A DNA stretch of 64,000 nt from Branchinecta lynchi (Eukaryota > Arthropoda > Branchiopoda > Anostraca > Branchinectidae): the NCBI GenBank assembly GCA_023053575.1, contig JAKZAP010000003.1:5618561-5682560 (forward strand). The letters are read 5' to 3'. Of this stretch, positions 1 to 64,000 are shown piece after piece. Under the pieces are notes generated by a model that was not told the DNA's origin, did not search any database, and worked only from the letters and a program-made list of their open reading frames with translations. Position 1 is the first letter of the stretch. The number at the start of each line of letters is the position of its first letter. The position numbers and the translations under genes were made by a program.

Positions 1-598
1 TTGCTAAAAATGGGTGTCATGGTGATCGGTCGGACGCCCGAAAAATCATTAGGCGCATCTTTTTTTGGTATTGGTGTAATGAAACCATTTTTCCAGATTG
101 ATGGATACTCACCTGTTTTTGTGACCTGATTAAAAAGGAGTGTTAGTGGGCCACTGAGATAATCGGGAAATGCTTTAATAAGATCAACGGGAATATCTAC
201 AGGGGTAATGCTTGTTCTTTTAAGTCTTTTTAATTTAAAAAACACCTGGGACTCTGATATTAGAGGGAAATCAATAAACTCAGGGGGCGGGGTGGGCACT
301 TCTTCGCCCAGCAAAGGCGGGAGGGACTGCACAATGTTAGCCAAATGTTTATTAAGGGAGTTGGCAGTAACGTCGTCTTCTTCGTCAAGACCAAAATCAA
401 CTCCTTTTTCCACCTTGCCTGTCATTCTTTTGATTCGGTTGTACCACTGGCTTGGTTTGGACTCATACAGATGATTAACTTCACGTTCCAAGTATTTTTT
501 TGCATGTTTTCGAGTGACTTTTCTGAGCTTGTTTTTTAATCTGTTGGCTTGTTTGGTATTACCCTGACGGAAAAGCCATCGTTTTTCCATTACCATTT
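1..598 (-). CDS. Reverse transcriptase N-terminal part of the LINE (edge partial)
   Basis: The minus strand is open from about 598 down to base 1 in one frame. It starts MVMEKRWLFRQGN and continues through a basic linker (KPSQWYNRIKRMTGK) to early RT sequence: a TPVDIPVDLIKAFP stretch like the PDG motif region, a W-K-N-G-F-I-T-P-I-P-K-K stretch (RT motif 1) and GVRPITMTP (motif 2). The frame is one base off from the endonuclease frame, so a small indel near 620 splits what should be one ORF2. No stop is seen before the window edge, so RT motifs A, B and C (YADD) would lie outside. Confidence 0.8.
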
Positions 599-600
599 TC

Positions 601-1908
601 TTAACTTGAAATATATGGTCGATCTGATGAGAAACGTTTTGTTGACTTCTCGGGAAAACAAGCCTTGTAATTTTGAAGCAAAGTTTCTTGGAAAATAGTA
701 GCTTTCTCATTACTACTTTTAGCATCTTTGAATTTTTCCCATTTCTCGCAACTCAACCATTGACCAAAAGTTAGTAGTCCCTCATCTGTGATCGGTCGAC
801 TGGTATTTACAGTTGTAGTGTAGTCAATCTTAATGGAATTGGTGGGGTTAAGTTCAAGAGAAAAATGGTAACTTCCTCCAATCGGAGCACCGGCCGTAGG
901 CATGTTGTAAAATTCATACATATTTGTGGAAATTCGGTCAAGAGAGGTACCGCCCTTAGTCGTGGGAAAATTGACGAGTTGCTTCAGGCCAATTCCAGTG
1001 TCAAGATAATTGAGCTTTAATTCATTAGCATCGCCCATCATGAAAATTCCGCATGACGGGTATTTACCCAAAACAAAATCCGAACTGAGTTGCAACTTTT
1101 CGACAAATGCTTTGCGATTTTCACTCGTCTGACCTGGAGAGTAGTAATACACGCATAAAGCTATACCAGTGAATTTCCTCGGGAGACGTCGTGGTTTTAA
1201 AATGACCCACATAATTTCATCGTAATCGGTTAAAAATGGGATATCAAGTCTAGTTGCTCTTAAAGTTTCATGGGCATAAATAAGGACTCCCCCACCTTTT
1301 TTTCCCAGTGGGTGGTCATCCGGTCGCATTTTTATAAATTCGTCAAAACCACCGATTTTCAGGAGTTCCGGGTTTTGTCGATGGACTTCAGAAACCATTA
1401 AAACAGATGCCTTTGTAACCTGAGCTAGACTTTCTAACTCGGCCACTTTATCAATATTTAAACTCTCGGCATTTGCGTAAATAAACCTAGGGAAAGAAAA
1501 GAGTTCAGAATTGTAATACTTTACCTTAGTGGTGTTTGATGTTCTCGTAGGAGGTCTTTGTAACAATAAATTGTTTTCCTGGTGGGCGTTGCGGCCGTCA
1601 GCATTACCCACACCAATAAGGGGCTCAAATCTATTCAGTACCGGAATTGCGGCTGAAACGAGAGAAATTGCGTCCTCGCCGGTGAGGGCAGCAAAGGTGG
1701 ACAGAAAGGGGGAGGCACGGGGATTTGAGACACTGTCAGAGGGCTCGGATGTAGAGGGGGGTACGTTATCTTTCGTGGGGGATACAAAGGTTGATGCTGT
1801 TGAGGTGGCGGATTGGGAAGAAACACTCCGACCGATTGTGGAGGTGCAACACCCGCTTGGTAGGGGGGTTGCTGATGTGCGGGAGGAATTGTTGGCAAGG
1901 GGAGCCAC
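601..1908 (-). pseudogene. AP-endonuclease-like domain of LINE ORF2, frameshifted from its RT
   Basis: This 435-residue frame has a low-complexity N-terminus of about 145 residues followed by an exonuclease-endonuclease-phosphatase fold of the L2/CR1 type. Motifs in order are the NAES start, VSEVHR (metal-binding Glu), a GKKGGGV loop, YYYSPGQ, GDANELKLN (D-x-N) and SLDRIST. The terminal catalytic S-D-H reads S-Y-H here, so the copy is probably dead as a nuclease. A stop ends the frame at 601 and the RT continues in another frame. The first ATG is only the ORF limit and the true start is unknown. Families with this layout cut target DNA to prime reverse transcription. Confidence 0.85.
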
Positions 1909-1990
1909 GCAGGTCCGCGAGAGGTGTATTCGCGGTGTGACTGAATTCGCGACCCCCGTCCGGCCAAGTTTTTTGATGCCGGGTTTTTGA

Positions 1991-2359
1991 TGCCTGTCTT
2001 ACCTACAATACTAACGCAACTTACTTCCATAATCACTCCCTATATATCTAAACCCGGATACTGCCAATTTCCTACGGTAAATTCCAACTCCTCTAACAAG
2101 ACCACGCTGATTTTCTCACTTGCCGTGTTTTGCTACCTTCGATGTGTATCACGCTGTCGACGGTTGTCTGCGAGAAATTTTTCCGTCAGAAAAGCCGGTT
2201 ATGTAAATTGTTTCCCTGTTTTCGCTATAAGGCAACGGGTCTCGAAAAAGGCTTAAATAGCCAAAACCGTTGTTTATCTGTTGAAAGCACAGCCTAGTTT
2301 CAAAGTTTTCAAATATTTTAAAACACTGCAAGTTGAAGATAAATAGTGTGAGGGGTCCT
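1991..2359 (+). mobile_element. TTAA-type MITE, family T1, left member of a head-to-head pair
   Basis: This is homologous over most of its length to the well-bounded copy at 11,081-11,418. Shared blocks include AACGCAACTTACTTCC near the left end and CTGTCGACGGTTGT in the middle. Its right end GAGGGGTCCT abuts TTAA at 2,360-2,363. The left end is decayed (TTGATGCCTGTCTTACC against TTAAAGGACTTGTCTTATC). Confidence 0.7.
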
Positions 2360-2363
2360 TTAA

Positions 2364-3130
2364 AGGACCCCTCACACTATTTGTGTTCCAATATTTTAAA
2401 ATAGCTGAATACAAAAACTGCTCTGCTTTCAACAAATTACCAACGGCGTTGGCTGTTTTATTACCTTTTTCAGGCCCGTTGAGTTCTAGCAAAAACGAGA
2501 GAAAATTTACAAAACCTTTTTTTCTGATGAACAAACTTCTCGCAACAACCGCGTTGATACCATGATTCCAGAAACAAATAATCCAACAGAACCTCTATCT
2601 TTGGTCCCATACAGCGATCTATGGATACCCCGATAAACTGAACGTAGCTAGACGTACTTGCTGTAAGGTTCGACTCGATACCCGTCTACTTCCCTCTTCG
2701 CCGCTGCGCATACCAGATGATAAACCCTTGGAGGCCTGCAGGTTTGGAGAACCCGATCTGCAGTGAGTTAGACGTGACGTCCCAACCGTAGACAACCAAT
2801 CAGCTGCGAAGGACGACTCAGTCAGCGTTCGTATTCTTCTGCGGGGTTCGTAGAGGTAACAAATTATGATGTTCTGCATAGCTCCTCCTCCACTTGTTTG
2901 CATGCGGTAGGGTATCAGAATATATTAGGCTCCGCATGACCGTATTACAGAGATGGGGAGACGGAGGTACTTGTGATTATTTTTTCTTGATGATACGCAT
3001 CGAACAATTCAAAGACGAAATCCGTGAGGTGTCTTCGGGGAAGCTAGAATGTGCCGCATGAAATCAGAATCTCGGGGTTGAAGGATGGATGGAACGATTA
3101 TGGAAGTAGGTTATTGTGAGGAGTTGAAAG
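2364..3130 (-). mobile_element. TTAA-type MITE, family T1, inverted member with a ~400-bp insertion
   Basis: The sequence after the TTAA at 2,360 starts AGGACCCCTCACAC and is an imperfect reverse complement of the left copy, ending near GGAAGTAGGTTATTGTGAG (about 3,095-3,130). Roughly 2,575-2,985 has no counterpart in other copies and looks like a separate insertion that I cannot classify. The two copies share one TTAA. Confidence 0.6.
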
Positions 3131-3216
3131 AACTAAGAAAGGAAGTATTTAGTCGGGAGGCTTGAGAGGAAAGGGATTTATATTCTTTCAGCCCAAGCTG
3201 GCTGCGAATCATATTT

Positions 3217-3432
3217 GATGGTGGAAAACGGATACGTCAGCTGAATTTTATTGGAGCTATATTTTGGCCCTTTTTGGCAAGGGTCCTTTTCAGGCTCAAG
3301 TTGGAAAAAGGACTTGTGGGAAACACCTCCAAATTGAGCGGTTTTGAGCCTGAAGAGGACCCTTGCCAAGAAGGACCGAAATATAGCTCCAATAAAATTC
3401 AGCTGACGTATCTCTTTTCCACCATCAAATAT
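3217..3432. mobile_element. Hairpin MITE, family H
   Basis: Two arms of about 88 bp (3,217-3,304 and 3,345-3,432) are near-perfect reverse complements around a loop of about 40 bp. Each arm carries the module GGACCCTTGCCAAGAAGG followed by a CCGAAATATAGC-like block and CAGCTGACGTATC. Related hairpins lie at 5,534-5,737 and 29,727-29,920, and a single arm at about 57,385-57,480. Confidence 0.8.
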
Positions 3433-3434
3433 GA

Positions 3435-3649
3435 AAGGGATTTGGTTCCAAGTATGGAAAGTAAGTGTTTTGGTGACCTCCGAAGGCTGGGTAGATTCTC
3501 TAAGCTAGCTATGACCCACCGTGAACTATTTTTATAGAAGTTGATTTTTGGTTTGTTTTCGGAGTGTATGATATTTTGTTTTTTGTTACTGTGTTATGTT
3601 TCCCGCCATGGCCCTTGGGCTTTATTGGGAATAAATTCATTCATTCATA
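3435..3649 (+). mobile_element. LINE 3' end: ORF2 C-terminus plus (ATTC)n tail
   Basis: The frame ends ...LGRFSKLAMTHRELFL at 3,537. This matches the C-termini seen at 4.6-4.8 kb (VAKFLKLALKHRKEF) and near 34.0 kb (LAKFLRFTSHYRKFG). It is followed by a UTR containing GCCATGGCCCTTGGGCTT and the tail AATAAATTCATTCATTCAT. It is a 5'-truncated insertion and cannot encode an active protein. Confidence 0.65.
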
Positions 3650-4600
3650 GGAAAGGCAGGTCCTTTAAGTAATACTTCTAATAGATATTTATTCGCAAAT
3701 AAAGCGCAGCAAGGCCCTCCCACGGTTCCTAGCGCTTATTTAAAGCAGAACGTTACGCGATTGCAGTACCTTGACATGCTTTACGGCGTTTATATACGCC
3801 CTTCGTAAAATCAAACGACGAATTGCTACCGTATGCGCTGGAGCAACAATAATAATCCCACGTTAGATCTTGGTATAAGTTATCCGAAGGGAATTAAGCC
3901 TAAGCGATTAGGCTTTCGGTTCATACCGGGCCGTGAATTAGCCCCGTGGAAAAGTAAAAAAGTAGTCAGCACTGAAGTCGGAAGCCAGAACTGAAACTAG
4001 ATGAAGTTTGACAGAAGGGGATTGGTTAGTTAGAGCACACATAGAGGCAGAGGCATTTTAAACAGTTTTAAAAATGGCTAAGCCTAAGAGGAAGCCAAAC
4101 AGACCTGGTTAAATGTACACTAAAAAGTAACGTATCACTGTTTATTGTATGCTAGTGCATACAGCGGGCAGAAAAATCACTAATCTGGAAGGAGGTTTGT
4201 GAAGGTCGTATATGAGCAGGACGGTATCGATTTATGGCCGCCAAAAGCAGCCATACCACAGGGGTTCTTGCGTTCCATCCGTGCGAAAATTAATGGCTAG
4301 TTCTGACTAGGTATAACATTATTTTTTTGTGGGGTTTACATGTTTTTATGCATCAATACTGTATGAATAAAAGTATTATATACAGTGCTTATGTGGTTTT
4401 CGATTATCTGCGGGTTGGATTGCGCTTACGCAAACGCAAAAATGGTCAATTGACTCGCGTAAATTGTCAATACGTAAAGCCCAATGCTATCCTCCAGTGG
4501 CAACGAGAGGGATCAAGACGAAGAGAGTGACTGAAGAAAACTCTTCGCCGTACCTACCAGTCGGATCTCTGTGGAGAAATGAACGAGGATATACTTCTGT
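3650..4600. other. Unassigned intergenic sequence
   Basis: I see no convincing gene here. Short frames such as 4,327-4,530 have no recognisable domain. Several short self-complementary pieces suggest old repeats without clear ends. Confidence 0.4.
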
Positions 4601-4966
4601 GTGATTGTAGAGAGTTACACTAAGGGAGGAGATTTTCGAGGTGGGGGAACTGATAAGAAATGGATTACTAAAATGATGGGAAATAAAGATTTTAAAGAAA
4701 TAAGAAATGTTGCGAAGTTCCTCAAGTTAGCTTTGAAACATCGGAAAGAGTTTTGTTTATGGGGAAGTTGTGTTTTTAGTGTTAATAAAGTATTCAGAGT
4801 AAATAAAAAAACATGAAGAGTGTGTTAGTGAGTATATACGCTTGTAAGATTGTTCACTTTTCGTTTTGTGTTGTTGCATGATGGCTTTAATGTGCAAATC
4901 CAGCCCTAATCATTCATTCATTCATCATGGCTCCAGCCCTAATCATTCATTCATTCATCATGGCTC
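4601..4966 (+). mobile_element. LINE 3' end with duplicated 33-bp tail block
   Basis: The frame to 4,816 contains KKWITKMMGNKDFKEI and VAKFLKLALKHRKEF, the C-terminal signature of the LINE family also seen at 3.5 kb and 34.0 kb. The 3' end holds two direct copies of a 33-bp block, CCAGCCCTAATCATTCATTC..., at about 4,900-4,966, made of ATTC-type tail units. Confidence 0.6.
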
Positions 4967-5533
4967 CAGCCCGGATGGGAAGATTTCAGAAAACCCTTGC
5001 ATCGGTCACACGCATCGAAGCGTGCGGTGACGAGGTGCGGGCACACGCGTCGATGGGTGATATGACGATAAATTTATCGGCACCATCCACAAGGCCTTGG
5101 GCGCGAAGATTTACGGGCAGGTTCATGAGAAGCGGCCCTTCTCAGACGATTAGCGACTATTCTTGGATGCCCTAAGCGGCTCTGGAGGGGCAGGAGGAAC
5201 TAAGGTCTAAGGTAAGGTTAAGCTCAGCCAACATTTCCGTATCTCAGTGTGAAGAGCTTAAGCTACGGGCACCCACAGTCCACTAAAGTTTCGCTATGGG
5301 GAAATTCGTCACTATATGGGGAAATCTTCATGCGAATGCGACACCATCAAAATTTCGGAACGAAGACGAAAATATGTACCAGACTACGAAAATCAGATTT
5401 TAGGCGTAGGCCATTCCCGCCGTTCCCCGGGCACTCCTCGGAGAACTGTGAGAATAGATGGGAGAGCTAGTCACTCAGCGCGGACTTAGCGATCGAATGG
5501 ACTCGAGCGATCGAAGAAACATATAGTAAGACA
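4967..5533. other. Unassigned intergenic sequence
   Basis: This stretch is GC-richer than its surroundings and holds only short frames without known domains. I see no defined repeat boundary. Confidence 0.35.
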
Positions 5534-5737
5534 ATGGCTAAAAACGGAAAAACAGCTACGAAGTTTGACAGCGATATTTCAGCGTTTTCAGGTGGTTGCT
5601 GGGATGGAAAAAACGAATCTGGTTCGTTCTGGCCTTCTCGTTTCTTCCAGTCCAGCAACAGCCTGACAAGGAACCTCGCCAAGAAGGGCCGAAATTTCGC
5701 TGTCGGACATCATAGCTGACTTTTCGCTTTTAGCCAT
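5534..5737. mobile_element. Hairpin MITE, family H
   Basis: Its outer arms ATGGCTAAAAACGG... and ...CTTTTAGCCAT are reverse complements for about 47 bp (5,534-5,580 and 5,691-5,737). The right part contains CTCGCCAAGAAGGGCCGAAA, a variant of the family H module, and a CATAGCTGAC block. Confidence 0.75.
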
Positions 5738-5751
5738 TCTTTTGAAATATA

Positions 5752-5921
5752 CACTATGAAAAGTTTTTCCGTATAAAGATTAAAGTTAACTGCAGTATTT
5801 GCTACTCGGATTATTTTTATCTCTACGAAGATAAGATTAATACCAAAAAGAGATAAGATTAATATGAGTAGCAAATACTGCAGTTAACTTTAATCTACGT
5901 ACGGAGAAACTTTTTACAGTG
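5752..5921. mobile_element. Tc1/mariner-type MITE, TA target
   Basis: A 170-bp hairpin with about 55-bp inverted arms. It starts CACTATGAAAAGTTTTTCCG and ends CGGAGAAACTTTTTACAGTG, with TA on both sides (5,750-5,751 and 5,922-5,923). The arms share AAAGTTAACTGCAGTATTTG. There is no coding capacity. Confidence 0.85.
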
Positions 5922-6191
5922 TAATGAGGATCTTCTGTTACCCAGGTTTTCCACAGCCCTCTTTAAATATTGAAACAAAGTCTGTCCAGCAAATGTATTT
6001 GAATAAACAAAAAATGCTTATAATTTCAAAAGCCATCAAATACATACAGTAGCAACAAATTAAGGAAGTCCTCAGTGAGTAATGCTCCACAAGCATCACG
6101 ACAGGGTAGGAGATTTAGGTCACCAGGGCTAATCTGAAATGCAGCCACTGTTCCCAAAGAGTTCTGGCGCTTTCTTTTCCCAGCTTATATA

Positions 6192-6649
6192 CAGTAGAGG
6201 TATGCTTATTTGAACGTCTGCTAAAAGTGAACGATCGCCGAAGAAAAAACTAAAGACCACACCAGGCTATTTTTTCTATAATTACTTGTAATAACCATTC
6301 ACGCTTTTGTCACTTTTTTAATATTTTGCTAATCCATGGCTGATAGTGACTCTACTAACAATTAGTTTTCTCTTGATAATTTGAAAAGTTTGCCATGAGG
6401 AACGCACCTTCAATGGAGAAGTTGGCGGTCCGAACCTTCAGATGCCTCCAAAAGAAGAAGGAGCTTTTTGGTTATTCAAAATCAAAGAAAGTTAACTGAA
6501 TTTCTACTTCAAATTTGTGCCAGGATAACCCTGAAATAGTTGGCTGTTACCCGATATCAAGTTTTTTTATTTTCATTTTTTATATGCAAGTAACAAAGCC
6601 AAGGTAGTGGAACAGTTAAAAAAGTGTTCAAATAAGCATACATCTACTG
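6192..6649 (+). mobile_element. Tc1/pogo-type MITE, family P1, TA target
   Basis: The termini are CAGTAGAGGTATGCTTATTT and AAATAAGCATACATCTACTG, flanked by TA at 6,190-6,191 and 6,650-6,651. The element is 458 bp and non-coding. Full inverted-orientation and internally shortened relatives occur at 37,135-37,570 and 32,793-33,007. Confidence 0.9.
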
Positions 6650-6932
6650 TACCAATGCTCGCCAGAACAATTACCATTTTCTTAGTTACAAAACCGTGCC
6701 ATTCGACATCTTTAGTAGGGTGCCGCAAAGACATTAATAATGGAAAGACAAGAAACTCCCATAGAGATTGCACCCTACCCGACGGAAACGGATATTGCTA
6801 TATGATCACCACGGGAGCAAAATAAACAATTAACAGTGGGAGGTATAGGACTTTCAACTGAAATTAAATTATCGGCGTTTGTCATATTCTGAGCCAGGGC
6901 TCGCGGGATATATTAATTGGGCTATTCCTTAA

Positions 6933-7364
6933 AGGACACCTGAACAATGAAACCATACTTGAACATACCATAGAGAATGCATTTACAGACATGGCCACGC
7001 AGAGCATTTTTCTCCTGAGCGTGACGTTTTTAAAATAGGGATCTTCGTTTCTGGAGGTTTGCACATGCAGACTCCAAGACAAAAAGCGCAATTCATTCAA
7101 ATCTTGTGCAGCGCTGATCGGATATTATTGGAATTTCTTCTAGATATACGTTTGGGCTTAACTGGTTAACAAATATTCCAGTTGATTGGAGACATTTGTT
7201 CATTTCTAAAATTGTTCGGTACTGAAATAAGGACAGATGCAAAATGGAGCAAAAATCATAGCTTGGTAACACTATTTCGTATTTTGATTGTGTTTTCTGC
7301 AGGCAATGTTAACGGAAGCCATACAGATTGGGATGATACTTGGTACTCTTCATTCAGGTGTCCT
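6933..7364 (+). mobile_element. TTAA-type MITE, family T2
   Basis: The termini AGGACACCTGAA and TTCAGGTGTCCT are perfect inverted repeats, flanked by TTAA at 6,929-6,932 and 7,365-7,368. A second copy in opposite orientation at 15,430-15,868 confirms the ends. TTAA targets suggest mobilisation by a piggyBac-like (or Kolobok-like) transposase. Confidence 0.9.
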
Positions 7365-7368
7365 TTAA

Positions 7369-7793
7369 TCGTATAATTCCATTTTGGCAAAAGAGAATGG
7401 AAGTAAGAGTGTGACACAAAAACGGAGTCTCAAATTCTATTGGTAGGTTATGACGGATCATTCGAAAACCAACCAATAGGAAGCAGGATGTAGTGAAAGT
7501 CTGAAGCCTTCAAACTCCATTTCTGATCAGACTTTTCTATAAAGGTGTGATTACACAATTAAAATAAAAACATAGATCCTTTCCAGCTATTACAGGCTTA
7601 TAATTGTAATAAACATGGTTGATTCGCTCTCAAAGTCGAAAATCCTATACTTCACAATGCTCAATTACTCTTTTTCTACTCCTACCCAATTTTGCTGGGT
7701 AGGCTGCAATATCTCTACAATTCCCTTAAGTCGCGATAATTAGTGCCTTCTAGCGGTTGTTCTGTCGTTAAAACAACGCTCTGTTGACACTTC
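7369..7793. other. Unassigned sequence
   Basis: I see no gene and no bounded repeat between the TTAA MITE and the next MITE. Confidence 0.35.
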
Positions 7794-8055
7794 GGTTGCG
7801 TTCCAGAACTAAACAGTTGTTAACGAGTGTTAACTTTTTGCGTTCCAGGTTTCTGATTTCGAAAGCTAAGCTCCGCCAACCTACGATTTCCGTCCCAGAG
7901 CTTAACGATTGTTGACTATTTTGTAACGATGGTTGGTGAGCATCGTTGGGACAAATTAACCATTATAGAATTTGGGTGAAGTTAACGATCGTTAAAGCTG
8001 CTGTTAGCTCCGCTCCGAAATAAATGGACGATTGTTAAGTTTCTGGAACGCAACC
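7794..8055. mobile_element. MITE with GGTTGCGTTCCAGAA termini
   Basis: The left end GGTTGCGTTCCAGAAC is the reverse complement of the right end ...TTCTGGAACGCAACC. The interior is rich in GTTAACG-like words. The flanking triplets are TTC and TTA, which would fit a degenerate 3-bp target duplication of Harbinger type, but this is uncertain. Confidence 0.75.
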
Positions 8056-8602
8056 TTAGACTGATCGTCCTACATAATCATCATCAAACTACACGTGTGA
8101 GGCGTAGTTGTTTGCAAATCCCTTGTTTAATTACACTCAAGTTTATAGGAGTTTGGACACAAGACCAAACGCTAGGTAGCTGGCAGATCCACTTCCCAGA
8201 CGCGATTTCAGCGGAGTTTCTTGTCTTTCCAGCAGTTAAAGCACAGTGGTAGGATCGAATTATCTACTTTTACCACGACAGACAAACCAGAATCAAATTT
8301 CAAATTCAGAAGTCTAGGGGTGTCAAAATCAAAGGAGACCAGTTCAAATTTTGCTTCAGGTGCACTTTTGTATTTTACTTCACTGAACAATCCATAGTGC
8401 AACAGTAATCAGTTGTTTTCTTTTGTAAACAAGAAAAAAAAGCAGTTGTGCAGACCTCACACAGTGCAACTTGTAAATAAACACATGATAACAATCAAAT
8501 TATTTCCTTACGGGGGAGGAGGGGTGGGGGGATCGGCACCCGTGCCTGTTGAGGACTGGGGCTGCATCACTGGGCATTTTGGACGCTTCTTAGACAATGT
8601 CA

Positions 8603-8608
8603 TTTATT
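8603..8608 (-). promoter_or_regulatory. Poly(A) signal AATAAA of the MacroD-like gene
   Basis: AATAAA on the minus strand lies about 143 bases downstream of the stop codon that ends the last MacroD exon, so it is well placed to define the 3' UTR. Confidence 0.6.
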
Positions 8609-8750
8609 TCCTGTATAAACAGAAGGATCGTTAAAGTAAAAGTCACAGAAGTACATTTTTCTTTCACTCATAGTCCTTCTCTGCCAGCAATGGACGACAG
8701 CTCTGTCGCCTCTGTCCCCCGAAACAGGTAATAACTCGCAGCACCCCTTT

Positions 8751-9101
8751 TCAAACCTCATCATCCCTCCTGGGTCGTTTACCCTCAGACTGGTCCACCT
8801 CTGGCTCAGCTACCCGGTTTACCTCCACGGGGTCCTCCTGTCCAATAGTTACTGGCCTTTCACCTTCCGGCAATACCTCCTGGTTTTCTACTGGCTCTCG
8901 CTTTGCTTCCTGAATTCTCATTGGTTCTTGAGTAAGCGGCTGGGACTGGCCAACCGGATCTTGGCGCGTCTCAACTCCAGTTTCTACAGACGCCTGTGAT
9001 TCCCCAAGAGGGCTTAGGCGGCCTTCGACTTCCATTCTTTCTCCCAAGCTTGACGGAGCGGTTGCAGGCCCCTTGTCTGAGGTAGGTGGCGAATCAGCTG
9101 C
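8751..9101 (-). CDS. MACROD: MacroD-like gene, terminal exon (G), acidic tail
   Basis: The acceptor TTCCATTCCAG lies at 9,102 and above. The exon is phase 0 and encodes AADSPPTSDKGPATAPSS, then 98 residues rich in Glu, Pro, Gln and Arg, ending KRPRRDDEV and TGA. No fold is evident. The composition resembles the disordered C-terminal tail of vertebrate MACROD2. The basic KRPRR near the end could be a nuclear localisation signal, which is inference. Confidence 0.85.
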   Translation of the reverse strand, partial: AADSPPTSDKGPATAPSSLGERMEVEGRLSPLGESQASVETGVETRQDPVGQSQPLTQEPMRIQEAKREPVENQEVLPEGERPVTIGQEDPVEVNRVAEPEVDQSEGKRPRRDDEV

Positions 9102-12100
9102 CTGGAATGGAAGGTCACCTAAGTTGTTCCGTCAAACCAAGGTCAGGATATATCAAGCTATGGATCCAAGCTCCTTCACGGATCGGAAACATGATCAATA
9201 ACAGCTGTCGAGGCAAAATTTCATAGTGTGCTCGACCATGGATTTCTCTGTATGTGAAAGTTATACTCGCAGACAACGTCAGCAACAGCTAGATAAGGCG
9301 ATGGTCCTCCGAAAGGCAGGACGCAGCCTCACTCGCAATAAACCGCTACTTTGGACACGGGGTAGAAGAGTAATCCACCCTGGCGAAGCTCGGGTGGAGT
9401 CTCCAAATGACCACAGAAAAAGTAGTTGTAACATTTCACTTTGCCCAGGCAAAGCAAATTTTATTCAAATTGTTATGGAGACATCCCATAGCACTTTGCT
9501 CTGCAATAGTCCTCCTAGTTATTCCCTCCATCTATCGCCTACTTTTCTATATATCTATTCGGTTTCCATCACCATCATTAATTTCCCGGCATCGTGACAA
9601 TAGGTCACTCGGTCTTTATCCTAGCTTCAGTTAGCTGCTCGCTAATCCGAGGTCAGGCTTTGATCCATTTCATTCTAAGTATTTTGGCTGCGTAATGAAT
9701 CCGCAGCCAAAAGGAGTTCTATTTCATCCTTGGTCGGAGTAAGACCTCAGTTACTATGCATTATAATTTATGGTAAGGACCAGTTTACATATTTAGTTAG
9801 GGACCCATTAGTGCTATATTATATGTGTCACACTCTTGTACACGATTTACATGAGATAAATTAACTATAGACGTTATGGTCCATCTCGGCTAGTAGGCCT
9901 CGGGCTTGACTGGATATGTGAATTCCAGCTTCGCTAGAATGTGTGAACCAGCTTGATTAGGGATTTCTGGATTGACTGCGGCTGAGCTATAGAATTCCCT
10001 GAGACTTTCCCTTGTCTCTTTTGTCCGGTTTCCTGACTGGTCCTGGGGCTAGTGGGCACCTACGGTGTCAGAATGTCTTCAGCCCACACCCCAGGAGCCT
10101 TATCTTCATTAAACCTCGCCTCCACTCGTCCATCTTCTTAACAATGGTCTCAACAGTGGGATTCGATCACATCCTCTTAACAATGGTATCAGAAGTGGGA
10201 TAACATCTTAACAAAATAATATTCGCCAAAGTGGGAACTGTTCTTGGAGTATTTGCTAAACAACATCCACCCCTTTCAATGAAAGGATTCGGGGGGTAAA
10301 ACGAGGTGGAGTGGGGAACCCGTCACAGCCCGACTTGGTCTGTAAGTTTCGTCAAAATTCGAAAAAAAAATACCAATAATAACAAATCCTTTGGCCTTGA
10401 AACGAATGAATGCGAAAGCATTGCAGAGATGGGCAAATCGAGTCTAAAGAGAAAATTTTGCACGTTTTCACGCTCTTCCACGTCTGTTTATTTTAGGCCG
10501 TCACTAGCCATTTACCTTTGAGGGACGTCCAGCTTTGCCAACAGGACTTGAAAGTGTGCCCACAAAAAACGGCGTTGCTACAAAGCGACAACGCTGCTAA
10601 TGGCTGTACCCAGGACAAGTCGCCACAGGCGAATTTTTTTTAATCAGCTTGTTTTCTGGCAACATTTAACGACCTTCCATGAAAATTCTAGCTTTTAATG
10701 TAGTTCAAGCCTCAAACGCCAACTAAATGAAGCACCCTTCTTCTAAATAGTGAAGTTGCGAAATGCGCCGCAGGCAGACATTTTGCGGAAACACTGATGA
10801 TTGAAGTGCCTTCTTGCGATCCTCAGGACTACCTATGTGAGACTACCCTTGTATGTTGTGTGTTGTTCATTGGTTTTTTTTTTATTCATACTCCATCAGT
10901 GACATTTTATGTAAAGATGCGTATTGTAATATGTTCCTTCATTCACTAAACCACAGAGCCATCTAGGCCAAGGTAAGGTAGTACATTTATTCTGAATTCA
11001 CGGCAAAGAAAAAGGCTAGTTTTCACGTCAAGAGACATGCGTATTCCTGAAGTACTGGAATCATTAGAAGTAAAAGTTAAAGGACTTGTCTTATCTATAA
11101 TACTAACGCAACCTACTTCCATAAGCACTCTATATATTTCTAAACCCGGGGACCCCAATTTCGTACAATACATTCTAACCCCTATAACAAAACCACGCTG
11201 ATTTTAGTTTTGCTACCTTCGATGTGTTACACGCAGTCGACGGTTGTTTGCGTGAAGTTATTCCATCAGAAAAATAGGTTATGTAGACTGTTTTCCTGTT
11301 TCGCTATAAGTCAACGGGTCTCGGAAAAGGCTTAAAATAGCCAAATTATTTGTTGAAAGCACAGCATAGTTTTAACGTATTCAAATATTTTAAAATACGT
11401 AAGTTGAAGAGGGGTTCTTTAAGTAATGAATGGCAACCAGCTTAAACTACCGTCTAATGATAAGGAACAAGAGCTAAATAAATGCCACTTAAATTATCGA
11501 ACTCAGTAACTGGTGTGAACCCAATAATTACTTCGAACTACTGAAAAACTAAATAAACAAGACTAAGAGTTTCGATGGGACCCCAAAAAAATAATATTCG
11601 ATACAGAGAATTGGGTTTTGTCTTCGTTAGAATAAGTCTTGGCCAGACTCCTTGAATATTTTTACTATTAAAATTTAGAAACAGATTAAGGCTTGTCGGG
11701 CAAAAAATAAAGCTCAAAAACAAATTCAGCGTATCTCCTTACCCCTATATAGAACATCTAATCAATTTCAAATAAAGCTACAACTTATAACACATTTTCC
11801 GGTTTCAGCCGGATTCCGGGCGAACTACTTGTCCCGGTAGAAAATGATTTTCACATAATTGTTCAGCATGTTTTCTTACCCCTACATCGAACATCTAATC
11901 AACATCAGATTAAACTTTTACTTTTAACAAACTTTCCGGTTTTGGCCGGATTCCGGGCGAACTACTTGTCCGGCGAAAAAATAGTTTTCACAATCGTGTT
12001 CAACATGCCTTCTTATCCCTTAATCGACTATCTCATTAGCTATTTAAAAATATTGTATTTGCCCTTAATTTGAAACCCCCTCCACCACCCCTAAATGTAG

Positions 12101-15100
12101 GGCTACAGAGCCAATCTACGAATTCGCCTTTTCCTTGACCCACAGAATCCTCACACCAAGTTTCATCAAAATATCTCATTCCCTTCGAGAGTTCTCGTGC
12201 TGACAGAGGGACGGACGAAAAGACGGAGAACTTTTTGCGATGTTATAGGTATCCCTCCACTTACAAAAATTAGGAACAGATTGGCGGTGTAACAACTGAA
12301 TTTCGTAATGGAATAAAGCTCTCGTTAGAACCACCTAAAACAACCGAATGTGGCAAGTCTGCTAATAGATACGGACTAAACAAAAACCCGGTGAACTAGC
12401 GAATTCGGTAACGCGTCAGATCCAAATGAATCTGATTAATCACCGAAATGCGATAGAACAGATACAGAGAAAAGTCCGGCGAATTACCGAATTCGGTAAC
12501 GAATGAGACCAAATAAACACGTTAAATCACCGGACTTGCGAAGGGACTGACCGAATGCAGTGAAATCGATGCGGACTGAACAAAAATTGGATGAATTACC
12601 AAATTCGATAAAGAATGGGAACCAATAAACACGTTAAATCACCTAATCTGGAAATGTGGGGACAAAATTTTCGACCGAAATTTTCGCCTTCCGAACGTCC
12701 TCTTGTATAACTGTGCAACTACCTTACACTAGTTGCGTTTTTTCCAGATACCATGGTATCTGATACCACGGCAACTGGATTTGCATTTTGTCGTTTTAGC
12801 AGTTACAGTGGTGTCTGATAATACGGTTGCTTTGCAAATACGACAACTGCCGAAGTTCTGCTTTTAGACGTCATCCCAAAAGAAGCACTAATATCGAGTC
12901 AAATGACAAGTGCCAAACTTTTTTCCCGCCAATTTGACAAAACCCAGGGTTCTGCATAGGTGATTATGAAAGTGAGATGAACATTTCAGATATCACGACC
13001 TCGACCGTGGTATATGAAAATATCAGTTACCACGGTAACTGGCCAGATACCACGGTAACTGCAAAAACGCCTTTTGACCGTGGTACAGATCCAACAGTAA
13101 CTGTGAAAACGACTTCAGACCCGCAACTAATGCTATGTAAGGAGGACCGCAGGAACACATCTTTCTAGCCGGATTTTCGGTTCCGACCGGAAAAGGAACC
13201 CATGTTTTGCTTTCACAGCGATCTTGACATCAGCACCATGACTGAAAGCCGAGCGAAAAATTTCCAAATTAATTCCGAATCCAAACAGATGATGGGAGCT
13301 AAGCTCATTACACCAAATCCAAACGCACCAATAGCTAGCACAGCATAAATTATCCCTAATGTTCCAAATGCTTCCTTTTTATCTCTTTCTTGAAACACAA
13401 ATTTTGAAGATCTTCCTCTGTTCATCCGACGAAAAATTACTTCGAGTGCGTAGTTGTGCGAAAAAGTTGCATTCTGTTGATATGTAGTTATACGGAATAC
13501 TTTGATTAACATGTCTCCAACTGGGTTAATCTTAAGTAGTAGTATCCGTTAGCATCCAATCTTGCTGTGGTAGCATCCAGTTTGCTAGCAGTAGCATACA
13601 GTTGCAACAGTTACTACTGCATGCTACGTTTTCGTACAATTCCAACCGACTGATTCTCGAAAAACTTCCATCGGCCATGGAAGCACCTCAATGATCCATG
13701 GTCCTCTAAACTGAGTATGTTTCAAAGACAGGTAAAACCGAATATGACTGGGGGAGGGGGGGGGGGGGGCAAACTTACTTCTTCTCCCTGGGGACTATTC
13801 CTGCCTCCATTAATGTTATCCAACTCGACAGCCGTCCAGCTTTCTCGTTCAGCCTCCAGTCGCTTCTTTGCTAGAGTGTAAAATTCTCCTGGAGATCTCT
13901 TCGTTTCTAAAACAGAACAAATATGACCAATAAATGATAATATTTATCGTAAAAAGACTTTCGCCTCTAAATTTCCCGAAAACATGGGAATCTCATACTG
14001 ATCTAGAGTCCCAACTTTCCTACTCTATCCTACACTTGAATCTCCTGATCGACTCAGAGCTGCAACTTCGATAAGGCTTTTAAGTTTAAACGAAAAGGGT
14101 CGAGATGGGACAGTTTAGTTACCCCTCACTTGTTCACTTAGAGAGGCTTGAAGACCTGATGAAACTACGTTACTTCGTTGCTGCGCTATCCATAAATCCA
14201 CGAATAATCAGTTTTCAAATAGTGGAATTCCCCTGTCGGATTTGTGGTGCCTCTCTGCACTTGTACCTGTGTTTTACGCTTGACAAAAACGATTTACGAA
14301 GATATTTTTATTGCTACCGTCTGCAAGCTGACCATTGGCCACTGAAAAGCACATTTGCACAGAGATTTAAATTTTTCGCGTCATAGTAGAATTTTGCATT
14401 GTGAGGACGGCCGTAGATATTCTGACTGTCATATCAGAGAAAATAGTGACAAACAAAAAAATCCCATAACACAACCCAAATAATGCAGTGTATCCAGTCA
14501 AATTATACACAAATTCTTTGGCTTTTCAGCTAAACTTTAAGCGCAGCTCTTACTAGAAATATTCTTTTCGTGACAAAGTGGTTCGGAAATATCGTTATTT
14601 GATCGTTGGCACCTTTCGACTTTGTCTAGAGTTCCCGCTCCTCGAAGAGGAGACTTGACACAAATTATTTCAATCAATCAATCAATTATTTATAGCCCGT
14701 CAAGAGAAACAATGGAGGGCGTGTAGCCGGAGTACAAAAAAGAAAAACAACAACATATGAAAAGTTTGCGCGCCAGAAAGAAACCTGTGCGTCGGTCCGA
14801 CAGGAATACTGGCAATCAGTTTTCTCCATGTCCTGCTAATTCTTCTACCCAATTTTTACGTAGTTTCCTCCCATCATTTATTTCTGATAAAATCTTTTTC
14901 GGGTCTGTGTATTTGGTAAAATATTGTATTCCACTTCTAGCTGTAAGCTATTTGGATAATAAAATTGATTGATTGATTGAAAGAAGAAAAGCCAAGCAGA
15001 AGAAAAGGACTCGTGAAAAAAAAAGTTAAGCTCATGACCTCATTAGTGAAAAAGTTGTCGGCGAAGTTTGCCAGAGAAACCTCCCAAGACAATGAATTTC

Positions 15101-18100
15101 CACAAAAGATTTTCTCTCAACCTCTATATCGACAATTCCTTCCCCCGAATTCCACTCGAAAAAAAATCCTCCGTAAGTTAATGACCGACTGATTGGAACC
15201 CAGCCTATATTTGCGTATGTGTAAGGAAATTTGTTATGACAAATAAACATGAGCATGGTACTGGAAACAAAAAATTCCAAGGGACTAAGCCAGAGATAAG
15301 GATGCGCGATTGCAAAAGATAGCACTTTGGATATTATCTGCTAATGATATAGAAACTGCGTGTTATGAGCTTTTGGGTAATTTTGTTTTCTTAAAAGATA
15401 CCAAACACGGTTGGCTATGTTTCTTTTAAAGGACACCTGAATGAAGTGTACCAAGTTACATCCCTATCGGTATGACTTCATTTAGCATTGCCTGCAGAAA
15501 ACCCAATCCAAATACGAAATAGAGTTTCCAAGCTTTGATTTTTGCTCCATTTTGCATCTGTCCTTATTTCAGTACCGAACAATTTTAGAAATGAAGAAAT
15601 GTCTCCAATCAACCCTTCTTTTGGAATATTATTAACCAGTTAAGCCCAAACATATATCTAGAAGAAATTCCAATACGATCCGGCCAGCGCTGTACAAGAT
15701 TTGAATAAATTGAGCTTTTTATCTTGGAGTCTGCATGTGCAAAGCTCCAGAAACGAACATCCCTATTTTGAAAACGTCACGCTCAGGAGAAGAATGCTCT
15801 CCGTGGCCATGTCTGTAAATGCATTCTCCATGGTGTGTTTAAGTATGGTTTCACTGTTCAGGTGTCTTTTAAAGACCTAATCCAAACATTCTGTTTACCT
15901 TTTCTTACCGATCGCAAGCCATCAGTTTATTTAGATATGAACTTGATTGCCGGGTTGCTGTTTTGGCTCAAGAAAAAACCCACTCAGAACGTCTTCTTTC
16001 CCAGATGACGAAATTTTCCATGTTTGATTAGCAAACAATTATAAGACTTTACTGATTATTTTGTGTATGTCTTCAGAAGTACCACACTGGTCTTGGGCTG
16101 GTTAGAGCATTAGATGGAAATTGTTAGTTTGATCCTTGGCTCCCTACGTGCCATAACGGCTGTCCCGGATAATTGGCTGAGATTTAGTCCAGACCGAACT
16201 ATTTCAAACCTAGGAATTTGGTGTTTTTTTTTTATTTGCTCATTGTTTGACGTTTTGTTTGTAGTTTTGAACATTCATAGTGACAGTAGGGATGATTAGC
16301 ATCGTGTGTGTGGCAGAAAGACCAATTTTTGTGGTCCACTTTAATGAAAACTAGACCTACGTTGCCTGGGCAACGTGAAGTCTTCGCTGTCTCTGAGCTT
16401 TTAAAAAGGTATGTTCTAAAAAGAATCATCACTTAGTCAAAAGCTATTTTCAGCGTTGTAAAAACAACAACAAAAGAATATCGGAAGAAGGGACAATTGG
16501 ATATGCAGTCAGTTGAACTTTATCCTTTTCAATCGTAGACATCGTGACGGATGAAAACTTGGAACAATATCTTATATAATCTAGTTGGTATTATAAAGCT
16601 ATCCGTAACTTTTCATGACTAAAATACCATAGATGACACTATTAGTTACTACGAAACTACCTCATTGTTTTACATTATCGTTTGTACTCGTTGTGTAAAC
16701 AGTTAATCCTAGGTTACAGCGATAGACCATCGGTACAAACTTTCTTACCGTCAGATTTATAGAAATCGAATACAATGTGCACCAATTTAAAAAGTGCTAG
16801 CCCCCCGTGAACCAATTCTTACTTACAAGTCCCTCTCCCGTGATAGACATCAAGTTCAAAGATAAAAATAATGTGTACACCAGCTAGCTAAAGTTGAAAA
16901 CCCCTCATCCCTGAAGATGATTGTAGCATAACAGCCGAGTATTACTTACAAGTCCCTTGCATGTCTTACAATTCGGAACGAAACTGTTCTTACCATCGAA
17001 TACACCGGAAACAAATAACAGGTACAACAACTAGCAAAAGCTGCAAACCCCTCATTGCCGAAGATGATTATGAGCTAACAGTTGACTGTTGCATACGTGT
17101 CCCCTACATGTCTAGGTATCGCCTATTTTTGGTTTCAGTGTGTACCTTACTACTAAAGTTGTTAACCCCTTGAAACTTTCAAACTGGTTTTGTTTTCTTC
17201 GCTGTCGGCTAATGCTGGAGTTGTCAATGTATCGAAGCTTTTAAAAACGGGATGTTCTAAAAAAAAAAAAATAACCACATGATCAAATCTTCAGCGTTGT
17301 AGAAACAACAACAAAATAATATGGGAAGAAGGGATTAAATTGACTTTGCAGTCAGTTGAACTTTATCCTTTTCAATCGCAGACATCGTGACGGATGAAAA
17401 CTTGGAACAATATCTTATATAATCTAATTGGTATTATTAAGGTATCCGTAACTTTTCAGGATAACTACCATAGATGCACTATTAATTATTATGAAACTAC
17501 CTCATTGTTTTACATTTTCGTTTGTATCAGTTGCGTAAACAGTTAATCCTAGATTACAGCGATAGACCATCGACAAAAACTTTCTTACCGTCAGATTTAT
17601 AGAACTCGAATACAATGTGCACCAATATGCCAGTGTCACACTTGAAACAAAATGGGAACGTTTCAAAAGTTTACTCCTTGATTCCGAAAAAAGACACACA
17701 GAAATTAAGTTTGTCAAAAACCCAAATCATTACCATACATGTCAAAGAGAATGCGTAACCTAATTAACAGGAAGAAGAAGGCTTGGAAAAAGTTAAAAAG
17801 TAATGACTCAGACGAAAACAAACAAAAGTTCAAAGCAGCATCCAGTCAAGTAAGAAAGACTTCAAGGCAAATTATAGAAAAGTACGAAGAGCAGATTGCA
17901 GAAGAGAGCAAAGAGTCCCCAAAGAAATTTTGGAAGTATGTTTCCCAAGCAAAACCAGGCAGGCGCTCTATTCCCAACCTACTTGACATAAATGGTGTTG
18001 AAATATCAGACCCTATTATAAAAAAGAGAAATAATGTGTGTAGAAGGGGTTTTTAGTTATAGTATTAGCGTGTGGCGTGCGAGCATGGTAATATTGGCGA

Positions 18101-21100
18101 CTGGTTTGTGGTGCGAATACACCGTTATACCCCGAGTCTTTTCGAAGGCGATACTCAGTTCGTAGGTCAATAACTAAAACACATTTATTAAGGTTCGTAC
18201 TTACATTGAAGATAGGTTGGTTAACACTTGTCACTTAATTTGCTCAGAGGTCAACTGAACTGAGAACAGAGCCCAGGTCGAACTCCAAGTCGAACTGAGA
18301 TCCGAACTGCGAAGTTGGTCCTTTTAAACCCTTGGAAATGTCAACTGAGTGCCTTAACGAATAGGGTTACTGTTTGTACGTCCTAGCAAATCTCTATCCA
18401 GTATGAAAGGGTTGGTGACCAACGGAGTGAGTTTGTCTAGGTTCTTGATGGGGAAAAGAGTTCTTTGATTGGAGAAAAGGAAATAAACTCTCTCCGTCGG
18501 AGAAAAGCGTGGGCGTTAGAGCTAGTCGGAAATAGAGAGAGTTGAGGATAGAGCTTGTTGAACAAGCTTTGATCAAGATATATTTGTATGCTAGATGTAT
18601 CCTCACACTATTCTAATGGCAAATGAATTTAACAGACAGTTTACAAGTGTGTATACAGCTGAACCAACTGGAGAACTTCCTTCCCCTCCCACTTACAACA
18701 TCCCCACAAAAATGCAGAAAATAACTGTGTCGACGACAGACGTGAGAAAGAGACTGACAAAGATTGACCCTTCAAAATCGATAGGCCCTGATGGAATCCA
18801 CCCCCGTCTCCTCAAGGAAACAGCCGAAATAGTTGCAGAACCCCTCTCCAGGATATTCCAAATCTCATTAGAACGTTCAGAAGTCCCCACTGACTGGAAA
18901 AAAGCGACTGTGATCCCAATCCACAAAAAAGAAGGACGAAACAAGGCAGAAAACTATAGGCCCATAAGTCTTACCAGTGTGGTAGCAAAGTTGATAGTGG
19001 GGATAGTGAATAGTGCCATTATGCAACACCTCGAGTTAAACAAAGTCTTGAGCGAAGGCCAGCATGGGTTTCGCCCCAACAGGTCAGTCGACACAAATTT
19101 CCACCACACATATCATGATGTAACTGACATGTTGGACAAAAACATACCTGTCGATGTGATCCTACTTGATCAGGAGAAGGCCTTTGACAAAATTGCCCAC
19201 AGGAGACTTATGTTGAAACTCAAAGCCGTTGGAACAGAAGAGGAAACAGTCAAGTGGATTAAGGAGTTCCTTAGCGGCAGAACTCAGCGAGTCTGCATTT
19301 GGGGTAGTAACGGATGTCAAGCACTATCGGACGAAACTGCCGTCACCAGTGGTGTCCCGCAAGGAACAATCCTTGGTCCGACCCTTTACAATATATATGT
19401 CAATGACCTGTGTAAGCCTCTGAAAAACAAAAACACCCTGTATGCAGACGACACCAAGCTCTTCGGACCAGCCGACCATAGGAGTATCCAAGCGGACCTA
19501 AACCTACTCACAGCCTGGGCAGACACTTGGTTAACTAAGTTCAACGCAAAGAAGACCAAAGTCATTCACAAACCTAAACATGGCATCGTGAATGATATCC
19601 GCTTGTTTTCAAAGCGTCAATTTTCCAAAGTACTTAAAAAACACAAAGCGACTGTGATTGAAGAGCATTCAAAATCGGTGAGTGGAAATATGGCCGCGGC
19701 GTGGAAATTTGTGAAAAGCGGCACCAGATACGACGCGGTGGAACATGTCTTCCCCAGTGAGGACGAGTGGGTTAATTACTTTAGTGATGAGTTTTCACCC
19801 CCTGATATTATGCTAGAAGACAGATATGAAAGCCAGCTTAATCACAGCCTGTTACTAGAGAGGTCCGAAACCGGGTATGTGGTTACGACCACCAAACTAC
19901 GCGAGGAGTCTCAAGACTCAAGAAAAAGTATTCGCGTGGTGCCGATCAGCTATGTGGGATGCATTTATCATATACTAGTGAAATTCTTGCACAGCATCTA
20001 TCACTTTTGTACCAAATGATATTTAACAGTGGTCTTGTTCCGGACGCTTTCTGCTCCGGGATAATTACGCCAGTCTGTAAGAAGGGAAAAGATCCTAGTC
20101 TGTGTGAATCGTACCGTCCTATCACCGTTTCTCCTGTTCTTTGCAAAGTTATGGAGGCTCTGGTGATGGAAGAAATTAGGAGTACTTGCACTACCCCTGA
20201 TTTTCAATTCGGCTTTAAAAAAGGTCAAGGTCGCGAACACGTGCACAGTCTCCTTGCAAATGTGCTACTAGAATCTGATTGTTCGGATGAAAGTATCGTA
20301 ATTGCGAGTCACGATGTACGTCGCGCCTTTGATTCGGGTGTACATCCTCAACTTCTCCTGTCAGCACATAAGAGAGGTCTCGACTCTTCAATTATTGTTC
20401 CCTACCGTGCCATGTACCGTAAGCTCCATGTTAAAGTAAAATATCCTTCTAAGGAAGGACATGTAGTTTCAGATAAAGTTATTCCTGTACGTAAGGGTAT
20501 TAGACAAGGTGCCCTTTCATCCCCCCCTTTGTACAATAATAGCGTAATTGAAGCGCAAAAACAAGCGAAATCGAGCTTTATTTTCCGTGGGCTTGATGTG
20601 TCGCTTTTGAATTATGCAGATGACATACTCAACCTGAGCCTTTCGATCTCCCGTACTGAAGAGAATTTCAGTTTACTTAGTCGTTCGTATGCGGCCATAG
20701 GACTCGCTTTTAACCCTAGTAAAAGTGATGTAATTGTTTTTAACGGTAGAAAGTGTGATTGTTCTTCGATTAAGGTGAAGTTAGGGGACATAGTGCTAAT
20801 CCCTTCCGAATCTCTGACTTACCTCGGGTTGCCGATCGGTAAAGACCTGCGATCTACACGTTCCGGCCTAATCGCGCATTTTTCCGCCAAAGTCAGAAAA
20901 GCATATGGTATGCTTGCCGCCTCGAAAGCGCGTTACAACAGACTGGTGCTAGCGCAGCTGTATAATGCTCTTGCATTACCGCATGCACTTGCACTAGCAC
21001 CTTTCTGGAAACTTTTCAACACATCTGATGTTAGGACTATTAGAAGTACTTTTTTCAAATATGCTAAATTCCTGCTTGGGCTGCCGCTGTGGTCTCGTAA

Positions 21101-24100
21101 TCGACGCGTTACATTAAATCATGGAGTTAAAGATCTGATTGTGGCTGCTTTAGAGCGTCGTGCTCGATTTCTGAAATCCCTCGACCCTCTAAATAGCCTC
21201 TATCCAGCAATTAAGCAGAAGTTAAGTAGTTATTAATATTTTGTCTGTCTCTCTTGTTTGCATTATGTAGTGCCAATTTAAAATTGTATTTTGTGTGTTG
21301 TTCATTTCTTTTTTCCTTTTCATTTTTCCTTTTTGTTTATTTTTCTTTTCTTATACTCCATCAGTGACATTTTTATGTAAAGATGGGTAATAAATATATT
21401 CATTCATTCATTCATTGGGCATAACAACCCCCACAACCAATACACCATGGATACCCCCCACGGAAGACAAGTAATTGAGAGCAGCAACTGCGAAAGGGAC
21501 CTTGGTGTGCTTATCGATGCCGAGCTCAAGTTTCACAAGCACACGCAAAACGTCGTCAGTAGTGGACTAGTTAGGACTCAGTAGGAGTCCTAAGGTGATC
21601 AGCAAGTTATACACGTCGCTCGTCAGGCCGAAGCTGGAAGTTGGAGTCTCACTAGCATACCCGCAATACGAGATGGACAAACGCATTATCGAAGGTGTCC
21701 GGCGACGTGCAACGAAAATGGTCAAAGGATTGCAAAGCACCCCATACCCAGAACGACTCAAAGCCCTGAACATCCCCACAATGACCTACAGGAGAAATCG
21801 TGGTGATATGATAGCTGTGTACAAGAATTTGAGCAGCAACATCCCACCCAACATTTTCGTGCCAAACACAGGAGGAACCACCAGGGGCCACCCAAAAAAG
21901 CTGAAGAAGAGGCCTGTACTGAAACGGCATGCACAGAACTTCTTCACAAGTAGGTCGATCAACTTGTGGAACGCGCTAGCAGATTCCACTGTTACCTGCC
22001 AAACAACAAATAGCTTCAAACAACATTTGGACAAGGAGTGGTCAGGCAAACAGTGGAGATTCAACTGGAAACCTGAACAAGACAGCACCCATGAAGGCGT
22101 ATATTAGGAGAAATCCTATTCGCCTGCAATTGCAAATTTGCAGGTAATTTGCAGGTAATATACAAAAGTTCTAGCCCCTCGTGAACCAATTCTTACTTAC
22201 AAGTACCTCTCCCGTGATAGACATCAAGTTGACAGATACAAAATAATGGGTACACCAGCTAGCAAAAGTTGCAAATCCCTCATCGCTGAAGATGATTGTA
22301 GCATAACAGCCGATTATTACTTACAAGTTCCTTGCATATCTTACCATTGGGAACCAAGTTGTTATTACCATCGAATACACCGGAAACAAATAACAAGTAC
22401 ACAAACTAGCAAAAGCTGCAAAACCCTCATTACCGAAGATCATTACGAGCTAACAGTCGACTGTTGCTTACAAGTTCCCTACATGTCTCACAATTGGTTC
22501 CGCCTATTCTTGGTTTCAGTGTGTACCTTACTACTGAAGTTGTCAACCCCTTTAAATTTTCAAACTGGTGTATCTCATGAAGGAATTTTTTTTACCAAAA
22601 AATGGATGACATATACTTTGATCAGCTCATCAACCGCTATCGATTGCCGTCGAAAAAAATTCTACCTGTCTTGTTCAAAAGTTGACTTTTTGGCCGTAGG
22701 CCGACTTTCTAACGTTACCACTTAGAAAGGAGCTAAGGGTAAGCTCTATTTTCTTTAGTAAAGAGAGAACTTTAACAGTTTAAGAGGCACATCTGATACC
22801 ATTTCTCTACCGCAAACCCAAGTGCAAAAAAAAAGAATGAACGAAGAATGAACTTAAACAGATATGGATAGAAACACTAGATTGCAGCACTTTCGGACCC
22901 GTGGGAAAAAGCTACTTTTTTGTTTCTGTAGATTTTTCTATTTATCACTCAAAGAAGATATGTTGTCTGTGAGGCCGGGTAACTGCCGCATATATTTAAC
23001 ACTTATAGATTTTAGTCCATCTTCAATTTGAAACTGGTGCCTGCCTGCTTGCGTGCTAAAACTGAGCTTTCCACTCGAAAGCAGAAACATGATTTGATGA
23101 AACGAAAGGTTCGCTACACAACTTCAGATAGTCCTCTCTGACATAGGCTATATAACTACACTTCACTTCGTACACCGTTGGCTCTGGCTCGAGGACAAGC
23201 AAAAACCATCCTTATTGGCCCCAGGCAAGAGTTCTATGAAGCTTTCCAAAATGTAATGTCATATTCACCAATCCGGCTTAAGGTCCACACTTTCCGTAAG
23301 AACCGCACAGGTTAAACCCTTACTAGTTGCCAGGAATAAAATGAAATCGGCGGCATAGGAAAAAAACACACAAAAAAACGAGGACAAAACCAACGTGTTG
23401 CTCTCGCAACACAAATAGAACTAAAAGGCCATAGCATAAATATTCTGTATAACTTGCAGGTATGATTCAAAGTGTTGTCGAAACTGCGAATCCGTCTGTT
23501 AAATGTCATCGAACTTCCGACATTGTCTGAACTAAACAACATCGACCCCCAGACAAACAACAGTACCAACGCTCTTAGTAGCTTTACTTACCTCCTTCAT
23601 TAGAGTCCATGTTTCCATCTTTATTTTCTTCGTCTGGCAGATTGGACGCCGGGAAGAAGAGAGTAAGGTATTTCTCATAGAACCGCTCATCGATGTCCAG
23701 AAACACACAGAAAATGACTCGATCGAACTAGAGATGGCAAAGAAAGCTTTTAGTGCGTTAGCTCCGGCAAGTCTTTAACATGATTGCCCGTGCACTCAAT
23801 TGGGGGAGGGGGGGGGATCAGATGTTCGTTCTTCCCAGCAAGTTTATCTAACTGTTTCTCAAGATCTCCTGTCCCCCCATCTCCCCCATGGTGCCCGTAG
23901 CCAACCTGATTCAGTAAATGATTTACCAAGAGCATCGGTTTGTTCTTCCCACAAAGTTCCATTCCGATCTCTCCATTCTAAGCGGGTCACGTATCCCCCC
24001 CCCCCTAATAGTTGCCGGATCCGGTCCGGATATGAAAAAGATCACTGGAGAAATGTCCTCCGTTCAATTCTTAAATTTCACTCGAATCCGATCACCCATT

Positions 24101-27100
24101 CCAAAGTTACGCATGACTGAAAATTCCGGATTCCCCTCCCTCCACTCCCCCGACCGTTATCAGATCGACAAAATCTTTATTTTGAAGTCAGTTTGATCGG
24201 GTCCCTGATATGCCTGCCAAGTTTCATCGTGAACCGGAATTCCGGGAAACCCCCTCCCCCCCCCCCATAAGTGTTCGGAACCAGTACAATGGTCAAAAGG
24301 ATTTATCTAGAGCAGATGCTTGTTCTTCCCAGCAATTTTCACTCCGATCCCTACATTCTAACCGTTTCTTGAAATTTCCGGTCTCTCCCCCCCAACTCCC
24401 CCCTGGCTACCAAATCCGGTCAAGACTTTAAACGGCACATCACAGATGTATAATCTATTAAGTTTCATTACAATCCGATCACCCGTTCTAAAGTTAAACA
24501 CTTCTGAATTTCCCGGATTCCCCTGCCCTCCACTCCCCCCCCCCAAAATGGTCGGATCGAAAAAGTGGTTATTTGTAAGTTTGTTTGGTCATGTCTCTGA
24601 TAGCCTGCCAAGTTTCATCGTCCTAGCACAACTGGACGTACCCTAACTCGAAAAAGTGTGACAAAATGCCTAAATTTTCAAGTTTCCAGTACCCCCCCCA
24701 CTCCCCCGTATATGGTCGGATCGGGAAACTGTTTATTTCCAAGTTAGTTTGGTCGGGTCTCTGATATTCCTGCCAAGTTTCATTGTCCTAGCACATCTGG
24801 AAGTACCCTAACTAAAAAAAGTGTGACAAGAAACTGAGACCGACCGAAAGACCGACAGACGGAAATGTGATCGGTTTATGGCACTTGAGCCAGAGGCTGC
24901 AATGCCATAAAAAAAATGAACAAAATATAGAAACAACGCAACAGCAACAACCAAAATTATTAAAGGAACCCATCTAACAAAACCACACTGATTTTCTCAC
25001 TTGCCGTGTTTTGCTACCATCGATGTGTATCACGCTGTCGACGGTTGTCTGCGAGAAGTTTTTCCGTCGGAACAAGAGCTGAAAGCTCATATGGCACTCT
25101 TCGGAACAGTTAGCATGTTTGTCAGTTTGTCCCCCTCCAGCCCCCCCCCCCGCCCTAGACACATGTCAAGTTTCATGCACATCCGATCACCCGTTCCTAA
25201 GCTATGAATGTCACCAGATTCCGGATTTCCCATCCCTCTACTCCCCCCACGATGGTCGGATTGGGGAAGGGACTATTTTCAAGTCAATATGGTAGAGTCC
25301 CTAAGAGGCCTGCCAAGTTTCATGGTCCTAGCACATTTGACACTATCCGGTCCTGTTTTGTCAGGAATCCGATCAACTCCGATCCCTCGACTTTAAGCTG
25401 TTCATGAGATTTCAGGTGCCCCCTCCAGCCCCCCCCCCCAGTGATAAGATCCGGTCCAAACTTGAAACTGAACATCCGAGACACTTGCTCTTAATACTTA
25501 CCAAGTTTCATGTACGTCCGATCACCCGTTCCAAAGTCGTGAATGTCACTAGATTCCAGATTCCCCACCCCTCTCCTTCCCCAACGATGATCGGATCGGG
25601 CAAGGGACTATTTTCAAATAATCATTTGGGGTCCCTAATATGCCTGCCAAGTTTCATGGTCCTAGCACATCTGGAAGTACCCTAACTCGAGATCACGAAA
25701 ATTCCAGGAAACCCCCTCCAACTCCCCCCACTGTGACACGATACAGTCCTGTTTTGTCACGAAGTTTCGGTAATTCCTCCAACTCCCCCCTCCCCCCACT
25801 ATGACACGGTACAGTCCTGTTTTATCAGTAATATATCTAGGGTTTAAGCTTGTTCTTCCCACCAAGTTCCATCCCGATCCCTCGAATCTGAGCCTTTCAG
25901 AATATTTCCGGTGCCCCCTTCCAGCCCCCCCCCCCCCCCCAGTTGTGGTATCAGGTCCGGATTTGAAAAGGAACATCTGAGGCGCTTGTTCTTGACACTT
26001 GTAAAGTTTCATGCACTTTCGATAACCCGTTCCAAAGTTTTGTTACTAATTTCGGGATTCCCCATCCCTCCAATCCCCCTACGATGGTCGGATCGAGGAA
26101 ACGACTATTCTCAAGGCAGTCTATTTGGGTCCCTGATATTTTTACCAAATTTCATCGTCCTAGTACCGAACTCGCCGGGTCAGAATCCGGCCCGGTTATG
26201 TCAATGGTGTATCTAGGACTTGCGCTTGTTCTTCCCACCAAAATTCATCTCGATCCCTCCACTCTAAGCGTTTCCCAAGATTTCCGGTTCCCCCTTCCAG
26301 CTCCCCCAAAAGTCACCAGATCCGGTCCGGATTTTAAGTGGGTTGTCTGAGGCACGAGAACTATCCAAATATCAAATTTCATTGCTATCCGATCGCCTGT
26401 TCAAAACTTATAAATACCTCAAGATTCCGGATTCCCCCTCCCTCCACTGCTCCAACGATGTTCGGATCGGGGTATAGACTATTCCCAACTTAATCATTTG
26501 GAGTCCCTGATAGGCCTGCCGAATTTCATCGTCCCAACTTAAGTGGAAGTGCCCGAACTAGTAAAACCCGGACCGACCGACCGACGGACGGACAGACATC
26601 GCGATCGCTATATGGCCATAAAAACCGATTATGTAAATTTAGTCCCTGTTTTCGCTGCAAGTCGACGGGTCTCGGAAAACGGCTAAAAAACCCAAAACCG
26701 TGGTTATTTGTAAAAAAGCACAGCATAGTTTTAAGGTATTCAAATATTTTAAACTACTATAAGTTGAATAGTAGATAGTGCGAGGGGTCCTTTAAGAGTC
26801 ATTAAACCGAAACATCATGGAGCTCCCTGTGTGATTACAATTTTGTTTCATTCTGTTGATCTCATGATAGGCGCAGACCGGATCAGCTATACCCAACTTT
26901 TCAATGAGACGGCTGTTCCTTGTCCAGGGGGGGGGGGGGGGGTAGCAAATATTTAAAACCGAAAGAAAATTTAAAGAATCTGACGAAGAATTTCGTTACT
27001 AAAGAGGGTCGAGAAAGGGGAAAGATACAGAACGTGGGGACGAGCCGTGGCATTGTAGGAGTACGCAAGAATCTTCGGGTCAAATTAAAACTTTTCTGAA

Positions 27101-30100
27101 ACAATAGGCCTACGGAAAAAAGGCTCCACTGATGCGCTTCAGCAAATGGGCTATCAGTAACTTTAGAGAGAAGTTTGCCGAACTTTTCACCCGGTTTCCG
27201 GACCTTGAAAACCGAGACAGCTTTCTCGGAAAGTGACACCAGTATGTTGGTGGACAGCTTCGCGGCAGGAATTCTGAAACTGTCGAAAAACACAGTGCGT
27301 CACACTAATAGATCTAAACAACACGACAAGCGTCATTAAGGAGCACTTCGTTGTAACATATGAGAATTTGAAGGACCACTCTTGCTTATTCTGTCTTCTG
27401 CATTATTGCTAGCTCGCTTGTGGGATTATAACCTTTCGCCATTGTTCCATTTTGTACCTACGACTTTTAGCGCGGCCTAGCCGATTCTTGACAGTCAAGC
27501 AACGCAAACGTCGAAGAAATAAATAAATACATAAGAAGTATTGTTTGTCATTTTGGAAGAAATGGTAGATCTTCAGGGCTACTTTCTATTTTAGACTTCT
27601 TTTGGTTGCTTGGTTTTGCTACATTTGAACCGTGGCACGTTCAGTTTTCAAATATTTTGCGTTCAGATGCCGCGTCGGAGAGCAGGAAGGCTGGACATAG
27701 TCGACAAGCGCTAACAAGGAAATTGCCAGTCTGACGAGACAAATAATGGTATTTTAGAAAACCGATATTACAGAGCCATTTCATAGTAAAAAGATCATTT
27801 CTAGTAAGAGTTGTGCTTTAAGGAATAAATGGTCCATAAATATTCTAAACAGCTTGGAATCCAACATTTTCCGGGCGATTCTAGCCTTTCCATGCGTTTT
27901 CGATGGGTCCAGCGGAAAAGTGGATAGCTTTTTGTAAGTAGTCAATCAATCAGTCAGTCAATCTTTATTGTTCGAAAAACATTCTTTACGGTATTAACAA
28001 AAAAAACGAATATTTGTTCTCTCGTCAAACATAACTATATACAATTGCGCTTTTACATAGTCAAATAGTCAATAATTATACAAGAACAAGAATTGCAACA
28101 AATTAAAGCGCTAAAACCTCAACTGATAGACAAAAATGCTCCTCAGACGGGATTTGAACAAAGGACCCTCTGCTTACAAGACAGTTGCTCTACCACTGAC
28201 CTACCCAGGGCTTGTGAACTGAGTTCGCAAACCACTATAATAGTCTCGTAGAAACCGGCCATAGGAACAGTGATCCCATCCGAAGGCAAATTCATCTAAC
28301 CAGTTCACATCCCCATGTCACGGAAAAATTGTTTATGGAACTGGTCACGTTACAAGTTCCTTGTGTAAAGTGCCATCTATATTATTAATTTCCGTGACAC
28401 GGGGATGTGAACTGGTTAGATGAATTTGATCACTGTTCCTATGGCCGGCTTCTCCCAGACTATTGTAGTGGTTTGCGAACTCTGTTCACAAGCCCCTGGG
28501 TAGCTCAGTGGTAGAGCAACTGTCTTGTAAGCAGAGGGTCCTGGGTTCAAATCCCGGCTGAGGAGCATTTTTGTCTATCAGTTCACTACTTATAAAATGT
28601 TTCTATCTCCAGGGCGTCTTTCCCATTAAAATGATATATTTGATTTTATTTGGTTTTCACCATGAGACCCCGTCTTGTGGGTCCTGCTTTGTCTACGTGG
28701 CTCCGACAAGGGAGTCCTAGACTTCTAAATTATATTCAAAAAATTGTTTATGGAATTAGTCACGGTACAAGTCCCTTGTGTAAAGTGCCATCTATATTAA
28801 GTGGAGAACGATTCCAAGGAGTCGAAAAAAAAAACAAGTCAACATCAAAGTAGCAAAAAAAAGCCGCGTAAGCTAGCAAAAATGCTCGGCGGAGAGTTGC
28901 TAGTGCCCTCGATTTTTGAAAAACAAAAGTTAGAGATCATAAAAAAAAAATTCTGTGAGCAACAGCGAGTTTTATTGTCAGATGAAAGGGTGTCTGTTTT
29001 ATTGTAACTATGAATTTTTTTTACACAATACAAATGCAAAAATAAATATGGAAGGAAACGAAAATACTGGTAATTATAACTGTCTTAACCTGAATTTAGG
29101 CCGCCGAAGAAGTCCATAGGCTATACAAATGCTCGGACAAAATGCTTACGAAGGGGTTCTAGCCTTGCGACATCCGAGGGGCAATCAGGAAGTGACTGCT
29201 CCCATTTTAAGGGTACCTTCGACTTTTCAGGAGTCCCCGGGGACGGAGAAAAGATGCAGATGACACGCCTGTACGTGCAGTTGCCATCTGCGTTGCTCGA
29301 ATAACGACACGAGAATCCAGATAGCAGTGCTGTTGCCCTAAGACAGAAGACACGGAGGTATAAGAGCTGATTCTTTGAGTACTCACATTTTCTCCAAATT
29401 CTTCTAAAACTGCTCGAGTAGTCGCTAGTGCGATCTGCGCTGCTTTGTCATTGGGAAACCCATATATGCCTGTAGCGATGCAGCAGAAAGCCTAAAAAAT
29501 GCATGTTTAGCGGGAACTCCAACAGTACAACAACTGGTAAATGCATATTAGCCAGCGCCCTTAAAGTGGACACATATTACAGAGGACGTTCGGAATTTCG
29601 AGGGGTGATCCAGGCGTTTCAGATATAAGAATCTTTCGGGTTTAAAGCTATACCAGTGCGAAAGGCTTTTAGAAGTATCAGGAACAATATCCTTGAGCCC
29701 ACGCGAACATGGAAATATATTTTCATGTAATGAATATAAACAGAAACGTCAGCTACATATGCTTTGGCAGCGGTTCGGCCGTTTTTGGTTACTGCAGGTT
29801 CGTTTCTTCCGTTCCCCAACGTCGTCCCTGGCGCTTGACAGCCTAACGAGGACCCTTCTCAGAAGGGCCGTAATACTGCGGACAACGCATGTGTAGCTGA
29901 CGTTTTCCTCTGTATCCGTTATATGAGTATCTGGAACAAGTACTTACAACGGTCCGCAGTTTCCTTTGTACACACAGCTTCAGACATTCTAAATAGCAGC
30001 TCATCAATGTGTCTTCGTCACCATCCGTAGGTCCAACTGTGTGGATAATATCTAGAAAACAAGTGCGCTTATCAGACGATTGCGAAGAGGGAGTTATCCA

Positions 30101-33100
30101 GAGCCTGTTCCATCCTACTTACCATAGTTCCTACGCATGCCGTCACAAATTCTGGCTTTTTGCAGTCAAGGCTGGAAAGATTTTTCTATTTTCCAGCAGA
30201 ATATCATGCCACGGGTGAATCCGACCAAATCACGTTACATACATGCTTAGTTACCACGCTTACTGCGCTCCCAAGCATGGTAAGCAAATAGTTATTATTA
30301 GTTACTATTTGGATAAGGTTGGAACGGTCAGCGTAGTAACTTTTTACGACGTTGGAACGAAACTAGTAACTAATAGGTACTATTGTTAGGAGGGTGTAAC
30401 ACGCTCCCAATCACCTCCGTCTCTAAGCCGAAAAGGTAATTGACGATGCGCGAGTTCCGCATCAAGGGACTCATAAGGCGTATTCTCGCCGTTCCTCTTG
30501 ATGAGTCCCCACATTTTTTTTTGTCCCAGGGACTCACTCTCCGTATTCTCGCGAGTCCCCACTGACGGGAGTGCTCCGATTATTATCATCATGATACAAA
30601 AAAGGACTCCATATCAGATTCGGAGGGGAATCGATTTTGGGAGTTTCTGATTTTCTTGTTTAAAAAAAGACAACAGAAGTTAGAGATGGTTAATAAAAAT
30701 TTATAAGATCAGTGCTGACTTCGGTTACAGTTTAAAACTGATTCTGAGAAAAAGGCATTTTTTTTATGAATTTTTGTTTAAGTAATAACAGTATAAAATT
30801 AAGCAAAAGCAATCCAAATAAACAAAAGCAAAAATAAAACCCAACCCAGTCAATTCCGTTACCTAAACATATATTTTTTTTTTTAAACAAAATCCGTTTT
30901 GGAAGCATTGCCCATGTCCTCAGTGCTTTCCTTCCGCGAAGATTGACTCCTGCTATTCTCGCCATTCCCCCTGATTCCTCGACGAGTCCCCGGGGAACGG
31001 CGAGAATACACCTATAAAGGGACACATGAAGAGACTGGTTTATTCGTTGATAATTACTGGTATCAAGAACAAATAAGAGCAAGAACTGCTGTCTCCCTAT
31101 ATCTGTCACACAACCAAGCTGAGACGAGTCGACTCCCGACGCAAACGAGCGGAGGTGGATCTTACCCGGGACATCAAAAGTCGTTACCTCTACAGAGAAG
31201 ATGTAACGCAGTAAACCACTGAGGAAGAAAAATCGAATGGAGGCAGCAGTGATAAGCCTGTTCACACTGGGCTGGGCGGGCGCTGAAACAGCGGTTGCCG
31301 GCTCATTGATTCAGACAAGCTTTCGGGGGTTGACAAGAAAATTCCTAAGTATCTCAAAATATACAGAAAACTGCCATTCGGTGCAAAGCAGATTTTACAA
31401 ATGCGTCAAATTTAGTTAAAAGTACGACAAACTGTATATATATCTTATTGAAAAACCCAAAGGCCGTATACAGGTAACGTAAGATATATGGTAACGTAAA
31501 TTGTATCTTTTCGGGGTCAATTCAATTAAGTGGTGTCAATATCCAGAACAAGAAGAGATACATTTCATTCCAGGTATTTGCTCTCATATGAGAATATCAG
31601 ATGAAAACAGGCAGATTCTTTAAAAAAAAAAAAGGCCGTGTTTCAGGTTTAATAGGCTAAGTGGAAATGAACAAATATTACGCAGATGGAATAGGCTTCT
31701 ACTCTGACAAACTAACCAGAAACAATTTTGAATTGAATTTAAAAAAAAAACGAGGACTTCTATGTGGGTCCTAGAAAAACTAGAACCCATGTGGCAAGGC
31801 CTAAGTACGAAAACCAAAGACTTTCTTTAATGGGAAAATACACCGTTGACATCGAATTATTTGTAAATAGTGAACTAAAAGACAAACGAGATAGACCGAG
31901 TTGAGGTGAACTTTCGTCTTTCAATAAACTATTGAATCGAAATCTAACTCACCAAATCGAAATGTATACAATTATACATTTCGGAAAAAAAGAAGAAAAA
32001 CACAAAATATACACTCACCTACTGATATTATTTTGACTATTCCATGCTATTATACCATTTTGGTAATTTCAGTAATCCTAGAAAGCCTTAATTACGTTAC
32101 TCTTAGTTTACACTCGTCTGACAAAGTTAATACTACAGATGTTGAAACTCAATGGGTCATGACTTCAGCGAGTGTGCTTCAAATCCTGGTTTGCATTGTC
32201 TGGTTCTCCCGAGAGACATAAAAAGGAATGTCACAAGGGATTTCAATCTTCATACGTATGGTCATGGTGTAACAAAAGCGATTATGAATGACCATCGTCA
32301 AGTTCGCTTTTTGTTTTTCGCATCACTAATATTCACTAATCCGACGCCAGCGTCTACTCAAACAAAATCAACGCTGTTTCCTTCCCGTGTGAACAGGCCA
32401 GAACATCCGCCTCGCTAGTGGCTACGTTGTTTTCTTCGTAAATGACTTCAAGTGTGTAACGGCGGAGAGTCGGAGACCAACGAGTATACACGGGCGACCA
32501 AGAAATGGGTCCACCTCCGCTCATTGATGTCGGAACATTTTTAGTCGGTGGATGGACGAGAGACCATTGTTCTTACTCGTTATTTGTTCTTGCTGGTATT
32601 CACCCCTATGTTACGGGCCATGGAGCTTTGTAGGGTCGACACTTATTTTGTTCAATTATTCTAGTATTTAATTAACACGAAGTGAACTGAACTGAAGAGC
32701 AGCGGTAGAAACCTTAGCATTCCTTAAAGACCAGAGGTCTATGAAGGACCATCCTTGCTTAAACCACTTAAATATTCTCAACCACTCGTATCCAGTAGAG
32801 GTACGCTTATGTGAACAGTTACTTTAATGTGAACAGTGCCATTTCCGGCTAAATGGTAGAATGAAGATCCGAAACACCTATACAGGTGTTTTCAGATGCC
32901 CTTAATTACCTACTTTGGCTAAGTGGTAGGTAGCTTTAAACACAGCAAGTACATGAAAATGGCAAAGTCCACTGTCAACAAATGTTCACATAAGCATACC
33001 TCTACTGTACAGGACAGCCACATTCAACGCACACAACACAAACCTGTTTCTTGTTTTTTTTTCCTTGTCCGTCAGTCCAGGCGGCTCGTAGCCTTTTGAA

Positions 33101-36100
33101 CGCGGTAACGGAGCCTTCTGATTGGCTCAAGTGTATATTATTAAGGACTACAAATCAATGAGTGGACTGACAATGCTATGGCGTGAAGCAACTGGTTAAA
33201 AGGCATCGCGACTAGGCGAGCTGGTGATGGTGCTGATTACTGAGAATGTACATCTGAAACAGTGAACCTCTTCAGTTCTTTTATACCGTCTGGTTTCCCT
33301 CGTTTGCTCACTCCAAAACAAACGAACAGCTTTAAAATAAAAAAAACATACTTTTAGCAGGAAGCTTGAATCCTTTTGTTATGACCGCACGTCCCGGATC
33401 ACACCCATCTGGATAAAGCCGTTCCGTTTCCGACACAAGTTTTGACCTGCCAGCAGCTGCATGTATAGCTCCATCAACTATAATAAGAAACATATTATGA
33501 GAGTGAAAGTCCTCCAAGCGAGAGAAATTCTGGCGATTACGGACCGTGCGTTTCGGGCGGTCAGGAAAGCTCAGCTGGTTTATCCGCCATGTGTTTCTGC
33601 GGCTCCAAAACTCAATTCGCTTTCCGAGGCCGTTCTTGCGCTCCGCTAGTTATGGAAAGTGAGGTGGAAGTGAATCCCCTCCGTACTTGGACAATGGCAA
33701 AATAGCTAGAAGTTATAAAGCACAACAGAGGCGTAATCACTTTCCGTTAGTTCTGGCGATTGGCGGCTAATGGGCTATTCAGCCTTCAGAAAACTTATAC
33801 CAAGATCTCACGTGTGTTTGTTATTGTTTCTCTAGTGCATCTGGCGGCAATTTGTCATGGCATTTTATGACGGGCGTATGATGTTTCCACTTGAATGTCA
33901 CTTTCTTGTCACTGATGTTACTGTAAAGAATTAAGAGAGTTGAGGCATGAAGCGTTCGCAAAATGTATGAGGGCGTTTTTATAAGAAATGGATCAGTAGT
34001 ATGATTGGTAAGTCGGTAATTAGAAAATGTGAGGAGGCTGGCAAAATTCCTCAGGTTCACTTCGCATTATCGAAAATTTGGTCTACAGGTTATTACGGAA
34101 GTATGATTTGTTCCAGTTTGTTTGTTTTTTTCTCTTTTTTTTGCCATGGCCTTTCGGCTTATTTGAACAATTCTCTGTATGTTCTAATATAAATATCTTC
34201 TCGACTATTTGTTTCCACTAGGCTTATCTAGTAGGCAATGCAACGATGCCGGACCCTCGCACATACAGATAATCAAACTTAAATATTCCTTCAGCCTGGG
34301 AATCATATACAAACATGTCTAAAAACGGATATTCCTCAGCGGATATTTAGGATATTTAGGCAGCTTCCAGTAGCGTCACAGCTTATTAATCTACTGTTAC
34401 GGTGCGGCCAGAACACAAGCTAATCATGATTTGTCCCAAAGCAATTTCAGAAATGACACTTTACAACTTCGAAATACATACTGAAGCTCATATTGGAGAC
34501 AGTGGCGAAACTAGGAGGGGGGGGGGGGGGAGGGAGCTGACCCCCCACGAAAAATCCTGTCGGTAAATCAGCAGTGTTTGTCGGTGCGAAGATTCTGATA
34601 CCGACAAAAGTTATGTCGGTAAAACAGGAAACTTCCTGTTGGGAAATAGGCAGCGTTTGTCGGTACGGCACGCTTTAGCATTCCGTTTTGGTACCGACAA
34701 AAGCTCTGTCGGTAAGCCAGGAAACTTCTTATTGGGAAAACCGGCAGCAGTTCTCAGTGCGGAGACGGTACATAGATTCGATTTTCGGTACCGATAAGAG
34801 CTCTGACGAACACTTTCCTCATTTCGTTTCTGATACCGATGAAAGCTCTGTCGGGAAATCATGAAACTTGTTGCAGGGAAATTGGCAACGTCTGCCAGTG
34901 CATGGATTCCGTTCACAGTACCGACAAAAGCTCTTTAGGTAAATCAGGAAACTTCTTGTCTGGAAATCGGCAGCGTTTTTCGGTGCGGAGACGGTCTGCG
35001 GATTCCGTTTTCAGTACCGGCAAGAGCTCTGATAAAACACTTTCCTAATACCATTTCTGATACCAGACAAAAGCCTTGTCGGTAAATCAAGTCGATGATC
35101 GGATCGAGACACTGATATCTGTTGCTTTTAATTTTTCGGTACAATGACTAGGAAAAGTCTTGTCGGAAAAATGGGAACTCTCTTTTTCGGTTTGTTTACA
35201 TCTGGAATGGATAAAAATCTTGTCGTTAAATTCAGTATTTGTGAACTATTCGTCACTGCGAGACTTTTTAATATGGTTACTGGAATATTCTCGTCGATAA
35301 ATCCGAAAATGTGCTAACCAAACACTTCTTCATTCCTTTCTGTTCCTTGACGGTAAACCAACCACACCGACAAACCTGTTTCCTCGAATTGTTCTTGAGG
35401 GATTTCTCTGTTCCCAGTGTTCCGACCCATAAACTGCCCTTTTGGGTTGATCTGGCTGTTCATCATTACGGGAAATGGTCAACTTTATTCAGTGACTTAT
35501 GAGTTTCAAATTCCAGTCCAACTCGGCCCACCGAGGTTGGATCAGGCCAAGATATCTGAATAACACAACTAGGTCACATGGGCACAGTATTGGCAAGTTT
35601 ATCTCAATCGATCAACCGATTTGGTCCCCAAGCGTTTACGAAAATGTTCAGGACCCACCCTAACTGCCGCAGCACTACCATAATGGCAAGAAGAGGTTCG
35701 GACACATAAATGGGCCAACGGCATACATCTTGCATCCGCGTCCACAATGCATCAAGCATCACTCGAACCAAGCTCGAACGGACCATTGAGTGGGCCTACC
35801 GGTCTGGTACCCCTCAGCCCCACCTTCATCCAACGGATGTCAGATCTGGTTTGGGCATCAAATTACACATCTAGGTCCCATGAGTTTTGTACCTTTCAAA
35901 TTTTATCCCAATCACTCGTTCTGTTCAGTCCCTACTCGTATTACAATATTTGAGAGACCTCCTTGCAACACTGTTCTCGGACGCGGAAAAACTGAACATC
36001 TTGGGAGTTTCAGTCAAATTCGAGTACTTTCTAAGGCCCATGCACATGTACCTGTTTGTTTTTTTAGGCATATCTAATCCCTGCCTTCCACTCAGTTGTT

Positions 36101-36985
36101 GGATTTCATTCGGACACAGAAGCAGCAAAATCAGGGCATCATGCTCCCATCTCCATCAAGTTTCCATAAAAAGGGATTGCCCGTTCACTTCACCTGAACT
36201 TTGATCCAACGCATCCTCATACCCAATTTCAACAAGATATCTCAACCCCAGCTCAACCCTTTCGAGAGTTGTCATGGTAACAGGCGGAGAACAAACTTTA
36301 CGGACTCGTAGATGCTAACCTTTTGAACCCCCCAAAAGCCGCATAGTTTACAAGCCAAAAAGATAGCAGCGTAAATCTTCAAGCACTGAAGTAATCTGTT
36401 GCAGTGTCCATCACTACTTTTCTGGTTTGCAATACTATTGACTGCATAGCAAGTTCCTGCTAAGTTCCTGGTTCCATGTAATAACCATTGGTGCCAGGAA
36501 GTTAATGGCAAAATGATTAATTTTCATTTGGAAACCATCTCAATTGATATGCTACAACTTATTATTACAGTGGTTGTAAGACGCATGCATTTGTGCATTC
36601 ATTGTACCCTCTTTGTCGGTACATCATTAAATCTTGTCGGTAAAATCTGGACTTGCCCCCCCACGGAAATGGGCTAGTTTTACCACTGATTGGAGAGCAA
36701 ACGAATTCCATCCTTCAAAATAAATTTTACATAGCCTAGGTTTTGTAATAAACAATGAGTTTGAAGAACTTCCTGAAGAAGTTCCCGAATCTACCCTTGA
36801 AGAAAATCATAAAACTGTTGTCAAGATCATACCTCCTCCTCCGCCTCTCAACCACTGATTAGCAGCATTAACAACAGCATCAATTTCTAGTTGTGTGATG
36901 CTGCCTTTGAACAATGAAATTTTACAGCTAATATCATCACTGGGTTTGAAGTCACTGGAGATTGGGTTCAATTTGCTTATTTTTG
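8751..36985 (-). CDS. MACROD: MacroD-type macro-domain hydrolase, seven visible exons, 5' end missing
   Basis: Seven minus-strand exons (36,985-36,833; 33,477-33,352; 30,051-29,948; 29,491-29,387; 23,727-23,592; 13,906-13,779; 9,101-8,751) join in frame through six GT-AG introns to give about 366 residues. The macro domain reads in order: a VSLYRGDI-like strand (ISLFKGSITQLEIDAVVNAAN), the glycine-rich GGGGVDGAIHAAAG loop, TKGFKLPAK, IIHTVGP, AFCCIATGIYGFP and FDRVIFCVFLDID. The Asn of NAAN and the Asp of VDG, which bind ADP-ribose and support catalysis in MacroD1/2, are present. The family removes mono-ADP-ribose from acidic residues and deacetylates O-acetyl-ADP-ribose. The last two exons encode a charged, probably disordered tail, as in MACROD2. 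Exon A opens on an acceptor, so at least one 5' exon lies upstream or outside. Confidence 0.92.
9102..10830. other. MacroD intron F-G, 3' part without bounded elements
   Basis: The intron is 4,677 bp in total. This part has no recognised gene. A 123-codon plus-strand frame at 9,226-9,597 has no known domain and lies antisense to the intron. The interval 9,630-9,760 contains a weak inverted repeat around a GGCTGCGTAATGAATCCGCAGCC hairpin-like stretch. Confidence 0.4.
10831..10950 (+). mobile_element. LINE family 3, 3' end fragment
   Basis: The UTR words TGTGTGTTGTTCATT, ACTCCATCAGTGACATTTT and TATGTAAAGATG are shared with the 3' end of the element at 19,570-21,413. The tail CCTTCATTCACT is a short ATTC-type repeat. 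It is a severely 5'-truncated copy. Confidence 0.75.
11081..11418 (+). mobile_element. TTAA-type MITE, family T1, reference copy
   Basis: The element starts AGGACTTGTCTTATC after TTAA (11,077-11,080) and ends GAGGGGTTCT before TTAA (11,419-11,422). The 338-bp interior is shared with the copies at 1,991, 2,364 and 24,964 and with the arms of 60,583-61,371. This copy defines the family ends best. Confidence 0.85.
11535..12290 (-). repeat. 125-bp tandem-repeat family R125, copy 1
   Basis: About three units of a roughly 125-bp repeat carry CCGGATTCCGGGCGAACTAC and CTTACCCCTACATCGAACATC. One flank is a conserved segment with TTTCGATGGGACCCCA. The other reads TTTCATCAAAATATCTCATT followed by a GACGGACG run. 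Copies with the same order of parts lie at 53,990-55,410 and 58,995-59,960 in opposite orientation. Confidence 0.75.
12345..12660. repeat. Short tandem repeat of ~123-bp units
   Basis: Three imperfect units share GCGGACTGAACAAAAA, GAATTACCGAATTCGGTAAC and AAATAAACACGTTAAATCACC. I found no copy elsewhere in the window. Confidence 0.65.
12722..13142. mobile_element. Foldback MITE with TACCACGGTAACTG motifs
   Basis: The left end CTTACACTAGTTGCGTTTT pairs with the right end CGCAACTAATGCTATGTAAG. Both arms carry several copies of GATACCACGGTAACTG in opposite orientation. The middle is unrelated and non-coding. Confidence 0.7.
13283..13405 (-). pseudogene. Nuclear mitochondrial fragment (cox1)
   Basis: The minus strand translates to QERDKKEAFGTLGIIYAV followed by LAIGAFGF. 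This matches the well-conserved COX1 segment after the HPEVYILI region, where animals have Q-E-x-G-K-K-E-x-F-G-x-L-G-M-I-Y-A-M. After GFG the frame breaks, although bases resembling the GCTCACCATATG (AHHM) segment continue. It lies in the MacroD intron, 374 bp downstream of exon F. It is a dead copy of about 120 bp. The wording fits arthropod-like COX1. Confidence 0.7.
13750..13769. repeat. G/C homopolymer next to a splice donor
   Basis: On the plus strand this is five G, one A and fourteen G. On the transcribed strand of the MacroD gene it is a C run starting 10 bases after the exon F donor. Confidence 0.9.
13779..13906 (-). CDS. MACROD: MacroD-like gene, exon F
   Basis: The acceptor GTTCTGTTTTAG precedes 13,906 and the donor GTAAGT follows 13,779. 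The first two bases complete a Glu codon (G|AA) from exon E. The exon encodes TKRSPGEFYTLAKKRLEAER, then ESWTAVELDNINGG, then RNSPQGEE, and ends in phase 0. It is charged and partly helical by composition. No named domain was recognised. Ten bases past the donor, the intron enters a 14-base C run. Confidence 0.8.
14671..14980. mobile_element. Two opposed LINE 3' ends with (ATTG)n tails
   Basis: The left edge holds a minus-strand tail: GGCTATAAATAATTGATTG on the complement, with ATTG repeats at 14,671-14,690. The right edge holds a plus-strand tail: AATAAAATTGATTGATTGAT at 14,960-14,980. The two fragments point outward from each other. Neither has coding capacity. Confidence 0.6.
15430..15868 (-). 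mobile_element. TTAA-type MITE, family T2, second copy
   Basis: Starts AGGACACCTGAATGAAG and ends TTCAGGTGTCT, flanked by TTAA (15,426-15,429 and 15,869-15,872). It is the reverse complement of the copy at 6,933-7,364 along its whole length, with moderate divergence. Confidence 0.9.
16385..17205 (+). repeat. Tandem duplication, unit 1 (~0.82 kb)
   Basis: The unit runs from the AGCTTTTAAAAAGGTATGTTC region to AACTTTCAAACTGG and repeats immediately at 17,206, where the second unit is split by a LINE. Shared blocks include CTTTATCCTTTTCAATCG, GTTTTACATT and AGCATAACAGCCGA. Inside each unit a sub-repeat of about 130 bp is visible (AAGATGATT...TACTTACAAGT). Confidence 0.8.
17739..18033 (+). pseudogene. 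LINE family 2 ORF2, linker before RT
   Basis: A basic stretch with RKKKAWKKLK, RKTSRQIIEKYEEQI and SPKKFWKYVSQAK is typical of the region between endonuclease and RT in CR1/Jockey-like elements. It ends GVEISDPIIKK just before foreign sequence. The frame restarts at about 18,609. Confidence 0.8.
18034..18608. mobile_element. ~575-bp insertion in LINE family 2, possible solo LTR
   Basis: The sequence between the two coding pieces starts GTGTGTAGAAGG and ends GTATCCTCACAC, so its ends are short inverted repeats of the TG...CA kind when read on either strand. It has no coding capacity and no second copy in the window. No clear target duplication was found, so the class is open. Confidence 0.5.
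18609..19569 (+). pseudogene. LINE family 2 reverse transcriptase, palm domain
   Basis: Motifs are in order: DPSKSIGPDGIHPRLLK, WKKATVIPIHKK, AENYRPISLTSVV, GQHGFRPNRS, LLDQEKAFDKIAH (motif A), SGVPQGTILGPTLYNIYVND (motif B) and LYADDTKLF (motif C, YADD). The catalytic aspartates are all present. The open frame runs past 19,569 into another element, so the apparent 474-residue protein (18,595-20,019) is a chimera: only about the first 325 residues belong to this family. Confidence 0.9.
19570..21236 (+). pseudogene. LINE family 3 reverse transcriptase with one frameshift
   Basis: The first piece (about 19,570-19,905) carries AAAWKFVKSGTRYDAVEHVF and YFSDEFSPPD, the pre-RT region. A frameshift near 19,905 moves the coding frame into the 425-codon frame 19,959-21,236. 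There follow GIITPVCKKGKD, SYRPITVSPVLCKVME, RRAFDSGVHPQLL (motif A region), KGIRQGALSSPPLYN (motif B) and LNYADDILNLS (motif C). The C-terminus ends KQKLSSY. Motif A reads D-V-R-R-A-F-D, so the catalytic Asp is kept. Confidence 0.85.
19570..21413 (+). mobile_element. Non-LTR retrotransposon, family 3, nested and 5'-truncated
   Basis: This element interrupts the family 2 RT after K-V-I-H and ends with (ATTC)n at about 21,398-21,413, after which family 2 resumes with G-H-N-N-P. The 3' UTR matches the fragment at 10,831-10,950. Host sequence ATTCA at the insertion point resembles the tail unit, so the exact target duplication is ambiguous. Confidence 0.85.
21414..22107 (+). pseudogene. LINE family 2 ORF2, C-terminal part
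   Basis: After the nested insertion the frame reads GHNNPHNQYTMDTP, then RDLGVLIDAELKFHKHT, the usual post-YADD segment. A stop and frame change near 21,575 lead into the 170-codon frame 21,595-22,107 with LYTSLVRPKLEVGVSLAYPQ, RRATKMVKGLQS and FFTSRSINLWNALAD, the typical end of CR1/Rex-like ORF2. Confidence 0.85.
22561..23591. other. MacroD intron E-F, unassigned 1.0 kb
   Basis: No gene, bounded repeat or tail was recognised between the tandem duplication and exon E. Confidence 0.4.
23592..23727 (-). CDS. MACROD: MacroD-like gene, exon E, end of macro domain
   Basis: The acceptor is ATCTCTAG and the donor GTAAGT. It starts in phase 0 and ends with one base of a split Glu codon. It encodes FDRVIFCVFLDIDERFYEKY and LTLFFPASNLPDEENKDG. 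The first part matches the last beta-strand and helix of MacroD proteins (V-D-R-I-I-F-C-V-F-L-E-V-D-F). The acidic run that follows opens the C-terminal tail, as in MACROD2. Confidence 0.92.
23795..24915 (+). repeat. C-rich degenerate tandem array, copy 1
   Basis: Poly-C tracts recur every 100-200 bp between blocks such as CCTGCCAAGTTTCATCGTCC, CCGATCACCCGTTC and ATGGTCGGATCGGG. The plus strand is far richer in C than G. It ends with a GACCGACCGAAAGACCGACA run and ATGCCATAAAAA. Long open frames here are compositional and not genes. Confidence 0.8.
24964..26791 (+). mobile_element. TTAA-type MITE, family T1, split by a C-rich array
   Basis: The left part 24,964-25,071 and right part 26,620-26,791 together match the T1 copy at 11,081-11,418, except for a deletion near the left end. 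The right end GAGGGGTCCT abuts TTAA at 26,792-26,795, and TTAA also precedes the left end at 24,960-24,963. The 1.55 kb between is the second C-rich array. Confidence 0.75.
25072..26619 (+). repeat. C-rich degenerate tandem array, copy 2, inserted in a MITE
   Basis: It has the same repeat vocabulary as 23,795-24,915 and ends in a GACCGACCGACGGACG run followed by CTATATGGCCATAAAA. The interruption of a known MITE gives sharp borders near 25,072 and 26,619. That shows the array moved as a unit rather than expanding in place. Confidence 0.75.
26927..26942 (+). repeat. Poly-G tract, 16 bases
   Basis: Sixteen consecutive G. Similar tracts lie at 34,517-34,530 and 58,997-59,008, and a C15 at 58,009-58,023. 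Confidence 0.95.
27368..27820 (+). mobile_element. TTAA-type MITE, family T3
   Basis: The left end AGGACCACTCTTGCTTA pairs with the right end AGTAAGAGTTGTGCT before TTAA. The copy at 43,921-44,379 is its reverse complement over most of the length (shared words CGTTCAGTTTTCAAAT and CATTGTT). Confidence 0.65.
27942..28120 (-). mobile_element. LINE 3' end, minus strand, (ATTG/ACTG)n tail
   Basis: On the minus strand AATAAAGATTGACTGACTG ends the fragment, with the AATAAA signal at 27,964-27,969. There is no coding sequence left. Confidence 0.6.
28138..28211 (-). pseudogene. Decayed tRNA-Thr-like copy, left arm
   Basis: On the minus strand the sequence parallels the right-arm tRNA. It has changes in box A (TAGGTCAGTGG in place of TAGCTCAGTGG) and box B (TGTTCAAATCC), so it is probably not expressed. 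Confidence 0.7.
28494..28566 (+). tRNA. tRNA-Thr(UGU)-like gene, right arm
   Basis: Box A TAGCTCAGTGG and box B GGTTCAAATCC are intact. The D arm GCTC/GAGC pairs fully and the T stem CTGGG/CCCGG pairs with one wobble. The anticodon loop CTTGTAA gives anticodon TGT (28,526-28,528). The acceptor stem CCCTGGG/CTGAGGA has two mismatches and the anticodon stem has an A-A pair at its base. It may be a pol III-transcribable tRNA pseudogene within a repeat rather than a working tRNA. Confidence 0.65.
29387..29491 (-). CDS. MACROD: MacroD-like gene, exon D
   Basis: The acceptor is TTTTTTAG and the donor GTGAGT, phase 0 at both ends, 35 codons. It encodes AFCCIATGIYGFPNDKAAQI followed by a helix ending EEFGEN. 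The [ST]-T-G-x-[YF]-G-[YF]-P loop of macro domains, which closes over the ADP-ribose phosphates, is present as ATGIYGFP. Confidence 0.95.
29727..29920. mobile_element. Hairpin MITE, family H
   Basis: The arms AAACGTCAGCTACATATGC and GCATGTGTAGCTGACGTTTT are reverse complements. The right arm holds GGACCCTTCTCAGAAGGGCC, a variant of the family H module. It sits in the 456-bp intron between exons C and D and accounts for much of it. Confidence 0.75.
29948..30051 (-). CDS. MACROD: MacroD-like gene, exon C
   Basis: The acceptor is TTGTTTTCTAG and the donor GTAAGT. The first two bases complete an Asn codon with exon B. It encodes IIHTVGPTDGDEDTLMSCYL, then ECLKLCVQRKLRTV, and ends in phase 0. I-H-T-V-G-P is a hallmark of the MacroD/Appr-1''-p family. 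The S-C-Y...L helix follows as expected. Confidence 0.95.
30101..30406 (+). mobile_element. Harbinger-like MITE, 3-bp target duplication
   Basis: The ends GAGCCTGTTCCATCCT and AGGGTGTAACACGCTC are imperfect inverted repeats flanked by CCA on both sides (30,098-30,100 and 30,407-30,409). The interior is rich in AGTTACTA words. An inverted relative with TAT flanks is at 52,597-52,891. Confidence 0.8.
30430..30720 (+). repeat. Interspersed repeat with GAGTCCCC blocks
   Basis: The order of blocks CACTCTCCGTATTCTCGCGA, GGGAGTGCTCC and GCTGACTTCGG matches 63,600-64,000, and parts recur at 29,215-29,250 and 30,930-31,020 (GAGTCCCCGGGGA). The ends are not clear. Confidence 0.6.
31021..32792. other. 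MacroD intron B-C, mostly unassigned
   Basis: AT-rich sequence with short frames and A-runs. I see no gene. The 177-codon minus-strand frame at 30,732-31,265 overlaps the GAGTCCCC repeat and is not supported. Confidence 0.4.
32793..33007. mobile_element. Tc1/pogo-type MITE, family P1, internally different short form
   Basis: It has the same termini as 6,192-6,649 (CAGTAGAGGTACGCTTATGT and ACATAAGCATACCTCTACTG). Its 215-bp interior, with TGGCTAAGTGGTAG, is unrelated. TA follows the right end, and the left flank is TC. Confidence 0.8.
33352..33477 (-). CDS. MACROD: MacroD-like gene, exon B, ADP-ribose-binding loop
   Basis: The acceptor is CTTATTATAG and the donor GTATGT. The first two bases complete Val with exon A, giving GGGGVDGAIHAAAG across the junction. 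The rest reads RSKLVSETERLYPDGCDPGR and AVITKGFKLPAK. The exon ends with one base of a split Asn codon. H-R-A-A-G in MacroD1/2 is H-A-A-A-G here. Confidence 0.95.
33960..34190 (+). mobile_element. LINE 3' end, C-terminus remnant
   Basis: Across frame changes it reads RRLAKFLRFTSHYRKFG, similar to the LINE C-termini at 3.5 and 4.7 kb. It is followed by a UTR with GCCATGGCCTTTCGGCTT, shared with 3,605-3,625. Confidence 0.6.
34500..36688 (+). mobile_element. hAT-like non-autonomous element with perfect 8-bp target duplication
   Basis: The left end is CAGTGGCGAAACTAGG and the right end CCTAGTTTTACCACTG-like (GGGCTAGTTTTACCACTG), flanked by ATTGGAGA at 34,492-34,499 and again at 36,689-36,696. 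Inside are repeats built on TACCGACAAAAGCTCTGTCG (34,545-35,060), a segment shared with 56,183-56,632, and sequence with TTTCGAGAGTTGTCATGGTA. No transposase frame remains. It lies in the MacroD intron between exons A and B. Confidence 0.92.
34545..35060. repeat. ~120-bp tandem repeats inside the hAT-like element
   Basis: Four to five imperfect units each contain CGGTAAATCAGGAAACTTC and TACCGACAAAAGCTCTGTCG. Unit borders are blurred by indels. Confidence 0.75.
36833..36985 (-). CDS. MACROD: MacroD-like gene, exon A, start of macro domain
   Basis: The acceptor GTTCTTTTAG and donor GTATGA bound 153 bases. The exon encodes KISKLNPISSDFKPSDDISC, KISLFKGSITQLEIDAVVNA and then ANQWLRGGGG. This is the first beta-alpha-beta unit of the macro domain with the NAAN motif. 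The exon opens with two bases that complete a codon, so an upstream exon ending in phase 1 must exist. I did not find it. Confidence 0.95.
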
Positions 36986-37134
36986 CTAAAAGAACAAAGA
37001 ATTAGAAGTAGCCTACACTATAGAAAAAACACTGGCACTTTCAGATAACTTAATCTGCAGTATTTTGCATTCTGGCGTCTTATTTTAATGCTCCAAGTTT
37101 GGGATAAAAATCTATTTTCGGTGTTGAACAACTA

Positions 37135-37570
37135 CAGTAGAGGTATGCTTATTTGAACACTTTTTTAACTGTTCCACTACCTTGGCTTTCTTACTTGCAT
37201 ATAAAAAAGTAAAATGGAAAAGAAAAATAACAAACTTGATATCAGCTAACAGCCAACTATTTCAGGGTTATCCTGGCACAAACTTGAAGCAGAAATTCAA
37301 TTAAATTTCTTTGGTTTCGAATTTATTAAAAAGGTCCTTCCTCTTTTAAAGGCATCTGATGGTTCGGACCGCCATCTTCTCCAATGAAACAAACAGAGGT
37401 GTCAGCTGAGTCACTTTCATAGGTGAATGAGCAAAATATTCAAAAAGTGACAAAAGCGTGAGTGATTATTACTAGTATTTATAGAAAAAAAAATGCATGG
37501 TTTGGGTTTTAGTTTTGTCTTCGGCGATCGTTCACTGTTAGCAAACGTTCACATAAGCATACCTCTACTG
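37135..37570 (-). mobile_element. Tc1/pogo-type MITE, family P1, second full copy
   Basis: The termini CAGTAGAGGTATGCTTATTT and ACATAAGCATACCTCTACTG are flanked by TA (37,133-37,134 and 37,571-37,572). It is the reverse complement of 6,192-6,649 over most of its length. Confidence 0.9.
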
Positions 37571-37572
37571 TA

Positions 37573-38110
37573 CTTAAGCCAGATGTAGCAGAGACTTTTT
37601 ACAGTCTAGTCAGAATAGACTGCATCCAGGTACAGGCAACAACTGACAATTACATCATTAACTGATTAGTGACTGAGTCTGTACTGAGACAAGGACTTGT
37701 TAGTTCTTTCTATGAGCATATTTCTTGTCCAGATAAATTGCACCACCCTAACAAACTGTATGGAATGGAAGATGATAGGCAAAACTTATTGTAAAAAGCA
37801 TATAAATTTTAAGGGTGAGACCAGCACACACAGGTAGTAGATGGAGATGAGAGCTTACAGAATGGTTAATATAGATTGTTAGAATAACTGCAAATAAAAA
37901 CTATACACTAAGGCCTCCCTTGAAGCTTTCAACTATCCCTTTGAGGTGATCTCTTAACAAAGGGTTGTACCTTATTTTCAAACTTTAGTATTTCATGCAC
38001 AGATATTAGTCTGGGCTTAACCCCTCTTACCTCCTGTAAATTTTCTTATTTATTAGGTGACAATGTCTCAAGGCAGATATGTGTTGTCAACTCATGTCAT
38101 GTCAAAGCTC
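37573..38110. other. Unassigned sequence upstream of MacroD exon A
   Basis: No exon with a donor in the required phase was found here. A donor-like GGAGGTAAGAG on the minus strand near 38,030 has an in-frame stop close upstream. Confidence 0.4.
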
Positions 38111-38347
38111 ATGTCATGGTAAACCCAGCAGGAGTTATTGAGAAGCGTATTAGTGATTTTTCTACTGAGTGTCAGGAGTCATTCCATCTTTGGTTATTTC
38201 TGTTTGTACCGAGTTTGCAGTTATTGAAGTATGTTTTTCCTTTCCGTTGTTTCTCTTTCCTTTTTCTTGTTTTTACTCCATCTTTTTTTCTGGACCTCGC
38301 CCAGTTATGTTCAGTGATGGGTCATTAATAAAATGATGATGATGATG
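38111..38347 (+). mobile_element. LINE 3' end with (GAT)n tail
   Basis: A T-rich UTR-like stretch with TTTTTACTCCATC and GTTCAGTGATGGGTC leads to AATAAA (38,327-38,332) and GATGATGATGATG. It resembles the family 3 3' UTR in part (ACTCCATC...AGTGA). Confidence 0.6.
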
Positions 38348-38942
38348 AAAGCCTCTTAGGAGTGCCCCCAGAACTTCTCAAAGGATGCTCTTGCTGCCAC
38401 AGCACCAGTCATTGATCACCAAAACCTCTTGGCTTGGCTTTTCAGGGTAAAGACTCCAAAAGACTCACTGCATAAGCCACACATCATTATTTACAAATAA
38501 TATAAACAAACCAAAACTTCTACCAAGAGGCTTTGGCACAGCATCCTGACAGCATCAAATGATAACTCATCTAATAAATATGAGAGTTTGCATTAAGTGA
38601 GAGGGGTTGAACCAAGGTCCAAGACTGATGGGTGTGAATATGGTGTGAATGATCCCTGTGACCATCCTAAACTTCTTTAACAAATCTGATTCCATCGATG
38701 AACCTCTATGTACAATGTAGGCATCTGCAATAGGCTGCAACGAGTGTAGCAGTGCAGGAGCAGTGTACAGGTGTAGCTGTAGCCTAGCACTTGATGAAGA
38801 CTAGGCTAAAGAGAGAACGAAAGACATGGACATAGTATCAGCAAAGCCTTGCTGATAGATACTTAATTTTACAACACGGGTAAACCTATACCAGCTGAGA
38901 AACTGGAAAATACAGGATGAATGCAACTGCAACTATATAATA
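38348..38942. other. Unassigned sequence left of the giant palindromic element
   Basis: No gene or bounded repeat recognised. Confidence 0.35.
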
Positions 38943-39845
38943 CAGTTGGGCACCAGATTTTTTGGAGAATTCTCCTGCTCAAGGGAATCTCCTACTGAGG
39001 TGAAAAAGATTCTCCTGTTATTATTGATTTTTGGAGTGAAAGAGACCAGTGAAGTTAGAATATTTTTTTTTTCATATTTCAGTTCTAGAGACACCAGGAA
39101 ACTCTGTCTTGCTTCCCCACTCCCCACCCTCCACCCTAACTCTAGAAATTCTATAAAATAGGGCAGAAAACAGAAAAGTTGCATTTTTTTCCTTTACCTG
39201 GTATCCAAGAGTGGTTCTTGATGCCAGTGTGCATGACTGCCTTTACAGTGAAACTTTAGAATCCTGTTACTGACCTTATAATTCATTCCTTCCTTTCTTC
39301 TTGGAACTCATTAACTTTTGTCCAAGTGCTTTCACCTGCTGTGGAGAAAACACCAAAGCAGGATAATTCACTTTGGCAGTAGGTGTCACCTGAGGGGAGG
39401 ATTTATCTTGGGCAGGTGGAATCGCTTCTGGTGTTGAATTCACTTGTCTAGTAGGATTCACATAGGCTATTTGGTGTAGGGCCGCAGCATGTTAACATCA
39501 CTGCAGAAGTGTTCCATTTCACAGAAAAAAATGGAAATTGGTTTTTAGAAAAGATGACTAATATTTTTAATATTTTATGAATTATTATCCATGTAATTTC
39601 TTATAGCAGAGATTTTGTGTTTTTAGGTGCAGCAAGGACAAGCAGGTCAGAAAAAAAATAAGAATGTCTGTTTGACAGAAGTGGTTGCGTCCCGTTTCAA
39701 TAGAACAAAATGGAAGTTGACTATTAAACCAAGAGGACTCTATGACTGATAATTTGATATTTTAGGAATTTGATTTTTTTTTTGTATAAAAAAAATTATA
39801 ATTTTTGTATGTTAGACTACCTATAACAGAAATCGGATTTTTCTA
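38943..39845 (+). repeat. Outer left arm of the giant palindrome
   Basis: The reverse complement of about 50,165-51,066 with few differences. It contains the QLQ-like frame and ends at the GGACCCTTGCCAAGATGGCC module near 39,858. Confidence 0.9.
39276..39461 (-). CDS. QLQ-like reading frame, left arm copy
   Basis: Sixty-one codons read NPTRQVNSTPEAIPPAQDKS, then a Pro-rich stretch, then FSPQQVKALGQKLMSSKK and RNEL, followed by a stop. F-[ST]-P-Q-Q-[VL]...A-L...[IL]-M...K...R-N resembles the QLQ domain of SWI/SNF ATPases (brahma/BRG1), which follows a Pro/Gln-rich region in those proteins. Only one residue (A for G) differs from the other arm. It could be a captured host exon or chance similarity. 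No start, promoter or splice structure is proven. Confidence 0.35.
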   Translation of the reverse strand: MNPTRQVNSTPEAIPPAQDKSSPQVTPTAKVNYPALVFSPQQVKALGQKLMSSKKKGRNEL

Positions 39846-42055
39846 CGGCTGCGTGAACAGGACCCTTGCCAAGATGGCCGAATACTCACTATGACCAACT
39901 GCCTCTGAATCTCGGAATAAGGAGAAACGTTTTCTGTCAACGAATCAACGGCGTTTGGTTGAGACCCTGTTCCGTATTAACTACGGAATTTTATATCTTT
40001 AGAAAGGCCAAATACTCTATATGACCAAGTCAAACACACGGCAGTGAATCTCGGAAAAACGAGAAACGTCGCCGAAACGATGACTCAATTTTTTTGTCAA
40101 CCAATCAACGCCGTTGGTTGGGGAGAGCTCTGGTGACGGTATTTAATGTGATTATTGCCGTATTAACTAAACTCTGAAGTTTGTATCTTCAAGTTATGGG
40201 TCAACCAATCAACGGCGTTGGATGGTGACGCTTCCGGCTCTCCCTGTAGGTACACGGGCGGTTTTTCATCGACACATAGAGTTGATTATCAAGAGGATTA
40301 TAACTAATCTCGGAATTTTTTTTGGCTGTAGCTTTTTGCACTTGACAGTGGATCTCGGTAAGACCAGCGAGAAACGTCGCCCAAACGATGACTCAAATTT
40401 GTTGTCAACCAATCAACGGCGTTGGTTGGGGTAAGCTGTGGTAACGCTATTTAAATATGTTTGATTGCCGTATTAACTAAACTCGGAAGTTTGTATATTC
40501 AAATTCTGGGTCAACCAATCAACGGCGTTGGATGGTGAGAACTGCGGTGACGCTTCCGGCTCTCCCTGTAGGTACACAGGCGGTTTTTCATCTACACATA
40601 GAGTTGGTTATCAAGAGGATTATAACTAATTTCGCTTTTTTTTTGCTGCGGATTGATCAGCACTTTTGCTAATAAAGTAAAAAAAAATATACAAGTGAAT
40701 CTCGAGAAGACGCTCTTCCGTATTAACTACGGAATTTTATATCTTTAGAAAGGCCAAATACTCTATATGACCAAGTCCAACACACGGCAGTGAATCTCGG
40801 AAAAACGAGAAATGTCGCCGAAACGATTACTCAATTTTTGTGTCAACCAATCAACGGCGTTTGTTGGGGAGAGCTCTGGTGACGGTATTTGAATGCGATT
40901 ATTGCCGTATTAACTAAACTCTGAAGTTTGTATCTTCAAGTTCTGGGTCAACCAATCAACGGCGTTGGATGGTGACGCTTCCGGCTCTCCCTGTAGGTAT
41001 ACGGGCGGTTTTTCATCGACACATAGAGTTCGTCATCAAGAGGATTATAACTAATCTCGGATTTTTTTTTCTGCGGCTTGATCAGCACTTTCGCTAAGAA
41101 AGTAACACAAAAACACGTAAGTGAATCTCGGGAATAATAAGAAACGTCGCCCAAACGATGACTCAAATTTTGTGTCAACCAATCAACGGCGTTGGTTGGG
41201 GAGAGCTGTGGTGGCGCTATTTAAATGTGATTGATTGCCATATTAACTAAACTCGGAAGTTTGTATCTTCAAATTCTGGTTCAACCAATCAACGGCGTTG
41301 GATGGTGAGAGATGCAGTGACGCTTCCGGCTCTTCCTGTAGGCACACGGGCGGTTTTTCATCGACACGTAGGCAAACGATAACTCAAATTTTCTGTCAAT
41401 CAATCAACGGCGTTGGTTGGGACTCTGTTCCGTATTAACTACGGAATTTTGTATCTTTAAAAAGGCCGTATACTCTATATGACCAAGTCCAACACACGGC
41501 AGTGAATCTCGGGGAAAACGAGAAACCTCGCCCAGACGATGACTAATTTTTTTTTTTTCAACCAATCAACGGCGTTGGTTGGGGAGAGCTATGCTGATGC
41601 TATTTAAATGTGAGTGACTGCCGTACTTCAAATTCTGGGTGAATCACAGGCCAGTGAATCTTGGGAAAAACGAGAAACGTCGCCCAAACGATGACTCATT
41701 TTTTTTGTCAATCAAACAACGGCGTTGGGTGGGTAGCTGTGGTGGCGCAATTTAAATATTATTGATTGCCGTATTAAATAAACTCGGAATTTTGTATCGT
41801 CAAATTCCGGGTCTGTCAATTAACGGCGTTAAATGGGGAGAACTGCGGTGACACTTCCGGCTTTTCCTGTAGGTACACGGCTGTTTCATCGGCACGTAGA
41901 CTTGGTTATCAAAAAGATTAATTGAACTCGGAATTTTTCAGATGCGGCTGGAACAGCACTTTCGCCAAAAAAGTAAAAACAACACGCCAGTGAATCTGGT
42001 GAAGAACGAGAAACGTCACCCAAACAATGACTGAAATTCTGTGTCAACCAATTCA
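39846..42055 (+). repeat. Satellite-like array, left arm
   Basis: About 14 copies of CCAATCAACGGCGTTGGTTG occur, often in pairs 102-105 bp apart (for example 40,102/40,204, 40,406/40,511, 40,846/40,951, 41,180/41,282). Pairs are separated by 220-340 bp carrying AGTGAATCTCGGGAA, GAGAAACGTCGCCCAAACGA and GTACACGGGCGGTTTTTCAT. The motif is itself an imperfect palindrome. Confidence 0.9.
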
Positions 42056-42409
42056 TGCGTTAGAGATTTTTCGACCTGACAACTAATTTATTGAAAACCC
42101 CCCCAAAAACTGATAGCACAATTAACTAGAGCAATGGTAAATGTTTATCCTCTCATGAGCTCTACTAGAAGATATGGAAGGATTCTCCAGCGAAATCCCT
42201 CAGTTTATTCGTCATTTCCTCGATGCGTCAAGGTCTTCTAACATGATTTTGCACTTGACTGATAATACAGGTCCGCCTCCATCTGTGTCCCTCATCCTAT
42301 AGTACCGAGAAAATTTTCGTACACGTGCTAGTCAATAGAATGCCCCACTGACCCTCCATAAACACAGTAAATCGAGGCCCGACGCTCATTAAGAAGCTAA
42401 CGAAGAAAC
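42056..42409. other. Core of giant element, left edge
   Basis: Non-repetitive relative to the arms. No gene recognised. Confidence 0.4.
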
Positions 42410-42414
42410 TTACA

Positions 42415-42601
42415 AAGGTTTGCAGGCAATCTCCCGACCTGCTTGCATTAACGTACTCCCATTCCGCATAGACTCTACTGCGCTTTTAATACGTTCCATT
42501 TTATTATCCGTCCTTGACTCTCTGAACTGAAATCCCTCTAGAAATTTCGTATATATAATAAATTGAGCTGACATGACTTCAGTATACTGTCGATGACTCA
42601 T
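42415..42601 (-). CDS. Possible exon with Psq-like helix-turn-helix
   Basis: A 63-codon minus-strand frame starts MSHRQYTEV and ends IKSAVESMRNGSTLMQAGRE then IACKP, where the exon would stop at a strong donor (CCTTT followed by GTAAGT). The segment resembles a Psq/CENP-B-type helix-turn-helix (A-[LV]-E-x-[VM]-R-N-G...A-x-x-x-x-[IV]), the DNA-binding domain of pogo transposases. Following exons with a DDE domain were not found. The similarity is short and may be chance. Confidence 0.25.
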
Positions 42602-43920
42602 CGTGCACAGGGTGAAAAGTTGTCAAGGGAGGGGATACACGCTTTTTCAGGAAAGGAAGAAAAACTAAGAGACGAGACTTTATAATGTCACCCCAAGCTT
42701 GGTGGTGAAGCTGGGAGACGACAATGTTCATACATATCTAGCGTGTGTCCACAGTGTGCCCATTTTATCGTTGTATAGATAGTTTAGGAGAAGTCGCAAG
42801 CCCCTTGAGTCTGAGATCAACCGTCTGGCTTCTAAACTGGGAAGTCCGGGCTAACCGGGAAATTTGGGAAGCTTCTGGTCGTATATTATACAGCAAGAAA
42901 GGCATTGCTGTAGTGATGGGTGATATTGGGATTGCTGATATATCAGTTTTTGTTTTCGATAACCGATATGTTTCGCGTCTCGCTTCCCAAAAATTTCAGG
43001 TAGAAAATAAACGTAAACAAATATATTGCATAATCTCAAATGCAGAAATTGAAAAACAGATTGAGCATATCTATGTACCCGTTTCGAACTATATAATTCT
43101 AGAAACATAAGCTATACACAATTCTGGCTCCAAGTCCCCCCCCCCGTACTTTAACAGGCGATATTCACTAGTCAAAAGACAGGGTATTCTTAGGGTATCA
43201 CAACCGGCCACCTTGTTCGTTGTTGCCTGGATGAATTGGTTCCAATTACATTTTATACTCTTGAGTCTGAATTGTCTATTTCGTTCTGCTTGTTTGGTTA
43301 AAATGAAATTAAACAAAATAAAATCAGTAAAAAGCAAGATAGCAGCGTAATTAACGTTACATCTTTTCCTGCTTCAGTTTGGTATAGATTTCCTTTTTAA
43401 TTATGATAATTTTTGTTTAAGTATTTTCATCCTTGATTTGATCGAAAGAAAGCACGGCTGGTTCTGTTCGTTTGGAATTATATATAGGCATTATATGTAG
43501 ATTATGCAAATCAGTTATCATACTTGTTAGCTATGTAACCCGGTTGTCGCACCAAAGTATAAACACAATTACCTTGGACATTATGGACGTGTGTTGTGTG
43601 CAAGTTGTCTGGGCAATGAGTCCAGTGTATCCACTTCATGATGGAAAGTTTTCCGTTCTGATAGACAAAAAAAATCAGTAAAATTCCGACAGTTGAGAAT
43701 GAAAAATCCTTCAAAAGATCCGTCAACTTTTCGTCCAAAACCCGTCGAAAACCGTTAAAAAACCCTACGTTTAGCAGTAGCACATGGAAGTTGTTACATG
43801 CAGAATCGTGAACGTTCTCTTTTGATAGGGACAGTTACCACCGGTTAGAAACAATAGACAAGAAACGCATCTCCACGGGCGACTTTTTGTACGAATTTCA
43901 AGAAATATTGCAACTGATTC
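42602..43920. other. Core of giant element, AT-rich, no supported gene
   Basis: A 121-codon plus-strand frame (42,745-43,110) and a 90-codon minus-strand frame (43,511-43,783) have no recognisable domain. Either could be exon material of the element. I cannot support them as genes. Confidence 0.4.
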
Positions 43921-44379
43921 TTAAAGCACACCTCTTACTAGAAATGATAATTTACCTGTGAAACGGATCAGAAAAAATGTTTTCCGAAAATACCATTACT
44001 TTCCATCTGAAATTAGCGATTTTCTTGTTAGAGCTTGTCGACTCTATCCAGCCCTCCTGCTCTACAACGCGGCGGCTGGTCACAAAACATTTGAAAACTG
44101 AACGCACCGTGGTTAAAAAGTTGGAAAACTAAGCAAATAAAAGAAGTAAAAAAAAGACGATTCTCATATCCTTATATGTGAAAGAGTCGTCAGCGGACAT
44201 TGAAGATTCTGGCAAACTTTGCGTTGTGTGACGGGCAAAACTCGGCACATCCGAAAAAACGCCAAAAGTTCGTGGGCACAAAACGAAACAATGGAGAAAG
44301 GTGCGGATTTTAGAAGCTTGTGGTTGTACATGGGAGCTAGGTATATTATAAAAGGCAGAATAAGTAAGAGGGGTCCTTT
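43921..44379 (-). mobile_element. TTAA-type MITE, family T3, inside the giant element
   Basis: It starts AGCACACCTCTTACTAG after TTAA and ends GTAAGAGGGGTCCT before TTAA. It is the inverse of 27,368-27,820. It lies within the 12.1-kb element, so it inserted after that element or its core was assembled. Confidence 0.65.
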
Positions 44380-44384
44380 AAGTA

Positions 44385-45627
44385 AGTAAGATTTAGCAAA
44401 ATGTCATTCGCGATGAGAGGTATTGCAACATCCCCTTCATTTCAGCTTTTGCTGGAGAGGGTGAAGCCCCGGTAAAAGCTTCTAATATCCACGATATTTC
44501 TTGCAAAATAGAACATTAAACAAAAAACAGCGCTGAAAGCGAAATTTTTCGGAACATTAGTGGCCAAGCGTTTTTTAGGAATCCAGATGAAAGCAAGGTC
44601 TACATTATGTCATAGGCCTGTCCGTCTGTCTGTGAACACGATTACTTTTTAACTGAGTAATGGATTTTGACTGAAGTTAATATGTTGCGGTGCTTTCACT
44701 CCATCATTTTTGAAAGAATAGTAGTGGTAGCTGTAGTAGTGGTTTTTTATTGAAAAAAAGGTAGTCCAGAATAAAGTAGAATTGTTTTGAGTTTAAAAAA
44801 AAAAAATATATCCATCCACCAGGTCCGTCGTTTTATCTTGTCTCTTACAATTTCTTTTCTAGAAATTTGATCAAGGTCAACCTCTTTTATACTAAAGCAC
44901 GGTAATGAAAAACTCTGCAAATACAGAGATTTGCACAAAACCAGCTACGTACAAGCTGCGAGCCACAGGTGTGAAATCTATAATCTGGTTGGATCTATCT
45001 GTTTTATGCGCACGAATCAGCGCGTTGTCTGAATGATAAGGTAACTAAGCTTATTAAGCAAACATTGGTGTTCGATGATAAAATGCTCATGAAATTCACT
45101 ATTATAGAAATGATGAGAGATCCAGAAAAACTATATAGAATATAAGGTTTTACGCAAGATTTTCAGAAATCTGTCAAAAATCTGAAAATCCGTCGGGTCA
45201 AATTCTCATCCGTCAAGGACCCGAGAAATCCGTTTTTGACGGAAAAATCCGTCAAAGCGGGAACGCTGACACTGACTTAATAGCTTGTTCACACGGGGAT
45301 GAAACAGCGACCGATTCTCGATCAGCGGCTGATTTACGAGCGTAAATAGCGATTGACAAACATAAAAAAATCAGACGCCGATCTTCCAAATAGGCGCGTA
45401 TTTTCATCACAGTCACCCTTCGGGATAAACTAAATCCTTTGGAATGTGACCTATGATGACTCTAGACACAGTAATTAGGGGAATTAGGTCAAACTTGGCG
45501 AATTTTAGGTCAAGGCAGTTCAAATTCTGTAAGACCAATGTGAACATAGCATGATTTTTACACCATCATCCCCAGATTACTTAATTGATCTCGAGGAAAA
45601 GGTAGAATAATTTTCTAATTACAACAA
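44385..45627. other. Core of giant element, unassigned
   Basis: No gene recognised. A poly-A run near 44,800 and a CCGTCAA-rich stretch near 45,180-45,260 are the only visible features. Confidence 0.4.
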
Positions 45628-46476
45628 CGTCTGTTCTGTTTCTGTCTAATATTTGTTTTCGTTGTTTTTCTTTAAAAAAAAATAATTTAAAGAATTTTTT
45701 CATTCAACGTTCATTGGAAAATGACTGAATAACACTAAAATAATTACATTTTAGTCTCGCATTCTTTATATTAATTATTATTAATATTTTCTGTTCTCAT
45801 TTAAAAACAAAAATATATAAATGAATTTTATTTGCTTTTGAACATGAAATCCAAAGACTACAAGTCAACTATATTTGACTTTGAATAACTCACAAGATGT
45901 TTTTGTTAATTTCTAGATTTTGTTACAAACAAAAAGAATATTCGGAATTAGGTTTTTTCTTTTTAATTCTCCCGTCAACCACAAACAGTTGATGCATCGT
46001 CTGAACACATCAGCCGCTGTTTACGCGCTCATTTCGGTCCCATGTGAACTTTGCATCTTTCGTTGTCTTTTCCGCTCTGGGCAGTTTATCACAAACCAAG
46101 AATTCCCAGTTTCTGGCTGATTAACACACACCAGGAATTCATGTTTTGGATAGCTTGCTTTGAGTCGTTTACCATAAACCAAGAATTCCCGGATTTTGGA
46201 TTGTTGGCTTTCAGCAGTTACCATAATCGAAAAATTCCTGCATCAGGACAGGATACAAGTCACAAGTTTCACTGGTCGGCCCAGTACTTCCAGTTTTATG
46301 AGACATACCGTTGAAATCAGCTACGGCAATTTGCGAATAATCTGTTGTGATTTAGAAGAAGTTATGCATGAATCGTTAACGTTATGCATGAACGTTATAG
46401 GAAAAATTCAGCAGATGCTTTTGGCGGGTTTTTCGTCAATTCCTGGCAATGCTTGCTATGCTATAATTCCTAACAC
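45628..46476 (+). repeat. Core tandem duplication, unit 1
   Basis: Begins ACGTCTGTTCTGTTTCTGTC and ends GCTATAATTCCTAACAC. It repeats directly in the next 974 bp. Short sub-repeats with CCAAGAATTCCCAGTTTCTG occur within it. Confidence 0.85.
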
Positions 46477-47450
46477 ACGTCTGTTCTGTTTATGTCTAAT
46501 ATCTGTTTTCGTTGTTTTCTTTTTAAAAAATAATTTAAAGAATTTTTCCCGATTTTTCCATTCAACGTTCACAGAAAAATGACTGAATAACACTGAAATA
46601 ATTGCATTTTGTTATCGCATACTTTATATTTATTATTATTAATATTTTATGTTCTCATTTAAAGACAAAAATACATAAATGAATTTTATTTGATTTTGAA
46701 CATAAAATTGTCGAGTAGCCTATAATCTGTCAATATTCAATTTGTGACTTTGGGTTATTCTAAGTCAACTATATTTGACTTTGAATAACTCACAAGATGT
46801 TTTGTTAATTTCTATATTTTGTTACTAACAAAACGAATATTCGGAATTAGGTTTTTCTTTTTATTCTCCCGTCAACCCCAAACAGTTGATCCGTCGTCTG
46901 ACCACATCAGCCGCTGTCTACGCGCTTATTTCGGTCCCGCGTGAACAAGCTATAAGCAATCCGTGAAACAATCAGTATTTTGCATCTTGCTTGTCCTTTC
47001 CGCCCTCGGCAGTTTATTATAAACCAAGAATTCCCAGTTTCTGGCTGATTAACACAAGCAGTCCACGAAACAATCAGAATTTTGCATCTTGCTTGTCCTT
47101 TCCGCTCTCGGCAGTTTATTATAAACCAGGAATTCCCAGTTTCTGGCTGATTAACACGAACCAGGAATTCATGTTTTGGATAGCTTGCTTTGAGTCCTTT
47201 ACCATAAACCAAGAATTCCCGGATTTTGGATTGTTGGCTTTCAGCAGTTACCATAAACCAAGAATTCCTGCATTAGGATACAAGTCACAACGTTGAGCAA
47301 TTTGAAATTTGCGAATAATCTGTTGTGATTTAGAAGACGTTGTGCATGAATCGTTAACGTATGCATCGTTATAGGAAAAATTCAGCAGATACTTTTTGGC
47401 GGGTTTTTCGTCTCTTCCTGGCAATGCTTGCTAGCTGTAATTCCTAACAT
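46477..47450 (+). repeat. Core tandem duplication, unit 2
   Basis: Same sequence as unit 1, with one extra ~100-bp internal duplication (GTGAAACAATCAG...CCAGTTTCTGGCTGATTAACAC, given here in parts). Confidence 0.85.
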
Positions 47451-47799
47451 TTACAAATTACAACAGATTACATCCCAGGTGTTGTCTGTTGAAATTGCGC
47501 ATCCCTGGGTTATCTTTTATAAAAATTTGCGGCAGTGAAGGTAGCAGAAACGGTTAGTGTTTCCCGGATTAGCTAAACTGGCGGAGTTAATAACGACCCT
47601 AGGATTTTGTCCGCTGCACAAAGCCCTTGCAAAATCGTGAGCACAACTGGATTTTGTTTTATTCTGAACAAAATGGATCAGAAATACTAGATAAAAAATA
47701 AAAATGTATTGCATAGCTCCGGTGATGGCTGGCCACTCCGATGAAGTGCTTCACCAGAAGTATAAGTGTCACTGGGTCACCCCAGCTGTCACCAGCGAA

Positions 47800-50160
47800 C
47801 ACCCTTAATTGGTTGACACACAATTTGAGTCGTCGCTCGAATCAAAAAACATTTTGTTTATTTCGGCCCTTCTTGGAAGGGTTCCTGTCCGGGCAGCCGT
47901 ACAAAAAGTTCCGATTCTGTTGGCCGACGTTTCTCGTTCTCGATGTTCAGTGGCGTATTCGCCCTTTCTGAAGACATAAAATTACGAGTTTAGTTAATCC
48001 TCCTGATCACCACAGCTCTCCCCAAACAACGACGTTGATTGGTTGACACAACATTTTGAAAACGTTTCCGGAGATTCACTGGCGTGTTTTTGGAATTGGT
48101 CATATAAATTCGGACCTTATAAAGAAACAAAATTCCAAGTTTAATTAGTCCTCTTGATAACCGCCGTGTACCTACCGGGAGAGCCTGGTGCGTCACAGCA
48201 GCTCTCCCATCCAACTCCGGTTGACCCAGGATATGAGATACAAAATTCAGAGTTTAATACACATTTAAATAGCGTCGCCACAGCTCTCCCCAACCAAAGC
48301 CGTTGATTGGTTGACACAAAATTTGAGTCATCGTTTGGGCGACGTTTCTTGTTCTTCCCGAGATTCACTTACGTGTTTTTTCTTACTTTATTAGCGAAAG
48401 TGCTGATCAAGCCGCAGAAAAAAAATTCCGAGATTAGTTATAGTCCTCTTGATAACGAACTCTACGTGTCGATGAAAAACCGCCCGTGTACCTACAAGGA
48501 GAGCCGAAAGCATCACCGCAGCTCTCACCATATAACGCCGTTGATTGGTTGAACCAGAACTTCAAGATACAAACTTCCGAGTCTAGCTAATACGGCAATC
48601 AATCACATTTAAATATCGTCACCACAGCTAACCCCAACCAACGGGCGTTGATTGGTTGACACAAAAATTGAGTCATCGTTTGTGCGACGTTTCTCGTTTT
48701 TACCGAGATTCACTGCCAAAAAGCCACAGCAAAAAAAAAATCCCGGGATTAGTTATAATCCTCTTGATAACCAACTCTACGTGTCGATCAAAAACCGCCC
48801 GTGTACCTACAGGGGGAGCCGGAAGCATCACCGCAGCTCTCACCATCCAACGCCGTTGATTGGTTGAACCAGAACTTGAAGATACAAACTTCCGAGTCTA
48901 GCTAATACGGCAATTAATCACATTTAAATATCGTCACCATAGCTAACCCCAACCAACGCCGTTGATTGGTTGACAACAAAATTTAGTCATCGATTGGGGG
49001 ACGTTTCTCGTTTTTACCGAGATTCACTGCTGTGTGCAAAAAGCCACAGCAAAAAAAAATTCCGAGATTAGTTATAATCCTGTTGATAACCAACTCTACT
49101 TGTCGATGAAAAACCGCCCGTGTACCTACAGGGAGAGCCGGAAGCTTCACCGCAGCTCTCACCATCCATCGCCGTTGATTGGTTGACCTAGAACTTGCAG
49201 ATATGAACTTCCGAGTTTAGTTAATACGGCAACCAATCACATTTAAATAGCGTCACCAGAGATCTCCCCAGCCAACGCCGTTGATTGGTTTACACAAAAA
49301 TGTGAGTTATCGTTTCGGCGACGTTTGACCTTTTTCCAAGGTTCACTGCCGTGTGTTGGTTTTAAAAGCTACCGTGTGCAAAAAGCACCAGCGAACAAAA
49401 AAATTCCGAGCTTAGTTAATATCGGGTTATTTGAAATACCCCAAACAACGCCGTTGATTGGTTGACATAAAATATGAGTCATCATTTCGGCGACGTTTCT
49501 TGTTTGTCCGAGGTTCACTGCCGTGTGTTGGTTTTAAAAGCTGCCATGTGCAAAAATTCGCAGCCAAAAAAAATCAGAGATTAGTTAATCCTCTTGACAA
49601 CCAACTCTATGTGTCGATGAAAAACCGCCCGTGTACCTACAAGGATAGCCGGAAGCGTCACCGCCGCGTTCACCATCAAACGCCGTTGATTGGTTGACCT
49701 AGAATTTGAAGATACAAACTTCCAAGTTTAGTTCATACGGCAATCAACCGCATTTAAATAGCGTTACCAGAGCTCTCCCCAACCAACGCCGTTGATTGGT
49801 TGACACAAATTTGAGTCATCGTTTCGGCGACGTTTCACGTTTTTCCGAGATTCACTGCCGTGTGTTGGACTTGTTCATACCCCAACCAATGCCGTTGATT
49901 GGTTGACAACAAATTTGAGCCATCGTTTCGGCGACGCTTCTCGTTTTTCCAAGATTCACTGCCGTGTGTTGGACTTGGTCATATAGAGTATTCGGCATGT
50001 CTAAAGATATAAAATTCCGTAGTTAATACCGAACAGGGTCCCAACCAACGCAGTTGATTCGTTGACAGAAAACGGTTCTCGTTATTCCGAGATTCAGAGG
50101 CTGTCGGTCGTAGTGAGTATTCGACAATCTTGGCAAGGGTCCTGTTCAGGCAGCCGTAAA
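47800..50160 (-). repeat. Satellite-like array, right arm
   Basis: The inverse of the left array, with about 15 copies of CAACGCCGTTGATTGGTTGA. Several units keep the same open frame (…SEISYNPLDNELYVSMKN...), which explains repeated small ORFs at 48,307, 48,652 and 49,458. These are a side effect of repetition. The family H module also occurs at 47,871-47,905 and 50,126-50,160. Confidence 0.9.
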
Positions 50161-50164
50161 ATAT

Positions 50165-51066
50165 ACGATTTCTGTTGTAGGTAGGCTTTGGGTAGGCTAC
50201 CATAAAAAGAATTATATTTTTTTTTTATACAATAAAAATTTAAATTCCTAAATTTCAAATTATCAGTCATAGAGTCCTCTTGATTTAACAATCAACTTCC
50301 ATTTTGTTCTGTTGAAACGGGACACACCCACTCCTGTCAAACAGACATTTCTTAGTTTTTTCTGACCTTCTTGTCCTTGCTGCAACAAAAACATAATCTC
50401 TGCTATAAAAAATTACATGGATAATAATTCATAACACATTAAAAATATCAGTCATCTTTTTTAAAAACCAATTTCCATTTTTTTCTGTGAAATGGAACAC
50501 TTCTGCAGTGATGTTCACATGCTGCGGCCCTACATCAAATAGCCTATGTGAATCCTACTAGACAAGTGAATTCAACACCAGAAGCGATTCCACCTGCCCA
50601 AGACAAATCCTCCCCTCAGGTGACACCTACTGGCAAAGTGAATTATCCTGCTTTGGTGTTTTCTCCACAGCAAGTGAAAGCACTTGGACAAAAGTTAATG
50701 AGTTCCAAGAAGAAAGGAAGGAATGAATTATAAGGTCAGTAACAGGATTCTAAAGTTTCACTGTAAAGGCAGTCATGCACACTGGCATCAAGAACCACTC
50801 TTGGATACCAGGTAAAGGAAAAAAATGCAACTTTTCTGTTTTCTGCCCTATTTTATAGAATTTCTAGAGTTAGGGTGGAGGGTGGGGAGTGGGGATGCAA
50901 GACAGAGTTTCCTGGTGTCTCTAGAACTGAAATATGAAAAAAAAAATATTCTAACTTCACTGGTCTCTTTCACTCCAAAAATCAATAATAACAGGAGAAT
51001 CTTTTTCACCTCAGTAGGAGATTCCCTTGAGCAGGAGAATTCTCCAAAAAATCTGGTGCCCAACTG
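50165..51066 (-). repeat. Outer right arm of the giant palindrome
   Basis: Near-identical reverse complement of 38,943-39,845, ending AAATCTGGTGCCCAACTG at 51,066. Confidence 0.9.
50548..50733 (+). CDS. QLQ-like reading frame, right arm copy
   Basis: Sixty-one codons, identical to the left-arm frame at 39,276-39,461 except T-G-K for T-A-K. High identity follows from the inverted-arm structure, so conservation does not by itself prove coding function. Confidence 0.35.
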   Translation: MNPTRQVNSTPEAIPPAQDKSSPQVTPTGKVNYPALVFSPQQVKALGQKLMSSKKKGRNEL

Positions 51067-51950
51067 TAATACCAAGTCTATCAGAATTTTTCTGGAAGTA
51101 CTGCAACCATGTAGAAATATTGCTTGGTTTCCACATGGCTTTAGCTTCTTCTCCTGATTTACACTTTTCTATGACTTGAACTGCTTGCAAAACTTGAGAC
51201 GTCTGACAATTCTAATAAATAGCTACTACACAATCACATGGGTTTTTAATTTTGAATTTTCTCTAGAACAAGGAAGAGATCTGATCCGAAATACAAAAAA
51301 AAAAAAACCACAATGCCGCATTGCATAGGGAGCCTGGACCAGGGCAGGACCAGGGCTGGGCTCTGAGAGAATCTAAAAATAATTAAAACATAATAAAGAT
51401 AATGAATAACTTATTTCAATAGATTTACTGCTTTTATTATCTCATTCCTCTTAATTTACTTCCGTTTACTTCCATAGAAAGTGTCCTAAATCGGGATGTT
51501 TTCCATTTAGACGTTTTCAGCGGAGCTTTCAAGATCCAGTAGTAACGAGTGTTGTACTGAAAGCAAAAGCTGTAAGAACTAAGAATCTCAGACTGTTTCA
51601 CCATTCAGCCACTGGATGGCATCATAAGAATAAAATAAGAAAGCATATTACATTAATCTGTTTGAAAATATGGATCATAATAATAGCAGTAAGTTACTTT
51701 GCCAAGATTCTTAGGCTAATTGATTTGCATTTCCTTGTCACTGACACCCCTATCTGCCCCTACCCTATTGTCAGAACAGTTCTGTATCCAGGAGGTCTGC
51801 TTGAAACTTCTTTTCTGCTCTTTTATATTTAACCTGTACTGAACCTTCAATTACATAACCTTGAAGCACCTTGAAGACTGCCTTATATAAGTTGAAATTC
51901 CTGTGAATCCTACCTAAGCCAACCTAAGCCAGACCAGTCATACAGAAATC
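51067..51950. other. Unassigned sequence right of the giant element
   Basis: No gene recognised. A poly-A stretch lies at about 51,295-51,308. Confidence 0.35.
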
Positions 51951-51952
51951 CA

Positions 51953-53095
51953 CATTTTTGGGGATGGTGCCCCAACGTCTGGGCAGCGTCTGGGCCTGGG
52001 CGTATGGGCGTATGGGCATGGTGCCCATACGTTGGGGCACCATGCCCTGGAGCATGGGCATGGTACCCCTGTGAAATTTGGTTAAACTGAGACTGGCTAC
52101 ATACAAACTAGGGCTGAAATAGGGTTGTCTTCCTGTCCTTGATCAAAAGATAGCTGATTTTACTTTCTATCTAACCTCACTTTCCAATTTTCAAAATGTT
52201 ACAGCATACAAGATACATAGAGTTTTGTGGAGGCCACTTCTTTCCTAGTGGATTTTCTCTATCCTTTTCCAGGTATTTTCCACTAGGTTACTCAATCCTT
52301 TTCCAGGTTGTTGCAGCTAGGTTACTCTATCCTTCTCAGGTCTCCTTCCAAATTCCTTTAGATTGTTTGCCTTCTCTTGTATTTCATTAGAGTTTAGTGA
52401 GTTTCGATAACAATGGCTAATATAGTAAAAAAAAATCATTCAAAATAAATACAATAAAAGACAAACAATCTAAAGGAAATATTTTCTCCAGTGAACAGAT
52501 TGAAAAGCTTGCCTCATCCATGCTACCTAGCAAGCAATTTTTTGAAAAGGATAAAGTAAACCCACTAGAAGAGAAGTAGCCTCCAACAAACTGTATGAGC
52601 GTGTTCCACCCTCGTACCAATAGCAACTATTAGTTACTATTTCCGTTCCAACCTCACCAAAAGTTACTACGCTGACCATTCCAACCTTCTCGAAATATTA
52701 ACTAATAGCAACTATTTGTTTACCACGTTCGGGAGCGTAGTAACTACGGATCTCTGAATCGTGATTGGTCGGATTCGCCTGTGGTTTGATATTCAGCGTG
52801 AAAATATAAAAGTCGTTCCAGCCTTGACGGAAAAAGCCAGAATTTGTGACATCATGCGTAGTAACTACGTTAAGTAGGATGGAACACGCTCTATGTATCT
52901 TGGAAGTGCTCTAACATTTTGAAAATTGGAAAATGAGGTTGGATAGAAAGTAAAATCAGGTATCTTTTGATCTAGGACAGGAAGACAACCTTTAGGTATG
53001 TAACCAGTCTCAGTATAAGCAAATTTCACAGAGGTACCATGCCCGTACGTTCGGGCATGCCCAGACGTTGGGGCACCATGCCCCAAAATTGAGGA
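51953..53095. mobile_element. Foldback element with GGGGCACCATGCCC termini
   Basis: The left end TTTTTGGGGATGGTGCCCCA pairs with the right end TGGGGCACCATGCCCCAAAA. Arms of roughly 400 bp meet near 52,420. The left arm end carries a partial triplication of GGGCGTATGGGC-type sequence. The right arm is interrupted by a Harbinger-like MITE at 52,597-52,891. Confidence 0.75.
52597..52891 (-). mobile_element. Harbinger-like MITE nested in the foldback element
   Basis: The termini GAGCGTGTTCCACCCT and AGGATGGAACACGCTC are flanked by TAT on both sides (52,594-52,596 and 52,892-52,894). It is the inverse relative of 30,101-30,406. Confidence 0.85.
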
Positions 53096-53337
53096 CTTGT
53101 GTAAGACTGAGCCAGACCGAAGCTTCCTAAGACCTAGTTCAGATCTGCCAAGACCCAGTCAGAACTGCACAGAAAGTTCCTTTTCACATTTTGGTGCAAA
53201 TTTGTAAGTTAAGTAATTCAAGGCTGGGTCCCTCTCCTCCTGTACTCAAAGTCTCAAAAGTAGTTTAGGCTACTCTCTCTAGCCGTAAGCTAACCTTTCA
53301 AGAAAATTACAAACTGCTTTTCAGCATATTTTCAACA

Positions 53338-53662
53338 TTTGGTTTGCAGTCTGGACCAAATTCTCCTCCAGCATCAAGGAGACTAGCCAAGTAAAGTGAC
53401 CATATTCCTCAAAAAAAGGTTCTGCTACTTTACATTGCAAAGGATTCTCCTGATTGAAGACTCTCAATTGCGAAGGATGCGTCGGGCCAGATAATCGCTC
53501 AGAAATAGAGCACACAGGTGCAATTGCTGAAATATACTCTGGCCCAGTGAATCCGTAGAGATAGAGAGTTTCTTGCCAAGAATCCTTTTTGATTGAGTAC
53601 AGTCGCTTTACTTTGCTACTCTCCTTGCTTCAGGAGGAGAATTTGGTCCAGACTTTGTAAAG
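53338..53662. repeat. Inverted repeat around ~200 bp
   Basis: The left arm CAGTCTGGACCAAATTCTCC... (53,346-53,400) is the inverse of ...GGAGAATTTGGTCCAGACTT (about 53,600-53,658). A 64-codon frame inside has no known domain. Confidence 0.7.
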
Positions 53663-53989
53663 GCAGTATAAAGCCAGGGTAAAGCCAAAAATATTTCCTT
53701 TTTTCTCCCCTGTATCGACTCACAGGAAAACAGTCAGAGTTCTTAACTGTTTGGATAAATCAGTCAGAATGTAATTTCAGGACATTATACATCACACATA
53801 TAAAACAGTTAAACAATATATAGGCTATGTGTGTAATAAAACTTTTACCGTTCAACAGTTCGAGGTAGTAGCATATTTTGGAGTATTTTACATATTTTAG
53901 AGGTAAATCCTAGATGATAAACCTTCAGCTCACTCATTTGTAGATTCAGGGTAGGCTATTTTTCAAAAAGTAGCAGTACAAATGCAGTA

Positions 53990-55410
53990 TGGTTGTTAGT
54001 CGATCCGTCCGTCCGTCTGTCTGTTAGCATAATCACTCTTGAAGGGATTGAGGTACTTTTGAAACTTGAGTGTGAGGATCGCTTCGGTCAAAATACAGAT
54101 CAGGTTCGTAGATGGTCCCCATTGCTGTATATTTAGGGGTGAGGGAGGGGTTTCAGATTAAGGACGAAATAAATAGTATTAAAAAGCCAATGAGATAGTC
54201 AATCCAGAGCCTCGTTTTTGTTTCAATCGCGCTGCCGCATCGCTGCTGCAGCACTTCTTTGCTTTTGCACAATATACGTTTTTGGATTCACTTTTTTTCT
54301 TGGTTGAAGCTGCAGCGCTGCAGCATCTTGCAGGTAAGCACGGACTTGGTCGGTGAGCAAGTCCGTGATTTTCGGGAAGCGCTGCCGTCTTCCTCGGAAG
54401 CGCTGCAGTGCGAAAACGGATGTAGAAAGAATCAGCCCGGAATCGGCCGAGAAGTGGACCTGCAGCATGCAACAAAAACGAGGCTCAGGAGTAAGAAGAC
54501 ATGTTGAACCCAAATCTGAAACTTGTTTCTCGCCAAACAATCAATTCGTCCGGAATCCGGCCAAACCAGGAAAATTTTACCTTAAATTGCACTTTAGAGC
54601 AATCTAAGATGTGAATCCTGATGCGATGCTCCTACGGGCGGTGATTCTGGTAATGGGTTTACTGGTTTATATTTCATGTTGATCAAATGTTCAGTTTAGT
54701 GATAAATTTAGGGATATTTTTGGGGGGTTTATATTTCAAGTTGATTAAATGTTCAGTTTAGGGATAAGAAGACATGCTGAATCCGCATATGACAATCATT
54801 TTCTACCCGGACATATAGTCTGCCCGGTATCCAGCTGAAACCGGAAGATTTTGTATATGTGAAAGTTTTATCTGAAGTTGATTTGAGGCTCGATGTAGTG
54901 GTGAAGAGGCATGCTGAATCTGTATATGAAAATTCTTTTCTCGCCACACAAGTAGTTCGCCCGGAATCCTGCCAAAACCAGAAAACTTGTTAAAAGTTAA
55001 AGTTTATCTTAACTTGATTAGAGGTTCGATATAGGGGTAAAGAGATATGCTGAATTCGTTTTGAGCTGTATTTTTTTGCCAGACAAGTAGCTCACCTGGA
55101 ATCCGACCGAAACCTGAAATTTCCAATAGTAAGGCATGAAGTTCCTATCAGTTTTCTTCAAAGAAGATGGGACGCGTAAGAGTAGGCTAAACACACATGC
55201 TGAATCCATATTTGAATTTGGTTTCTCAGATCATTAGCCGTTGGCCTGAATCTGTTTCTAAATTTGTATAGTAAAAATTTGCAAGGAGTCTGGCGAAGAC
55301 CGGATACTTACGAGATGCAATTGTCTGGATCAAATATTCAAATTTTGGGATCCCATCGAGATCTTTGGTCTTGTTGATAAAAGAATCTCCACTAGAGGAC
55401 TACAGCATTT
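53990..55410 (+). repeat. 125-bp tandem-repeat family R125, copy 2
   Basis: It opens with GATCCGTCCGTCCGTCTGTC, then ATTTAGGGGTGAGGGAGGG, then about six ~125-bp units with AGACATGCTGAATCC, CGCCCGGAATCC and GATTAGAGGTTCGAT, and closes with TTTGGGATCCCATCGAGATC. A MITE interrupts it at 54,207-54,486. Confidence 0.8.
54207..54486. mobile_element. MITE with GAGCCTCGTTTTTGTT termini
   Basis: The ends GAGCCTCGTTTTTGTT and AACAAAAACGAGGCTC are perfect inverted repeats. The interior is rich in GCAGCGCTGCAGC. The flanking R125 sequence continues on both sides, which proves insertion. The target duplication is unclear (one or two bases). Confidence 0.8.
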
Positions 55411-55524
55411 AAAATAATTCATCAACTGGTTTGTACTCAAACAAACACCACTGTACTGACTGGGACACCCTCCCCAATACAGCAGCTGCATGGAAACGGC
55501 AGTTTAGGAAGCCCAGTAGCTGTT

Positions 55525-56182
55525 TTGGGGACTTTTTCTCATATTCATCTCATTAATAAATTCCATCCTCTGTCAGGCTCTAATCCATCTTCTGACCCAG
55601 TTCCTTCTGAAAAGACCAAAGATCTGAGAGTAACTTCCTCATGCAGAGTTTCATTCCCCTTGCAGTCTGAAACAAAAAGTAAATCTTCTTTAGAGTGTTT
55701 CCCAAACCCGTTTTCGTCTGCTAATAAATTTGCAGCTCTACTAAATCTCATCGAACCGCCGCATTTGACGCTAAGACATAATTGTCGAAGTTCTTCAAAG
55801 CCACGTGCTCAACCGAAGGTATAAAAAAAAAAAATGTTGAGAAAGAAGTCTCGCAGTCTCGTTTTAGTTTTCCTCATCTGCTTTCTTTGAATGCTGGAAG
55901 TCTGAACGCTGATAAGATGAGTGAGTTAGAAGGATATATCAAAGTTACGGAAGCTGATATTAATGCGGTTGCAGAAGTTCACAAGCAAAATGTAGACCAT
56001 CTAAAAATTAAAGGTTACAAACAATTTGTTAAATTGAGGAATGATGACTACCCTTTGGGTAAAAAGGGAGGCGGAGTTGCGTGTTTTATTCGAGAGCAGC
56101 TATCGATGTGGCCCTTGCAAATCCCAAATATTTGAAACCCATGATGAAATAATGTGGTTTTTGGTCCAGCCTAAAAAGCAGG
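55525..56182 (+). pseudogene. LINE family 1 fragment: linker and endonuclease N-terminus
   Basis: After a Ser/Pro-rich frame (55,525-55,824) and a frame change, the 117-codon frame reads SFPHLLSLNAGSLNADKMSE, AVAEVHKQNVDHLKIKGYKQ and PLGKKGGGVACFIREQ. This matches the element at 601-1,908 (FPRFIYANAESLNIDKVAE...). A one-base shift near 56,133 breaks the frame. The fragment stops at CAGCCTAAAAAGC, where foreign sequence begins. Confidence 0.85.
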
Positions 56183-56632
56183 AGCTCTGATAAAACACTT
56201 CCCTAATACCATTTCTGATACCGACAGAAGCTCTGGTGCTAATCAGGAAGCTTCTTGTCTAGAAATCATAATTTTTGTCGGTGCGGAGATGATACCGACA
56301 AAAGCCTTGTCGGTAAATCAAGCCGATGATCGGATCGAGACACTGATTTCTGTTGCTTTTAATTTTTCGGTACAATGACTAGGAAAAGTCTTGTCGGTAA
56401 AATGGGAACTCTCTTTTTCGGTTTGTTTACACCGGAATGGATAAAAATCTTGTCGTTAAATTCAGTATTTGTGAACTATTCGTCACTGCGAGACTTTTTA
56501 ATATGGTTACTGGAATATTTTCGTCGATAAATCCGAAAATGCGCTAATCAAACACTTCTTCATTCCTTTATGTTCCTTGACGGTAAACCAGCCACACCGG
56601 CAAACCTGTTTCCTCGAATTGTTCTTAATTGT
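56183..56632 (+). repeat. Internal fragment of the hAT-like element
   Basis: Matches 35,022-35,403 of the hAT-like element closely (shared TTTTTCGGTACAATGACTAG and ACTTCTTCATTCCTTT) but has neither terminus. It is flanked by two direct copies of the LINE family 1 fragment. Confidence 0.85.
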
Positions 56633-57010
56633 TCTTCTCGCAGTCTCGTTTTAATTTTCCTCATCTGCTTTCTTTGAATGCTGGAAGTCTGAACGCTGAT
56701 AAGATGAGTGAGTTAGAAGGATACATCAGAGTTACGGAAACTGATATTAATGCGGTTGCAGAAGTTCACAAGCAAAATATAGACCATTTAAAAATTAAAG
56801 GTTACAAACAATTTGTTAAATTGAGGAATGATGACCACCCTTTCGGTAAAAAGGGAGGCGGAGTTGCGTGTTTTATTCGAGAGCAGCTATCGATGTGGCC
56901 CTTGCAAATCCCAAATATTTGAAACCCCTGATGCAATAATATGGTTTTTGGTCCAGCCTAAAAAGCTTCCAAGGTCGATAAATGGAATAGCTCTAGGTGT
57001 ATTATAAGTA
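56633..57010 (+). pseudogene. LINE family 1 fragment, second direct copy
   Basis: Repeats 55,848-56,182 at very high identity, then continues further: LPRSINGIALGVL follows QPKK after the same frameshift, matching LPRKFTGIALCVYYYSPG of the copy at 0.6-1.9 kb. It ends soon after at a stop. Confidence 0.85.
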
Positions 57011-57149
57011 TTTTCTAAATACTTCACTTTGTGAACTAAAAATAAGACAAGACTGCCAAGCGGAATAGCAGGGAAGATCCAAGTTTTAAAATACTTTGAA
57101 AAAAATCACATAATTAGCCTACATTTGGCTGAATAAAAAATAGTAGGCT

Positions 57150-57235
57150 GCTGTGAGAACCTGCATATAATAGTCAAAGCATATCAGTAAAACCATATCA
57201 TCCGCATATGTTCTTGAATTCGGACACAGAGTTGA
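57150..57235 (-). pseudogene. Possible RT motif C relic
   Basis: The minus strand reads SRTYADDMVLLI within an otherwise AT-rich frame (57,119-57,334). Y-A-D-D followed by hydrophobics is the RT motif C pattern. The supporting motifs are missing, so this may be chance. Confidence 0.3.
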
Positions 57236-57384
57236 AATAAAAATATAATAGTATTTGTAGTAGCCTATAATCATAATATAATAAAACATAATTTTATTAT
57301 AATAATAAATCATTTTTGATGATTTATGATTCATTTTTTATTATAATTTGTTTTAATTTAATTAATGTTTTTTCCACAAGTTCA

Positions 57385-57485
57385 ATAGCCAGACAGCTTG
57401 AGCGGCTTAACCCTGAAGAGGACACTTGCCAAGAAGAGCCGAGATATAGTTCTAATGAAATTCAGCGGACGTATCCGACAACGTT
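57385..57485 (+). mobile_element. Single arm of hairpin MITE family H
   Basis: CTGAAGAGGACACTTGCCAA, AGCCGAGATATAG and AATTCAGCGGACGTATC match the right arm of 3,345-3,432. No partner arm is present nearby. Confidence 0.7.
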
Positions 57486-57599
57486 GGTGGGAGGGGGGGG
57501 GGGGGTACAGGAATTTTCCAAAAATGCTCAGATTCGGGTGAAACTGGATAGATGGTATAAAAGAAGATGCTTTAGATGGTCCATTCTTTAGTCCGAACC

Positions 57600-58994
57600 A
57601 GATTCGGCCAAGGTAGGGGGAGATAGAGGGAGTACCGGAAATCGTGTAGCACGTCTAGGGATCAAACAAGTGGATTTATTGGGCTGAAAGTTTGAACAGT
57701 CATTTGCATTTGCTACAGATAATCGAGACGATGCCGGAACTGCTCAGAAATGAGTGAAACGAAATATCCTATTTTTATTTCCGAACCGCATTTTTGGATG
57801 GCGGGTGTATTCTATGACGTTCTCGTCTACTTTCCTGTACAGCCTACTCGTAACAAGTGCCATTTGAGCTAGCTCTTGTTCTAAATTCAGTTTGTACATT
57901 GCCAGTAGTTATCTTTTGGTTTAGAATATTTTAGCGTAGTCGTTCTGAGGGTCATTAAACATGCACTAAGTTGTAGCTCATGAAGAAACTGTCCTAGGCA
58001 TTAAAAATCCCCCCCCCCCCCCCGCAGCAGGTAACAGCTGTTAACAGGCATTGTATGAAAAGTGAGCAGGCTCGACACATCATGAACCTTCATAGACCAG
58101 CGGCACAATTAAATGTAGCCTATATTTTCCCTTGGTTGTTGGTCCCAAAGGAAGGTTCACATCCTTCTAGAACCCCTATAATAGGAAAAGGCATCCAGAC
58201 TTGGGATAAACACAGAGATAATACCCTAAGAAATGGTCAATTCTGTGCATCAGAACTACAAACGACTTAAAAGATCAGTTATTAGTTGCGTTTTTGATTG
58301 CCGTTCCTGATCTCAGTTCTTCTTGTTTCTCGTTTTCGATGACCTTCCGAGTTCGCAGTTTGCTTAATTGTCGTTTTTGCTGAAACGGAGACCGTGTCAG
58401 TTCTCGATTGTACAACACCTGCGAGTGAAATGGCGAACTGTGACGCAGTTCCAGGTCCGAGTTCGCCTGTCATGAATAAATTAGCCCAACAAAATTGAAA
58501 GCCCTGGAAAGAGTGTTTGGAAATGGATGATTACAACTTGTATATTTTGACTACAAGAATGGCCTTTTCACTGTCAAATGTAACTACCCTTTACTGACTT
58601 ATTTAGTCGATTGATGAATTACTTGCCGGGATGCATATTTACCGTTTTTATTCACCTGCGTCTTGAAACGGCGAAGGCGTCAGGCAAACTGAGTGCAAAC
58701 TTGAGCTGCAAAGGCGAACTCACAGGCGATCAAACACGCAACTATTGTTTCTTAGACTGTGTGATCCTACTTGAATGACTGTGGTCATTTAAGGCAAAAG
58801 ACCGTGTATTACGGACGAAGAGGGGGATCGGAATGTGTTCTCTAAGTGGGAACTAGGCGTAAGCAAATAGTAGACTATTTTGGGACCTAGGCAGTGAAAA
58901 TAAACGCCCATAATCACTGCTGACGACACTGTCATCTCGGATATCAATCGTACCCCTGTTTTACGTGTTGCAATCTATATTTGTTTGATGCTTT
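57600..58994. other. Unassigned sequence with a C15 tract
   Basis: A 15-base C tract lies at 58,009-58,023. No gene is recognised. Frames at 58,055-58,270 and 58,282-58,473 have no known domain. Confidence 0.4.
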
Positions 58995-59960
58995 ATGGGG
59001 GGGGGGGGATCCGACAACGTAAGTGGAGGGACACCTATGACTTCGTAAAAGTTGTCCGTCTGTCCGTCCATCGGTCTTTCCGTCCGTCTGTCGGCACGAT
59101 AACTGAAGAAGGGAATGAGATATTCAAATGCAACCTGGTGTGAGGATTCTTTGGGTCAAGGGACAGGTCGATTTCGTAAATGGGCTCTTTAGCCCTACAT
59201 TTAGGGGTGGGGGAGGGGGTTTAAATTAAGGGGCAACATTTTTTTTTTGGAAGCTAATGAAATAGTCGATTTAGGGTTAAGGAAATCCGAGCGGACAAGT
59301 TGTTCACTCGGAACCCGGCAAAAACCGGAAAATTTGTGAAAAGTAAAAGTCTTATTTGGATTTGATTAAATTGATTAGATATTTGGTTTGGTGGTAAGGA
59401 GGCATGCTGATTTCGAATATTAAACTTATTTTCTTGCCAGACAAGTAGTTTGCCCGAAATCCGGCCAAAACCGGAAAATTTGTTAAAGTAAAAGTCTTAT
59501 TTGGATTTGATTAGAGGTTGGATTTACAGGTAAGAAGTCATGCTGAATCCGTCTATGAAAATCATTTTCTCACAGGATGTGAAGTTCGCTCGGAATCCGG
59601 CTGAAACAGGAAATATGTAAAAAGTTAAATATTATCTGAAGTTGGTTAGAGGTTCGATGTGGGGGTAAGACGACATGCTGAATTCGATTTTGGGCTTTAA
59701 AGTTTTGCCAAACAATTATTACGCCCGGAACCCGTGCAAAACCGGAAATTTGGCAGAAGTAAGGAAGGAAGGTTTGATCAGTTGCGTCAAGTAGATATTA
59801 TGTAGGCTGTAATGGTAAACACACATGTTGATCTTGATCTTCTCAGGTGATTACCGTTGGCTTTAATCTGTTTCTAAAAACATCCCAGAAAAAAACATGT
59901 CCAGAAGACCTAATTGTCCCGACGGATCACAAATTTAATTTTTGGGATCCCATCGAAACC
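58995..59960 (+). repeat. 125-bp tandem-repeat family R125, copy 3
   Basis: Order of parts as in copy 2: a G12 tract, GATCCGACAACGTAAGTGGA, TGTCCGTCTGTCCGTCC, ATTTAGGGGTGGGGGAGGG, about five tandem units with CCCGGAATCCGG-like cores and AACCGGAAAATTTG, then TTTTTGGGATCCCATCGAAA. Confidence 0.8.
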
Positions 59961-60259
59961 TTTGGTTTTGTTCTAGCATGTCCAATTACTTGTGCTATCC
60001 TGTTGCCAGGGGAAACGAGGCTTGTCTCGATGAACGCTTCGTAGTCTCTTTATCTTTTTTAAATCAAATGTTGGCACCAGCATCCGTATTGTTTAGTAAT
60101 CAGTTCTAGAATTTTGCCCGGGATATTTGCCAATTGACTTGGCCAGACGGGAATTTCATAGTTCGTCGCTTGCTTTGCTTTGAGTTATTACCTTCGTTAT
60201 TTTATTTATTTTTAGGGTTAGGCACGATGTTCAGTGACCATGTGAGAACCCCTTCTATT

Positions 60260-60375
60260 AGGGTTTCCTTGCCTATGGAAATGGATTTGCTTTTTGGGAG
60301 CCCGGTTGTCAGAGCAGGTATTAGGTTTTGCATGTCACTTTTATTTTTTCTGTATGATTTGCATGTTGATACTGC
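60260..60375 (+). repeat. Unit of a ~100-bp tandem repeat also at 61,375-61,620
   Basis: ATGGAAATGGATTTGCTTTT and AGGTTTTGCATGTCAC recur at 60,963-61,000 and in two to three units at 61,375-61,620. The TTAA foldback at 60,583-61,371 lies between them and may have inserted into one array. Confidence 0.6.
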
Positions 60376-60380
60376 GTTGA

Positions 60381-60540
60381 AGGATAGATAGATGGATAGA
60401 TAGATATGTTTATTGATCCAACTCGTAGCGCCGACATGGCACTAAATACGTCGACTGTTACATTTAAATACTTGAATAACTGAGTAAAATACTTGAATAT
60501 ATACAATTATTACATAAAAGAAAATAAATCACTTAGAATT
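60381..60540 (-). mobile_element. LINE 3' end, minus strand, (ATCT)n tail
   Basis: On the minus strand GGATCAATAAACATATCTAT leads into ATCTATCCATCTATC repeats, with AATAAA at 60,409-60,414. Only UTR sequence remains. Confidence 0.65.
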
Positions 60541-60582
60541 CACTTGTTTTTTGTTAATCTTCTCAGTGAAATGGACCTTTTT

Positions 60583-61371
60583 TACCTGTAATACGCTACA
60601 CATGCAACCTACTTCTGTAATCGCTCCATCGCCATTCTTAAACCCGGAGACCCTAATTTCATACGGTACATTCTAACCCCTGTAACGAAACATCACTTGT
60701 TTTCTCAGTTTTTTGTTTGCTACCTTCGATACCTATCATGCTGTCGACAGTTGTTTGCGAGAGTTTTCTTCATCAGAAAAAACGATTATGTAAATTTCTC
60801 CCTAAGACAGCCAGAGTCGTTGGTAATTTGTTGAAAACAGAGCCTAGTCCAATTAAAAATTTAAATTAATTCATACAAAATTGCGTAGTATGAAAATTCT
60901 TCGCTCGAGCGAGAATTCTTTTCTCATCGAGTGAGAATCTCTCCTGGAAGTGTCCTCACTTATGGAAATGGATTTACTTTTGTGTAGCCTGGTAAGGTAT
61001 AATGTTTATAGCACCCCTAACACTGTTTAAGGTTTATGTTTATGTATTGTATAATAGTTTAGTAATTTAAAACCAGCTTTTCACAAATTATCCACAGCTT
61101 TGGTTGTTTGAGCCTTTGTCCAGCCCCGTTGACTTCTAGCCCAAACGGGGGGAAACTTACATGAACATTTTTACTGACGACGGGGTTCCTCGTAAACAAT
61201 CGTGGGGAGCAGGATACGCATCGAGAATAGTGAAACAAGGCACGTCTGAAATTCAATGAGTTGTCGTTAAGTTATAATGCACCATTTCAAGTTCGAGCCT
61301 TTGAGAATAAGAATTAATGGAACGGTTAGGTAAGTAGGTTGCGTTGGCAATATGTGTACATCGACGGGTCT
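60583..61371. mobile_element. TTAA-type foldback copy of family T1
   Basis: The left arm 60,583-60,850 (CTACACATGCAACCTACTTC) and right arm 61,080-61,371 (GTAAGTAGGTTGCGTTGGC) both carry the same T1 end in inverse. TTAA follows at 61,372-61,375. The middle, with CTTCGCTCGAGCGAGAATTC, is not family T1. Confidence 0.65.
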
Positions 61372-61984
61372 TTAAGGGCAGGTGTTAGGTTTTGCATGTC
61401 ACATTTTTCGTTTTCTATGATTTATATGAGGATCCTCTGTTTTTGGTAGTCTGGTGCTGGGTTTAAAGGCAGATTTACGGTTTTGAATGTCACTGTTTTT
61501 GTTCTGTATGATTTGGATGGCGATCCTCCGCTTTTTGTAGCCCGGTTGTGAGGTATAATTTTAAAAGGGAGGTTTAAAGTTTTGCATGTCAAGCCTATGA
61601 TTTGCATGATGATCTCCAATTATATGTTGCTTCGGTCTGGGGCGAAACTGGTTTGTTGATATAGCAGCTCGGGTGAAATTACCCGAAGTCCAGAAATGCA
61701 GATTCCACAAGACAGTCTTAGAACCCCACTTAATACTTCAGTAAAATAACTAGCAACAATTGAAGGCTTCAGTACCAATAAGTTTCAAGTACTTTCTTAA
61801 ATACGTTCTGGATAGGTCAGATAGATTTGCACTTTTAAAAGTATAACTTTTGTAGCATATTAAGATTCATTGTGTGGCCTTCTGGTGTGGCCAGAAAAGA
61901 GAATGATGTAATTGTGTGTGAATATATAATAAAATGGCGCGTAATAGAGATATTACGTAGCCTACTTGCACAAAACCGGTAATA

Positions 61985-62106
61985 ACTAGCAAATATTTTT
62001 AGCTGATGTCGCCCGGCTTTCGAGCCAGTCTCCCTGCTGGGGACGTTATGTGAATATTGTTAAATATATATGTTTAAATAATAAACAAACTTGAACTTGA
62101 ACTTGA
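61985..62106 (+). mobile_element. LINE 3' end with (CTTGAA)n tail
   Basis: A short UTR with GATGTCGCCCGGC ends in AATAAA (62,080-62,085) and ACTTGAACTTGAACTTGA. Such hexamer tails are typical of CR1/L2-clade LINEs. Confidence 0.65.
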
Positions 62107-62244
62107 TTTGCTTTTTGACCCTGTTTCGCGAACAAATGGGGGTTTTCGACTTATGGCGAGGACATACGTTCAGGGTTCCTGTCCGGATTATTGACACTTT
62201 CACTAGAAAACCTTACAGGAATTTCAATCCGTGATCATCCCAAA

Positions 62245-62705
62245 AATCAATGAAGAAACCAAGGAAAATGGGGTTTGTAAAGGCCAACGAATATACTGAA
62301 TTAAAAGGCGATTATTTCGGGAGGACAACCGCCTCCCTTCTACTAGCGAGTCGCTCAGCGACTGAGTCACTCGCTAGTACCGGCGAGAACATCCATAATT
62401 GTTATTAGCAGGTATTGGTGAGTGGCTCGCTGTCTTGGTTTTTATTTTAGGCTTTCAATTCTTCCAATTTTGTTTTAATTTTCGGTTTTTTGTTGGTTTT
62501 CTGCTTTGTTTTAGTTTTCTTGGTTGCTGATCTTCATCCTCGTTTTGGCATTTTTCCTTGAAATTTTCTGCCTGCGCTGAGGAAGGGAGGCGGTTGTCCT
62601 CCCGAAAAATTCGCCTTTTAGTTCAGTGCATTTGTTGGCCTATACAAACCCCATGTTCGTTGATTTTTTGTGAATTGTCAGGCCAGTTTAGTTTACAGAA
62701 TTATA
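62245..62705. mobile_element. Palindromic element with a nested hairpin
   Basis: Arms of about 95 bp (GAAGGGAGGCGGTTGTCCTC and its inverse, with GGGGTTTGTAAAGGCC) surround about 240 bp. Next to the left arm is a perfect hairpin, ACTAGCGAGTCGC...GCGACTGAGTCACTCGCTAGT in part. ATCCGTGATCATCC and ATCCGTGATCGTCC flank the element as possible target duplication. Confidence 0.7.
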
Positions 62706-63446
62706 TCCGTGATCGTCCAACCCTGATGGTTTGTCCGGCCCCGTGATGAAGAAACTAACTTGCCTTCGTGCACTATTGCAAGCATGGCATTTGTTTGGAA
62801 ACCTATGAATTTGCATGATTTGTTTAGAAACAAAAATTACGTGTGGACCTAGTATTTTTTTTTTGCTTAAATTTTGTAGTTAGCCTACAACATTTCAGCA
62901 GACTGTCATCCTGATTCAACTTCTTTAAAGTACTCCCGATAACACGTTGTGATTTTCTGTCTATATTAGAAGCAGACAAAACACGTATCTCATTAAAAAC
63001 ATAATAATAAGAATGATAATAATAATTTGGATCTAACACGTTCAGAATTTATTTGTAAATTGAAAGCAATAAAAAACAGTATTTAAAATAAAAATATAAT
63101 AATATTTACACAGTAATAAAAATAATAATTTGAATCTTGAACCTCTTTAAAGAATTATGTTAACTCGTTGAGAACGATTGAACGCGATGTAAGCTCTCGC
63201 CATTACAGTAAAATTAAACTCTATTGGCTAAAATGCTAGTAATTTGTGTATGAATTGAAAGGTTATCCGGGATTAGTTCTAAATTACAGCTATTTTTTTT
63301 ATAGATAACAAAAGATTTTTTCGGCAATCACACGGTACTTTTGATCTTTGATCACTTTGAAATCGTCGAGCGCTTTTGTTTACGCAGCTAAAATGATGAG
63401 AATGCGTTTGAGAAGTGTCAGTTCTTTGAGATAGTCGGAAGTGTGA

Positions 63447-63468
63447 TAATGGCGTCCAAGTTAGAAGA
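63447..63468 (+). CDS. Possible first coding exon, very short
   Basis: GATAATGGCGTCCAAGTTAG gives M-A-S-K-L-E-E, followed by a good donor (AAT then GTGAGT). The start context is favourable and 5' UTR-like sequence precedes. No downstream exon is in the window, so this is only a candidate. Confidence 0.2.
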
Positions 63469-63549
63469 ATGTGAGTGCGTCAGTATCCGTATAGATACAG
63501 GTTTGGTTTATTCAACCTAGTAACATTAGCGATGTTTTAGCGCTCCAGG

Positions 63550-64000
63550 GTCCTTCTGTCGGTCCTATTAGCAGGTGTGATCGCCTATCGAAATCAGTAG
63601 GGCTGGATTACCGAAGACTTATTATCGCTGTTCCTCGCGGGGACTCCCACAGAGGAGACGTTTGTTCATTATATTAGTTGTGGAAAAGACTTATCTTGTT
63701 TTTCTTTGTCCCATAGATTCACTCTCCGCATTCTCACGAGTCCTCACGGACGGGGAATGCTCCATTATCATTACTGTCATCAAAAGAGACTCCCGTTTGG
63801 ATTTGTTGGGGACTCCCTCGCCCGTCGATGGGGAGTCGATTTGAGGTGTTGTGGGAGTTGTTGATTTTTATAAACAAGATTCTGTGGATGGTTAAATGTG
63901 AGATGTGAGATCAATATTGACTTCGGTTTGAGGGAAAATACTGATTTTTGAAAAAAAATATCAGTTCGGCTGTGATCATTATTTTTTCACTTGCCTTCCG
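63550..64000 (+). repeat. Interspersed repeat, relative of 30,430-30,720
   Basis: Blocks CACTCTCCGCATTCTCACGA, GGGGAATGCTCC and TTGACTTCGG occur in the same order as at 30.4-30.7 kb. The copy is cut by the window edge. Confidence 0.6.

What the first reader, a model, noticed from the sequence alone, without database searches (positions are those of the whole stretch)
38943..51066. 12.1-kb palindromic mobile element with satellite-built terminal inverted repeats
Seen: perfect inverted termini CAGTTGGGCACCAGATTT, TA (and TAATA) on both sides, near-identical outer arms of ~0.9 kb, then inverse tandem arrays of 2.2-2.4 kb and a 5.7-kb core. Known: Tc1/mariner/pogo elements end in CAG next to TA, but usually have short termini and 1-4 kb length. 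Foldback elements have long repetitive arms but are mostly smaller. Inference: a large foldback-type DNA transposon, perhaps moved by a pogo-like transposase, that I cannot place in a described family.
Basis: partly seen in the sequence, partly recalled or inferred. Interest (0 to 1): 0.88.

Follow-up and report, generated by a model that had tools for sequence, protein, structure and literature searches.

The report
Giant repeat-armed non-autonomous foldback transposon
A 12-kb piece of 'jumping' DNA with long mirrored, repeat-filled arms and no enzyme of its own sits in about 19 places in this genome, apparently carried by an unidentified transposase that also moves many tiny relatives.

Summary
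38943-51066 is one intact copy of a mobile family. The genome holds 17 pairs of perfect, inward-facing ends 10.7-16.3 kb apart, plus two pairs with an imperfect left end; 18 of these 19 carry a perfect 5-bp target duplication (TAATA here). One copy sits in a LINE-like repeat, and five paralogous sites align without the element. The duplications are 5 bp with a TTNAA preference, not TA, so Tc1/mariner/pogo is excluded. Each copy has ~0.95-kb outer arms (97% alike here), inverted arrays carrying 12 and 14 copies of a near-invariant quasi-palindrome, and a 5.7-kb core without detectable coding sequence. No listed match to an array unit points to a genome-wide satellite, though only 40 of 514 candidates were scored. 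The outer ~76 bp is shared with ~220-bp palindromic MITEs that make the same 5-bp duplications. Best reading: a non-autonomous foldback transposon built like Drosophila Tetris (with its MITE DAIBAM), moved in trans by an unidentified transposase. hAT5 (5-bp duplications) is the best lead, unproven; Transib's published target motif does not fit. Eleven copies are >=99% identical over a core segment, so mobility is recent. Host unnamed.

The parts
38938..38942 (.). left target-site duplication TAATA
   Evidence: 18 of 19 two-ended copies have perfect 5-bp duplications
38943..39018 (+). left terminal ~76 bp, shared at ~80-87% with the ~220-bp MITE family
38943..39885 (+). left outer arm (flanking domain); approximate inner border
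   Evidence: inverted pairs I1, I9, I20; 97.2% identical to the right arm over 717 aligned bp
39886..42069 (+). left subterminal array; 12 copies of the motif TCAACCAATCAACGGCGTTG (<=4 mismatches) from 39937 to 41727, plus a degenerate repeat at 42021-42069; approximate borders
42070..47780 (.). core, no coding signal or domain found; contains an internal duplication (pieces of 45616-46268 repeated in 46464-47294)
47781..50066 (-). right subterminal array, inverse of the left; 14 copies of the motif (<=4 mismatches) from 47797 to 50065; TRF period 319 bp at 48414-49355; approximate borders
50067..51066 (-). right outer arm; approximate inner border
50991..51066 (-). right terminal ~76 bp, shared with the MITE family
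51067..51071 (.). right target-site duplication TAATA

Best explanation
It is one copy of a non-autonomous, foldback-type DNA transposon family. A cut-and-paste transposase encoded elsewhere (not found) recognises the terminal ~30-76 bp (CAGTTGGGCACCAGAYTTTTTGGAGAATTCYCC...), excises the element and inserts it at 5-bp TTNAA-like targets, giving 5-bp duplications; the same enzyme moves the ~220-bp palindromic MITEs. Shown: exact ends, 5-bp duplications, empty sites, recent copies, ends shared with MITEs, no coding capacity detected. Inferred: movement in trans, one shared enzyme, cut-and-paste. The inner arrays probably arose by tandem duplication inside the arms and may bind transposase or host protein; since the MITEs examined lack the motif, the arrays are not essential for mobility if the enzyme is shared. 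The transposase lineage is open; a hAT5-like enzyme is the leading guess (about 0.4).
For: Ends: 44 exact 18-mers vs 0 control, 17 inward pairs. Duplications: 18 of 19 big and 23 of 28 small elements examined have perfect 5-mers. T at 2 plus A at 4: 48 of 78 vs 23.0 (sd 3.9) for random window 5-mers, 0 of 20000 draws as high (39 sites); on all 41 sites no comparable preference lies outside the 5 bp. Empty sites: 5 paralogues at 87-100% align across the junction; in the four that the script could read there is one TTCAG. Recent: 11 of 35 core-segment matches are >=99% identical. No coding: best of 119 frames p=0.027 uncorrected; none of 10 ORFs (of 53 listed) reaches a Pfam cut-off. MITE sharing.
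Against: No autonomous partner was found, so 'moved in trans' rests on structure. Of 150 scored hAT matches (454 candidates), none lies within 10 kb of 118 listed ends; 20 hAT representatives lack the end within 1.5-2 kb downstream at up to 2 mismatches in 13 bases; the 3-mismatch hits in two related ones (L062, L074) are not ends, because their similarity runs on past them. The fifth base of the end is T, where I recall hAT ends having G. One big and five small pairs had no perfect duplication. The 73-aa arm frame has no indels in the 21 arms compared (but has some in the older relatives L044, L045) and about as many synonymous as non-synonymous changes: a faint hint of coding, p=0.19 in the frame survey.
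Confidence: 0.82

Rival explanations
1. A Transib/RAG-like (CMCT) element: this clade mostly has CA..TG termini and 2-5 bp duplications, and Transib makes 5-bp ones.
For: 5-bp duplications and CA..TG termini agree with the clade description (PMC12730594 passages) and with hopper/transib2, 5 bp (PMC3276498 table).
Against: The published target motif of hopper and transib2 is CCANTGG, i.e. CANTG within the 5 bp; here it is TTNAA with C at position 1 in 6%. No RAG1-family match in the genome, but the control genomes gave none either, so this absence is uninformative.
Confidence: 0.12
2. Movement by a P-superfamily transposase, as for Galileo, which also has long arms that can hold tandem repeats.
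For: The 1360 target motif GTTNAAC contains TTNAA; one Galileo copy has ~140-bp tandem repeats in its arms; the genome holds 13 P-type matches.
Against: 1360 duplicates 7 bp and the P-element 8; here it is 5, with no preference beyond. By eye, none of the 13 P-type matches is near a listed end (ends were listed fully only for the big-type 18-mer, and for C1 to C13 for the MITE type).
Confidence: 0.08
3. A degenerate, formerly self-sufficient giant element whose own multi-exon transposase gene lies unrecognised in the 5.7-kb core or runs into the arms.
For: The core is kept at mostly 93-97% between subfamilies; an arm frame of 71-73 aa is indel-free among the full copies compared.
Against: No convincing coding signal in 119 frames over 8 copies; no Pfam match above cut-off in 10 ORFs; some copies with good ends lack parts of the core (L009, L027).
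Confidence: 0.1
4. An assembly artefact: false inverted duplication of one locus.
For: None found; artificial inverted arms are a known failure of assemblies (general knowledge).
Against: 19 loci with different flanks, 18 with matched duplications; in young copies the two arms differ by 2.2-2.8% while the same 5' arm is 99.9% alike among copies.
Confidence: 0.01

Closest known systems
Tetris (Drosophila virilis foldback) with its MITE DAIBAM
   Same: Arms with an outer flanking domain (up to 866 bp there, ~0.95 kb here) then tandem repeats; middle without coding capacity; no autonomous partner found; ends shared with a MITE (PMC4079207: passages and one section).
   Different: Tetris duplicates 8-10 bp and its authors suggest Mutator; ~220-bp repeats; arms up to 1,735 bp; 3 structurally complete copies. 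Here 5 bp, a ~319-bp unit with two motif contexts, arms ~3.1-3.3 kb, 19 two-ended copies.
Galileo (P superfamily)
   Same: Very long arms; a 9,021-bp copy consists of two arms with tandem repeats and no transposase segment (PMC4168063 passages).
   Different: Galileo has copies with a transposase segment; 1360 and the P-element, of the same superfamily, duplicate 7 and 8 bp.
hAT5 group of hAT
   Same: 5-bp duplications (PMC12730594 passage citing Kapitonov and Jurka 2007); T at 2 and A at the penultimate position parallel the hobo motif NTNNNNAN.
   Different: No hAT transposase tied to these ends; fifth end base is T, against the hAT end consensus that I recall.
Transib
   Same: 5-bp duplications; CA..TG ends.
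   Different: Target motif CCANTGG versus TTNAA here.
Ginger2/TDD
   Different: Termini TGTNR and Ginger2 target RTATAY; here CAGTT and TTNAA.

Membership tests
Tc1/mariner/pogo | TA target duplication | tested here: not met
   18 perfect 5-bp duplications in 19 big copies, of varied sequence
Foldback-type elements (Tetris-like architecture) | long inverted arms containing tandem repeats around a middle domain | tested here: met
Foldback-type elements (Tetris-like architecture) | 8-10 bp duplications, as Tetris | tested here: not met
   5 bp
hAT5 | 5-bp duplication | tested here: met
hAT5 | hAT-type target: T second, A penultimate | tested here: met
   48 of 78 vs 23.0 expected; carrying the 8-bp hAT motif over to 5 bp is my inference
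hAT5 | hAT transposase within the same ends | tested here: inconclusive
   none in 20 representatives or within 10 kb of 118 listed ends; only 150 of 454 candidates scored and not all ends listed
hAT5 | hAT end consensus YARNG (recalled) | tested here: not met
   end is CAGTT; the fifth base differs
Transib | target motif CCANTGG | tested here: not met
   TTNAA vs published table
Transib | RAG1-like transposase | tested here: inconclusive
   0 matches but no positive control
P superfamily (Galileo) | 7-8 bp duplication | tested here: not met
   5 bp
Ginger2/TDD | TGTNR termini | tested here: not met
   ends CAGTT; TGTNR

The most novel reading that the evidence does not exclude
The big elements and their MITEs belong to an undescribed transposase lineage defined by CAG..CTG ends and 5-bp TTNAA targets, and the 26 motif copies in the arms are its (or a CCAAT-box-binding host protein's) docking array, kept near-invariant while the sequence between them drifts: a transposon that grew a satellite to gather its mobiliser.
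Probability: 0.15. Interest if true: 0.65.

Novelty: new variant of a known kind. Interest (0 to 1): 0.42.

Why it matters
Tetris, the closest published parallel, had three structurally complete copies. Here a large foldback element with arrays in its arms has 19 two-ended copies, is recent, and has empty sites and MITE partners, so how arms grow arrays, whether the arrays aid mobility, and how inverted arms survive transposition can be compared copy by copy. It also gives a clean 5-bp TTNAA target signature to look for when naming the transposase. No paper in the held library prints the first 15 bases of the end, and TTNAA with 'transposon' finds none; repeat databases could not be searched.

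Tried and rejected
Pogo/Tc1/mariner: rejected by 5-bp duplications. Ginger2: rejected by termini. Transib: set aside on target motif. A genome-wide satellite as source of the arrays: no sign in the listed matches, but 474 of 514 candidates were not scored. A coding core: no convincing signal in 119 frames, no Rfam match at gathering scores, no Pfam match above cut-off in 10 of 53 listed ORFs (two sub-threshold ones, DUF1883 and Cu2_monoox_C).

Autonomous partner: 20 stretches at MITE-type ends fetched, six followed 4 kb further: MITEs, unpaired MITE-like ends, a MITE with a reverse-transcriptase-like frame inside (L046, by eye), and three relatives of the big element (L037, L044, L045). Six unpaired big-type ends: five truncated or interrupted copies and one 933-bp MITE-type element carrying another palindrome. 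Two of these (L076, L079) stop at the same point, ~169 bp in, and could be ends of a differently filled element; unresolved. Among the 100 of 182 MITE-type ends listed I saw, by eye, no inward pair 2-10 kb apart. The PF05699, PF12940 and PF21787 searches rang in none of the 14 control genomes. One search was a poor query: I used an arm frame with two stops, not the longest open frame.

Array constraint: motif sites differ in 1.9% of cells against 2.9% elsewhere in the arrays, but 143 of 5000 random placements do as well; weak. The motif alignment was made from sites chosen by the motif, so its information content is inflated inside the motif. No motif in the 17 MITE-type sequences scanned.
Full report
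WHAT IS THERE. The element runs from 38943 to 51066 (12,124 bp), flanked by TAATA on both sides. From outside in: terminal ~76 bp; outer arm of about 0.95 kb (694 nt at 97% complementarity without gaps, then pieces to ~1 kb); an array of diverged repeats, about 2.2-2.3 kb, inverted between the two sides; and a core of about 5.7 kb with an internal duplication. The arrays hold 12 (left) and 14 (right) copies of TCAACCAATCAACGGCGTTG at up to 4 mismatches, all pointing inward, with a recurrent spacing of 103-107 bp. They fall into two sequence contexts that share little but this motif (by inspection). The extended centre, CCAATCAACGGCGTTGGTTGG, is a quasi-palindrome and contains a CCAAT box (general knowledge). 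In one context TATTTAAAT follows about 23 bp after the motif (read). The motif differs less between copies than its surroundings, but only weakly so.

IT IS A MOBILE FAMILY. The genome (575.7 Mb, 216 contigs, unnamed) holds the exact 18-bp end 44 times, the reversed control 0 times; 34 of the 44 form 17 inward pairs. Ten pairs were read in full: 10,749-16,332 bp, collinear with the window copy, aligned blocks mostly 93-99.8% identical, array blocks down to 83%. Extra length is largely insertions, one of them carrying an 860-aa frame with a reverse-transcriptase domain (L018). Two more pairs have an imperfect left end. Of these 19 two-ended copies, 18 have a perfect 5-bp duplication; the exception, C14:12523212-12535237, has a damaged left end. 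For the copy at C12:19344156-19356288, removing the element and one TTCAG gives a sequence that aligns across the junction at five other places (100, 99, 98, 91 and 87% identity), while the two remaining matches are the occupied site's own flanks. Four of the five could be read at the junction and hold one TTCAG; the fifth, the 87% one, was not recovered by the script. The target repeat reads as a LINE ORF1-like frame across the rejoined site (by eye; a zinc knuckle falls below the Pfam cut-off). So this is a precise insertion. Eleven copies are at least 99% identical over a 432-bp core segment, out of 35 matches of any kind. The same 5' arm is on average 99.9% identical among five young copies, while within four of these the two arms differ by 2.2-2.8% (the fifth, L015, and L009 have insertions in an arm and give misleading low figures; across the other nine of eleven copies arms differ by 0.4-3.1%). 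So the family moved recently, the arms are not made equal at each move, and the structure is no assembly accident.

TARGETS AND ENDS. Over 39 sites, T at position 2 plus A at position 4 occur 48 times of 78 against 23.0 expected from random window 5-mers (0 of 20000 draws as high). With 41 sites (18 big, 23 small; one big and five small pairs lacked a perfect duplication and were left out) the orientation-free frequencies are T 59%, T 60%, no clear preference at the centre, A 60%, A 59%, with nothing comparable outside. Ends with up to 3 mismatches number 665 against 140 for the reversed pattern. The variant CAGTTGGGCACCAGACTT occurs 182 times. Where pairs were read, most are palindromic elements of about 190-245 bp (one of 112 bp; longer ones of 933 and 1,756 bp hold other insertions), alike to the big element at about 80-87% over the outer ~76 bp. 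They too make 5-bp duplications. This matches Tetris and DAIBAM, where the authors think both are likely moved by the same autonomous element (PMC4079207, passages and one section).

NO ENZYME OF ITS OWN. The longest stop-to-stop frame in the core is 134 aa. Ten ORFs have no Pfam match above cut-off. Across eight aligned copies and 119 frames of 45 aa or more, no frame shows a convincing excess of synonymous change (best p=0.027 uncorrected). A 71-73-aa frame in the outer arm, reading outward at both ends, is free of indels in the 21 arms compared, though not in the older relatives L044 and L045, and has a mild synonymous excess against the window's right arm, but p=0.19 in the frame survey; a lead only.

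WHO MOVES IT. Unknown. 5-bp duplications with CA..TG ends fit two described groups: hAT5 (PMC12730594 passages) and Transib within the CMCT clade (same passages). The Transib elements hopper and transib2 target CCANTGG (PMC3276498 table), unlike TTNAA. The previous motif for hobo, a hAT, is given as NTNNNNAN in that table; T second and A penultimate is what is seen here, which favours hAT5, but the extension to 5 bp is my inference and the fifth end base does not fit the hAT consensus that I recall. hAT matches are plentiful (150 scored of 454 candidates), yet none of those lies within 10 kb of the 118 listed ends compared (nearest 24.8 kb), and none of 20 representatives has such an end (up to 2 mismatches in 13 bases) within 1.5-2 kb downstream. 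1360, a P-superfamily element, targets GTTNAAC but duplicates 7 bp; the 13 P-type matches are not near the listed ends by eye. Not all ends could be listed, so an autonomous copy may still be present.

THE ARRAYS. The listed matches to a 294-bp array unit (227 in total, list cut, 40 of 514 candidates scored) fall in the two-ended copies, or on C3 and C20 beside an end, on C93, which also has a core match, or on C58, which I did not examine. As far as seen, the arrays are a feature of the element. The Tetris paper, citing work on Galileo, says that tandem repeats in the arms carry extra transposase-binding sites (passage), and Hermes, a hAT, binds several subterminal repeats, two of them forming a quasi-palindrome (PMC10368747 passages). 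A docking function here is plausible but untested; the 17 MITE-type sequences scanned lack the motif, so it cannot be strictly required if the enzyme is the same.

VERDICT. A real, recent, well-delimited non-autonomous transposon family; a known kind of architecture (Tetris-like foldback) in an unusual combination: 5-bp TTNAA targets, arrays with a conserved quasi-palindrome, and 19 two-ended copies. The host could not be named; an Integrator subunit 10-like ORF beside one truncated copy suggests an animal, by inference.

Noticed in passing
L047, L102-L115 (e.g. C5:9110717-9110939): A family of ~220-bp, almost fully palindromic MITEs; their end variant occurs 182 times in the genome and they share ends and 5-bp duplications with the finding.
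   Followed up: yes
L076:1045-2988 (C16:10977196-10979139): An uninterrupted 648-aa frame matching Integrator complex subunit 10 (E 3.7e-61) about 0.8 kb from a truncated arm of this element: a retrocopy or an intronless gene.
   Followed up: partly
window 11738-12027, 54759-55055, 59374-59613: A 137-bp-period tandem repeat occurs in short arrays (first two places); the places are ~74% alike in inverted orientation: a dispersed satellite-like repeat.
   Followed up: no
window 6926-7368 and 15426-15875: Two ~450-bp inverted repeats 90% alike, 8 kb apart, whose outer sequences do not align: not an obvious second foldback element.
   Followed up: partly
window 43917-44157 and 27585-27826: A 243-bp piece of the core is 78% alike to another place in the window, so the core has picked up or shares an interspersed repeat.
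   Followed up: no
window 1-2000 and 18595-22104: LINE-like remnants: an endonuclease-like frame at 24.4 bits against a 24.5 cut-off, and two reverse-transcriptase frames that overlap at 19842-20016.
   Followed up: no
L076 and L079, ~169 bp into the element: Two unpaired big-type ends lose similarity at the same point (after GGAAACTCTGTCTTG) and continue with unrelated DNA: truncated copies or ends of a differently filled element.
   Followed up: partly
L078:3-665 (reverse strand): A 221-aa frame some 2.7 kb beyond a truncated copy has a Myb/SANT-like domain just under the Pfam cut-off (25.6 of 27 bits).
   Followed up: partly
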